Notes under the pieces: model-generated | The model's database searches: none | What the model was told of the DNA's origin: nothing | What the model saw: only the letters and a program-made list of their open reading frames with translations | Shown: positions 1 through 64,000 of the stretch, in pieces | Position numbering within the stretch: the first letter of the stretch is position 1 | Layout: each line of letters opens with the position of its first letter | Translations under genes and position numbers: made by a program | NCBI RefSeq assembly: GCF_037126465.1 | Contig: NC_088201.1 | Span: 139,440,376 to 139,504,375, forward strand | Reading direction: 5' to 3' | Length of the DNA: 64,000 bases | Source of the DNA: Ornithodoros turicata | Lineage: Eukaryota; Arthropoda; Arachnida; Ixodida; Argasidae

Positions 1-2556
1 TCAGCTTGTATGGTTCCAGTACAGATTCGTATGGGTCCTATATTAATACATATGGGCCGCCTATGAAGTCATATGTAGGCAATATGGCATTCTTATGGGT
101 ACCGTACGGAGTCATATGGAGTCAATATGGTACTTATGTGGGCCTCATATGAAGTGATATGGAACCGTATATCACATATCTTTCACCCGTATGAAGTGAT
201 GTGGGAGCAATATGGGTTCCATACGACTTCGTATGTGACAGCAATAGTACACATATGGGGCCGTATGATGCACATTAGGATTGTATGGGGGACAGGAATC
301 ACACATGACACATAATTCGAAACGTTGATTCTGCCACATAGTTATGATTACAATTATGCCAAACTAGTTTATGAAATGGGCCACTTAATTGCATCACACA
401 CTTACCTTATAAAATTGGATTGTGCGAACCAAATGTGTGTCACTGCCCTGGAGGAACGTGCAGATACATAAACTCACTGCTACGTTCCTGTGTTAGGAAC
501 TAAATAGTAATGGACGGACGGAAATGATGCAGAAATAGGATACACGCTCCGAACGACACGCGAGTTGACACACATGATTAGGTTAGGTCAGGTTGGATGA
601 TGTTACTTTTTGCTAAGAATACAATTAATTATACCCTAACATAGATTTGTCCTGCTTAACCTTATCCGGTACTCAAAGTATCGATTCTTCAGGTATTTAT
701 CTGAAGTACACGGGTAGCCTGTTCAAGACTCTTGGGGACCCTTGTGGTTCATGGCAGTAGTGAGTCTCTATCGAGTAACGGTGGTGTCGCTTGATGGCGT
801 TGTGCGTCTAATATAGAGGCCTAAAATGTTCCTATCAAAACGCTACTTGTTGTGACAGGTTCCGCATTTCTCCCCCTTCACGAACACGCCCGAAGTTTCT
901 GAGAAATCCTAACGGTAGCCGACAAATGTGGAAATTTTTGGCTTCCATCAGCACATATACGACACATTCGGAGCGCTGTCACTCCCGCGGCGTTTGCCGG
1001 ATTCACGCCAAAATTTGCGTCCAAATAGGTCTCGAATAGTTCTATGATCGGCCAAATCACACCGCGGTCCGGTCTTTAGCGGTTCGGAAATTGTGGGTGA
1101 AGACGCGTTTGCGACGCTCTTTTTGAAAACTTTGGGTCCTTTTTCGGAAGGAAGCTCGCGTCCGACGATGTTCATTTTTTGTAACCTACGCTACATGACG
1201 TAACAAACGTGACAAAATTGACCGCAGCTCAGGAACTTTACCGGTTCTCCAGTTACCAGTTTCCGTGTTTGCACTCCTCACAATACATGTGACGGCGGCC
1301 GCATTTTCCTAAAACCGCCCCAGTTGCAGCTACATAGTCGTGTGTAACATGGTTTTGAAAGTCTCGACGCGCTCTTTTCAATCGAGTTTGTCCCGCAAAG
1401 TTTCGTTCTCCAAGATAAGATATTGCCTTTGTAGTTTTTCGACGCCAATGTGTCTGGGTGTCGACGCCCCGAAACGCTTCCCGCTGTTGAGTGCTGTAAG
1501 TTACTTACCTAACGCCCGATTTACCCGGAATTTTGTGTGTGCATGCTCCGTACCCTGGACTACAAGTTTCCTATTCGGGCCACCCGTCAATTTCCAGCTG
1601 TTAGGGCGTCATTCCGAAAATTCCTGACGCAGACCCCTGGTCGGCGACATTTGTCTCAGTGTTTGGGTTCGAACCCCACGGGAGATCAGAACCTCCCTCT
1701 GATGGGCACACGTACTCAAAGCGGAGAAGGTGTAGGAACTTGCAACACCTTTTTATCTCTCTCAGTTCTCTAGTTAGGATCCCGTGGCAACGGCGGCTTC
1801 CTTATACATGGGGTGCGAGGCATTTTTTTTCGATATTGGGTGTTTCTCGGCGTAGGAAGGTGAATGAGGTCTCGTTTTGACGGGGAAAACGTCCTCTTTC
1901 CGATAGCATTGTTGTCGTGCTAGCGCCGATTTCCGTTCTCTTGATTAGCACGAAGAGCGCCGCGACTGTGGCGCCCCCAACGCCACACTCTGCATCCGCC
2001 ACTGCTCCAGTCGACGTTGGAGCACGGGAGGCGTGTGGTCGCGTGTTGTCGTCGTTCCTGTTCTGGGTGTTTCGGCGTGGCATTGGTGGCTCGGACTGTC
2101 CCGACTGTGTGTTTGTGCCTTGCTGGTGACGTCTGGACATGTTTCTCTGTTTGTACGCCTTGGAAGATACGACCAGAAGCCGTTGGGTTTCGTGAATGGA
2201 AGGTTAGTTGAGAGGCTGCTGTGTCATGATTCATGCACGGTTTGCTTGGTAACATTCCTAGCATGTGGGTTCCTATTACTTTATGCAGTCAGTGTGATGG
2301 CTACCCTCTTGAGTCCTGTTAGCTTATGCTGAACTCAGTGTGGTTGTTGCCGTAGTCGTTAACTGATATCGTCACTTGACATCGGGTGAAGTTGTCACAT
2401 GTGATGCTCCATTGGCCTGTTACAAATGGGGAATCTTTGAATTTCAGACGCTTTTGACAGATGTGTTTCTGTGCACAAGACAAATGGGCTGTCGCACTCC
2501 CGACGTAGGAAATGAACACACACGTCGCTGAGATCTTAAAAGACAAAGTAAGTTAA

Positions 2557-5500
2557 AGCTCAGCTACGCCGATTTTCGAGTGTTACAGAATGGAATGGTA
2601 CTCACACGATGTGTTCATAAGGGAACACTGATTATGTATGCAAAATAGTTATCCCAAACTCCTCGTGGTTTTCCGAAAAAGTGAATTTTTAGTTTCACTG
2701 ACATCCCGTCTTGTGGCCCGCAAACCCTGTGTCGACGACACATTCGTGGTCTGCCCGCGCTCCGGCTTGGCATGACTTTTGGCTTGGTTTCTTCCGCCAA
2801 GCCGGCCAGTTTCTTCTGCCGAGCCGTCTGCTGCGCAGATTCACATTGGGGAAGTGATAAACAGTTAGCTATTAGGGAGCCAGTATATTTCTGGACCTCA
2901 CTAAACCCACGAGGAACGTGAGTTTTGCTTCCTTCGACTGCAAAGCATTTACTAGGCCAGTACAGACTTCCTGGTGTGATTCGTGTTCTGTGCTGCGTGC
3001 CGAGAATGCGTGAGCGTTTTGCTCCCGTCTGCAGGAACACTTCAGCATGCAGTTCCAATGTTTCAAACCACAATTTTCCGAAAGGCGAAAGAGAAATCTA
3101 TTGACTGCAACAATCGGTTACAACTCCGACTGGGTGCCACCTTCGAAAGCAGCGGTTTGATCTGTTTACCTGGCTCATACGAATGTTACGGAAGCAATGC
3201 GCAACTTGTTTCACAAGAAGCCGAAGATGTCTCCTCCGGGATGCTGTGCTAACCTTATCTGCAGCAGGAGATTGCAGGGGCAGGACTAGGCAGCCGATAA
3301 AGGTAAGACGCGTAATGCTAAGTCAGTCATGCGGTGCAAATTGCATCACGTAGAAGAGAAAGATACGCTATCTGTCAGTTAGTGCTTCATCCTTTAGAGA
3401 TTACGCCCCAGCGGGTGTATTCTCAGTACAGATTTGGAATTGCCTTATTTGTTAAATGATTTCACAGGCGTTCTGGCACCACCGAAAAGCTTGCACTCCA
3501 CGTCTCAGCTATCACCGTCTGGGTTTCAAGCTGAAGGCTGTCACCAGTGCCAACCAGACGCCCCTTCAAAGTTCATCTGTTTTTGTTGACGGAACAGTGA
3601 CACATGGTACTGAGACATTTCATTTTCTGATTAATCAAGTGCATTCCATCACTTGTGCTCGATTTCTTGTGTTCGTATACCCTTGCTGTTGCTCGCTAGC
3701 TTAGAGCAACCTAAATGTCATAAATTATGTTTTTCTAGACATTCAAACAGCATCATGTGTGCAACGGTACATACTTTTTCTCAGGTGAAGTAAGGTAAAT
3801 CTGTCCGCCGTGATGTTCTGGCAGTGCAGCAGAAGCTTGTGTTGCATTCAAGTGGTATCATGTATACAAAAACTTGTTTTATGCCTTTCTGTAGCTGCTG
3901 TACTAATATTGTGAGTACAGAGACATTCCTGCTATTGTTTGTATCATCTGCAGCAGTATATTGATAATGTTAATTATTCAATGACTTCAGTTAACATTTA
4001 CATTCTTACTTCCAGGTAAACCTGTCACGCAGATGCCCTACCCCTTGGTATGCATAGTTCAAGATTGTACCGAAACAATCCACCTGGAGCATTATTCTTC
4101 AATTGGCAGTGGCATTACTATCACAACACACCACATACTGCATGTCTATGATGTGTGTACAATGCATCAAACCTATTCTCAAGTACCGGCCAGGTGGTAC
4201 GCAGTTACAACATGAAACAACTGACACAGAGACCGTAAAGTCATCCCTTTTCCTCCGCGCCTCGGGTTTCATGTTATTATCCTCAAATGCAGCTCAATCC
4301 GCCTGTGCTGTGCAGCATGACCAAAAGCATATATTGTTTGTGGTCACATGACACGGAACATAAATACAAGTGAAACCTTCCTATGTTGGACACCCGCAGT
4401 GCAGCCGAAGCGTCTCCTACTTATAGAGGTGTCAGAGTTATAGAATATGACTGCAACAAAAAATGGAAGAGATCACAGCTGTGAGAAATGTCCCCCTTCT
4501 TCAATTTAAGGTCCTTAGTGGTACCTGGTGGTGGTGCCTGGTAGTGGTACCTCTACCCACTCTTCACTGATAATTATTACTGCCTCTGGAGCTTTTCGAG
4601 CAGCAAGGACTTGTCTCTGAAGCGTCAGCCCACTTCTCATAGCTTTGGTGCAGTGCTCGTTCAAAGACTCTAGACAAACTGAAGACAAGTGCTCACATAA
4701 AGAATTACAATGTAGTCTAACAGCACTTGTTTTTGGACTCTAAAAACTAAAGCAACAAAATGCCGAGAGCAGTATAGGGGAAAAAAGGGGCAAAAGTCAA
4801 GGCCACTGGCTCATTTTGGTCTTTTTGGTGCAAAGATGGGCCGATATTGAGGTAATGTGGCCAGGGTTTTGTCCGACTTTGCAGTGAAAACCCTATCCTA
4901 CTTGCAAGATAGGGTGGTGTCCAACATAGAAAATTTCGTCCCCATGTAGTTTCAATGGGAGCCTGCCCGTGCAATGAAATCATGGGGAGTTGTCCGAGGT
5001 AGGGGGGTGTCCGACTTTGGAGGTTTTACTGTACTATAGAGCATTCTACATCATGTAATCTAGCAGTTGTTCACGTTTGAATATTTTAACCATGGAATTT
5101 ACCCTGCATGCACCATACCATGTCCAAACACGAACAACTGCTAGAGAGCAGCATGTATTGTTTCCGTATAGCACTTATGGCTTGCGTCCTGTGATCGGAA
5201 ACAGTGGTGTCTTTTTTCTGCTATAACCAGTAAACTACAGTAAAGATTTAAAAATAATGTGTCATACCATAAAGCACTATTGGAAATGGCAGTTTGTAAA
5301 ACTAGAGAAGACTATCATTAGAATGGGGGACATGTTCTACGGTGAAATTTTTTACAGTATGTGCTGTACCACGTAATGCACTGCAGGCCTATCACAGTAC
5401 AGTATGGTAACGCTCTGAATACTGATTTGCTCAAAAAAGGAATGTGTGGATTTCTTGTACTAACTTCCCCTTATGCAAGGTTGTAGAAAAATGTTTTCAG

Positions 5501-8253
5501 CTAATGGGGAGGGAGAGGACATCATTCTGGAGTCTCGTTGACCTACAGTGTGTCGTGTGTGAAGGTCATTTTGAAGAGTGTAGGTGGTACAAGACTGTGT
5601 TCCCACATTCTTGGCAGTGTTGACTAATAACCATAATAAAGTAGAGGGTACATTTGTTGCTTCATATATTTGTGTCATGGCAAAGTATGTAGAGATACAT
5701 CTGTCTCAACATGCAGGTGACAAAACTGCTTTTTATGCCTAAACTATGACAAATAGTTGTCTGTTCAGCGCCACTAATCATGTTCCGGCCTTCATGACAT
5801 GTCTGTGACATTCCAAAGTAATTAACATGTCCCATAGATGTGTGCAATGCTGAAGATGACTGTGTACCTTCTATGGATTCTTGATTCAAGAAAAGTACTG
5901 TGTGATTTGCTAACAGCACCTGGCTGTACCTTCAGAATTCTACATAAAAATATGTAAAGTTTGCCAAAGGAAACATCATGAAGGTCCATAGCGAAAAACC
6001 CTGAGACGAGGGATAGGAAGGGACATACATAATGCCTCAACATAGCGTGTTTATGTCCCTTCTTGTATCTCCTCTTCAGGTCTCGCCATCATGGACACTA
6101 TCATCAGCTCGCTTGCTGTTGAACCGTTCTTTCAACGATAAGGGTCACTTTCATGGACTGGACGGCAGCCAACATGCTGTCAATAAAAAGAATAATGGAA
6201 GGAGCTCAATATGATCCTTAGGCTGTGCGTGGTCATTGCTTTCTGACAAATGGTGACTTAGAATTTCAGGACAGTGCCTGCAGTGGTAGTATTCTTGTGT
6301 TCTCACCCTTGACGCCCATTGTTTGTCATCGGTCACCTGTAACCTGCTGATATGCACATAGCTAAAACAAAGTATAGTTGTATTTCTTTGTATACAGTTG
6401 GTACAGCACATTGTTTTTTACATGTTCTTTGGAAAATATAAATAAAAAATTCTCTTCTCTGCAAGTCTCCTGTCAGCTCTACAGAGCAGCTTCGAATTTC
6501 ACTAGAAGCCACATGTGAAACCTAGACCAAACTAGTGGTGAAGGTCCATATAGGTCATAGATAGATACTATTATTATTATTAGATCATAGGTCAGGCTTA
6601 GGTCCTGGTTGGTAGCAACGCATTTGAATTTTATTAAAAATGGGTGCAGGAGGTGACCAACATAACTAAATACACCAACTGACTCTCACAAATTTTGTGA
6701 TGTTATACTTTTGAAACAACATTAATATGCTGCAGTGGTCTTTTCTCCTTTGTTCCTTCTAACCTAGAAATATTAGGTCTTTGGCATCACCAGCCTTAGT
6801 TGCTGAGCATGCAGTTATTTACGTTGAGCACTGCTGTTTCATATTTGTTTCTCTGGACAAGCAAGCCCGCTTCCCCATTTTGATAAGAGTCTTTCAGCTT
6901 TGACAGGGCATTTGTGGACAAGGAAAACATTTGGAGTATTGTGTATTTTGCTATGAAGGCAGAGGACACCATCAACCATTTCCACCAAGGTTATTAAATT
7001 TGTGATAAAGTATATATACCTTTTGTCACTGACTAATTTGGTGGCAAAGTTACTTGAGTGGCAGTTGTGCAATTTTAAGCACATGTTTAAAAAAAATAGG
7101 ATATGGGAAGTGCTGACTGGTTGAACATGTGGAGTACCCAATATAATAATTAGGGGTTTACGTCACAAGACAACTGAGTGTGGAATACACAGCACAGTGT
7201 AATGTTCCTTATTCTGGCAATGTTAGCATGGTTCAAGAAGTGGGAAATGTTGCACTACCCTTAATAACATCTGTTGGGCCCAGCAAACAGGATACACATA
7301 CCCTGATCTGAAGACACTATGCCTAACTCAAAAGCAATATGAGATCGACCCGTACGTGTTTATTTGCTAAACTATTATGAATGAAATATGGCCTTTGTGC
7401 ACACTGAAGTAAACATGCAAAAAATACGTATAAGGGCTCTCGACCTACATGCCGCGATGCGCTCTACGAGATAAACAACACACTACAAAACTACATCCAA
7501 CACTTTTTGTGCGGGGCAACTCTAATAAGCGCTTTCATATAACCGACGAATGGTTCAACGAATGCAGTTCGAGTGGTCACGATACATTCCTACGTCGTTC
7601 ATTGCAGTCGCGCTATGATGCTGCACAATATATGCATCTCGTGTAACAAGCCTGGCAACCGCACGATGTGCATGGGCAAAAATACGGCCTTTTTTCTTTG
7701 AAGACCAGTCATCTGCAGGTATATGCTCAAACGATCACCAAGTCTCACGTTGTTGCTCAATCGCTCCCATTCCTGCACTTGTAGTAAAAGCAGCAAAAGG
7801 GTTGACGTGAATGGCAGCTGAACGGTTGAACTGCGAAGTTCTCGAGCACATAATCACAATTTCACGCCGAAAATGATGTTGAGGTGAGTTCGCGGTTGTT
7901 GTTTCCATCGTTCAATAGTTCTCGGGATTACCTGGGACGAAACGCTCATCGTAGCCGGCGGCCATAACTGGATTTCCTCGCAAACGGGAGAAGACGCCAG
8001 GGAAGTCAGAGAAAGCCTCAGCTTTCATCCAATCAGACGCACGATTCTCTATCTACGTAGATGGAGCAGGTTTATCCCATCTACGTCACAAAAATGGCTG
8101 CGCCCATGGCTTGTTTTGGTTTCTTTGATGAATTAATATTCGTAATAGGAAGACAAAATTGAGAAACGAAGGTGCGTTTCGGGGGCAGTTGGATGTGCTC
8201 GTTCTGAATATCACAACCGCTTCAACACATCGGGAAATCGGCGTAGCTGACCT
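2557..8253. mobile_element. 5.7 kb TTAA-target DNA element (Kolobok- or piggyBac-like)
   Basis: The element is flanked by TTAA at 2553-2556 and 8254-8257. Its ends are inverted repeats: AGCTCAGCTACGCCGATTT on the left and, read from the right, AGGTCAGCTACGCCGATTT. The related copies at 43725 and 48270 carry the uninterrupted site (a single TTAA near 44389 and 48921), so the insertion is directly demonstrated. TTAA duplications are made by piggyBac and Kolobok; ends beginning AG (two purines) fit Kolobok better, from family knowledge. I find no transposase; the longest open frame (2615-3073, minus) resembles nothing I know. A pogo/Tigger-like end (GGAGGTTTTACTGTA) occurs at 5015-5035, so older insertions are probably included. 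Confidence 0.8.
5051..5148. repeat. Short imperfect palindrome inside the TTAA element
   Basis: CTAGCAGTTGTTCACGTTTG near 5060 is repeated inverted near 5120-5143 with about 45 bases between the arms. It directly follows the Tigger-like end at 5035. It may be the terminus of an old MITE or simply a hairpin; nothing coding overlaps it. Confidence 0.5.
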
Positions 8254-8862
8254 TTAAGCTACAGGTCATTGCAAAGATTTTTACTGAGTTGTGTTTCCTG
8301 CAAAACAGGTAGGGTGTGCACTTCACCCATGCAACTCCAATGTCTGCTTCATGGCAGTGCAAGCTTTTACAACCGTGCTCTTGAATGTAACAAGCCAAAT
8401 AAACTGGATAACAGAGAAAAGTTTCCTGGTTCTTTTGCCACTATGTTCGCGTAAAGATATTCAGCTTATCACACCTACATTTTCAGATCTGTACTACTTT
8501 CACAATGTATCTTCCCCTTTGGTGCTTTGTGTGTAGGTGGATTTTGGTTCCCCACTATGTGTCACTGGATGCACCCTGTATAACCTTCACTCCGTATAGT
8601 CATACGACCGTTACCCGACCAGCGGCTTCTTCAACGTGGTACATAAACTTATGCTCTCTGCGCCCCGTATAAGCGTTCTCATAATTCCGTTGTGGCTCAC
8701 ACAATCACGGGGGTATATGGGTCACATGAGAATTGTATGGGACGTTTATACGGGATTGTTGAATATGGAGATTCTCGTATGGCTCATACGGGCTATATGA
8801 GGACCCCGTATGGTCTATATAACTCATATGTCCATATAACACATAACCCCATGTTCAATAAT

Positions 8863-10756
8863 GCCGAGAAACACCCAATATCGAAAAAAAAATGCCTCGC
8901 GCCCCATGTATAAGGAAGCCGCCGTTGCCACGGGATCCTAACTAGAGAACTGAGAGAGATAAAAAGGTGTTGCAAGTTCCTACACCTTCTCCGCTTTGAG
9001 TACGTGTGCCCATCAGAGGGAGGTTCTGATCTCCCGTGGGGTTCGAACCCAAACACTGAGACAAATGTCGCCGACCAGGGGTCTGCGTCAGGAATTTTCG
9101 GAATGACGCCCTAACAGCTGGAAATTGACGGGTGGCCCGAATAGGAAACTTGTAGTCCAGGGTACGGAGCATGCACACACAAAATTCCGGGTAAATCGGG
9201 CGTTAGGTAAGTAACTTACAGCACTCAACAGCGGGAAGCGTTTCGGGGCGTCGACACCCAGACACATTGGCGTCGAAAAACTACAAAGGCAATATCTTAT
9301 CTTGGAGAACGAAACTTTGCGGGACAAACTCGATTGAAAAGAGCGCGTCGAGACTTTCAAAACTATGTTACACACGACTATGTAGCTGCAACTGGGGCGG
9401 TTTTAGGAAAATGCGGCCGCCGTCACATGTATTGTGAGGAGTGCAAACACGGAAACTGGTAACTGGAGAACCGGTAAAGTTCCAGAGCTGCGGTCAATTT
9501 TGTCACGTTTGTTACGTCATGTAGCGTAGGTTACAAAAAATGAACATCGTCGGACGCGAGCTTCCTTCCGAAAAAGGACCCAAAGTTTTCAAAAAGAGCG
9601 TCGCAAACGCGTCTTCACCCACAATTTCCGAACCGCTAAAGACCGGACCGCGGTGTGATTTGGCCGATCATAGAACTATTCGAGACCTATTTGGACGCAA
9701 ATTTTGGCGTGAATCCGGCAAACGCCGCGGGAGTGACAGCGCTCCGAATGTGTCGTATATGTGCTGATGGAAGCCAAAAATTTCCACATTTGTCGGCTAC
9801 CGTTAGGATTTCTCAGAAACTTCGGGCGTGTTCGTGAAGGGGGAGAAATGCGGAACCTGTCACAACAAGTAGCGTTTTGATAGGAACATTTTAGGCCTCT
9901 ATATTAGACGCACAACGCCATCAAGCGACACCACCGTTACTCGATAGAGACTCACTACTGCCATGAACCACAAGGGTCCCCAAGAGTCTTGAGCAGGCTA
10001 CCCGTGTACTTCAGATAAATACCTGAAGAATCGATACTTTGAGTACCGGATAAGGTTAAGCAGGACAAATCTATGTTAGGGTATAATTAATTGTATTCTT
10101 AGCAAAAAGTAACATCATCCAACCTGACCTAACCTAATCATGTGTGTCAACTCGCGTGTCGTTCGGAGCGTGTATCCTATTTCTGCATCATTTCCGTCCG
10201 TCCATTACTATTTAGTTCCTAACACAGGAATGTAGCAGTGAGTTTATGTATCTGCACGTTCCTCCAGGGCAGTGACACACATTTGGTTCGCACAATCCAA
10301 TTTTATAAGGTAAGTGTGTGATGCAATTAAGTGGCCCATTTCATAAACTAGTTTGGCATAATTGTAATCATAACTATGTGGCAGAATCAACGTTTCGAAT
10401 TATGTGTCATGTGTGATTCCTGTCCCCCATACAATCCTAATGTGCATCATACGGCCCCATATGTGTACTATTGCTGTCACATACGAAGTCGTATGGAACC
10501 CATATTGCTGCCACATCACTTCATACGGGTGAAAGATATGTGATATACGGTTCCATATCACTTCATATGAGGCCCACATAAGTACCATATTGACTCCATA
10601 TGACTCCGCACGGTACCCATAAGAATGCCATATTGCCTACATATGACTTCATAGGCGGCCCATATGTATTAATATAGGACCCATACGAATCTGTACGGGA
10701 ACCATACAAGCTGATATAGGAACCATATGAGTCTCATACGGGATTTTTCAATAGGG
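8863..10756 (+). mobile_element. CAT-family element, inverted partial copy (interior plus right end)
   Basis: This plus-strand segment repeats 1-1851 in inverted orientation with only scattered single-base differences (for example near 110 versus 10610, and near 208 versus 10508). It ends in the family right terminus, CATACGGGATTTTTCAATAGGG, at 10756. It has no left end of its own: at 8863-8865 it is fused to the left-end remnant of copy A through the shared trinucleotide GCC. The arms are far more alike than either is to the copies at 43725 or 48270. Confidence 0.85.
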
Positions 10757-10849
10757 ATTCAATGAAATCAGGTGTATTAACAGATTGTAAGAACGAGAAC
10801 GACGGAAAGAAGCCTGCCGTTGCCACCGCCTATAGTCGTACTGTCGGTG

Positions 10850-11985
10850 TAGTTGTTGTTGTTAGTTTAATTTCTCGGTTAGGTAATACAGAATGGATGG
10901 GAGGCCCTGTTGCAAAGCTAGATAAAGGGCCTCCCAAGTAAGAAAGTTATGCATACATAAAGTTACATGGTGGTGACAAATGAACTGACAAAACAAGTGA
11001 CAATATATCGAGCAGAGCGGCAGTTGAACACATAATAAAGAATACAAAGAATTCGTAAAGCTAAATACATACAAGTACAGGTATAGCTACGAGGATCAAT
11101 GAAACACAAAACAGAGAAAGTTATATTAGAATAATTGTAAATGGAGGAAGCTATATGGAGGAAGCTATATGATAGAGCCTGTGGAATGCAACGATAATGA
11201 TGGTAGGTGCGTGAAATTTTTATATGAAAAGGTAACTTGTTCCAAAATGTTGCTGCCATGAAAATGAGCGTTTGTGTTCCAAAATTAGGGCATACGTGAG
11301 GTAAAAGAAAATTTCCATCGTGGGAGAATCTAGTAGAAGCTGAATGTGATAGAACACATGTAGCGTGATTCAGGCAGTCGTGTGAATTTAGATGTTTCAA
11401 TTGAAGTTACAGAACTGGTATAAATAAGTTAGTGGTGAGATATTTAATGAGGAAAACAGCCGACGGGAGCTGCTGGATGGGGTGGGGGTATCTTTATCGA
11501 AATAACGAAAAAAATATATATAAAAAAAGGGAGGGCGGTCTGCTTGTCGAGACAAGCGGCAAGTTGCCGCCAATTCTGGATGGGGACGGGGATAGACGTA
11601 ATGACCCGAATGGCTCTTTTTCGATCCGTGTTAATAGATAGGTGCGAATGATATGTTGATCCCCATGGTGTCACGCAGTAGGATAAGTGAGAGTGAATAA
11701 AAGCACATTACAGGGGAAGTGAGTATGTGTAGCAGGAAAAAAAGTCTATATTTGATGAGTATATGCATGCCAAAAGCTATGTGTCGGTTAATGTGAGAAA
11801 TGTGACGGGCAAACATAGCATTAGGGGCATTTTTTAGAGTATATTTTTACTCCTAAAAATGTAACACTGTTGGAAAGTACGAGTTCTTGATCATTCATGT
11901 TAAGGTGGGCATCGCGGGTATTTTCTAATGGGGGCTATAGTTTATTAGCTTGTCCATAAACACCCCGATGACCTTCTAATATGGT
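10850..11985 (-). pseudogene. Non-LTR retrotransposon remnant, C-terminal part of reverse transcriptase and 3' UTR
   Basis: Read on the minus strand, conceptual translation in broken frames shows the C-terminal zone of a CR1/Jockey-type reverse transcriptase: a FLGVKI motif near 11880, KRAIRVIT near 11610, and a FWNKLPFHI motif near 11240, which is the usual end of these ORF2 proteins. It stops in an (ACA)n-type tail at about 10850. Frameshifts, stops and a foreign-looking patch at about 11455-11590 show it is dead. The protein lacks its endonuclease and catalytic palm, so it is a 5'-truncated insertion lying next to the 3' end of a second remnant. Confidence 0.65.
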
Positions 11986-12582
11986 ACAATGGTTAGTACA
12001 AAACAGTGGAAAATTAATTAGTTAAACACTGTACAATCAAAAACGTCAATGTCACGGTTTTCATTATTATAAATATGCTGCACACGGGCCAGGGGACTCA
12101 GTGAGCTAAATCTTGGAACATTAAAAACACGACACTGACACTGACTTCTCATTGGTGCATAAAAACTAACTGATTCGACCAAACACTGGCTATCGAAAAT
12201 GCCATGAACACATTTGCACAAAAAAAAAGGGATCGACTTTTGCGTCTCGCAACCAACGTGTCTAGATTGCAACGGCTAAGTATACTGTTGTATTCATAAA
12301 AATAGCGTCTCCCGAGATATCAATCAAAGTAAATTCTAGTAAATCGGCGTCGTACATTTTCTATGGTTGATGTCAAAACATTTCCAATATAATTCGATAC
12401 AACGGAGCAGTACCCTAGCTTTGGCAAGATTAAAGAACGGTACAATCTAATGAGACAATGAGGATCGCTGAATCCACGCGTAATCCTTGACACAAACCCC
12501 AGTACTGAGTAGGACGTGCTAATAATATAATTAACATGTTCGACGAATTTCAACTTACTCTCTACGGAAACACCCAAGTCGT

Positions 12583-12842
12583 CGCACTCTCCGAGTCTCT
12601 TCGTCAGCTGGACTCTCGCCCCTTCTCCCTATCGAAATTGCTTGGTCCCTGGCCCAATGCAGCCCAGCAACGATCTGCGCTCAAAGCTCTTTTGACATTT
12701 CTGGACACCATCGGACTTCGATCGTTATTGTGAAGGGGCTCATTATTTTATTTCCCACATCCCCACCAGCAATGCGGTAGAGTATCGCCCCTGGCGATGA
12801 ACCTCCCCACTCTCCATCTCAAAATAAAGTTGTTGTTGTTTG
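12583..12842 (+). mobile_element. I-like LINE 3' tail inserted in the EN-RT remnant
   Basis: This 260-bp, 5'-truncated fragment is flanked by the 12-bp duplication CACCCAAGTCGT (12571-12582 and 12843-12854). It matches the 3' end of the element at 24600-25102, including the last coding stretch, a TGA stop at about 12731-12733, and a short (GTT)n tail after AAAATAAAG. Target-primed reverse transcription explains the truncation and tail. It is antisense to its host LINE and younger than it. Confidence 0.9.
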
Positions 12843-13565
12843 CACCCAAGTCGTGAGTTACGAGCGATGTTTTCAAAGTATGTACGAGAAGTCAATAGAA
12901 GAACGTTTCCTGGTAAGAGGTATTACAAATGTTTTCGATGTGTTTTAGAATACCCCGTTCTGACCACACCATAATTTTACTTTGTTAATTTCACTTTGAA
13001 GAACAAAGCAATCATTTTTCGAAGCTATAGGCATGTAAAGCAAAATATCATCAGCGTAAAGCAGTATCTTCGTAAAATTTAAGTTAAAACATAGGTCGTT
13101 AACAAATACGTTAAACAGAAGAGGCCCAAATACAGAGCCCTGTGGAACCCCATGTACAGCATAATATGCTTGCGACAAGCAGCCAAACACACGTACGAAG
13201 TTATTCCTATGTGTAAGATAGTATAAGAAAAATGAGTAAGGTAAAGAGGATTACTAACACCATAACAATTAAACTTTGACACAAGGGCCTGGTGCGAAAC
13301 TAGATCGAAAGCCTTTGACAATCAAAATCGACACAGTCAACCTGACCGCCTTCTTCAAATACAGAACATACATCATTCAAAAAGGAAACCAAGTTAGATT
13401 CGGTGGATCTGCCTGGCATAAAACCATGGTGATGTGGTACGATTCTCCGTTTAAAATAATGCATGAGGCGGTTACGCAGAATGATTTCAAAAACCTTGGC
13501 AAATGCAGGTAACAGTGATACTGGACGGTAGTTTATTACATCACATTTGTTCCCGTACTTATATA

Positions 13566-14304
13566 AAGCCGTCGCCACACTTTCCCGTAACGCGCGATCG
13601 CGTGGCACGTGTGGCCACAAGAGTCACCAAACGGCCAACCTTCGACGGTGTGTTCGAGACATGTGGATCATTGCACGGAGGCACCGCCTCTCGACGGGGG
13701 CTCGGCAATGGCTTGATATGCTCTCACCTTCTGTTTGTGGTGCGCCCTCACCCAACGGGCGGCTTCTGCCACGAACGATTGGGAATGTGAAAATGCGCGC
13801 TTATCTCATGCACTCTACCTTGCCGCGTTAAAAGGAATAAAGAAGTGTTGTGAGTGAGCTATGGGTTTGATATAATTCTATGAATAATTCTATGAATATA
13901 TTCTTTTGAGACGAACGTAAACACGAAAAAGAAACTTCAGCTCTGTCCGTTATCACCGCTCCTGAATCTTTAATTAATTCATTTGTGCTGAAGGCATATC
14001 TAGTGACACATTTGGAAGCTTATTTTCAGTTTTTGATTTATTCTCCGCATCGTGCAATCGGGGCAATCGCGCATTCCCTTCCCAATGTCCCTTCTCAGTC
14101 ACAGCTGGCGCGCGCGCAGGGAACGAACGTTAGTGCAGAGCAGGTAAGGCCAGTGGGTGAAACATTCGGGAATCCGAAGACACCATCGAGAGGAGGCGTT
14201 TGTGCGGAATTATCCACTGTCTCGAACCCAGTGTCGACGCCTGGCGGTGCTGACGCTTCTGGGGCCACGCGATCTCGCGTTACGGTTAAGTTTGGCGACG
14301 GCTG
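13566..14304. mobile_element. 739-bp TA-target DNA element (MITE-like)
   Basis: The termini are inverted repeats: AAGCCGTCGCCACACTTT on the left and, from the right, CAGCCGTCGCCAAACTTA, continuing through CCGTAACGCG and GATCGCGTGG for over 40 bases. TA is present on each side (13564-13565, 14305-14306). Removing the element and one TA restores the reading frame of the interrupted reverse transcriptase between its VIPV and YKYGNK motifs, which is strong internal proof. No transposase is encoded; a Tc1/mariner-type mover is likely from the TA target. Confidence 0.88.
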
Positions 14305-15790
14305 TACAGGAATAACAATGAAATTCTTCCAAAGTTTAGGGAATCGACGTGACGATAACGATAAGTTAAAGGTATGTGTCGGGGGGATAACAAAAAGGCA
14401 CAGCGCAGCCCTTGATAATAAAAGAAGGTACACTATCAAAGGCTAACGACATTTTCGGCTTAAGCATCTGGACTGCAGTCAGAACTTCAGAGGAATCAAT
14501 AAAAGGTACATGAAGATAGTCATCAGTTGTTATTGAAATAGGCGTGCATGGGTAAGTTGCCCCTTGTGATGCGTAAACCGAAGAAGAATGATCCACAAAA
14601 GCGTTGGAAATGTCGGAAGGCAAATCAATCCTGTTTCCCGAAGGATCATTAATATGTGTGATACTTTCGCGATTGGAACCTAGTTCCTTCGTATAGCGCC
14701 GAAACACGCGCGGGTTACGAACTAAGTTATTTTGAACAAAATCCAAGTAATGCATTTTATCACGGCGGTACAAAACCTTGGCTTGTTTTCTATGTGTACT
14801 GTATATTGAATACGAGTCAACATCTCGTAATGTTCTGAAATGGCGATGGAACTTCATTTTTTTTACGTAGCGTGCGCCGGAGTTCGGCCTAAAACCAAAC
14901 GGGATAATTTTGTTTCCTCTCACAACTCCTAGGGACATGGAGATCAATACCTTTTTTTAACAGCAGAGGTAAACAATTCGACGGCAATGTCCGCATCGGA
15001 TGCGTCAAGAACTGCGGACCAGTCCAGACATTCAAAGTATCGATACATGCCAAGGTAATCGCCCTTGCCGAACTTGCGATTTTTTAAAATGTATTGGACG
15101 GCGTTGAAGTAAGGCGCAATGATGACAAAAAGGGTACATGCCACACGTCCTCTCTCAGCTAAGGTTCTCTGACAGTCTCGATACTATCCACGTCGCAGTT
15201 TGTAAGATCCAGATCTAATACGTCTCCTGCATCATTTTGGAATGCATTCAATTGTCTTAAAGACAGGAAAAACATCACAAAAAGAACAGAGACCGCCTTA
15301 GACGCAGATCTATTGTCAGAAACTGAGACATGACGTGGAGCAGCCCAGTCAATGCTGGGGACGTTGAAGTCCCCGAGGCACAACACACGATATTTAAAAG
15401 TGTCTAGGCATTTGCTCAGGTCCCCCAGTTGACATACAAAATCATGGCTGTTTACATTTGGTGCAAAGTAGCAACAACCTACAATCAGATTTGATGAAAG
15501 ATCCATCTTTCATCGTTAATTTCTTAGGCAATTTGAGGCTTTGTATGTATATGTCCTTTCTATATTGTTCCAGCCTCAGAACATCAGTTCTCTGATATCA
15601 GATTTGGTTTATCTCTTGTACAGGTGTCAACTCACACGCTTTCTTTACAAACTACAAGGTCGTTACGATGAAAAGCAGAGAGACTTTGCTTAACAGCAAT
15701 AAGAATTTGAGTCCACAAGATGATACTGTACAGAATCTCAGATGCACGTAGATTTCTGCTCATGATCCGCGTTTTGTTATTCCTAATTCG

Positions 15791-17433
15791 CAGATGTGGG
15801 TAACCAGTTCATCCACACGCTTAAAGGGACTGTCGCATCCGTCCCGGTCGATTCCGAATCTATAGCTCCGTTCTGCCCCTCGTTCGTCACCAACAATAGC
15901 GCCGGAAATCAGACGCAAATTAGTGAAATCGTTCCTGCGCAAGTCGATATAATGCATGGCAAGAAGAGACGCCGGACGAATATGCTGGAATTCCCTGTCT
16001 GTAGACGGGAGAAAAAATCACACGGACAAGTCCAACCAGGGGGCGCCTCATGTGCGACCGACTGGCGGGTGGGCAGGCCGCTGGAAAAAGTGCGAAGCGT
16101 CATAGGCTTTGTCAAATTTGGGTTAGCGTCGGATTCGTTCGTACAGCCAAGAACATAGCAACGTGTTCCACGTGACATGCTCGCATCATAGAGACAAGCG
16201 GAGGTCGATGCATTACCGAGGAGTTTTCACAAAGTGACGAAATGGGTTGCGGTTCGAACGCGAAGCAGACGAGCTTTTATGCAATCTCGTGGGCTGCGCT
16301 CCCATTGGTGTGCCTGGCCTACGTCATCATGACATTATCATCGCCGTGGATTCTTTAGGTGCAAACGCATTGCGAATCTTCGACTCTCGTGCATTTAATA
16401 TGCAAGCTGTTTCCGGAAAAACAACTTGGCCAAGTAGACTGTGAAGAAGTGCCAAACATCCCCGTAGCGTTCTCCTGCGCACGCTCCCCGATTCGATAGA
16501 CCCTTTAATATTAAATAACAAAACCTTAATTTTGGAGATGTCTTCACCTTTGTCCGTACAGTATGGACTAGAAGGTATATTTAGATAGAGTGCGTGTAAC
16601 ATTCAATGTCTCCACTTCCTGACAGTTCAGAAAGCTGGAATTACTTGAAAACTTATTATCTGTCATATCTTTCTTCCGAGGCATCTTGAGATCTTTCTTG
16701 AGATGAGTGATTTTTTTCTGTTAACACTGCTTGTTTCCCATGACTGTTTTGTCCTGCCTCAGTGGATGCGTGCGGAGCTGTCCTATTGCGTGTGCCTTAC
16801 AAAGGTCCGTTACAGTTAAATGATAACTGAAGCTAATAAAGGTGCTACTAATAAAGCTGAGGTTTTCTCTTAAGACTCACGAGAAAACCGCACCTTTTTC
16901 TAGTTTCTCCTACTTCGGTTTTCACCTTGACGCACCTCGGAAAAGGCTGTATTACGAGCTACAAGAGCGCAATATCAGCTTGAGCTATGTCATAGGAATG
17001 TGAGAAGTAAGGGGTGAACGGATTCAAATAGTTTCCTTTTGAGGTATGCGTGTTAACGGGGATTTAACGAGCGTCTTCCATAGCAATTTAAATCATCACT
17101 CTAATAATAGCCTTAAGCTTTTAACAAAATCGTTCTGACATTTGGAACGTGTCATACGCTCACAAATACTAAATAAGCGGACACCATTCGAATAAGGCTC
17201 AAAATAATAAATGAATGTTACAAACAATAAGTGTAGGTACATACCACGAGTGGGTACAATCTCACCTATGCATGCGCAATGATTTCGAAGCATTTAAATG
17301 AATCATTTTTGCTATTTTGCTGCAGGGGAAGTTTTGCAGCCTTCTGAATCTTTGTTCGATTTCGAAACTTTTATTGCATCAATCGTAGTGACAGGACACA
17401 CGAATAGCAGCCCCGTGTGTATATGTAGATATA
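15791..17433. other. Region upstream of the EN-RT remnant, mostly unassigned
   Basis: Minus-strand open frames at 15909-16178 and 16327-16602 lie where ORF1, the 5' UTR or the endonuclease N-terminus of the LINE could be. The first begins with a CYVLGC stretch faintly like a THAP-domain start, but the rest does not fit. The second contains KVLLFNIKGS, loosely like the start of an EN domain. From about 16610 to 17433 I see no gene and no named repeat. Confidence 0.35.
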
Positions 17434-17474
17434 CAGGGTGTTCCACATAAATGCGAACGTATTTTTTAAATATA

Positions 17475-18757
17475 CGAGGGGGGACCCAAAAGAAACCAGA
17501 ATTGTCCTCGGGAGGGCGGATTCCTTGTAATACAGGCTTTCACCACTAGCTGAGAGTTTTACGAACTGTTTTGCATCAGTGCACCAAATGGCGTTGTTGT
17601 GCAACGCTGCGTTCGGCTGCAGTGAATTCTATTTTTAGACCCCTTCAACGCGTTTGCCTATTTCCTGTTGGGCAAAAACGCATCCGAAACGGCAGTTATG
17701 CTACAGACGGCTTACAAGGAGGCTGCTTTGAGCAAAACACAAGTGTACGAATGGGTTTCTCGATTTAAACGAGGAGAAATGTCGATTGGGGATCAACCTC
17801 GCTCCGGAAGGCCTTCGTCCAGCCACACCGAAGGAAATGTCGACAGAATTTGTCAAGCCGTCTTGCAAGACCGCCGTCGGACCATTGATGAGCTTGTGCA
17901 GTTGACAGGGGTGTCGTGGAGCTCATGTCAGCGAATTTTATCCAACGATTTTCATATGAAACGGGTTGCAGCTTAATTTGTGCCCCGACTGCTCACGCAC
18001 GAAGAAAGAGAGAATCGCATGGCTGCGTGCCGTGCGTTGAAGGACCAGTTGGAGACGGACCACGACTTCCTTTCTAAAATCATAAGCGGAGACGAATCTT
18101 GGTGCTACGGTTACGACCCCGAAACGAAACAGTAGTCTAGCCAATGGAGAACAGACAGTTCCCCACGACCCAAGAAAGCATGACAAGTGAAGTCGCACGT
18201 CAAGACCATGGTGATCTGTTTCTTTGATGTGAGGGGGCTTCTGCACTCGGAATTTGTTCCGCCGGGTAAAACGGTCAACCAAAGCTTTTACTTGGAAGTT
18301 TTAAGAAGGTTGCGCCACGATCTGCGGAAGAAACGTCCCGAGTTGTGGCAGTCAGGTCATTGGTTCTTTCATCATGACAACGCACCTGCCCGCACCCCGC
18401 TGAGTGTTCAGCAGTTTCTGACCAAAAATGGCATGACCTCTGTGTCCCACCCTGCCTACTCACCTGGGCTAGCCCCCTGTGACTTTTTTCTATTCCCCCG
18501 GATGAAGAAAGTCCTCAAATGGAAACGTTTCGCCGATGTCGAATAAGTGAAACAGAAAACGGCACAACCAATAAAAAGCATCAACGTCGACGAGTTCCAA
18601 AACCGTTTTCAGCAGCGGGGAAAAAAAAAACGTCTGAACAGGTGCATTGCATCAAAGGGAGATTACTTTGAAGGTGTTTGAAGTTAGAGCTTGTAACAAT
18701 AAAAACACAATTTGTTAGAAAACAATTCCGGTTTCTTTTGGTTCCCCCACCCTCCTG
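17475..18757 (+). mobile_element. mariner element (D34D), inactive
   Basis: A 1283-bp element flanked by TA, with inverted ends CGAGGGGGGACCCAAAAG and, from the right, CAGGAGGGTGGGGGAACCAAAAG. Length and ends are standard for mariner. It sits in the left arm of the CAGGGTGT foldback MITE and so inserted later. Confidence 0.93.
17641..18681 (+). pseudogene. mariner transposase pseudogene
   Basis: The product would be a DDD-type transposase that cuts and pastes mariner DNA in the nucleus. The N-terminal helix-turn-helix half is visible (LSKTQVYEWVSRFKRG, then DPRSGRP-like QPRSGRPSS). The catalytic aspartates are in GDESW (about 18091), HHDNAP (about 18375) and APCDFFLFP, with exactly 34 residues between the last two, which defines mariner. 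The C-terminal signature CIASKGDYFEGV ends at 18681. All of this is in one frame but is interrupted by stops at 17974 (TAA), 18133 (TAG), 18181 (TGA) and 18544 (TAA), and the first residues are in another frame upstream of about 17650. It cannot give an active enzyme. Confidence 0.93.
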
Positions 18758-19613
18758 TATATATATCACTTTTGCCGAGGTCAAATCAATTGCAATATAG
18801 CATATGCTAAATGGCGCTCCTGAGGAGGGCATTAGCAAACTCCTAAGGCAATGCCTTAATTAATTTTCAATAATTAACTTTTTAATTATAAAAGCTATGA
18901 AGTTGTCCCAATGCGAACATCTGGTCCCTTCGGTCACCTGATACCGGAGCCGTTTTCAGAAGAAAAATCCGTTCGATAGATCGTCCGCAAAAAGTTCGTG
19001 AAGGAACACCTCTTTTTTAATTTTGTTCATTACACATTTTCGGCGACGTGTCTTTCCTTCACCCCAAATATGAGAGGGTGAAGGAGCACAGTGTCGCCTC
19101 ATGCGTCGAAGATAAGCTTTAATTTGCGGAAACAAAACAAAACAAATGTATCGCGTGACTGTGTCGGAACAGCCCTTATCTCGGGTTGCATTTTCTGTTT
19201 TCTTTTAACCTTTTTCCAGATGCAAGAGGCGATAGTGTGCTCTTTCCCCCTCTCACATTGGGGGCGAAGGAAAGACGCGCCTCTAGAGATACGCAATCTA
19301 CAAAATAAAGAAAAATTGTGTACCTTCACGAATTTTTTGTGGACGATCTATCGAACGAATTTTTGTTCGAAAGACGGCTCCGTTATCAGGTGACCGAAGG
19401 GACCACATGTTCTCATTGAGACAACTTTTGTAGCTTTTATAATTAAAAAGTTAATTATTGAAAGTTAATTAAGACATTGCCTTAGGAGTTTGCTAATGCC
19501 TTCCTAAGGAGTGGAATTCAAACATTTGCTATATTACAATCAATTTCATCTTGGAAAAAGTGATATATATATTTTAAAAAATATGTTCGCATTTGGCTGG
19601 GACACCCTGTGTA

Positions 19614-20219
19614 ACAACCAGCCCAACAGTTGTTATTGTTGGTAGTAGTGACAACAGTCATTTTTGGTGACTGCGTTTTTATTTTGTCAATTAATAGATT
19701 TTAACTGCCTGCGTATGATGCTACGGTTCTCTCTGACTGCACTGCAACACGCGAGCCAAATAGATGCAAAAACCATCTAGCTTCCAGCGCACTAAGAGCT
19801 CAACGTCATTACACATGCAACTCCTAAAAGGATGCCCCTTCGTTTTAACGTTCATGACCATTAAGAAGATCACAGGATGAAAGCGATCAAGACACTATCG
19901 TCTTCTACAGTGCCACAAATAGTATATAACCTGATTATATGGGTTACATGATGCTGCGAAAAAATTATGGCCCACCAAGCTCCTGGCGAAGCCTCCGACA
20001 ACCGCCTTTTGATATAAACACATTTTGCTATAACAGGTATTCCGATGCTCGAAGTGTGATTTGACAGCTCATATGTTACTGTTTGTGCAGAGCGATTGAT
20101 ATTGTGTGTACGACACTACGTGTATAATTGATGCATCTCTTCAGTTAACAGGCAAAAAAAAAAGGAGAAGTCTAACACTCCCAAGTGAATAAGATAAGTA
20201 TTTAAAAGAGATTCAAGCA
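19614..20219. other. No recognisable feature
   Basis: AT-rich spacer between the foldback MITE and the PLE remnant. I see no convincing open frame, terminal repeat or RNA gene. Confidence 0.5.
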
Positions 20220-20229
20220 TTTATTTTAC

Positions 20230-20841
20230 TGGAAAAAGTTTTCGGACGGAAATTGAAGGAAGTTTTCCCGCGGGCACCCCGGTTGCTTTCAAGCGACAGA
20301 CTATATACCTTACGTAACCTACTCGTATCGTCAAAGATTCATCAGCAACCCCCCAAGTTGTGCTCCATGTGGCAAAACACGATGCCAGACCTGTAAATTT
20401 ATTGTTTCGTGTACACAGAATGATAGCAACAAAAACAACAACTTCACTTTTAAAATAAAACACCCTCTTAACTGTAAACAATGTAATTTATGCTACATAA
20501 TGTTCTGCACCAAATGTCATGATCAGTATGTCGGAGAAACGTCTAATTCCATGCGGGAACGGTTTTACGGACACAAAGAAAAAATTGTTCATCAGCGATC
20601 AACCCCTATTTCCTTGCCTTTTAACCTTCCTGAGCACGACTTTAACACACACTTAAAGTTCGTCATCTTAGAATTGGGCTTTCCTGACAACAACAAACGC
20701 AAAAACCGAGTGTCATTTTTAATTGCTGAATTCCAGTCATTGACTCCCCATGGTCTCAATGTTTTTTTCTGGCCCACTTTATCATCTTGTTTGCCCGATT
20801 TCCCCGAAGGTCCCAAAACATTGCCTAAACATGTCTGCTAA
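20230..20841 (+). pseudogene. PLE polyprotein C-terminus: linker and GIY-YIG endonuclease, frameshifted
   Basis: PLE proteins join a reverse transcriptase to a GIY-YIG nuclease that nicks the target. Here only the end of the RT/linker and the nuclease remain. The linker shows the LKEVFPRAP and LRNLLV stretch and the cysteine knot APCGKTRCQTC (about 20365-20400). The nuclease begins with CTKCHDQYVGET followed by an R..GH motif (about 20500-20580). The RT/linker part, the cysteine part and the nuclease lie in three frames, so at least two frameshifts are present; the nuclease frame itself is open from about 20461 to 20841. The usual catalytic spacing looks kept, but the whole is a fossil. Confidence 0.85.
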
Positions 20842-21435
20842 ACATAAAAACTCTTGACCTGTTTTTCACCCACTGCAGGAGACCACGTGTGCATCGGTCA
20901 TTTGACCACCTGAAGCAATCACCTTTAGTATTGTATTATACATCCCCCCTTTTTGACCAACCCCTGGGACCGCTGTCTTTAAACTGTGGTACATATACCT
21001 TCTGTTCTCAACAGACATGTTACAATTCCTCCAATTTTATTTTAATTTGCTTATAGCTTTTTCATTATTTTTTAACCCGTTTTAAGAATGCATCACTTTT
21101 GCAAAACTCCTAATAACCGATAGCCTCTTCTCAGCTTCTTTACGTTAGAATGCAGGCCAAACACGAGTGCTGCCATTGTTTATCTTTTTTTCAACAAACA
21201 CCTGCAGTGTCATATTTCTTCCATCAGTCTTCTTTACCATGTTCGCTCACCTGAGATCTCTCAATGGTTGTTGTCTCCGGTAACACTCCTACTGTACATC
21301 GCCTTCTTTTGTATTTTCTTTTTCATGCCCTCACTCCTCTGTAATAAGAATTTGTATATCCTCCTCACCACCTTCTTGTCCCCTTTCTCTGATGTACATT
21401 AGTATAAATATCTCGACCAAGTGTTCAATGTATCG

Positions 21436-21486
21436 CACCTTATGAAGGACGGACTCCGTCCGAAAGCCTGTTTTTCAGTAAAATAA
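21436..21486 (+). ncRNA. Possible degenerate hammerhead ribozyme in the PLE tail
   Basis: The sequence has CTTATGA, a 6-bp stem II (GGACGG/CCGTCC with a 3-base loop), GAAA, a short CTG/CAG stem III with a T-rich loop, then TA. The order matches a type I hammerhead, but the core is CTTATGA rather than CTGATGA and I do not see a convincing stem I. Hammerheads are known in PLEs, which raises the prior. It may be an inactive relic or only a hairpin. Confidence 0.3.
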
Positions 21487-21930
21487 ATGGTTCAATCTCT
21501 TTAAGTACTTATCATCTCTTCAGCTCTATTCACAGATCTTCAGAGATCAACTGGGAAGATTCAGTTTCTCTCGAATTGAGTCGACCAGCTAGGAGTCATG
21601 ACAAAATCTTCCCAGACATAAACAGTGGTGGTGGTGAAAGGGCTCGACGTTGTCGGCCTCACAGAGGTGGGATACCTAACGACTGACGCCCTGGGGGAAT
21701 GTGCGTCATGGGCCGACTTCTAAGGGAACCGTTTTCGCTTTTCCCTTTGTTGTCTGCTATTTCAGACTGGAATGCCCCAAGAAATTAAACTCTAAACTGA
21801 CATAGACTCTTTCTGTGAACAATGTGAGTTGTACATTCAGTAACCGAGGCCGTTTTGCAAGTGAATACATATGTATATGTATATATACAGGTGTGTTTAC
21901 AGGGTGTATACAACGTATACAGGGTGTGTA

Positions 21931-22739
21931 CAGGGTGTTTGTTTCACCTAAAGTGATGAAAAATTCTAACTGGCAACGTACTCGCCGGAGGATTGTGGGA
22001 TTTTCAGCAATTACCTTCTGGAAACTTTTGCCACCATTGAGGAAGGCTTTGGGCGATTTTCTAACTGTGGGAAATTTATTTTTGTTAATTCAAAATTGCC
22101 AAGCGAACCCCACTTTTTTTAAAACGGAAATATGAAGTCCTCCACGGATAACCGCAGGCCCTATAAAAACTATGCACTGTATCGCAACAGAAATAGTCGA
22201 AACAATTAGTAAAAACTATGCTTTAGCCCCGTCTGCTTGATTTGCGCGAAATGTGTGTCTGGACGATGAAGTGTCCCCGCCTTCATTTGTTTCACCTTCT
22301 TTGTGATAAGACGGTTGTTTTGTTTTCTTTGTGATAAGACGTTTGTCACCAGCATACAGGTCACAGGAGGGTAAAGAAATGCAAAAAGAAAAAAACGCGC
22401 ATTTTCCGCGCGCGGTTCTGTGCGACAATCAATCGGAAGGGCCTTGAGCGTAATTGTTACTATTTTTTTTAGACGATTTCTGTTGCGGTACTGTGCATAG
22501 TTTTTGTTGAGTCTGTGGTTGTCCGTGAAGGACTTCATATTTCTGCAAAAAAAAGAGTTTGGTTCCCTTTGCAATTTTAAAAGTTCAATTTAAAAAATAA
22601 ATTTCCTTGAATTGAAAATTGTCCAACGCCTTCATAAATGACGGCAAAGGTTTCCTGAAGGTAACTGTCGAAAATCCCACAACCCTCCCGCGAGTACGTC
22701 GCCAGTTAGAACTTATCAGGTTCGGTGAAACACCCTGTG
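21931..22739. mobile_element. Foldback MITE with CAGGGTGTTTG ends
   Basis: TA flanks (21929-21930, 22740-22741) enclose ends CAGGGTGTTTGTTTCACC and, from the right, CACAGGGTGTTTCACCG. Arms of about 290 bp pair almost throughout: the segment reading GGATTGTGGGATTTTCAG near 21990 pairs near 22675, and AACTATGCACTGTATCGC near 22165 pairs near 22500. The loop, 22220-22430, has a small direct repeat, CTTTGTGATAAGACG. It is a sibling type of 17434-19611. Just outside, 21888-21930 holds several CAGGGTGT ends back to back, as expected of TA-targeting MITEs inserted in one another. Confidence 0.87.
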
Positions 22740-22741
22740 TA

Positions 22742-24590
22742 CAGGGTATGTCACGTCTCGTGTCATTTGACCTTTGTAAAAAACGGCTCAACGGAAAAAT
22801 ATGTGGTAAGCGGCTACCTTCCGGCCGTTCAAGTCGCCATCTACTAAAATTACTTTCGACTATTTTCAATTTTTTGAATTGAACTCGGAAATTTGCCTTG
22901 TCAGTGTAACGTTTTTCTTGCTAAAACAGACAGACCGTGGTTGAATTAGCCATACCCGCCGCAAAATGCGATTCCTAGTACTGTGGTAATGTCCAGAAAA
23001 GGTGTCCGAAAATTGAGCGTTAGTTGCGCGTATTTCAGCGACGCATTAAAGCCCGTTTCACACTAGATGAACAAAACACGAAGCAACAGTAAAGCATGAG
23101 CGAAACACGAAAGCAAAACAGCTGGCGAACAGTGTTTCACGAGCATGTTCGGTGTACACCCTCTCACACTGCGGAAACATGCGTAGGACATACGAACAAA
23201 GCAAGTGTTTTGCTAGTGTGATTGAAGTCATGAACAAAAGCATGCATGCAGAACATACGCGCCATACAAAAAGCTGTGTTTCTGACATTGCTCGATTTTC
23301 GAGATGAAAAACACGGCTGTCCAAAGTTTAGCGTTGCGAGCTCTAGGGAATTTCCCTAGATCTAGAGAACTTGAGGTTGCTTCGAGCAAAAAATAAATAA
23401 AAAAAATTTATGCTGAAAATCTAGGGAGTTATATATTGTCGCATGTACACGAGTAGCTCAACTAAAAAAAATGGAAGCGATGGCATTTTCGTTTAAGGTG
23501 AAAAGAACTCAACTTACAAAAATCAGACTTTCTAATGAGCAACCCCCATGCCGTTTGCACGTCCAACTGTTTCACTCCCCCAGAGAGCGCTGTTTGGGTA
23601 GCAGTTGGGGCTGTTGAGTAAGATGTTATCTATCTATAGAAGGCTGATATTATACTGGGGCAATTTCGAGAGAGCGAGTAAACACGAGGAGGGTAATTCC
23701 ACCGCCTAATGAAACTTGTTGCCTCTCCTGTTTCTTGAACAAAATACTTCCAATTAATCCGAATCTGTGCAATTCGTTCGTTTAATTATCAGTTGTAATT
23801 GAGCCGTAATTCATGATCGCATATATGTTTCCACTTACGTTCGCATTAAGAACATAACTGGCAATGAAGCACTCTACCTAAGCATAGAAAATGGAGCGGT
23901 CTCACCTTCTGCAATAATTTGTTTGTTTAGAGCTCAGACACAGAGTACACAAACTATATGAGAGTCCAAAACACACATCAAGGCAGCCAAAATAGGTTAC
24001 AATGTAAAACATGATGTCCTGCTGAAAAAGATAATTCTTCCACCCAAATGTCTGTACTATCAGTGTATCACAAGTTGCTCAACGTCATCCGAAGGGTAGT
24101 CATGTTTTCCACAAAATACACGGAAGGCAGGCCAGTTCATGCACTTCCACAAAATACAGGGCACTTCATGCTTCTGTCCAGGCTTCTAGTTCCATCCTTG
24201 GAAAGGAGCTCGAAGACTTGATAGGCCAAGCGAGTACATGCAATGTGAAATACAACATGATTTGCTTTGCATCCTGGGACTAAGATGTCTGTAAATTCCA
24301 TTGTACAAGCTACCTTTGGGTAGCGAAAGAAGAAGTTACTGGGTAGTGGAAAGAAATACAATTGTCGTGACACGGACAAAATGGCAGCCGATATCCACCT
24401 GGTTCCTCGTAACGATTATAGAATCAGGGTTTCAAGTATTTTTTTCTGTTTCGCAGTTTACTGCCCGACAGGAAGCACTCGCGATTGAAATGATGGTACT
24501 GGAGACAGTCAGTAGAAAATTCGAAGAGAGAATTTCAATTTTCCCATAATGACATGTCAATAATAATGTGAAAGCCGTATCCAAACCGGC
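22742..24590. other. No clear gene; possible old repeat ends
   Basis: At 22741 another CAGGGTATGTC end starts. At about 23049 the phrase GCCCGTTTCACACTAG looks like the start of an old DNA-transposon end, but I find no partner end. The remainder is AT-rich without convincing open frames. Confidence 0.4.
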
Positions 24591-24599
24591 CTCACTTAA

Positions 24600-25102
24600 T
24601 GCAAGCGTTATAGAAACGTTTTACTGCAGGTAATGTGCAAGTGGTGGTTAGAACGCATGCCACGCAACACCTCTCGCCAAGATGCTGCATTAATCCACCG
24701 CATGCACCTCGATGTGGCCTTTACAGCTCAGTGAAGTTACCGCTTGAGACAAGTTGACTCTCCCATCTGCTGCCACTGTGGTGCTCTTGAGGGTCTGGAG
24801 CACATTCTTCTTCATTGCACCCACTACCAACCTTCCCGAACCGCACTCTCCGCGCCTCTTAGTCAGCTGGACTCTCGCCTCTTCTCCCTATCGAAATTGC
24901 TTGATCCCTGGCCCAATCCAGCCCAGCAACGATCTGCGCTCAAAACTCTTTTGACATTTCTGGACACCATCGGACTTCGACCGTTATTGCGAAGGGGCTC
25001 ATTATTTTATTCCCCACATCCCAACCAGCAATGGGGTAGACTATCGCCTCTGGCGATGAACCTCCCCACTATTCCTCTCAAAATAAAATTGTTGTTGTTG
25101 TT
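24600..25102 (+). mobile_element. I-like LINE, 5'-truncated 3' end with (TTG)n tail
   Basis: The fragment covers the last part of ORF2 and a short 3' UTR, ending AAAATAAAATTG(TTG)n at about 25102. The same 3' end is present at 12583-12842, where the target duplication proves it is the true terminus. Confidence 0.82.
24660..25002 (+). pseudogene. LINE ORF2 C-terminus with CCHC-type knuckle
   Basis: Translation gives the end of an RNase H-containing ORF2 of the I group. After a stop at about 24732 comes SPICCHCGALEGLEHILLHC (about 24762-24820), the cysteine/histidine knuckle that follows RNase H in this group, then a leucine-rich tail with QLDSRLFSLSKLL. The position that is TGA in the sister copy at 12731 is CGA here (about 24988), so the frame runs on into non-coding sequence. 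The upstream RT is missing. Confidence 0.75.
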
Positions 25103-25499
25103 GGTCTTAGCTGATGATCGAACTCAGCAAGGGGACGGCTGTAGCACGGCGTATGATATGGCTCCTTGCCGTACATATTCATATAAAATACATTCATCTC
25201 GGCAAGTTTTAGGAAGTGTTGTAACACGATCGTGTAGCATTAGCGGGTATGGTAGATCTGGTGAAATGTGTGCACAGAATCCTTTCTTCGCAAGAATTTA
25301 CATTTGTAACATGAAGACACAGGCACAACGCATCTGTATGATAGGCAAACAATGTGTCTGCTGCACTCGCACACTTCTTTAGTTCTCTCACAAAGGAAGG
25401 CAGGAGATATTAGAAAAGAATACTAGTGTGCAAAGTTTGCACACGTCTACGCGGCATTCCTGTCACCTTAGGGGGAGTATAAGCTTCGGACCGTGCGTC
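25103..25499. other. No recognisable feature
   Basis: Spacer between the LINE tail and the CACTC-end element. Open frames here are read-through of the LINE frame or its shadows. Confidence 0.5.
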
Positions 25500-25501
25500 T
25501 G

Positions 25502-28247
25502 CACTCGTAATTTTTTTACACCCTTTACGGTGTAATAAGGGTGTAATCCCAAAGTGCGATAACTGACTTCCGTTAGGGTGTAATATCACACCCTTTTCCA
25601 CCGGCTACAACCTCAAAAAAGGGTGTAATTTGCTACTTCAAAAACACCCTTTAGGGTGTAATCCAAAAGTGCTATAACTCACTCCCTTTAGGGTGTAATT
25701 TAACACCCCTGGTAATATTACACCCTTCAAAAAGGTGTTGTTTATGTGTCAAGTAATACATGTGCTACTTAAGAGATAGATGCTATAGTTCTCACAAATG
25801 CCAGCAGCCAGAAACTGTGAATCTATGCACACATGTACGCAGTCCAATAAATGAGGAGTTGAATTACTCATACATAATTCAGGAGAGTGCCTCTCTGCTA
25901 ATTACTGTGGACACAAGAAATTTCCACGAGCACCAAATGCACAGCCACTGCAGCATTTGGGAAATGCACCTGAAAAGAAAAGTCCAGACGTAGGTTAAGT
26001 ATACAGGTTCTTTATTTCATAGTGCTTGAGGTCCAATTGCTACCGCAGTTACAATCCTTTGTATTGCTAATGAGGCCAAACCAGACAAACACCACATATC
26101 AATACTAGAACCGTAATTACCACCGAAGCTATATACGGCATGAAACTCTTGCTTGCCAGGATACAAAGCACCTGCTTTGTGCATTGCATAGCAAAGCTTG
26201 GTCTCCCTTAGTTCTGGGGTCTTAAAAGAAACATTCAACAAGAATGATGTAAAGTCCTGCTGGGCAACACTGCTTTAAAACCCCTGACGCCAGTATATCA
26301 AAGTGTGCCCAAGCTTAATGTGCCCTCAAGGAGCAGCGAAAGAGCGAGCAAGGAGCAGCGGCTTTTTCGCTTCACAGGTTTTCTTGAATGCTCTGAAAAA
26401 AAGTCATATTGAGCTGGACATGTACTGCTGGCGACATACTGTCTGTCATTTGGGTTTCATGGTTTCGCTGCTTTCTGCGGCATGCTGCAGGTTGTGAGTA
26501 ATAAACAGGCACAGCAGATTTTTCCCGACCTGCCTGCTGCTTACTACTTGCAACGACTCTTCACAGAGGCTGCAGAATGCTGTGAAAGCCCGAATCCCAA
26601 ACTTCAGACAAGTACGCCTCAAATAGGTACAATGTACATTCTATACCCATTGACGGATAGGTGCCGCCTGATCAACTGGCACATTTCTCAAAAAGTGCAC
26701 CGGATGACTTCAAGAGGAAGCCTGCGAAAGCTGTAGGTGCCATGTGCCCCCTGAAATAACTGGTACGACATCGCTGCTGACGCCAGTAGCCAGAGTGTAT
26801 CGGACGTAATGAAGGAATACTTGTACCAAGTAATACGCGAGACACATTATGCCTCTCGAGTTCTCTAACAGAAAATGATCTCCAGGCTTCGCAAAAAAAA
26901 AAAAAAGAAAAGAAGAAGAAGAAAATAGGGGAAAAAATGCACCAAATTTTATTGGCGTGCACATACCTTTAAATTTCATCCAGTACATCATCCTTGGCCG
27001 AATGGAAAGCATACACGGTTCCCTAATCCCAACACACACATATGGAGCACACGTTGCATGGACACAACCCCTCCGATGCACCAGGTTGGCACTGCAAAGC
27101 TCAACCAAGATCATCCTTAGTGACGAACACGACAGTTCCTCAAACGAAATGGCCGACGAATTATTGTCCGAGCATGTGGCACCAGACCCCTCTTCGATGT
27201 GAGAAGCAGCTGCAGTTTTGCACGCATATGCGTGACCGTTGAGACAGGACACTACCTTGTAAAGAAACCGAAGTGAACATCACGCTGGTATTGTTCAAAC
27301 GTTAATGCTAGAATATTACAGCTTTTTGTAACTCACGTCCTTGCAGTCGATACAGTCGCACGTTCACCTATAACGAAAGAATACAATTAGCCTCGCTTGT
27401 AATATAAATCGTCGCTTCACCGATGTAGCCGATCCACTCCTGCCGCCATTTGCAATGTGTCCATCGTCTGCAACAGAACGACTGTTAAACACAAGTAAAA
27501 CGCAGGCGTCGTACGTTGTATCACAGCCAGGTTGACTTACCTTAAGTAAACATTAAACTTGTAATTAAAAAGCAAGGTTGTCGTCCTTCAAAGGCGAGGT
27601 TGCAGCGCACATAACATGACAGGCACGAACGCAGCGACGAATGCACTGCGGTAGAATAGCGGTGCCACGTCACTCATCACGGGCGGAGCGCGGAACAACG
27701 TAGTACGCTCCAGCGAAGGCACACATATTCAGCCGGCACACGGATTATTCGACAAGCACACGAGTATACGGCTCAGGAGGCACACATATTATTCAGCGGG
27801 GCACACATATTTGGCGATAGGGATCGTTGAGCTTGCTATTTGATAGCTGTTGCGGCTGCTTCCATACGGTTACGGCTGTGTACCGGCTGTACTTTCTGAG
27901 GGTACTTTTTTAACCGGCACATGTTCGTCACAGGATTTAGAGTGCAGACTCAAAATTTCTACTGAGGTGCCCTATTGTATGCATCTGTAGGTAACATGAA
28001 GCATATCATTGTGCTATCAAAAGAAATACAGTTCATGTAAAAGCTCTATGCCCGCTACACCCATTTTACGCCTCTTTTACACCCGAGCTCTGTGGACGTT
28101 GTGTTACGTTATTATTACACCCATTTAACACCCCTCATCCCAGGATGTTTCTTCGAGCTGGTGTAATTTGGGAGTAAAAACTAGGGAGTAAAAACACCCC
28201 AGTTACACCCGGATTACACCCTAAAGGGTGTTTTAAATTTAAGAGTG
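25502..28247. mobile_element. Non-autonomous element with CACTC ends and ACCCTTTA/TAGGGTGT subterminal repeats
   Basis: The left end reads CACTCGTAATTTTTTTACACC and the right end, inverted, CACTCTTAAATTTAAAACACC. TG on each side (25500-25501, 28248-28249) could be a 2-bp duplication. Inside each end are several short words ACACCCTTTA and its complement TAGGGTGTAAT (left zone 25515-25735; right zone 28040-28232). A CACT start, a 2-3 bp duplication and subterminal repeats fit the CACTA/EnSpm group, an inference from family traits. The interior has no recognised transposase; a minus-strand frame at 26965-27252 is followed by a donor-like AAAG/GTATGT, so a spliced gene cannot be excluded. A homopurine run lies at 26887-26935. 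Confidence 0.7.
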
Positions 28248-28249
28248 TG

Positions 28250-29116
28250 CACTGAGCAGGCCGCGTGTTCAAAACTGAAGGAATTCTTCAATACTATTTC
28301 CAAATTCGAAGACAACAATAACTATTTCTCAACGCAACACCGTTTCAAGCTTCTCTGCACAATCCTTGATCATATAACAAACCATTCTGTTCTACATAAG
28401 TGCTGCCATAAAATCATGTGTACAACAGCATGAGGCACGGATCGTGTCTCTGAAGATGGGAATATTTGCAGCTGGAAGCACGAGTTCGTCACCAAACACT
28501 GTATGAGGAGTTGCTTGGAACCTGGGTCACGGATGTCCTCTGAAATGTGAAACGAAACAGTGAGCAGCAACGCATCAGATAACAGTACATTGTCTAGCCT
28601 CGGGAAACATAATAAAATTCTGAGACACCAGAATGATGTGGAGCATGCAGTAATTTTACCCGTAACGTCAACTACCACACATATTTCAAAACACTATAAG
28701 CAGGACAGCACGCCGTAAAAGCAAACTTTTTTACACGTTCATACAGAGATCCAACACTTGCCTTTCTCTAATAATTGATAGACATTTCTGTGGGTATTGG
28801 GCAGGACGGGCACCTACAGCTCTATTTATTTTGTGGTGGCCATGGACGGTGGTCAGATTAAGAATGCATGGTCCTGTGTCATATAGTCTCGCAAGACGTC
28901 CGATCAGGTGCATCCGAACCGACGCAACAGCAAGCGACGTAACACGGATAGTGTGCGTATCCATGGGGTGGATCCAGGGTATTTCAGACAGGGGGTCCAG
29001 ACCTGGCCAGCATGGTAATTAGACGATCTGGGTCAACTAAACACTATGTGAAGACAGAAGTTGAGGAGGGGGTTAGGACATTCTGACCGCCCTCTAGATT
29101 GCGCCCTTGTGCGCAC
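28250..29116. other. No recognised gene
   Basis: Flank of the giant palindrome. A minus-strand frame (28370-28678) is preceded by an acceptor-like sequence, TTTCAG (minus strand) at about 28540, but matches nothing I know. Confidence 0.4.
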
Positions 29117-30149
29117 CACTTCAGTAGTAAGTACTGGACTCTCACAGTGCACAACGCTACAAGGCTTCTGGACGCCATTAATTAGCAATTAGAGCTAATT
29201 GGGACCCCCCACATTAATCAGCATCATCCAATGAGTCATCAAACTAATTGGGGAACGTCTAACTCGTGTCCAGACCACCCGAGCGTTGTGCACTACGAGA
29301 GTCCATAAAAAATAATAAAATAGATAGAGAGAGAGTGGAGAGAAGGAGTTTAGTTGAAGATCAACGACGCCATCTTGAAGAAAGCGGCCCGGAAAGGCCG
29401 CTGACCGTCGCTGGGCGACGGAGCACAGAAGCAGGTTGCAAAGCATCGCAGCTATGACCACCAGTTCCGGACATCCTGTGACGTCAGCTGTGACGTCATC
29501 ACGGCATGTCTGGGCAAGTTAGGACAGCTCTGGACATGCAAGGAGAAAAACACTCGTAATACAGAGGCTGGCAAAGCAAGAGTATGCAAACCATCAATAG
29601 CTAACAACAAAAAGAATTAGTTACACAACAAATGAGCCCACCAGAACAGGAGCGCAGAACCATGCGACTGCTCCATCCGAGAGGCAGGCAGAAACTGACT
29701 CGTAATGCTTTTTTGTCCTGTATAAAGCCCCGCAGCTGCACCCCCTAGCGATTACTTTTTCAACTAATCTCACAACAAAATTATTAAGAATCACGCCAGC
29801 GCTACTCCCGTTCCCAAGGCAGAAGAAGATAGAAAATGGCGGGGATGCCCGGACAACAGCAACCAACACCCGACGTGCACTGGCACGAAAATCGCAAACA
29901 AAGCGGGAACAAAGTTGGCGAAAGCATTAGTTACACAACAAAGCACCTCACCACAGCAGGAGCGCAGACCGATGTGACTGCTCTCCGTGACAGCCAGCCA
30001 GAAACTGATCGAGCGCGGGGAGCGCACGTCTGCTTTCCGCGACAGTCGGAGAGAAACTGACTGGGGCGCCGCTCCGCGGCCGCTACGCCTACGCGCACCT
30101 AGCGCCCTCTGGGGCGACCACCTCCGAGAGGCTAAGAGTGAAGAGCATT

Positions 30150-31220
30150 CCTGCGCCCCCTGCTGGCCGTTCTCATTGGTCGTGACGTCATCCTATTGTC
30201 TCAGAGCTACCCTGTTTTTTTCCACCAATGCTCCTTTGGTCAATCTACAATGAAGCCACAGTATGACGTCATCATGCACCTGCGTGGCTCAAGGACGCAT
30301 ACGCTCTAGACAGGGGACCTATTATTTATTGAATCACTATCCCATGATTATTTCCTTTATTCTTCTATAACGATTGAATAGGAAACTATTGCAGAAGAGC
30401 ACTATGCATGAAAGCTGATCGTAGGAATTCCAAAGCCTTACTAAATGAGACTTGCAAAAGAACAAAATATCCTAACACGTAACTCCATCAACGGCAAATA
30501 AGAGGACTAGGTACTCAACAAATCAACACAGAGTACGGGTAACCAGGAGCGCAGAACTCAGAGCAGCACTATCGTCAAGACAACAATGCTCCTTGTCAAA
30601 AAAGAAAACAAATACAAAACGTCAACACAGGAAAGCATGCATATGGGGGCATGTCAGAACACGTCAGGACAAAATGTACGACTGCTGGGCAACAAAGGAA
30701 AACAAACACTTGAACAGAGTGAAAAAGACACTCACCATCATTTTTCTCGTTCACAGCATTCCCTCATTGTAAATCCGCTCGTCACAAAATCCACCTGCAT
30801 CGTCGAACACCATTCACCAGTGACGAACCACACATCCCCACCCCATCAGAGGCAGACAGAACCCCACCGAAGCTACGCTCTTCCACTGACGGCCAACGCC
30901 AGGAGCAGTTTGTGCGTGTCCAGACCCATCAGTGTCCAAGAGAGAAGTGAATCCTTGCGCCCCCTGCAGGCCATTCTCATTGGTCGTGACGTCATCCTAT
31001 TGTTTCAGGGCTACCCTGTTTTTTCCACTAATGCTCCTCTAGACAAGGTCAACCTGAAACAATGGTCTCCTGGTATGACGTCATCATGCAGGTGCGTGGC
31101 TCAAGGACGCGTGCGCTCTAGACATGGGACCTGTTATTTATTGAATCACTATCCCAATATTATTTCCTTTATTCTACTATAATGATTGCATAGGGAACTA
31201 TTGCAGAAGAGCACCATAGA
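30150..31220 (+). repeat. Direct duplication of a ~260-bp block within the arm
   Basis: The block at 30150-30410 (GCGCCCCCTGCTGGCC ... GCAGAAGAGCAC) recurs at 30957-31220 with substitutions and an extra ~25 bases in the middle copy zone. Each copy carries two TGACGTCA sites (30183, 30264; 30987, 31076). The mirror copies are at about 38340-38590 and 39145-39390. Confidence 0.85.
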
Positions 31221-32504
31221 AAAGAGGCGATTGTAGCATTTCATTCCCAAAGTCTTACTGTACAGGGAAAAAATAATGGTTCAGCAAGACATGTCCATCC
31301 CAGCCGAGAGCCATGCAACTAAGTGAATAATGACGCTTTGTTCCTCCTGAATAAAGTCACACACCTGTCCCCCTCGCGGTAACTCTCTGAACCAAATGAA
31401 TTGCAAAATTATTAAGAATAGCTCTACTCCCATCCAAGGCAGCACTATCGTCAAGAATATTTCTTGTACAAAAAGAAAAAAGCTACATGTAGAAGGAAAG
31501 CATGTCAGAAAAAGCCCAGGCATGTCAGTGCATGTACAACAAGGGGGAAAAAGCGAAAAGAAACAAAGAAGGAAACCAGCATCAAACTGTTTCTAAGCAC
31601 ACACACTCCTCTTATTCAAAAACAGTGCTCACCATAAATCCGTCCAGGGCAATACACACCATTTTTCTATTGCTACACTTTTTTTCCAGTGATGGTCAAT
31701 GCGTTGCTACAGACTGCGTGACGTCATCACATCGTGTCTGAAGAAGAAGACAGCGGCAAAGACTCCTATCATTCATTGAATCGCAAGATTATTTCCTTTG
31801 TCCTACTCTTAATGACATTCATTCTCTCATTAAAATTCAACAAAAAAGCACCGTGCATATTAACGATTGTCACCCCAAAGGCTCATCATGGTCATTAGAA
31901 TTAGAGTACTACCACTGCTCCTTAAAATAATAAGTGAGACCACTCAACATCACCTCCAGGCTTATGTAATACATGACCCTTTCTATGCTTATACATTCGT
32001 TGTCTGAGGCTACACCTGCGAGCAAAAAGGCGCGAAAGCCGGGAGCAAAGTTCCATTCGCGCACGCCAAATCACAAGACAGAACGCCTTTACGGGAACAC
32101 GATGGCATTCGTATACTATATTAATGATTATTGCATTGCAGTTTAGAAAAACTACTACAAAACTATAATTTTAGGAGCCCATTAGAATTCCACTTTCTAT
32201 GGAGACTATAATTGCCCTATTGCTTGGATCGCTATTAATGAAGCGCTCCAATTTTTTCTCTCTTCCCATTTCAGCCTTGTCATGCAGGGAAGCAGACTCA
32301 CATCCAAAATAATTAATTTACACTGAGGGTACCGTGCTTCAGGAATTCCTATCCTGCGCTCAGATGCAAGCATTTCTTCACAGATACCTTTAACAGCTGA
32401 CTTCCTCAACATACCGAGCTCCTAACAACATCTAACAAACAATCAGAGAAACCCTCTTCTCAGCTGTACCATGCGACTGTCTTCCTCGTAAAATCGGTGA
32501 TCTG

Positions 32505-34350
32505 TGGAAGAGAGCAGCGAAAAATTGCGCGCACTTGTGCTTGCCTTCAAAAAACTGAAGCATATGCCAATAAACCAAGAAAAAGACACTCATGTCTGGT
32601 ATCTGATAGTGCCACATATACAGACGCATTGCCCTTGCGTAAAGAAAGCACAGGACAGGGATACACAAATTTCCTTAGGTGAGCAGGGAAAAGGCTTAAG
32701 ACCTCAGGTCACCACATATCGCCACGCGGCTAGCACAACATGACACCAACAACATACTAGCAGCGGGTAAGATTGCAACACTGCTAAACAAGTCCAGACA
32801 TGCCACGATGACGTCACAAATCATGAAAAAAAGCACACGCATGCACGCACAGAGGACAACGCATTAAACACACGAAGCGCTCAGGAATAATCGTAGCGTT
32901 ACCGCACATCGCTACGAAGCTCAACGTCTAACACAAGACGGCAGCAACAAGATATTAGCGAAGGGTAAAAATTGCAACACTACTGAACAAGTCTAGACAT
33001 GCGACATCGAATGCGAAAACACTGGTGATCGGGGAAAAGGCCTAAGCCTGCGGCGGATCATCATAGAGCATACACAACTTCATTTTTCTATTTTGCGTAA
33101 ACTAAACGCGGTCTGCTTGGAAAACGACGTACAAATTTTCTTATGGAACAGAGAAATATAGAAATTTGTACTCGGTGCTCAGATACCAGCATTTCTGCTC
33201 AAAAACCAGCAAAATTAAGCTCTGCTTACTTCGTCAAGATATCGAACACCCAACAAAATCAAACAAACAACCCCACTTCCACTGGTAGAACACTATTCAG
33301 CTTTTACGCAGGAGGCTTTCTTCTACATAAAAAGTAGAGAAAATAAGAAAAGAGCAGCGAAATATTACACGCACTTTTGCTCGCATAGCTATAAGAGAAA
33401 AAAATTAATAAAATAACGACGCACACGCTAATAAACTGTGACAAAGACACCCATTTCTGCTATCAGATAATTATTGCATAATGCTAAATACTCATTTGCA
33501 TTGGCCCTGCGTGAAGAAAGCACAGGACAGGGATACACAATCTACCTTAAGCGAGCACGGAAAGTCACTTCTACTCGAACAGCTTAATACCATAAAGTCT
33601 GAATTTTTGCAAAGCAAATAAAGCTTGAACAGCGCTACGAAGGTGACAGACACAAACAAACAAACAAACAAACAAACAAACAAACAAACAAACACACACA
33701 CACACACACACACTTCTTCGAGTCTGTATTATCTTTTAAAAAATAACGAAAGCACACATAAAAAAAATCAAATCGGCTAGGTAGCCTACCAGACGTTGTG
33801 CCTTAAAGTTGGCTGCACGCAATGCGCTGAAGCATGCTGTGAAGCCAACTTGTGGTTTTGCTGGATGCACATGAAGTCCGATTCCAATTGGAAATCGCGC
33901 TAAGGACGTGCCAAACGTGGAATTTTTGCAAAATTAATCCCAATACCTGGAATTCTATTCATTTTAGCGGGAATGCTGGCGCTTGCGCTCCATTATTTGA
34001 AATTTTCGAATATTCGAATTTCTCGATTATCAAATTTTCGAATACGAATAGGGTTCGAATATCAACAATATTCGAACAATATTCGAAATTTCGAATATTC
34101 GCACACCTCTAGTGAATACTGGCACTCAACGATATATAACAAAAAACAAACAAATTCCATTCTCATGAACTCTCCTCTGCCGAGCGGCTTTCTCCTGCTC
34201 TGCCTGGATGCTGACTTTTTCCCCCCTCACCTATATTCTGAGTAAAAGCAGTGACAGAAGAAAAGAACCGCGAAAAATTACACGCATTTGTGTCACAGGA
34301 CAGGGATACACAAATTTCCTTAAGTGAGCAGGGAAAAGGCTTAAGTCGTA
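32505..34350 (+). repeat. Three dispersed copies of a ~100-210 bp module
   Basis: The core CACAGGACAGGGATACACAA is found at 32649, 33521 and 34294, each preceded by an AGCAGCGAAA-like stretch and followed by a TTAAG/GAGCA stretch. The third copy lacks the middle. The module is mirrored in the right arm (for example near 35245, 36000 and 36870). Confidence 0.8.
33652..33712. repeat. (CAAA)n followed by (CA)n microsatellite
   Basis: About nine CAAA units run into about ten CA units. The mirror tract at 35823-35875 has TTTG units but lacks the long GT run, so this is the most changed part of the arms. Confidence 0.95.
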
Positions 34351-34454
34351 CCACTCAGGAATAATCGGAGAATCACCGCTTATCGCTACGCGGCTAGCGC
34401 TTGAACAGCGCTACGAACGTGACAGATACATACTAACAAACAAACAAACAACAG

Positions 34455-35097
34455 CAGGACCGGCGTCGGGCACTCATAAAATACCCTGCCCAAAACAAAG
34501 ACTTCGCCAGGTTCGCGAGGCAATTCCATTAAAAACGCTCGTCCTGTCCTACAGATAGCAATGCAAACGCGACTGCCCTTATTTTTTAAACCACTATTTC
34601 ACACAATAGTACATAAATGTATCACTCGTGCCACACGAAAAGGCAAACACTTACTTGTCAAGTGGGGTCCCAGCGCGTGCGCGCGCGCACACACACACAC
34701 TAACATTTTCACACTCACAAACACAAAGTCTATTTTCACAACCACATAAATCCATATTATTCCTCAGGTCAATAATTATCCTGCCATCGCCAAAAGACGG
34801 CACAGACATGTATGCTTACGCAAGACAATCGGTCCTCGTTCCGGATGTAATAGGATATCGCCACTCGGCCGGCGCGAACCAATAAAGAAAGAAAGGAATG
34901 CATGTTCGCTACGAAGAAAACGGTGCCGTGCTTCTACGCAGCGATCATTATACAGACGCGTAACTGTGAACATCATTCGCTACACACTGTAGCTCTCATC
35001 ATTTTTAAACCAAGCCGTGTTCATAGGTCTTCACTAAATAGGTGAGCCGATAATGACTCCAAATAAAATAAAATAAAGTAATCATTTACTTTATTTT
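34455..35097. other. Central spacer of the giant palindrome
   Basis: Unique sequence of about 645 bp between the arms. It has a GCGCGC(AC)n tract at 34677-34702 and an AATAAA-rich stretch near 35062-35090 next to the right arm. I see no gene in it. Confidence 0.7.
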
Positions 35098-38000
35098 TTG
35101 CTGTTTGTTTGTTGGTATGTATCTGTCACGTTCGTAGCGCTGTTCAAGCGCTAGCCGCGTAGCGATAAGCGGTGATTCTCCGATTATTCCTGAGTGGTAC
35201 GACTTAAGCCTTTTCCCTGCTCACTTAAGGAAATTTGTGTATCCCTGTCCTGTGACACAAATGCGTGTAATTTTTCGCGGTTCTTTTCTTCTGTCACTGC
35301 TTTTACTCAGAATGTAGGTGAGGGGGAAAAAGTCAGCATCCAGGTAGAGCAGGAGAAAGCCGCTCGGCAGAGGAGAGTTCATGAGAATAGAATTTGTTTG
35401 TTTTTTGTTATATATCGTTGAGTGTCAGTATTCACTAGAGGTGTGCGAATATTCGAAACTTCGAATATTATTGATATTCGAACCCTATTCGTATTCGAAA
35501 ATTTGATAATCGAGAAATTCGAATATTCGAAAATTTCGAATAATGAAGCACAAGCGCCAGCATTCCCGCTAAAATGAATAGAATTCCAGGTATTGGGATT
35601 AATTTTGCGAAAATTCCACGTTTGGCACGTCCTTAGCGCGATTTCCAATTGGAATCGGACTTCATGTGCATCCAGCAAAACCGCAAGTTGGCTTCACAGC
35701 ATGCTTCAGCGCATTGCGTGCAGCCAACTTTAAGGCACAACGTCTGGTAGGCTACCTAGCCGATTTGATTTTTTTATGTGTGCTTTCGTTATTTTTTAAA
35801 AGATAATACAGACTCGAAGAAGTGTTTGTTTGTTTGTTTGTTTGTTTGTTTGTTTGTTTGTTTGTTTGTTTGTTAGTATGTGTCTGTCACCTTCGTAGCG
35901 CTGTTCAAGCTTTATTTTCTTTGCAAAAATTCAGACTTTATGGTATTAAGCTGTTCGAGTAGAAGTGACTTTCCGTGCTCGCTTAAGGTAGATTGTGTAT
36001 CCCGGTCCTGTGCTTTCTTTCACGCAGGGCCAATGCAAATGAGTATTTAGCATTATGCAATAATTATCTGATAGCAGAAATGGGTGTCTTTGTCACAGTT
36101 TATTAGCGTGTGCGTCGTTATTTTATTTATTTTTTTCTCTTATAGCTATGCGAGCAAAAGTGCGTGTAATATTTCGCTGCTCTTTTCTTATTTTCTCTAC
36201 TTTTTATGTAGAAGAGAGCCCCCTGCGTAAAAGCTGAATAGTGTTCTACCAGTGGAAGTGGGGTTGTTTGTTTGATTTTGTTGGGTGTTCGATATCTTGA
36301 CGAAGTAAGCAGAGCTTAATTTTGCTGGTTTTTGAGCAGAAATGCTGGTATCTGAGCACGGAGTACAAATTTCTATATTTCTCTGTTCCCTAAGAAAAAT
36401 TGTACGTCGTTTTCCAAGCAGACCGCGTTTAGTTTATGCAAAATAGAAAAATGAAGTTGTGTATGCTCTATGATGATCCGCCGCAGGCTTAGGCCTTTTC
36501 CCCGATCACCAGTATTTTCGCATTCGATGTCGCATGTCTAGACTTGTTCAGTAGTGTTGCAATTTTTACCCTTCGCTAATATCTTGTTGCTGCCGTCTTG
36601 TGTTAGACGTTGAGCTTCGTAACGATGTGCGGTAACGCTATGATTATTCCTGAGCGCTCCGTGTGTTTAATGCGTTGTCCTCTGTGCGTGCATGCGTGTG
36701 CTTTTTTTCATGATTTGTGACGTCATCGTGGCATGTCTGGACTTGTTTAGCAGTGTTGCAATTTTACCTGCTGTTAGTATGTTGTTGGTGTCATGTTGTG
36801 CTAGCCGCGTGGCGATATGTGGTGACCTGAGGTCTTAAGCCTTTTCCCTCCTCACCTAAGGAAATTTGTGTATCCCTGTCCTGTGCTTTCTTTACGCAAG
36901 GGCAATGCGTCTGTGTATGTGGCACTATCAGATACCAGACATGAGTGTCTTTTTCTTGGTTTATTGGCATATGCTTCAGTTTTTTGAAGGCAAGCACAAG
37001 TGCGCGCAATTTTTCGCTGCTCTCTTCCTCAGATCACCGATTTTACGAGGAAGACAGTCGCATGGTACAGCTGAGAAGAGGGTTTCTCTGATTGTTTGTT
37101 AGATGTTGTTAGGAGCTCGGTATGTTGAGGAAGTCAGCTGTTAAAGGTATCCGTGAAGAAATGCTTGCATCTGAGCGCAGGATAGGAATTCCTGAAGCAC
37201 GGTACCCTCAGTGTAAATTAATTATTTTGGATGTGAGTCTGCTTCCCTGCATGACAAGGCTGAAATGGGAAGAGAGAAAAAATTGGAGCGCTTCATTAAT
37301 AGCGATCCAAGTAATAGGGCAATTATAGTCTCCATAGAAAGTGGAATTCTAATGGGCTCCTAAAATTATAGTTTTGTAGTAGTTTTTCTAAACTGCAATG
37401 CAATAATCATTAATATAGTATACGAATGCCATCGTGTTCCCGTAAAGGCGTTCTGTCTTGTGATTTGGCGTGCGCGAATGGAACTTTGCTCCCGGCTTTC
37501 GCGCCTTTTTGCTCGCAGGTGTAGCCTCAGACAACGAATGTATAAGCATAGAAAGGGTCATGTATTACATAAGCCTGGAGGTGATGTTGAGTGGTCTCAC
37601 TTATTATTTTAAGGAGCAGTGGTAGTACTCTAATTCTAATGACCATGATGAGCCTTTGGGGTGACAATCATTAATATGCACGGTGCTTTTTTGTTGAGTT
37701 TTAATGAGAGAATGAATGTCATTAAGAGTAGGACAAAGGAAATAATCTTGCGATTCAATGAATGATAGGAGTCTTTGCCGCTGTCTTCTTCTTCAGACAG
37801 GATGTGATGACGTCACGCACTCTGTAGCAACGCATTGACCATCACTGGAAAAAAAGTGTAGCAATAGAAAAATGGTGTGTATTGCCCTGGACGGATTTAT
37901 GGTGAGCACTGTTTTTGAATAAGAGGAGTGTGTGTGCTTAGAAACAGTTTGATGCTGGTTTCCTTCTTTGTTTCTTTTCGCTTTTTCCCCCTTGTTGTAC

Positions 38001-40339
38001 ATGCACTGACATGCCTGGGCTTTTTCTGACATGCTTTCCTTCTACATGTAGCTTTTTTCTTTTTGTACAAGAAATATTCTTGACGATAGTGCTGCCTTGG
38101 ATGGGAGTAGAGCTATTCTTAATAATTTTGCGATTCATTTAGTTCAGAGAGTTACCGCGAGGGGGACAGGTGTGTGACTTTATTCAGGAGGAACAAAGCG
38201 TCATTATTCACTTAGTTGCATGGCTCTCGGCTGGGATGGACATGTCTTGCTGAACCATTATTTTTTCCCTGTACAGTAAGACTTTGGGAATGAAATGCTA
38301 CAATCACCTCTTTTCTATGGTGCTCTTCTGCAATAGTTCCCTATGCAATCATTATAGTAGAATAAAGGAAATAATCTTGGGATAGTGATTCAATAAATAA
38401 CAGGTCCCATGTCTAGAGCGCACGCGTCCTTGAGCCATGCACCTGCATGATGACGTCATACCAGGAGACCATTGTTTCAGGTTGACCTTGTCTAGAGGAG
38501 CATTAGTGGAAAAAAACAGGGTAGCCCTGAAACAATAGGATGACGTCACGACCAATGAGAATGGCCTGCAGGGGGCGCAAGGATTCACTTCTCTCTTGGA
38601 CACTGATGGGTCTGGACACGCACAAACTGCTCCTGGCGTTGGCCGTCAGTGGAAGAGCGTAGCTTCGGTGGGGTTCTGTCTGCCTCTGATGGGGTGGGGA
38701 TGTGTGGTTCGTCACTGGTGAATGGTGTTCGACGATGTAGGTGGATTTTGTGACGAGCGGATTTACAATGAGGGAATGCTGTGAACGAGAAAAATGATGG
38801 TGAGTGTCTTTTTTACTCTGTTCAAGTGTTTGTTTTCCTCTGTTGCCCAGCAGTCGTACATTTTGTCCTGACGTGTTCTGACATGCCCCCATATGCATGC
38901 TTTCCTGTGTTGACGTTTTGTATTTGTTTTCTTTTTTGACAAGGAACATTGTTGTCTTGACGATAGTGCTGCTCTGAGTTCTGAGCTCCTGGTTACCCGT
39001 ACTCTGTGTTGATTTGTTGAGTACCTAGTCCTCTTATTTGCCGTTGATGGAGTTACGTGTTAGGATATTTTGTTCTTTTGCAAGTCTCATTTAGTAAGGC
39101 TTTGGAATTCCTACGATCAGCTTTCATGCATAGTGCTCTTCTGCAATAGTTTCCTATTCAATCGTTATAGAAGAATAAAGGAAATAATCATGGGATAGTG
39201 ATTCAATAAATAATAGGTCCCCTGTCTAGAGCGTACGCGTCCTTGAGCCACGCAGGTGCATGATGACGTCATACTGTGGCTTCATTGTAGATTGACCAAA
39301 GGAGCATTAGTGGAAAAAAACAGGGTAGCTCTGAGACAATAGGATGACGTCACGACCAATGAGAACGGCCAGCAGGGGGCGCAGGAATGCTCTTCACTCT
39401 TAGCCTCTCGGAGGTGGTCGCCCCAGAGGGCGCTAGGAGCGCGTATGCGTAGCGGCCCCAGAGCGGCGCCCCAGTCAGTTTCTCTCCGACTGTCGCGGAA
39501 AGCAGACGTGCGCTCCCCGCGCTCGATCAGTTTCTGGCTGGCTGTCATGGAGAGCAGTCGCATCGGTCTGCGCTCCTGCTGTGGTGAGGTGCTTTGTTGT
39601 GTAACTAATGCTTTCGCCAACTTTGTTCCCGCTTTGTTTGCGATTTTCGTGCCAGTGCACGTCGGGTGTTGGTTGCTGTTGTCCGGGCATCCCCGCCATT
39701 TTCTATCTTCTTCTGCCTTGGGAACGGGAGTAGCGCTGGCGTGATTCTTAATAATTTTGTTGTGAGATTAGTTGAGAAAGTAATCGCTAGGGGGTGCAGC
39801 TGCGGGGCTTTATACAGGACAAAAAAGCATTATGAGTCAGTTTCTGCCTGCCTCTCGGATGGAGCAGTCGCATGGTTCTGCGCTCCTGTTCTGGTGGGCT
39901 CATTTGTTGTGTAACTAATTCTTTTTCTTGTTAGCTATTGATGGTTTGCATACTCTTGCTTTGCCAGCCTCTGTATTACGAGTGTTTTTCTCCTTGCATG
40001 TCCAGAGCTGTCCTAACTTGCCCAGACATGCCGTGATGATGTCACAGCTGACGTCACAGGATGTCCGGAACTGGTGGTCATAGCTGCGATGCTTTGCAAC
40101 CTGCTTCTGTGCTCCGTCGCCCAGCGACGGTCAGCGGCCTTTCCGGGCCGCTTTCTTCAAGATGGCGTCGTTGATCTTCAACTAAACTCCTTCTCTCCAC
40201 TCTCTCTCTATCTATTTTTTTATTTTTTATGGACTCTCGTAGTGCACAACGCTCGGGTGGTCTGGACACGAGTTAGACGTTCCCCAATTAGTTTGATGAC
40301 TCATTGGATGATGCTGATTAATGTGGGGGGTCCCAATTA

Positions 40340-41276
40340 CTGACTAGAGTAGCTTGATGGGCTTGTTGGTACATGACTCGGAGAACAAGGAGCAGTCTAA
40401 ACAAGGACAACGACACAAGAAGACACACAAACAGAGGCTCCACTATCAACAAGTTTTTACTGAACAACACAAGCACATTTATAACCAATGGTAAGGACGG
40501 GAAAAGGGGGCAAAACGGAAGACACGTGGGGCCATATACACGAGGAACAATCAGATCCAACTACTCACTTCCAGCCTTCAGTCTGCATTCCAAGAACCCA
40601 AACTCTTCCCTAGTTAGCGATATTGACGGCTCACTGACACATTTATCAGACCCATACTTCATTATCAAAAAGGCCTCGAAAATTTCTCTTTCATTCTTGG
40701 AGTATCAGGTATCACTAGAGTGCGAGAAGAAGCATAGGTGTCCTCTTGTGGAATGTAAAAGGTCTATTGTTTATGAAATCCCACTTTCGTGTGATAAGGT
40801 TTATGTGGGCCAATCTGGCCGGTGCCTAAATGAACGCTTAATGGAGCATAAGAATTGTGTAAATAAGACGGGTGGGGGTACCTTGCATGAATATGTCAGG
40901 GTCTGCGGTTGCGTTCCGGAGTTTCCGAGAACAAAGATTAGAGGACGATTTAACTCCAAGAATGAAAGAGAAATTTTCGAGGCCTTTTTGATAATGAAGT
41001 ATGGGTCTGATAAATGTGTCAGTGAGCCGTCAATATCGCTAACTAGGGAAGAGTTTGGGTTCTTGGAATGCAGACTGAAGGCTGGAAGTGAGTAGTTAGA
41101 TCTGATTGTTCCTCGTGTATATGGCCCCACGTGTCTTCCGTTTTGCCCCCTTTTCCCGTCCTTACCATTGGTTATAAATGTGCTTGTGTTGTTCAGTAAA
41201 AACTTGTTGATAGTGGAGCCTCTGTTTGTGTGTCTTCTTGTGTCGTTGTCCTTGTTTAGACTGCTCCTTGTTCTCC
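40340..41276 (+). mobile_element. Penelope-like element with inverted 3' end, inserted in the right arm
   Basis: The 12-bp duplication GGGTCCCAATTA (40328-40339 and 41277-41288) bounds the insertion; the left arm of the palindrome shows the empty site at about 29200-29212. The first part, 40381-40700, is the reverse complement of the last part, 40961-41276, so the element consists of an inverted copy of its own 3' end followed by a sense 3' end. Terminal rearrangements and partial inverted copies are typical of PLE insertions. Confidence 0.88.
40700..41095 (+). pseudogene. PLE GIY-YIG endonuclease fragment
   Basis: The open stretch encodes the linker end and nuclease of a PLE: IVYEIPLSCDKVYVGQSGR with the YVG of GIY-YIG, an ERLMEHK motif downstream (catalytic R and H), and FNSKNEREIFEAF with the expected glutamate. 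The frame is open to the stop at 41093-41095, but upstream of about 40700 it reads into the inverted copy, so no reverse transcriptase is attached. It is a truncated domain, distinct in sequence from the PLE at 20230. Confidence 0.85.
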
Positions 41277-41367
41277 GGGTCCCAATTAGCTCTAATTGCT
41301 AATTAATGGCGTCCAGAATCCTTGTAGCGTTGTGCACTGTGAGAGTCCAGTACTTACTACTCACTTC

Positions 41368-42679
41368 AAATTCAAATTCCCGAAAACAACAAATGAAGTA
41401 TATAGCCAAGTAGCCTTTGTAGTAGACAATCAGAACACAGCATTATGCACAAACAAGACCCATATTATGTTGACCCTCTGTCCGTATCACTTCTACGTGT
41501 GCTACACATTGGTGACGGGTTTCCTGTTCAACATATACGTGCGTAGGATACAACAAATACAACAATAGGATACACCAATTTGATAAGTCCATCATTCGTG
41601 GTTTTACGACACGAACAATTTGGTCGTGACCTGTGAGCGACGACGCATGATTGGTGTGGATTAATAACGTCCAGCTAAAGGATTTTTAACGTGAATCGAG
41701 ATCCGAACACACTGAACACCATACCTAAAGTCCCTCGCTGACGAGTGCGTGTCTAAGTAGCGTGTACCGTGCCACCAAGTCGCTGGGGTCCTCGGCAGGG
41801 CTTGAAACACAACTTTTGAATAGAACACACTGTGCACATATCATATTTGCATCAAGAACCAAATTAGCAGTACATCATAGTAGATCAGTACGGGAACACG
41901 TATGACAAAAAGATAACACAAATCTACGAAGCGTACACCATAGCGTTCCGAAAAAATGCCAGAGGACAAAAGCAGCAACAAAAGGGACGTTCAACACATG
42001 TCCAGTCTTTGTGACCACAGCCTGGCTCACTTCATCTGTAGCAATTTGCAGCTGTAACACATACAGTGTTCCAACTCGGAAGAAGCCAGAAGCAAAATAT
42101 AAAACATTCCAACGAAAACGAGGTCACGCCAACCACACTACATAGGTTCCGCCATCTTGGCCGATGCTGTCGATGTCACACTGCTTCTCTAAATGGGATC
42201 AGCGTGGCGTTAGCTGCGAAAACCGAAACTAATTACTGTGGAGATCTCGGCTTGACGACCCCCTCACTCCATTGAGTGATCTTGCCTCAGATAGGATTGG
42301 TGCTGGGCATACCGGTTTCATATATCGAACATGTCCTGCTTATGAGCTGAAGTGCTCGCCAAATGAAACAGAAAGGTTCCTGTTCAACTGGCATATAAAC
42401 ACGAACACAGACAAATCTAGGGGTTACTAGTACTCCCGAGATACGTTGCTGATGTCTGTGCGGCACGTGCAGTGTGTAACCACACACATGTAGGCTGACT
42501 GACATACGCCAAATTACATTGCGCGACTACAATTTTATTCCCATGGCGAAGGAAAGCTCAAGACCCAAACCGACTGTTTAATGATAATGATGGGGAGTTT
42601 CATCGCTTCAAGACCCACAAACGAAAGCTTTCAATGAGGGTTAAAACTTAGGCGGTTCGGTAGTTCATAATAAAAAGTA
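41368..42679. other. No recognised gene
   Basis: Right flank of the palindrome. Short open frames on both strands resemble nothing I know. A YY1-like word, CCGCCATCTTGGCC, is at about 42150, but no gene start can be tied to it. Confidence 0.4.
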
Positions 42680-42773
42680 CTAAAATCCCCAGTGCCTCGG
42701 AGCTAAAATGACACCATAACAGTGCTATGTGGTTTTGTCGTTTATTTTAGTGCTCCGACACTGTGGGTTTTAG
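42680..42773. repeat. 94-bp palindromic MITE-like repeat
   Basis: CTAAAATCCCCAGTGCC at the left pairs with CTAAAACCCACAGTGTC read from the right, and the pairing continues through CGGAGC and CTAAAAT. The loop is about 30 bases. No target duplication is clear. Confidence 0.7.
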
Positions 42774-42999
42774 CGATTTTATTTATGCTGACAAAGACTT
42801 TCTGTGGAAGTGTGCTGGCTCTGAAATATGCGTTCCGGTATCTCCTTTGTATGGGTCCTCGTGTAGCACGTGTACTGTGAATAGCAGGGGTACCGAAGTG
42901 GAGGCCAGCGGGCTGCATGCTGTCCTCCGGCGGCTGCCATGCGGCCCACGTGGTCTGATGCTTTTTTGATTCAACAAGAACCACAAATTGCTATTGCAA

Positions 43000-43240
43000 A
43001 ATCTTACAGGAATTCTCACAAGAAACATCTCGCAGAATCGTAAGAGAAATTCTATGGGATTATTGCCCAGATTCTTACAGGTTTTCTCATAGAATTTCTC
43101 ACCGGATCTCTATGGGATCCAACAAAGCTTCGCTTAAGGGTTTCTCATAGACATTCTTATAGCTTGTTTCTCATAAGATTTCTTATAGCTTGTTTCTCAC
43201 ACGACGCAGTCCAAATGTTCTTATAAGATTCGCAGGAGAA
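43000..43240. repeat. Cluster of degenerate TTCTCATAGA/TTCTTATAG words
   Basis: About ten imperfect copies of a TTCTNATAG-like word occur in both orientations within 240 bp, several paired as CTTATAGCTTGTTTCTCA. It has the look of a transposon subterminal array but no ends were found. Confidence 0.6.
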
Positions 43241-46218
43241 AAAGACGTTATAAAGAAATGACGTTCTACACCAAGTGGCAATCTGTGTCATATATTCACT
43301 CTTTGTTTAAATCGTTCAAGAATCGCATGTGCAGAGCAAAAGAACTCAGCCAAGTAGCTTTCGGTAGATCTGAGGATTTCTCATTAAGATATCGTTGATA
43401 TGCATCTGAAAGAAAAAAGAAAAGAAAGCAAGAACGTTGCAAGAATGTCAATTGTGACATTAAGATGGCACATATGCGCTTGTTTGGAAAAGTTATTTAG
43501 GCAAAGCATGTGTGTGCAGAAATTGGATGAAGGAGCACAAATTTTAGAATACAGGCACGGTGCAATGAAAATCATTATCGGGACCACAACGCCGCTACTG
43601 TGATGCTCACGCTCAGTTCAGCCGGGGTATTAATTTTACTTGCAGGTAATGGTGACTACTGTGCGGGCTGTTTTAGCGATGATAAGGCATATCGCTGTGA
43701 AGAGATCAGTATTGCGAGTCATATCCCTATTGAAAAAACCCATATCGAATAAATACGGGTCCCATATATATGGCATTATTGAACATGGGGTTATGTGTTA
43801 TATGGACATATGAGTTATATAGACCATACGGGGTCCTCATGTGGCCCGTATGACCCATACGAGAATCTCCATATCCAACAATCCCGTATAAACGCCCCAT
43901 ACAATTCTCATGTGACCCATATACCCACATGATTGTGTGAGCCACAACGGAATTATATGAGACCGCTTATACGGGGCGCAGAGAGCATAATGTTATGTAC
44001 CACGTTGAAGAAGCCGCTGGTCGGGTAACGGTCGTATGACGATACGGAGTGAAGGTTATACAGGGTGCATCCAGTGACACATAGTGGGGAACCAAAATCC
44101 ACCTACACACAAAGCACCAAAGGGGAGGATACATTGTGAAAGCAGTACAGATCTTAGAAAAATGTAGGTATGATAAGCTGAACATATCTTACGCGAACAT
44201 AGTGGCAAAAGAACCAGGAAACTTTTCTCTGTTATCCAGTTTATTTGGCTTGTTACATTCAAGGGCACGGTTGTAAAAGCTTGCACTGCCATGAAGCAGA
44301 CATTGGAGTTGCATGGCTGAAGTGCACACCCTACCTGTTTTGCAGGAAACACAACTCAGTAAAAATCTTTGCAATGACCTGTAGCTTAACTTACTTTGTC
44401 TTATAAGATCTCAGCGACGAGTGTTCATTTCCTACGTCGGGAGTACGACAGCCCATTTGTCTTGTGCACAGAAACAAATCTGTCAAAAGCGTCTGAAATT
44501 CCCCGTTTCCCCGAAATTCCCCGTAAAAAAAAGATTACCCGTTTGTAACAGGCCAGTGAAGCATCACATGTGACAATTTCCCCCGATGTTAAGTGACGAT
44601 AAGAGTTAACGACTACGGCAACAACCACACTGAGTTCAGCATAAGGTAACAGGACTCAAGAGGGTAGCAAGCACACTGAGTGCATAAAGTAATAGGAACC
44701 CACATGCTAGGAATGTTACCAAGCAAACCGTGCAGGAATAATGGCACAGCAGCCTCTCAACTAACCTTCCATTCACGAAATCCAACAGCTTCTGGTCGTA
44801 TCTTCCAAGGCGTACAAACAGAGAAACATGTCCAGACGTCACTAGCAAGGCACAAACACACAGTCAGAACAGTCCGAGCCACCAATGCCACGCCGAAACA
44901 CCCAGAACAGGAACGACGACATCACGCGACCCCTCACCTCCGGTACTCCAACGTCGACTGAGACCAGTGGCGGATGCAGAGTGTGGCGTTGGGGGCGCCA
45001 CAGTCGCGGCGCTCTTCGTGCTATATCAAGAGAATGGAAATCGGCGCGAGCACGACAACAATGCTATCGGAAAGAGGACGTTTTCCCCGTCAAAACAAGA
45101 CCTCATTCACCTTCCTACGCCAAGAAACACCCAATATCGAAAAGAATGCCCCGCGCCCCATGTATAAGGAAGCCGCCGTTACCACGTGATCCTAACTAGA
45201 GAACGGAGAGAGATAAAAAGGTGTCGCAAGTTCCTACACCTTCCCGGCTTTGAGTACGTGTGTCCATCAGAGGGAGGTTCTGATCTGCCGTGGGGTTCGA
45301 ACCCAAACACTGAGACAAATGTCGTCGAACGGGGGTCGGCGTCAGGAATTTTCGAAATGACGCCCTAACAGCTGGAAATTGACGGGTGGCCCGAATAGGA
45401 AACTTGTAGTGCAGGGTACGGAGCATGCACACACAGAATTTCGGGTAAATTGGGCTTTAGGTAAGTTACTTACTGCACTGAACAGCGGGAAGCGTTTCGG
45501 GGCGTCGTCACCCAGACACGTTGGCGTCGAAAAACTACAAAGCCAATATCTTATCTTGGAGAACGAAACTTTGCTTGCCTACAGGACAAACTCGATTGAA
45601 AAGAGAGCGTCGAGACCTTCAAAACAATGTTACACACGACTATGTAGCTGCAACTGGGGCGGTTTTAGGAAAATGCGGCCGAACGTCACATGCATTGTGA
45701 GGAGTGCAAACACGGACACCGGTAACTGGAGAACCGTTAAAGTTCCAGAGCTGCGGTCAATTTTGTCACGTTTGTTACGTCATGTAGAGTAGGTTACAAA
45801 AAATGAACATCGTCGGACGCGAGCTTCCTTCCGAAAAAGGACCCCAAAGTTTTCAAAAAGAGCGTCGCAAACGCGTCTTCACCCACAATTTCCGAACCGC
45901 TAAAGACCGGACCGCGGTGTGATTTGGCCGATCATAGAACTATTCGAGACCTATTTGGATGCAAATTTTGTGTGAATCCGGCAAACGCCGCGGGAGTGAC
46001 GGCGCTCCGAATGTGTCGTATATGTGCTGATGGAAGCCAAATATTTCCACATTTGTCGGCTACCGTTAGGATTTCTCAGAAACTTCGGGCGTGTTTGTGA
46101 AGGGGGAGGAATGCGGAATCTGTCACAACAAATAGCGTCTTGATAGGACCATTTTAGGCTTCTATATTAGACGCACAACCCCATCAAGCGACCACCGTCA
46201 CTCGATAGAGACTCACTA

Positions 46219-46792
46219 AACTCACTTAACTTGGAATGAACACATTAATCACATCGTGGCCAATGCTTCTCGCTCCTTGGGCTTTGTCAGACGCACCCTA
46301 AGATCGGCACCTGTCCATCTCAAGCTTCTAACTTTCACCACTCTGGTACGAAGCAAGCTTGAATACGCATCCGCAATATGGGACCCTCCTCAAAACTATC
46401 TCTGTGATGCAATCGAAGCCATTCAAAATCGAGCTGCCCGCTTCATTGTCAACGATTACTCTTTCACTACCTCTGTTTCCGCGTTAAAACTAAGTCTCAA
46501 CCTCGAGCCGCTCGAACATCGTCGTCGCTTCGCCAAGTTAACCCTCTACCATAGATTTTTTTTCACCTTGCCTGCTCGACAATCACCCATCACACGCTCG
46601 AGTGTCATTTTTCCTCGCTTTGATCACACTAACAAGGTTACTCGGTTCCTCTGTATTACTAACGCGTTCTCCAAATCGTTTTTTTGCACAACTACCATTG
46701 AGTGGAACAACCTCCCATCATCAATCGCTACCATTGACGACCATACAGTTTTCCGTAGCTCCCTCTCTCACTTTCTTCATCTTCAATACTAG
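46219..46792 (+). CDS. L2/CR1-like ORF2 C-terminal fragment (partial)
   Basis: This open frame, without a natural start, encodes the region after the reverse-transcriptase palm. It includes LGFVRRTLR, then LVRSKLEYASAIWDPP (the conserved LEYAS/VW zone), IQNRAARFIVNDY, LEHRRRFAKLTLYHRFF and IEWNNLPSSI near the end, stopping at 46792. This order is typical of the L2/CR1/Rex group. The frame is clean, so the insertion is fairly recent, but without endonuclease and palm it cannot act alone. Confidence 0.85.
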
Positions 46793-47014
46793 TGTTCGTT
46801 CTGTTGTATTGCTGAGTTTATCGCTTTGTATACTTACTTGTATTGTTCTTATCCTGTTATTCCAAGATGTTGTTGTTATTTTGTTTCCTTATTTCTGTTT
46901 TCTGTTTATTTCTGTTATTACTGTTTCCATTCTCAATGTTCCATGATGTGTTCCAATATAATGTTCCCACCCCCCATGTAATGTCCTCCGGACCCTTGGG
47001 GTTTTTTGAAATAA
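46219..47014 (+). mobile_element. L2/CR1-like LINE, 5'-truncated
   Basis: A 796-bp insertion flanked by the 14-bp duplication ATAGAGACTCACTA (46205-46218 and 47015-47028). It ends in TTTTTTGAAATAA, a TGAAATAA-type 3' end as in L2-group LINEs. It interrupts CAT copy 2; copy A shows the uninterrupted site. Confidence 0.92.
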
Positions 47015-47861
47015 ATAGAGACTCACTACTGCCATGAACCACAAGGGTCCCCAAGAGTCTTGAGCAGGCTACCCGTGTACTGAGGCTGAAGAATCGATAC
47101 TTTGAGTACCGGATAAGGTTAGAAAGCAGGACAAATCTATGTTAGGGTATAACTAGTTGTATTCTCAGCAAAAAGTGACATCATCCAACCTGACCTAACC
47201 TAGTCATGTGTGTCAACTCGCGTGTCGTTCGGAGCGTGTATCCTATTTCTGCATCATTTCCGTCCGTCCATTACTATTTAGTCCCTAACACAGGAACGCA
47301 GCAGTGAGTTTATTTATCTGCACGTTCGTCCAGGGCAGTGACACACATTTGGTTCGCACAATCCATTTTTATAAGGTAAGTGTGTGATGCAATTAAGTGG
47401 CCCATTTCAAAAACTAGTTTGGCATAATTGTAATCATAACTATGTGGCAGAATAAACGTTTCGAATGATGTGTCATGTGTGATTCCTGTCCCCCATACTA
47501 TCCTAATGTGCATCATACCGCCCCATATGTGTACTATTGCTGTCACATACGAAGTCGTATGGAACCCATATTGCTGCCACATCACTTCATACGGGTGAAA
47601 GATATGCGATATACGGTCCCATATCACTTCATACGAGGCCCACATAAGTATCATATTGACTCCATATGACTCCGTACGGTACCCATAAGAATGCCATATT
47701 GCCTTCATATGACTTCATAGGCGGCCCATATGTATTAATATAGGACCCATACGAATCTGTACGGGAACCATACAAACTGATATAGGACCCATATGAGTCT
47801 CATACGGGATTTTTCAATAGGGATAGCATTTCAATAGGAGAAGAACGAACGCTGCTTTGAT

Positions 47862-48050
47862 TTTTATGCTCTTTTTATGGACCTGACACAATCTGATTTA
47901 TGCACCTTCCGTAGTCTGCACCTTCTGTTCCAAACGTAAGACCGTAAACACATCTGCACGGTGTTTACGGTCTTGCGTTTGCTACAGAATGTGCAGAATA
48001 CGGATGGTGCCGAAGGCAGAATGGCTTAGGTGCGCAAAAAGAGCCTAAAA
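47862..48050. repeat. 189-bp palindromic MITE-like element with near-perfect hairpin
   Basis: The inner arms CGTAAGACCGTAAACAC and GTGTTTACGGTCTTGCG (47934-47976) form a 17-bp stem with one mismatch around an 8-base loop. The outer parts also pair (GCACCTTCCGTAGTCTGC with GCACCATCCGTATTCTGC; GCTCTTTTT at both ends). It lies between two CAT copies and codes for nothing. Confidence 0.85.
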
Positions 48051-48269
48051 CTTGTCTACATACAAAGATGCATAGTAGTCATGCATCCAGAATACTCGTG
48101 CGTTTTGGGTCACTATACAAACGTGAGAGATTGTCTAAGAGTATAAAGCACAATTTGACTTGCACAGCAAGAAAGTTGTTAAAAAGATGCAATACAAATA
48201 TAAAATCAAGCAAGTCCCAATTGCAGCCAGCCTCCGGAATCGATGTTGACCTCCAGCCGGGAGCCATAT

Positions 48270-51200
48270 CCCTATTGAAAAAACCCATATCGAATAAATA
48301 CGGGTCCCATATATATGGCATTATTGAACATGGGGTTATGTGTCATATGGACATATGAGTTATATAGACCATACGGGGTCCTCATATGGCCCGTATGAGC
48401 CGTACGAGAATCTCCATATCCAACAATCCCGCATAAATGTGTCCCATACAATTATCATGTGACCCATAGACCCACGTGATTGTGTGAGCCACAACGGAAT
48501 TATGAGACCGCTTATACGGGGCGCAGAGAGCATAAGGTTATGTACCACGTTGAAGAAGCCGCTGGTCGGGTAACGGTCGTATGACGATACGGAGTGAAGG
48601 TTATACAGGGTTGACACATAGTGGGGAACCAAAATCCACCTACACACAAAGCACCAAAGGGGAGGATACATTGTGAAAGCAGTACTGATCTTAGAAAAAT
48701 GTAGGTATGATAAGCTGGGTATCTTTACGCGAACATAGTGGCAAAGGAACCAGGAAACTTTTCTCTGTTATCCAGTTTATTTGGCTTGTTACATTCAAGG
48801 GCACGGTTGTAAAAGCTTGCACTGCCATGAAGCAGACATTGGAGTTGCATGGGTGAAGTGCACACCCTACCTGTTTCGCAGGAAACACAACTCAGTAAAA
48901 ATCTCTGCAATGACCTGTAGCTTAACTTACTTTGTCTTTTAAGATCTCAGCGACGTGTGTGTTCATTTCCTACGTCGGGAGTGCGACAGCCCATTTGTCT
49001 TGTGCACAGAAACAAATCTGTCAAAAGCGTCTGAAATTCAAAGATTCCACATTTGTAACAGGCCAATGAAGCATCACATGTGACATCTTCACCCGATGTT
49101 AAGTGACGATATCGGTTAACGACTACGGCAACGACCAATATGAGTTCAGCATAAGGTAACAGGACTCAAGAGGGTAGCAATCACACTGAGTGCATAAAGT
49201 AATAGGAACCCACACGCTAGGAATGTTACCAAGCAAACCGTGCATGAATCATGACACAGCAGCCTCAACACTAACCTTCCATTCACGAAATCCAACGGCT
49301 TCTGGTCGTATCTCGCAAGGCGTACAAACAGAGAAACATGTCCAGACATCACTAGCAAGGCACAAACACACAGTCAGAACAGTCCGAGCCACCAACGCCA
49401 CGCCGAAACACCCAGAACAGGAACGACGACAACACGCGACCGCTCTCCTCCGGTGCTCAACGTCTCCTGAGAGCAGTGGCGGATGCAGAGTGTGGCATCG
49501 GGGGCGCCACTGTCGCGGCGCTCTTCGTGCTATATCAAGAGAACTGAAATCGGCGCGAGCACGACAACAATGCTATCGGAAAGAGGACGTTTTCCCCGTC
49601 AAAACGAGACCACATTCACCTTCCTACGCCAAGAAACACCAAATATCGAAAAAAATGCCCCGCGCCCCATGTATAAGGAAACCGCCGTTGCCACGGGATC
49701 CTAACTACAGAACGGAGAGAGATACAAAGGTGTCGCAAGTTCCTACACCTTGCCCGCTTTGAGCACGTGTGCCCGTCAGAGGGAGGTTCGGATCTGCCGT
49801 GGGGTTCGAACCCACACACTGAGACAAATGTCGCAGAACGGGGGTCGGCGTCAGGAATTTTCGGAATGACGCCCTAACAGCTGGAAATTGACGGGTGGTC
49901 CGAATCGGAAACTTGTAGTGCAGGGCACGGAGCATTTTGGGTAAATCGGGCGTTAGGTAAGCAAGTTACAGCACTGAACAGCGGGAAGCGTTTCGGGGCG
50001 TCGTCACCCGGCACGCCGGCGTCGAAAAACTACAAAGCCAATATCTTATCTTGGAGAACGAAACTTTTCGGGCCTTTAGGACAAACTCGATTAAAAATAG
50101 CACGTCGAGACCCTCAAAACTACGTTACACACGACTATGTAGCTGTAACTGGGGCGGTTTTAGGAAAATGCGGCCGCCCGTCACATGTATCGTGAGGAAT
50201 GCAAACACGCAAACCGGGAACTGGAGAACCGCTAAAGTTACAGAGCTGCGCTCAATTTTGTCACGTTTGGTACGTCATGTAGAGCATGTTACAAAAAAAA
50301 TGAACATCGTCGGACACGAGCTTCCTTCCTAAAAAGGACCCCAAAGTTTGCAAAAAGAGCGTCGCGAACGCGTCTTCACCCACAGTTTCCGAACCGCTAC
50401 AGACCGGACCGCGGTGTGATTTGGCCGATCATAGAACTATTCGAGACCTATTTGGACGCAAATTTTGGCGTGAACTCGACAAACGCCGCGGGAGTGACGG
50501 CGCTCCGAATTTGTCGTATATGTGCTGATGGATGATGAGCAGGCTATCCGTGTACTCCAGATAAATACCTGAAGAATCGATACTTTGAGTACGGGAACAG
50601 GTTAGAAAGCAGGACAAATCCATGTTAGGGTATAACTAATTGTATTCTCAGCAAAAAGCGACACCATCCAACCTGACCTAACCTATAGTCATGTGTGTCA
50701 ACTCACGTGTCGTTCGGAGCGTGTATCCTATTTCCTAGCGTGTATCCGTCCGTCCGTTACTATTTAGTTCCTAACACAGGAACGTAGCAATGAGTTTATT
50801 TATCTGCACGTTCCTCCACGGCAGTGACACACATTTGGTCCGCACAATCCATTTTTATAAGGTAAGTTCGTGACGCAATTAAGTGGCCCATTTCAAAAAC
50901 TAGTTTGGCATAATTGTACCCATAACTATGTGGCAGAATCAACGTTTCGAATTATGTGTCATGTGTGATTCCTGTCCCCCATACTATCCTAATGTGCATC
51001 ATACGGCCCCATATGTGTACCATTGCTGTCACATACGAAGTCGTATGGAACCCATATTGCTGCCACATCACTTCATATGGGTGAAAGATATGTGATATAC
51101 GGTCCCATATCACTTCATACGAGGCCCACATAAGTATCATATTGACTCCATATGACTCCGTACGGTACCCATAAGAATGCCATATTGTCTACATATGACT

Positions 51201-51308
51201 TCATACGCGGTCCATATGTAGTAATATAGGACACATACGAATCTGTACGGGAACCATACAAACTGATATAGGAACCGTATGAGTCTCATACGGGATTTTT
51301 CAATAGGG
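48270..51308 (+). mobile_element. CAT-family DNA transposon, copy 3
   Basis: Same ends and direction as copy 2, which it follows after about 450 bp. It is flanked by TAT on both sides. It lacks the LINE and also lacks a segment present in copies A and 2 between the phrases GCTGATGGA and GAGCAGGCTA (junction at about 50530). The longest frame (49190-49762, 190 codons) is poorly kept in the other copies, so I do not call it a gene. Confidence 0.85.
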
Positions 51309-51311
51309 TAT

Positions 51312-54198
51312 GACAATCGCTGTCGAACCCCGTCCACCTCTTCCTTATCGCGCTCTGGTTCGCCACCTGTCCCCTGAATCTCCTTGTCTACGACAGTCAG
51401 GTAGTGAACTTCCCTTTAAGCAGAACTGCTAGTAAGCAACCTAAGTAAAATGCCACTGAAGCTGCGCAAGGTTTTCATATATAATGCGTGCCATCTGAAA
51501 ACGATAGGACAAATAAGCTTACGTTCCTTGTGGCTGAGGCTGTGCCACTTCATAGACGTGGGTCGGTGGGTTTCATTGCAGCTTATATCTGTCTTTCGTG
51601 CTCGTACGTGAACATTGAAATGTTATGGAGTACGCTAGAAGGAAACGTCCGAAACTGGGACGTGCGAGAGAGCGCCATATTGAATCAGGCAGCGTCGCCG
51701 GAGCAGCGCTCTACTCCGCCGCTAAGCTTAGCGGATAGCATAACGTATATGCGCAGCGGAATAATCAGAAAACAAGGCCTGTGCTCAAACATGAAACACG
51801 TAAACGGTACACACACCAAGGTCACTGCCATGGCCGCTGCCTCGACCGCGGCTACGAGACTGGGTAGGAGCAGACAGTGACAAATCCGTAGCCAGTCGAA
51901 GCGGCAGAGCAAGAGTTGCCAATAGTTTTCGGAATTGGGCCTGTTTTTACTGGCTAAATATGCGCGACATTCCTGCGGCTGATTCAATATGGGTGCTTCC
52001 GGGCGCATACACTCAGAGAGGGATGAGCCCCGTTCAAGTCCTTCGCTCTCCTCCAATCCTCCTCCCCGCCTTTCATTCTAGCCTCTCTCCGTAAGATTTC
52101 TATGTACGTGAAAGTTCTCGCCTCGTAAGGGTTCAGGATATGGACACCGAAGGCATCAATTTCTATTTTAAATTTTTATTTCTCCGTATTTAAATAGTGG
52201 CACCTTTTGTCCTCTCCGCAGTTGCACCCTACGGGACATTGGCTAAGATCACGGCACTGAAACGAACGTTGAAACAAGCGTTTAACTGAATGCCGATGCA
52301 TACACGCTGCAAGGGGTGCCGTTTATGTGTATTCTGGCGTTCGTTACGTAAAAGTGTTACTGCAAATTCATGTCTACTTTGTATTCGCATAAGCGTGTGC
52401 ACGTTCAAAAAGTTCGCTACATGCATGATAGGTTAATTAGAGAGGGCCTCCACGATAGAGCACATAGAAAGAAAAAAAAAACTATGTAAGAAGTAACATC
52501 CAGTTCCCATAGGCTGGTATCATACTAACTCTGAATGTTCGACATGGGAAAGGAAAGTCTGCCTTTCCGAAAAACTGTCGATCGTGATACGACTGTCCAT
52601 GTTCGGCATCCTGGGTACTCTTCTGGCCATGTTGACTATAATCACTGAAAAATGCTGCAAGTTATATTAAGTACTGCTTAAAAAACTCATCACAACCTGA
52701 ATTATGACACCTACTGAAAGTCCAATGTGAGCGGTGTACTAAGGTAAAAATTGAATCGAACAAACCCGGCTGCTCTGACAGCCTAAAACCGCCCCTGCGT
52801 TCAGCGGCATAACATCAAACGCTACCCATAATCAAATATCTCTCTCGAGCCAACACTGCGCATGCTTCACAGTACGACGTACAACCGCGAGCATGACCTT
52901 GGAGGACGCTGCCAATTATCAACGCTTTAAAGGAGCATGGAAAGACTAGCGAAGAAATATGTCGGGAGCACGAGAAATTAGGATTACAAGCCCAGGTACA
53001 CACATTCGTACAGTAACCATGAATGTAGTGCGTAATCCTGGAGCGCAAGGTTGCTTTTAACCTCGAGGGACAGACAACCTGCTTCCCGCGACCGTCAGTC
53101 TGCAAGGTCGTGTGGCTGGCCGATACTGAGGTGAGCGCCTGTTTTTATTTATTTTTTTGCTCTGTCCGTACCGCGTCTCGACGTACCGGGTTCGCTCTGG
53201 CTAGCGGATGATTCTGTGATGAAAAACGCTCGCGATGATTCAATGAAAAACGCTCCGTCACCTGACGCCACGAGACGCGAGGACCCGCTGGTCAAGGTTG
53301 TCGCTGCTGCGCTCTCTCTTGCAAAGCAATTTTCTCAATATATTCGCTGTTCCCAAATGAAATATTTTGCAGGACGGTTCGTGTAAGTAGTATGGTCACA
53401 TGACTCAGTAAAAAGCTATATGTTCCAAGTGCCTTCCACGTTCCTATAAGAACACATTGTGCAACACTCGCGAACATTTTTGGGTGGCACTTAGGGCATA
53501 AAATATACGGCCACGACATACTATCTACCTGGTTCGGCCATCCCATTTTTTCCCGTTTCATTACAATCTACCTGATTGTAATGAAAGGGGATCCCAGCGG
53601 CCGGGTAGTCTTTTTTTCCTTGTGAATTATTCAAACAAAACTTAGACAAATGGCGGCACAGTTCGCACGCTGGACTGTACGTTAATAAGGTACCGGGTGT
53701 AGGATCCCCTCCCCACCACCAAGACGCTATATCGGCATTCCATAAAGACACTACATTCAGGTGCGGTGACTGCATGCCAGTTATATTACCTCGCAATTGT
53801 AGCCGAGACGAGCACAAGGACGACAATTTGCCAGAACACCATCAAAGCAATTCTTCGCTGCTTGTTACTGATGATGAGCGTGCATGCCCAGCTACAGTTT
53901 ACGTGCATGCCCAGCATGCGCGCCTGGAGTTTACGTCCGAAGCACGTCTTTACATGTCGTGCACGATAAAATATGATACAATGCTTAACGAGCGCACCTG
54001 GCTAACAAAAAACGGAAGGACGGTTAACGCTTACATTTAACACGAATCAGCAGCAGCAGTTGCTTAAAGGTGGCGTACACACATTCGCCGCTACATTCTT
54101 GCCAAATGGTGGTTTAGTAATTTTACAGCAGCACTTCTGCTGAGTGTATTTTACTTCACTGTCTCACACGTAACGTGACTATTATAGCTTTGTGCTCT
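51312..54198. other. No recognised gene
   Basis: A 130-codon plus frame (51488-51880) matches nothing I know. An inverted pair, GCGCCATATTGAATCAGGC near 51675 and its complement near 51975, suggests an old palindromic element of about 330 bp. The rest is unassigned. Confidence 0.4.
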
Positions 54199-54545
54199 CC
54201 CTGTTGAAAAAAGCCAAATAGGTTTCTATGGGATCTTTTTGTCCCATACAAATTGATGCAGGATTCTTTATGTCCTATTTTGTTTCATGTTGGAAAGTTG
54301 TGGGGTTCTACATGCCGTACATTGATTCACATAAAGGTGAGTCATACCATCCTAAATGTCTCATATCAGGCTATGTAGGAGAGTTGTGGTGTCCTACTTG
54401 TCCCATATTCGGCAATGGAGGAAAGTTGTAGGACAGTACATTGCCTATATCCGGCTACGTAGGAGACGTGTAGGATGCTACAAGACATCAAAAAGGAGCT
54501 ATGGGAGATCTTATACGGCCTGTTTGGTTCCATGGGGGGAGGACG
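54199..54545 (+). mobile_element. Diverged CAT-like left end
   Basis: CCCTGTTGAAAAAAGCC at 54199 resembles the CAT terminus CCCTATTGAAAAAACCC, and the following 340 bp are an array of CCCATA-, TCCTA- and GGCTACGTAGGA-like words. The words differ from those in CAT copies, so this is probably a related family. I could not find its right end. Confidence 0.55.
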
Positions 54546-55770
54546 TGGGAATTATGTTGAAATATTTAAGTGATATACTAACACAGCAACAAACAGTGTT
54601 TTATTGCAGACATATTTGCTTCAAAAGTGGGGCCCTGGACTTTTTATACAAAAAAGAGCATAAATAAGATGTGAAACACAAACATAAATATCATAAACTG
54701 GTGCTACATCAGGCTATTTTACAATTGGAAGTTGCGTAACAGTACACACGTTGATACAGTATACATGATCTAACAGCTGTTCCTGTGTTTTACTTCCTGT
54801 GTATACTTTTCCAAATTTCAACGTGTACGCAGTGGACACTGGAATAGTACACACATTGAAATTTTTGCATTTGATAACAGAAGGAAACTTTTATGTTGGT
54901 ATGTGGGTTGCGTTGCACTTACCCCGGACAAGAAAAAAAAAAGGAAAAGACGTGTGTCGTTACGTAAAATAATCCAGAAGTATGAAAAAAACTCACAAAG
55001 GTTATGTTTTTAAATAACCAGAACCACAAAATCATGTCACAGAAAAATCACACGCATGATGTTTTTATATATCTTAATTAAATGAATTGAATATCTCTTC
55101 TCCAACCCTCCAGCAGACCCAAGGAATCAGCAGTATTAGGAAGCAACAAGCAAAAACAATCAAAACAGCTGTGGATAACGGAACTAGCTATATTCAATCA
55201 TGTTTGCCAGCGCGCACACATACGGCAGGTTATCGCAGGTTATCAAGTGCGAATTCTATTTGAACCCTCTGCAAGTGAATTTTTTTTTAAATGTTTAAAA
55301 CAACTGAATGGACAGGTTGGTCCGACAGCCGAGAAACGGGCGTATCAATCAGTCCGTCCGATGCTTTTGCCCTGAAAAAAAGAAAAACTGACCGTTACAG
55401 AACGCATTAAAAATAATGAGGAAGCATACCTTAGACCACAATCCACCGCAGTTGGTGCGGAACAAGCGGGCGTTGCCAATCTCGCTAAATATGTGAGGAG
55501 GGAAAAAAACGACTTCACGCGCAGCAAAAGTGTTGAAAACTGTAAACGAAACTAGTCAAACATTTGGACGATAATGACGTCATCGGTATTACGAGGATCT
55601 ACAAAGCTGAGCTTGATGTCGAGAATCACGATCAAACGATTGCTTCGACATTTATAGTAAAGCTTTTCCTCTTACTCTCTCTAACGTCCTTGAACGTGTT
55701 TGGACATGTTTGGACGTGTTTCCACATGTTTTGATGTGTTTAGACACGAACCCCGCGACACGGAAACGTC
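54546..55770. other. No recognised gene
   Basis: AT-rich sequence with only short open frames. Runs such as ACATGTTTGGACGTGTT near 55695-55740 form a small tandem-like patch before the SINE. Confidence 0.45.
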
Positions 55771-55774
55771 ATGC

Positions 55775-55900
55775 AGCACGAATTAGTCTAGTGGTTAGTG
55801 TATCACAGCCAGTGCGGGAGGTCTCTGGGTTCAAATCCCACTCTGGGCCTTCTTGTAGCCACATAGAAGTCGGCCCAGAACGCACCAGATTATTAGCTAG
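55775..55900 (+). mobile_element. tRNA-derived SINE
   Basis: RNA polymerase III boxes are well placed: A box TAGTCTAGTGG at 55784-55794 and B box GGTTCAAATCC at 55828-55838, 44 bases apart from start to start. The segment does not close into a cloverleaf acceptor stem, so it is a SINE head and not a tRNA gene. A tRNA-unrelated tail follows. Boundaries are approximate because no duplication was found. Confidence 0.75.
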
Positions 55901-56113
55901 ACATTAGTGTAACGTTTTATTCGACGATGGGATCATTGTTATATGCGAGATTGCAACGAAAAAAGGCTCGAAAGACGGAAGGCGGGGTGGGTAAAGTACA
56001 GCCGACACCGTCGCAATGCAAGGTGGAGAAATGCGGTGTAGCGACTATAAAAGGTGCACCGGTTCTACGACGATTGATCGAGATCCCATGAGGGTCATGC
56101 ATCAATCCACGAC

Positions 56114-56558
56114 GTGAGCCGTTTCGTGGAGAAAAATGTAAGTTGGGCGGCTCTACTGTGTCAGTCTATTCTATATATGGTATTGTTTTTCAGGAAAAGA
56201 AAAGAAAGAGAGCACGAAGCTAGAATAGAGAACCTCGCCAACAGTCCAGTCGTCCTCTCAGACGATGACGACGACGACAATAGGGTCAGTAGTTCGCCTT
56301 TCGTAATACCTGAAAGAGACGACGACGAACCCCTAGATGGGCATGATGTGGGCAGGGGATCAGTCGTATACAGATTTCATTCCTCTGTCTGGTAGGGCTA
56401 GAGATGAATTACCAGATGCAAGCCCAGAATTTCGAGGGGAAGAGAACCCTGTCGAGTGCCGTAGAATCGTTGAATTACGCGAACACGTCGTAGTGAATCA
56501 TCCCTCCGTCACGGAGAGACGATTCCTACCTTTTTTTTTTTTTTGTCACAGATGAGGC
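56114..56558 (+). pseudogene. Acidic leader region upstream of the polymerase
   Basis: Open but frame-shifting sequence with a basic stretch (RKRKEREHEAR, about 56198-56230) and an acidic run (LSDDDDDDN, about 56255-56285). It runs into a 17-base poly-T at about 56530, after which the polymerase-like reading continues in another frame. It may be the start of the polymerase protein or the end of an upstream gene of the same element. No known domain is recognised. Confidence 0.4.
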
Positions 56559-56792
56559 ATTCGACGGAACGGCTACCAGATACACCCTTCTCTGTTCCTC
56601 GCACGATGACAACGTTGACAATTTGCGACTCTATCTGCCGAGCATAGCTCCAGTAACCACGCGCGTACTGGAAGCTTATCCCATGCATTTCAAATTTTAG
56701 CTGTGCTTGAAAGCGCTCATGGTTAAGGACGGATCCGACGGGTTGACTCCTCATGTCCTTCACGTGAACCTTCATCTGAGAGTGGTTCATAC

Positions 56793-57529
56793 CAGACTTG
56801 TACGTATTTGGAGTATTGTATTTAAAATACTGTATTTTAAATACAATTTGCGGTATTTTGGTACTCTATTCAATACTTTTTGTTTTGTGTATTTGTACTC
56901 TATTTAAAATACATTTTATGGTATTTTCTACTCAATACTCTAATTACATATTTTGGATCTCCCTCTCAGACTTTCTGTGTCTCGTCTTTTATCTTGCTTG
57001 TTCAGTGGAAATTTCCTGAGTCCCTTGGACTTGACCCGGACATTGGCCCTTCTTGGAAGTCCCCATTTAGAGATCTTGCCCCGTGTGTACTAATCCTTGG
57101 CCGGTCAGGGTTCTATTATGTGTGCTGACGGTGATGCCGAATTCTGACCTCGACGAGCAGGGACATGCTAGAAGTTTGCTTTGTTCTGGGTCACATATAC
57201 TTAGTGGAGTAATGTGGTATCTCTTTTTCCTCTTTTTGGGACTTGTGTTTAGATAACTCCTATCACACAGTGGCGGTCAGCGTAGTGCGCGGGGTTTAGG
57301 TGATTCATGTCACGTAGCGGCGACGTGCCGCATTGACCACTGACTGGTAACTTTTTGCGTTCAAAGATAAATAGTATCTTAATTGTATTTCAAATACTTT
57401 ATGAAGTATTTTGTACTCTATTTTAATTACATTAATTTTCATGTATTTATACTCTATCTTAATTACATTCTAACGTTAGTATTTATTATCTTATCTTAAA
57501 TACATTTTTGAGTATCTTGTACATGTCTG
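56793..57529. mobile_element. hAT-type MITE (AT-rich), in polymerase B
   Basis: The 8-bp duplication GTTCATAC (56785-56792 and 57530-57537) bounds ends CAGACTTGTAC and, from the right, CAGACATGTAC. The interior is rich in GTATTTTAAATAC-type words and has no gene. The right duplication copy includes the first base of the neighbouring TA element, so the hAT inserted after that element. Confidence 0.88.
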
Positions 57530-58154
57530 GTTCATACCCAGTAAACCACAGACGTCTATTAGACATACCAGAAAGATCCAAACATCTAAGACATTTGGGA
57601 TGGCTAGTAGACATCCGGATATATCCAGCTAACGTGGAATGGATGTACTATGGATCGTCGTTAGCTCATCCATAACTGTATAAATGGATATCCTCTGGAT
57701 GTAACAGCTGAACATTTGTCACATCCGGTGGACGTGCCTGTGGGGCATTGCGACGTCTAATATACGTCCAATCGATGTTCCTATCGGATTAACATACGAT
57801 AATATAGACGTATGTTTACGAAACGTTGTTTCGACTATCAATTCAATAGTAATTTTTACGTATAGCGCTAGAAGAAAGCGAATCTATCTTGCGAGAACGT
57901 GAGAAATTGGAGAACGAGTAAAAGCAAGTGTTTCCATTTGTTCGCGTCCTGCTCTCTGCAAAGTACACTCTTAACTCGGTACCCTTTAGTAAAGGGTAAA
58001 AAATCGCAATATTTTACCCTCTATTTCAGAAGCTACCAGGTACCCTCTGAGCAGTACCTTTTATAAAAGTTACAAGGAAACCCACTAATTAGAGGTTACG
58101 GCCTTGAATCCAGCACCTGCCCGTAAAGGTTACGCCAACGTGCGGCTTTTTATA

Positions 58155-58365
58155 CAGGATGTTTATTTTTATTCGCAACAGAGTAGCGCTCATTTGGCAG
58201 GTGGGTTATGTGAATTTTTGCTAATTAATCGATCCGTAGTTACAAACACATGCGTCAGGAAATGTCGGAAATGTTTGTAACTACGGATGGGTTAATTTGC
58301 GAAAATTAACACAACCCACCTGTCAAATGAGCGCTGCTATGATGCGAATAAAAACAAACACCCTG
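58155..58365. mobile_element. 211-bp palindromic MITE
   Basis: CAGGATGTTTATTTTTATTCGCA pairs with CAGGGTGTTTGTTTTTATTCGCA read from the right, and pairing continues inward through GAGCGCT..TTTG, CAGGTGGGTT and GTAGTTACAAACA to a loop near 58235-58270. The CAGGGTGTTT end links it to the other CAGGGTGT foldbacks. The right flank lacks a clear TA. Confidence 0.87.
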
Positions 58366-59673
58366 TGCGTGGGACATGGACAGACCTTTACAGAACACAC
58401 CAAGGTACCAAAATGAACCAGCAGAAAAGGAGATCTTTAACATATGTATATTACAAAAACAGAAGTCTGTCGAGAGGTGACACACTGTGCACAAGGGCGA
58501 TTCTGATGTGAGCAGAAACCATGGTCGCTTTACCATGTACGTGGAAAAAAGAACTATCTTCTAAGTGAGAAGCAATGCATAAAAGTGCGAGGAAGCCAGC
58601 GAGTCAAAACAACTGACCTATGTTTGCTAAGCTGAACAGACCCAACGAAATGCAGAATTGCAGCAGAAAAAAATTTATTCCACATTCGTGTTGCAGAGGC
58701 GAGCGCAAATGGCAATACAGTATTACATAAAACGCACACAACTTTGAGGAATATGAGTGTACAGTAACGCAGGAGACACTACCTTACTGCGTTATCAGCG
58801 TTGGAGGCGCTCTGGGACGAGTTTGTGAGGTACTGCATTGCGCTGGTGACGGTATGTGAACCTGCATGTGGGATCCTGGGAACAAAAGTTTGGGCAATGG
58901 GAGTAACATTTACGGAACCATTCAAATCCGTACAAAGCACAAGCTATAAAGCAGCATAAATGGGGGAAGGCGTTCACTCCGCGATTGAGTCTTATAATAT
59001 CGTAAGAATACAACAAGTAGGAAGCTGCGAAATATATATCTCGATGCATATATCCGCAGCTCGCGAAATGCACGCCGGTTAGAGCTGAAAAGTAGCAAGC
59101 GTTAGTGGCGTTCATATGCAGGACCGCAAAACGCTTGCCATAATCACAACAAACATGCGCTAAGAGCTCTTGCTATCAAAATAACGCACGCACCTACCAC
59201 AAAATGTACACTTACCCAGTGTATGAAGTGTGTGAATTAGGGCTGCGCTGGTGACGTTCGCTTTCGGTTATATATTCTTTGCAATCTTCGCACTCGCTAC
59301 ACTTTCCCCTGGGAACACCGAAAATCTCCTTGTTTGCAAGCGACATCTAGCTTTTCCGTTGTTCCTGACGATACTATGATAAACGCGAGGAAAACCACTG
59401 ATTAAAACAGATTACACTTGTTAACGGACGGACGACGAGCGTTAAGCGTTTCAAGGGAACCGCTCTCAGTGTGGACAGACCTAGACCACGCTCGGCTACG
59501 CAGCGAAATCGGAAATCTTGGTGGTTGCGGCATTGACAATGGTTTTCCACCCTTTAGAAAGAAACATACTATCAGTATTCCAGACTGTGAACTTATAATC
59601 TGTGTTCATACAGCATTGATAACATGTAGTCGACGTATAGATGACGCTGAAACAGATAAAAAATAACAGCGTA

Positions 59674-59826
59674 CCCAAGCAGCACAATGTACTGAAAGTC
59701 GAGTGCAATAGGGGTGGACGGTATGTGTCTTATCAATGTTCTTTGGTTTCACGAATCTGTTCAAGGCCTTTCATCTACCCGACCACCCCTATTGCACTCG
59801 ACTTTCAGTGCATTTTGCTGCTTGGG
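59674..59826. mobile_element. 153-bp palindromic MITE with CCCAAGCAGCA ends
   Basis: TA flanks (59672-59673, 59827-59828) enclose arms of about 47 bases: CCCAAGCAGCACAATGTACT pairs with CCCAAGCAGCAAAATGCACT from the right, then GAAAGTCGAGTGCAATAGG is perfect on both sides. The loop is about 55 bases. Confidence 0.9.
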
Positions 59827-60785
59827 TAGATTCGCAACTGTCGTCTCGAATGGGAGGCTGAAACGTGCCATTATGCTGAAAAACAGAAGGAAAACAAACG
59901 ATAAGAAACTAACAAAGAAATTATCGTTGAAGATTTCGCTTAGAAGTTACAGTGTCGGAGTAGAGGGTACATTTATAAGTACCCCTCTAAATAAGTAAGT
60001 AAATAAGTAACCTCCAAATATACGTTACAGTGGTGTAACCTATAAGAAATCCCGAAATCTACTTCTATATAGAAGTTACATGTTTCTAAAAGTTACAATA
60101 AAATGTACGGGTTTAAGAGTGTATCTACGTAGCACTCTTCCACCAACACAGGAAACCTGTCAGTTTGGCAGCGCCACTCAGTAGGTAACCTCATCATAGA
60201 CAATAGCCTGAATTCCAAACACAATATTTGTTAGCAAGGAATATCAGAAATGTTAGCGGGAAGTTTGACTCATTGCAGACGTACGAATTAATTGCAGAAA
60301 CACATCCTCGACACCGTTACAAACGTTTTCGGCCCCACTACACTTAACAAACATCCCGCAACTATTCGTATTTTAGTATATGTTCCATCCAGTACGCCAA
60401 TAGAGGCTATACTGAGAAATGCCCAAGCCGTGTCGGGTGGGGTACGGCCAGGGCTACGGCATTTGCGCTATTCATGCACACAAAATAGTTGAAAAAGTAG
60501 ATTTGCAATCTCGTCTATATGTTGTCGTATGTTAATCCGGTAGGAACATCGATAGGACGTATATTAGACGTCGCAATGCCTCACAAGCACGTCCACTGGA
60601 TGTGCAAATGTCCAGCTGTTACATCCAGAAGATATCCATCTATACAGTTATGGATGAGCTTCCGACGATCCATAGTACATACATTCCACGTTAGCTGGAC
60701 ATATCCGGATGTCTACTAGATATCCAAAATATCCACGGTGTACCATCCTTTAGCTGTCCATTAGATGTTCGTGGTTTACTGGGTA

Positions 60786-61490
60786 ACTGACAAGAAATCG
60801 AAGGCGCGATAAATGCTGCCATCGCGGAGTCCTCGCAGCGCGTAGAAAACTATGCGAGAGAAGGGTCTGGTTTCACCTCCAACGACGTCCAATGTGTCGG
60901 CTTAAAACTAACGCGTTTGAAACTGAAGTGGACTGAGTGCACGATCGAGCCTCCAGAAATGTTGAAAAGAAGAACAAGGACTCTCACAAACGTCAAACTC
61001 CCACCGAATCACGAAAACCAGTGTTTCAAGTATAGCGTGCTGGCACTCTTGCATCCGTTGAGGAACAAACGAAACGATTATGCCGGACACCGCAAATACA
61101 TAAATCCTTCGAATCCAAAGACGCGCGTAACGTACTCGCCGCTCTGCTTCCCAGTCACTTACGAAGACATTACTCCGTGGGAGAGAAATAAAAAAATATC
61201 CGTGTACATCTACGTGTTCGATGAGCAGATGAGTTCGATATCTACCGGACGGGTTCCCTGCACGCTCTATAAAGATAAAGTCCATTTGCTCGAGGTTAGG
61301 CAGAATGTCTATGGCATAAAAAAGTTTAGCACTTTCATGGAACCAAGTAACTAGTTTTATTGCGAGAAATGCACAAGCGGTTATGGGACGAAAGGGGCGT
61401 TGGAGCAGCGCGAACGTCTGTGTCGAGACGTAAACGAAGTGACTCTCGAAATGACAAAAGGGGGAGTGACCCAATCCAGAAGAAAAATGG
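60786..61490 (+). pseudogene. Polymerase B piece 2: N-terminal domain
   Basis: Contains GSGF and the NHENQCFKYSVLALLHP stretch (about 61003-61053), then ISVYIYVFDEQ and a zinc-binding FYCEKCTSGYGT segment after the in-frame stop at 61352-61354. This order (glycine-serine-glycine motif, CF.YSV.A, FPV...W, cysteine knuckle) is characteristic of Polinton and adintovirus polymerase N-termini. A frameshift at about 61490 links it to the next piece. Confidence 0.8.
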
Positions 61491-62455
61491 TTGCTCGCGC
61501 TCAAGGGATTTAGCGATAAAATCGATAGGTTGAACCGCTGTCCCTCGCCGATGGTCATGAGTATGGAAAACCATTTTCGACACGAGAGCGCGACGCACTG
61601 CGAATTTTGTGGAATCGTGTGTCACATCCGATCGGTGTCGCATCACGACCACACTTGCTTCGTAGAGCCCGTTTTTTTTAATTTTGTCGCGATGCTGTGT
61701 GAAACGTGTAACCTTACGTGTCGTAACACCAAAGAACTCGTCGAGTGCGCGCAGAACCTGCTATACGATTTGAGCTCCCTTCTCCGCCACATGCACGTTC
61801 TAAACCTGGGTGAGCCGTGGATAGTTAGCTGTACGGAAAAGATGAGAGGGTTCAACATTGGCGATCTCTATTTTCGTGATAACACGCAGATTTTCAAGCT
61901 CTCCTTGTCGAACCTGGTGGAAACCCTCCTCACCAGCGGCGGCGAGGGCGCGTTTCATTGTACCCGTCAAATGTATGGTGACCGTTACCGGCGCCTCCTC
62001 AGGAAGGGCATTTATCCGTACACCTTCGTCGACAGTTTCGAAGCGTACAATTTGCCCACACTACCGCCCAAGGAAGCTTTCAAAAGTGACCTACGACCAA
62101 GAGATCACGGATCACGCATCATTTCCTTCGCCAGTTGCGCGTGCGGCAGCGCTCTGAAGCACACCAAAGTCCAACTCGAGCTTATGAGCGATCGCCAGAT
62201 GCACGAAACGATCGAGAAGGGAACCAGGGGAGGCATTTGTAGCAGCTTCCACAGATACTGTCGGGCTAATCACGAGGGGTGCGACGATTACGACCCCCAG
62301 CAAGAAAATACTTTTATCCAGTGCCTCGACGTTAACAGATTGTACCCACACGCGATGACTTTCCATCACCGGACAGGTCGTTTTGAGTGGGTCGATCCTT
62401 CGAGGTGGAGCGATATCGATTTTCTCAACAAGTGGGTTACCTGTACGTGGTAGAC
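61491..62455 (+). pseudogene. Polymerase B piece 3: exonuclease region and motif A
   Basis: A 320-codon open stretch. It has a C..C knuckle (HCEFCGIVCH, about 61600), HHDHTC and CETCNLTC pairs, a QNLLYDLSSLL stretch where the exonuclease N-x-x-YD motif is expected, KGIYPYTFVDS (about 62010-62040) as in the DNA_pol_B_2 family, and polymerase motif A as CLDVNRLYPHAM (about 62323-62356). The expected D-x-E of exonuclease motif I is not obvious near 61545. It ends by frameshift after the FLNKW stretch. Confidence 0.85.
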
Positions 62456-63001
62456 TTGACGTTTCCCTGGCACCCGAACACAGGTCCGTGGACGAGAACG
62501 AACTCTCCCCCTACCAGCGACACTTGAAACATGCGTTGGCGTTGAACGCCCCTCCCACACACACACAAAAAAAAAACTCTTGCTGACGTGCAACGACAAA
62601 GAACGCTACGTCGTCCATTATGCATTGCTCGCTCTGTATGTGAGGTTTGGCATGAAAATAAAACATGTTCACAACATCCTCTCCTTCCGCCAAGACAATT
62701 TTTGCGAACCTTCATGCAGAGAAACGCCGCGTTGAAGAATGCCGCGACCACGAAATTCGAGCGTCTTTTGTACAAAATCATATCGAACAGTACGTTCGGT
62801 AAGACGATACAAAATGTGGGACGGATGAAAAGGTACGGTATAGCCTACGACAAAGAAAGCGCACTCCAAAAAGCTAGCTCCGTCGACAGTCAGCATTTTC
62901 TCATTCTGAGTGACAAGGCACCTTGTACGAAATGAAACAGCGTCGCATCAAATGCAGGCAACCCCTTTACGTGGGCTTTGTCATTCTAGAGATATCCAAA
63001 G
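62455..63001 (+). pseudogene. Polymerase B piece 4: motif B region
   Basis: Pieces in changing frames: ENELSPYQ (about 62500), ERYVVHYALLALYVRFGM (about 62600-62655), and FERLLYKIISNSTFGKT (about 62758-62808), which holds the lysine and NS.FG of motif B. The sequence stops at a C-A-rich run and then at the hAT insertion point within an ILEIS motif. Confidence 0.8.
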
Positions 63002-63760
63002 CAGGGCACGATAACGGACGTATTTTCGTTACCGTTTCTATTTTCGTTACTGCTATACTTTCGTTTTCGTTACGTTTCTGTTACTGTTTCCAGTAATGGA
63101 AATGCTGTTACACAGCTGGGAGGACAGCCAGTCCTGCCGTGCCCGCACACCATTTTGCCCAAGTGCTGCTTCAGTGTCACGCGTACACACTACACAAGCA
63201 ATTATACTTCTTTGGGGTGCGCACACCTTGTAAGATTTTTGAAAAATGTAGGAGCATGTCTTCAGTCTTCGGCCACTCCGGATCCAGCAACTAAAAATGG
63301 CCGTAACCTTCATCCAATTTCGCATTCATAAGCGGACGCTATCAGTAGTAAATAATACTGCCCAATACTGCCATAGCCACACTGAAATGAGAAAAAGTAA
63401 AAATAACTAAATAAAATTGTGGGCTGTCATCCTTGTGGTCATCCTGGTGCTACGGTGGAGTTTAGTCATGTGTTGATGTCCTGTAGTTATGAGAACTGGG
63501 ACGAGGTAAGCGAGGGATGCACCCTCGAGGTTCAATATTGAGCTTTGTTTCCATGCTCACGTGTAGTATTTAGAGCATTACAGGGAACTTAGTCATCAAA
63601 ATACAAAAATAAAATTAAAAGTCACTCGAATGTCATCGCACAACAGGAATAGCCATTACCCGAATTCAATACCGGACGATAATTTTCGTTTCTGTTTCTG
63701 TTTCCGGTAAAGGAGGACCGTGGTATGTGTTTCCATTACCATTACCATTACCCTTCCCTG
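63002..63760. mobile_element. hAT-type MITE, in polymerase B
   Basis: The 8-bp duplication ATCCAAAG (62994-63001 and 63761-63768) bounds ends CAGGGCACGATAACGG and, from the right, CAGGGAAGGGTAATGG. CAGGG ends and an 8-bp duplication are the hAT signature. Internal repeats of TTTCGTTAC and CATTACCATTACC flank a unique middle; no transposase. Confidence 0.92.
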
Positions 63761-63768
63761 ATCCAAAG

Positions 63769-64000
63769 CCCGAATGTACAGCTTCATCTACAAGTCACTC
63801 TTTTCTCACCTGACGTGTCCAGTGCAACTGATCTATAGCGATACGCGATACAAAGTTTTTTCTCTCACGTGTGAAAGCCTGGAAGAGTACCTGATGAAAA
63901 TTGAGGAAGACGTCGATCTGTCCTCCTGTCCAGTGGACAACCCACATTTCAACGACGAACACGCGGATCAGATGGGGTACTTCAAAGACGAGACGGGAGG
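63769..64000 (+). pseudogene. Polymerase B piece 5: motif C region (runs off the window)
   Basis: Continues from piece 4 after the hAT insertion with a YSFIYKSLF stretch, then QLIYSDTRYKVF, the place of motif C (normally DTD). The second aspartate is replaced by arginine. DEHADQMGYFKDETGG at the end fits the conserved G.FKDE element downstream of motif C. The frame is open to the window edge. Confidence 0.8.

Follow-up and report, generated by a model that had tools for sequence, protein, structure and literature searches.

A 12-kb palindrome in Ornithodoros turicata is very probably a gene-free, non-autonomous Polinton

The window analysed here, a stretch of 64,000 nucleotides of the Ornithodoros turicata genome, contains a 12-kb palindrome that is very probably a gene-free, non-autonomous Polinton (Maverick), with expanded terminal inverted repeats (TIRs) standing head to head, that would be moved in trans. 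An earlier first-pass annotation, made from the DNA letters, had suggested that the palindrome could be a Polinton-derived element, and that reading is supported. Polintons are thought to be virus-like and to replicate by protein-primed synthesis. Parasites of Polintons seem to be little described; no mention of non-autonomous Polintons or Mavericks was found among 5.39 million open-access papers, a scope outside which Repbase and most subscription papers lie.

Structure of the palindrome

The 12-kb palindrome is real. Comparison of the window with itself by BLAST aligned 29196-34446 and 35102-40339 as inverted arms at 98.4% over 5,253 bp, and an outermost inverted pair, 29123-29207 and 41277-41361, at 98.8%; the MAFFT alignment gave an arm-versus-arm identity of 98.55% over 5,323 aligned positions, the 77 mismatches of this copy being 50 transitions and 27 transversions. 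The 15-bp end AGTAGTAAGTACTGG is located at 29123-29137 (+) and 41347-41361 (-). No third site was found in the window when up to two mismatches were allowed, and none of 100 shuffles contained two matches to this end. CACTTC adjoins the palindrome on both sides. The self-BLAST, MAFFT and end-motif results thus uphold the first-pass description of a near-perfect palindrome that forms one mobile unit flanked by CACTTC. Its arms of over 5 kb at about 99% identity come out at about 98.5%, the right arm is broken by a 949-bp nested insertion, and the spacer, put at 645 bp, measures 655 bp (34447-35101). The features of the locus are as follows.

29117..29122 (+): left 6-bp target-site duplication, CACTTC, exact
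29123..29310 (+): left Polinton-type terminus, AGTAGT motif followed by a subterminal inverted repeat, assigned by likeness to coding Polinton ends
29123..34446 (+): left palindrome arm, from BLAST and MAFFT
34447..35101 (no strand): single-copy spacer, 655 bp, from BLAST and MAFFT
35102..41361 (-): right palindrome arm, broken by 40340-41288, from BLAST and MAFFT
40340..41288 (no strand): nested insertion, comprising a body (40340-41276) and one copy of its 12-bp duplication, from BLAST and MAFFT
41277..41361 (-): Polinton-type terminus on the right (outermost 85 bp), 98.8% identical to its left counterpart
41362..41367 (+): right 6-bp target-site duplication, CACTTC, exact

The initial ~990 bp of the left arm, as measured on the copy designated C5, are colinear with a Polinton TIR; beyond this point the arm is non-coding and contains diverged internal repeats. 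In C5-arm coordinates, the left arm of the window copy ends at ~5945 and its right arm begins at ~5309.

The right arm differs from the left by a 949-bp gap in the alignment, and the additional sequence is flanked by the 12-bp duplication GGGTCCCAATTA, as read off the sequence. These 949 bp were inserted later, and the element was therefore ~11.3 kb beforehand. An open frame in the insertion is bracketed by inverted repeats of 329 bp (99.4%) that belong to the insertion itself, and this frame gave four protein matches, the best being an Amblyomma americanum protein at 47%; PF00078 is carried by one other of these proteins, and a Pfam search with the frame itself returned no match. The insertion is probably a Penelope-like fragment, to which we presume the Penelope/GIY-YIG label to apply.

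Coding capacity

The longest stop-to-stop frame of the left arm is 223 aa, and the longest frames of 100 Markov shuffles have a mean of 133 and a maximum of 252. A protein search with the 223-aa frame found no homologue, and the ORF at 30586-31182 inside it had no Pfam match. Two frames are open across several copies, yet both have substitutions at all three codon positions in a neutral-like manner, with 36 synonymous, 80 nonsynonymous and 5 stop changes in one and 81, 223 and 4 in the other (neutral expectation ~28-29, 68 and 3-4%, respectively). When 11 Polinton proteins were compared by tblastn with the 12 copies that were read through, the window copy included, no match was obtained at E 0.01; in control stretches, each of the 11 recovered its counterpart. 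No polymerase, integrase, protease, ATPase-like or capsid-like gene of the autonomous Polinton set was detected in these 12 copies, and the palindrome is therefore classed as a non-autonomous derivative and not as a Polinton proper. The long frames in one copy, C9b, resemble nested LTR, mariner and LINE elements (named by eye).

That the arms might be protein-coding is rejected on the basis of the neutral-looking codon-position changes together with the lack of homologue, Pfam and Polinton-protein matches, and the first-pass statement that the element has no coding capacity stands. Phage records gave no match and IMG/VR viral contigs none to a 21-bp end, and scans of the window with Rfam (gathering threshold) and for tRNAs (bacterial code) returned nothing. 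CTCF-like motifs of the longer form occur once or twice per arm.

Copies in the genome

Both ends were read for 16 copies: the window copy and 15 more, situated on different contigs or at other places along C1. They comprise the paired ends within the top 41 matches, by score, to the end of the window copy (of 2,493 candidates, 40 were scored), with singly matched ends kept out of the count; sampled by similarity to that end, they therefore lean toward close relatives of the window copy. The inverted-repeat structure is present in all 16, and exact 6-bp duplications flank 15, which bears out the duplication length noted at the window locus in the first-pass annotation. AGTAGT is exact at 30 of the 32 ends, the deviant ends being AATAGT (C4a) and AGTAGA (C119). 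Arms span kilobases except in C119 (549 bp), a 4.8-kb copy in which one arm is mostly deleted. Thirteen of the 16 copies are 9.1-14.0 kb long, and C2 (18.9 kb) and C9b (24.0 kb) both contain long unrelated stretches. The target sites have no fixed sequence and only a weak symmetric preference (15 sites, C4a omitted).

Long palindromes misassemble easily, and hairpin reads or collapsed haplotypes could produce one. Elsewhere in the genome, the pair C5:45773488/46008030, whose ends are 234 kb apart, may be such an artefact; its flanks are mutually reverse-complement, for which reason the duplication counts leave it out. However, the palindrome recurs at 16 separate places and is therefore not one misassembly; 15 of these have their own exact duplication, divergence between the arms ranges over 0.2-2.6% among ten profiled copies, and the window copy has non-palindromic flanks and an insertion in a single arm. 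An assembly artefact is scarcely credible.

Ends shared with coding Polintons

The Polinton/Maverick end motif is given as (AGT)2//(ACT)2 or (AG)3//(CT)3, and vertebrate Mavericks are described with 5'-(AGT)2//(ACT)2-3' ends and 6-bp duplications (PMC8097293). The palindrome ends, AGTAGT...ACTACT, correspond to the (AGT)2//(ACT)2 motif, and the palindrome likewise has a 6-bp duplication; its arms, at kilobases, reach the TIR length of hundreds of bp expected of Polintons. Its "AG-start" termini had been called Polinton-type in the first-pass annotation, correctly, although the published signature is more specific.

Coding elements of the same genome have termini in common with the palindrome. 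P4, a 15.5-kb element at C4:27018608-27034065 that was read apart from 1,000 bp mid-element, has the target duplication tacttg, a TIR of 1,255 bp (99.76%) and the domains DNA_pol_B_2 (PolB; 3.6e-18), Peptidase_C5 (adenovirus-type protease; 2.8e-4) and rve integrase (1.4e-9), together with a weak Pox_A32 match below cut-off. The first 23 bp are identical in P4 and the palindrome, the P4 end matches 29123..29310 at 167 of 189 aligned positions (88.4%), and P4 TIR positions 1-1083 are colinear with positions 1-990 of the C5 arm (62%, E 9e-55); the P4 interior (8.5 and 3.4 kb read) gave no match to the C5 arm at 1e-3. L098, an integrase-bearing Polinton copy at C4:64860231 with a palindrome-type end, is identical to the left terminus of the window copy at 179 of 189 positions (94.7%) and to the outer 85 bp of the right terminus at 83 of 85, and its stop-free integrase frame ends 2.7 kb from that end. 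The likeness between palindrome ends and those of coding Polintons extends over ~190-270 bp, and a subterminal inverted repeat was found in the common terminal region. Full Polintons of this genome thus do share the ends, a point that the first-pass annotation had proposed to check.

Exact 6-bp duplications were observed in 12 of 12 Polinton-type pairs sampled. Ends of palindrome or P4 type were placed at 263 forward and 274 reverse sites in the genome. Among nine pairs of this sample other than P4, the interior was sampled in one on C6 (two 500-bp places), whose two pieces match P4 at 99.4 and 100% identity; at C4:67.9 Mb and C1:140.8 Mb, the interior is known through integrase matches only. 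The P4-type integrase is abundant and nearly uniform: from 6,240 candidates, 111 matches were scored, each at least 98% and counted as integrase matches as such, whatever ends their elements have, and 110 of these are stop-free. A second Polinton group also ends in AGTAGT, and its right-hand 10 kb showed no significant match to the palindrome.

The shape of the palindrome would also be expected of a foldback or Galileo-like cut-and-paste element of another superfamily, with AGTAGT by coincidence and arms grown through internal duplication. In Galileo, near-whole-palindrome copies reach 9 kb and have expanded, repetitive TIRs, and diverged internal repeats are found in the palindrome arms as well. 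However, Galileo duplications are 7-8 bp with the consensus GTATTAC, whereas those of the palindrome are 6 bp and have no fixed sequence, and the match to coding-Polinton ends is well past chance. The ends shared with Polintons already go far to refute a Galileo-like origin, which we consider very improbable.

Relationship between the arms

Within a copy, the pattern of arm relationships shows that likeness is maintained by arm-to-arm copying, and from it we infer the mechanism. In trees built from matches of >850 bp (a 0.97-kb stretch) or >600 bp (a second stretch), arms of the same copy are sisters in 9 of 10 and 5 of 6 copies, respectively, with strong support wanting for three of the nine pairs and one of the five. 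C3a has a tandem duplication of ~660 bp in each arm, and C8 has a 1.9-kb insert in each arm (99.1-99.4%) that is matched in other copies over its initial 52-69 bp only. Because the arms are mostly each other's nearest kin and copy-specific insertions are present in both, one arm has been copied onto the other. In the terminal 600 bp, which are conserved and resolve within- and between-copy comparisons poorly, identity within a copy is higher than to the best other copy in 8 of 16 copies, tied in 2 and lower in 6, which include the window copy. The arms of C9b are mismatched (94.1%). Across the ten profiled copies, with pieces of <150 bp or <94% identity omitted, the pooled arm-arm divergence is roughly even at 0.7-2.0% per 500-bp bin, apart from the last, central bin at 12.3%. 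A divergence gradient along the arm, hinted at by the window copy, was lost when the ten copies were profiled.

A Polinton-derived, Polinton-inserted element might, once in the chromosome, have had its arms equalised solely by ordinary gene conversion, as other large palindromes do, with no replicative fold-back. Gene conversion is possible on any long inverted repeat, and recombination between copies is suggested by C4a, which groups differently in the two stretches, and by C9b, the two ends of which are nearest to different copies; mismatches in C4a and C8 are also somewhat patchy. The even pooled divergence fits a single copying event followed by point mutation, but it is compatible with conversion too, and we rate conversion as the sole process at a little under an even chance.

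Mobilization and origin

To return to the non-autonomous Polinton, the shared ends suggest that co-resident Polintons probably copy and insert the palindrome. The P4-type rve integrase, provided in trans, would perform the insertion, as the ends, the duplications and the stop-free partner frames suggest, and protein-primed PolB may initiate replication at the AGTAGT ends. Arm copying could proceed by mismatch repair of a giant hairpin formed from a displaced single strand, by fold-back copying during replication or by chromosomal gene conversion.

Internal deletion is the usual origin of non-autonomous copies; no remnant of a Polinton interior, as such a deletion might leave, was detected with the 11 proteins in the 12 copies. 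The palindrome could instead be a symmetric defective product in which one end of a full element was doubled head to head. Its arm does begin with a Polinton TIR, and symmetric end-duplicated genomes are known from adenoviruses; a literature search on adenovirus-type palindromic defective genomes found nothing relevant. Past the TIR-like first kilobase, however, neither a match to the P4 interior, as far as it was read, nor a remnant of a Polinton protein was found in the arm, so that end duplication needs an unseen source lineage or later rebuilding of the arm and is unlikely. With no known relative of the arm past ~1 kb, the bulk of the arm is unexplained.

More speculatively, and with rather low confidence, the non-autonomous Polinton may be a satellite replicon of such a virus-like element, a 9-14 kb gene-free palindrome in an animal germline that would be replicated extrachromosomally from its AGTAGT ends by Polinton polymerase, with a giant hairpin equalising the arms in each cycle and perhaps with packaging into Polinton capsids. 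Such extrachromosomal replication would keep the palindrome long and, if true, account for the lack of shrinkage to MITE size. An ends-only element amid >100 near-identical, stop-free integrase frames indicates which sequences are sufficient in cis, and the palindrome opens trans-mobilization, end recognition and fold-back replication to testing.

Comparison with known systems

Like MITEs and ordinary non-autonomous DNA transposons, the palindrome is gene-free, has inverted repeats and is supposedly mobilized in trans. MITEs are a few hundred bp long, whereas 13 of the 16 palindrome copies are 9.1-14.0 kb. The first-pass annotation had placed the element beyond usual MITE or Foldback size; MITE size is indeed exceeded, but Galileo elements (P superfamily) of D. 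willistoni include a transposase-less near-palindrome of 9,021 bp, with TIRs of 4,246 and 4,680 bp. The transposase-less, extended-TIR copies of Galileo resemble the palindrome in consisting almost entirely of two long inverted repeats and in having internally duplicated TIRs; the 7-8 bp duplications and GTATTAC target consensus given for Galileo are not found in the palindrome. IS3EU and GingerRoot share 6-bp duplications with the palindrome and have an integrase-like transposase, but their ends are TA..TA, or sometimes TG..CA in GingerRoot (PMC10045372), whereas the palindrome termini are AG..CT. The P4 family of Polintons has AGTAGT/ACTACT ends and 6-bp duplications, and its TIR aligns colinearly with the arm over the outermost kilobase of the latter; its TIRs are ~1.1-1.3 kb, whereas those of the palindrome are ~3-6 kb and make up nearly the entire element.

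Structure of the Window Palindrome

The large palindrome claimed in the first-pass annotation was borne out in this window of the 1.07-Gb, 379-contig Ornithodoros turicata genome. Its arms are 98.4–98.6% identical, are separated by a 655-bp spacer and are flanked by the duplication CACTTC, and the right arm is interrupted by a later 949-bp insertion.

Features of the palindrome (window coordinates)
29123–34446: left arm
35102–41361: right arm
40340–41276: nested insertion in the right arm; its 329-bp inverted repeats (99.4% identical) enclose a reading frame with similarity to a protein of the tick Amblyomma; target duplication of 12 bp

The nested insertion is probably a Penelope-like fragment or element inserted in mirrored form.

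Palindrome Family

A genome search with the terminal 188 bp, in which 40 of 2,493 candidates were scored, gave a lower bound of at least 41 matches, many arranged as facing pairs. Sixteen pairs, the window copy included, were read at both ends; exact 6-bp duplications flank 15 of them, and AGTAGT is exact in 30 of the 32 ends. The sole pair lacking an exact duplication, C4a, has an altered end as well.

The palindromic build is present in all 16 copies. Each of the 12 read through (the window copy and 11 others) is an inverted repeat whose arms measure about 3–6 kb; C119 is the exception, most of one arm being deleted. Three further copies, sampled internally, have left and right inner stretches that are 98.3–99.8% identical, and inner-arm matches were found in both orientations in C10. 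Copy length is 9.1–14.0 kb in 13 of 16; C2 and C9b exceed it, and both contain long stretches unrelated to the arm, with frames in C9b that resemble, by eye, an LTR element, mariner and a LINE. The arms look non-coding, and no remnants of 11 Polinton proteins were found in the 12 copies read through; the identical protein search detects counterparts in the other Polinton group at about 33–36% identity.

Similarity between the Two Arms of a Copy

A tree built from 0.97 kb of the arm (22 arms) groups the left arm with the right arm of the same copy as sisters in nine of the 10 copies having both, three of these pairs lacking strong support; the arms of C8 did not resolve. A second stretch (17 arms) places same-copy arms as sisters in five of six copies, weakly for C8, and C1b did not resolve. 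The signal is weaker in the terminal 600 bp, where same-copy arms are closest in eight of 16 copies, tied in two and not closest in six, including the window copy. Structural variants agree with the trees: each arm of C3a carries the same ~660-bp tandem duplication, each arm of C8 the same 1.9-kb insert (99.1–99.4% identical, with only its first 52–69 bp matched outside C8 among the collected loci and the window element), and one stretch is ~50 bp shorter in both arms of the window copy.

Arm–arm differences are spread roughly evenly along the arm, except at the very centre, whose position varies among copies; either fold-back events or central deletions could suffice for this variation. The arms could be kept alike by fold-back or hairpin repair during replication or by chromosomal gene conversion, routes that we consider about equally probable.

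Two copies are mosaic. The left and right ends of C9b (C9:4112146–4136194) are closest to different copies, and the grouping of C4a (C4:37608379–37618617) changes between the two arm stretches, a sign of recombination between elements.

Coding Polintons

DNA_pol_B_2 has at least 91 matches in the genome, many within frames of about 1,160–1,280 aa, so the genome holds many Polintons. In a first coding group, the ends read ...GACTACT where the flanks diverge (five copies compared); the copy with both ends read begins AGTAGTCAGAAA at its ends and has the duplication gtgtcg. This group has AGTAGT in common with the palindrome, but no significant similarity to the palindrome was found in 10 kb of one copy. 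The 21-bp end pattern of the palindrome (≤3 mismatches) occurs at 263 forward and 274 reverse places genome-wide, versus 11 and 4 for a reversed control; among the first 100 places listed, many lie in pairs 15–16.5 kb apart. One such pair bounds P4, a 15.5-kb coding Polinton.

Features of P4
C4:27018608–27034065: element; duplication tacttg; terminal inverted repeat (TIR) of 1,255 bp at 99.76%
PolB: PF03175, 3.6e-18
Adenovirus-type protease: PF00770, 2.8e-4, slightly below the curated cut-off
rve integrase: PF00665, 1.4e-9; chromodomain-like tail below its cut-off
ATPase-like protein: weak matches only
439-aa frame: no Pfam match; 34% counterpart in the first group

Exact 6-bp duplications flank nine of nine other P4-type pairs sampled, and all 18 ends of these pairs are closer over 140 bp to P4 (95–99%) than to the palindrome (87–91%). 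Two sampled pairs, only 7–8 kb long, are presumably shortened elements; one additional pair has aagatt on both sides. The P4 integrase gave 111 scored matches among 6,240 candidates, all ≥98%, 110 without an internal stop. Together with the PolB matches, these mark a large, apparently recent Polinton expansion in the tick.

Shared Termini

The palindrome and P4 are identical over the first 23 bp and 88.4% identical over the terminal 190 bp. P4 TIR positions 1–1083 are colinear with positions 1–990 of the arm of copy C5 (62% overall, E 9e-55), and the portion of the P4 interior read has no match to the palindrome arm at 1e-3. At C4:64860231, a palindrome-type end (94.7% to the window left terminus over 190 bp; 83/85 bp to the right) lies 2.7 kb from the end of a P4-type integrase frame; the remaining TIR there is 81–83% identical to that of P4. 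Ends of the palindrome type are therefore also found on Polintons that carry an integrase. The terminal 190 bp are better conserved than the remaining TIR, the pattern that shared recognition in trans would leave. P4-type integrase probably inserts the palindrome in trans, P4-type PolB probably replicates it, and it may also be packaged.

Other Sequence Features

Strand asymmetry in window 29000–40000 switches at the palindrome centre: read from either end towards the centre, A exceeds T and C exceeds G. An A excess is also present in the P4 TIR (L066). The CRE-type palindrome TGACGTCA occurs eight times in the left arm (0.03 expected; arm positions 357, 369, 1061, 1142, 1865, 1954, 2597 and 3687), against a single occurrence in 30.6 kb of the flanks. 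The arms of three other copies have 3–7, several at like positions; P4 has none in its TIR and five in the 8.5 kb read inside the TIR, four of them ~100 bp apart. The cluster is possibly a promoter or enhancer array.

Other repeats in the window
1–2556, 8254–10758, 43716–47824, 48261–51308: another repeat family, long inverted and direct copies
18758–19571, 58154–58366, 47862–48050, 59672–59828: smaller imperfect palindromes, 0.2–0.8 kb, 73–83%

Positions 1–1851 and 8863–10714 are inverted and 99.5% identical. The smaller palindromes are probably MITE-like elements from other families. Elsewhere, element ends at C5:45773488 and C5:46008030 (L092, L093) lie 234 kb apart with mutually reverse-complementary outer flanks; this is either an inverted duplication of very large size or a fold in the assembly.

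Comparison with Known Elements

Our search of open papers found none that uses any of six phrases for non-autonomous Polintons or Mavericks; a prior description in Repbase or in the subscription literature is possible. According to PMC8097293, Mavericks have (AGT)2//(ACT)2 ends and 6-bp duplications, and their end repeats are thought to allow the jumping-back step of protein-primed replication. The palindrome agrees with Polintons in its ends, duplication and co-resident partner but lacks the coding capacity that defines the group, and is therefore filed as a non-autonomous Polinton derivative. Extended Galileo copies, as described in PMC4168063, have a similar palindromic, gene-free, TIR-only build, but differ from the palindrome in duplication length.
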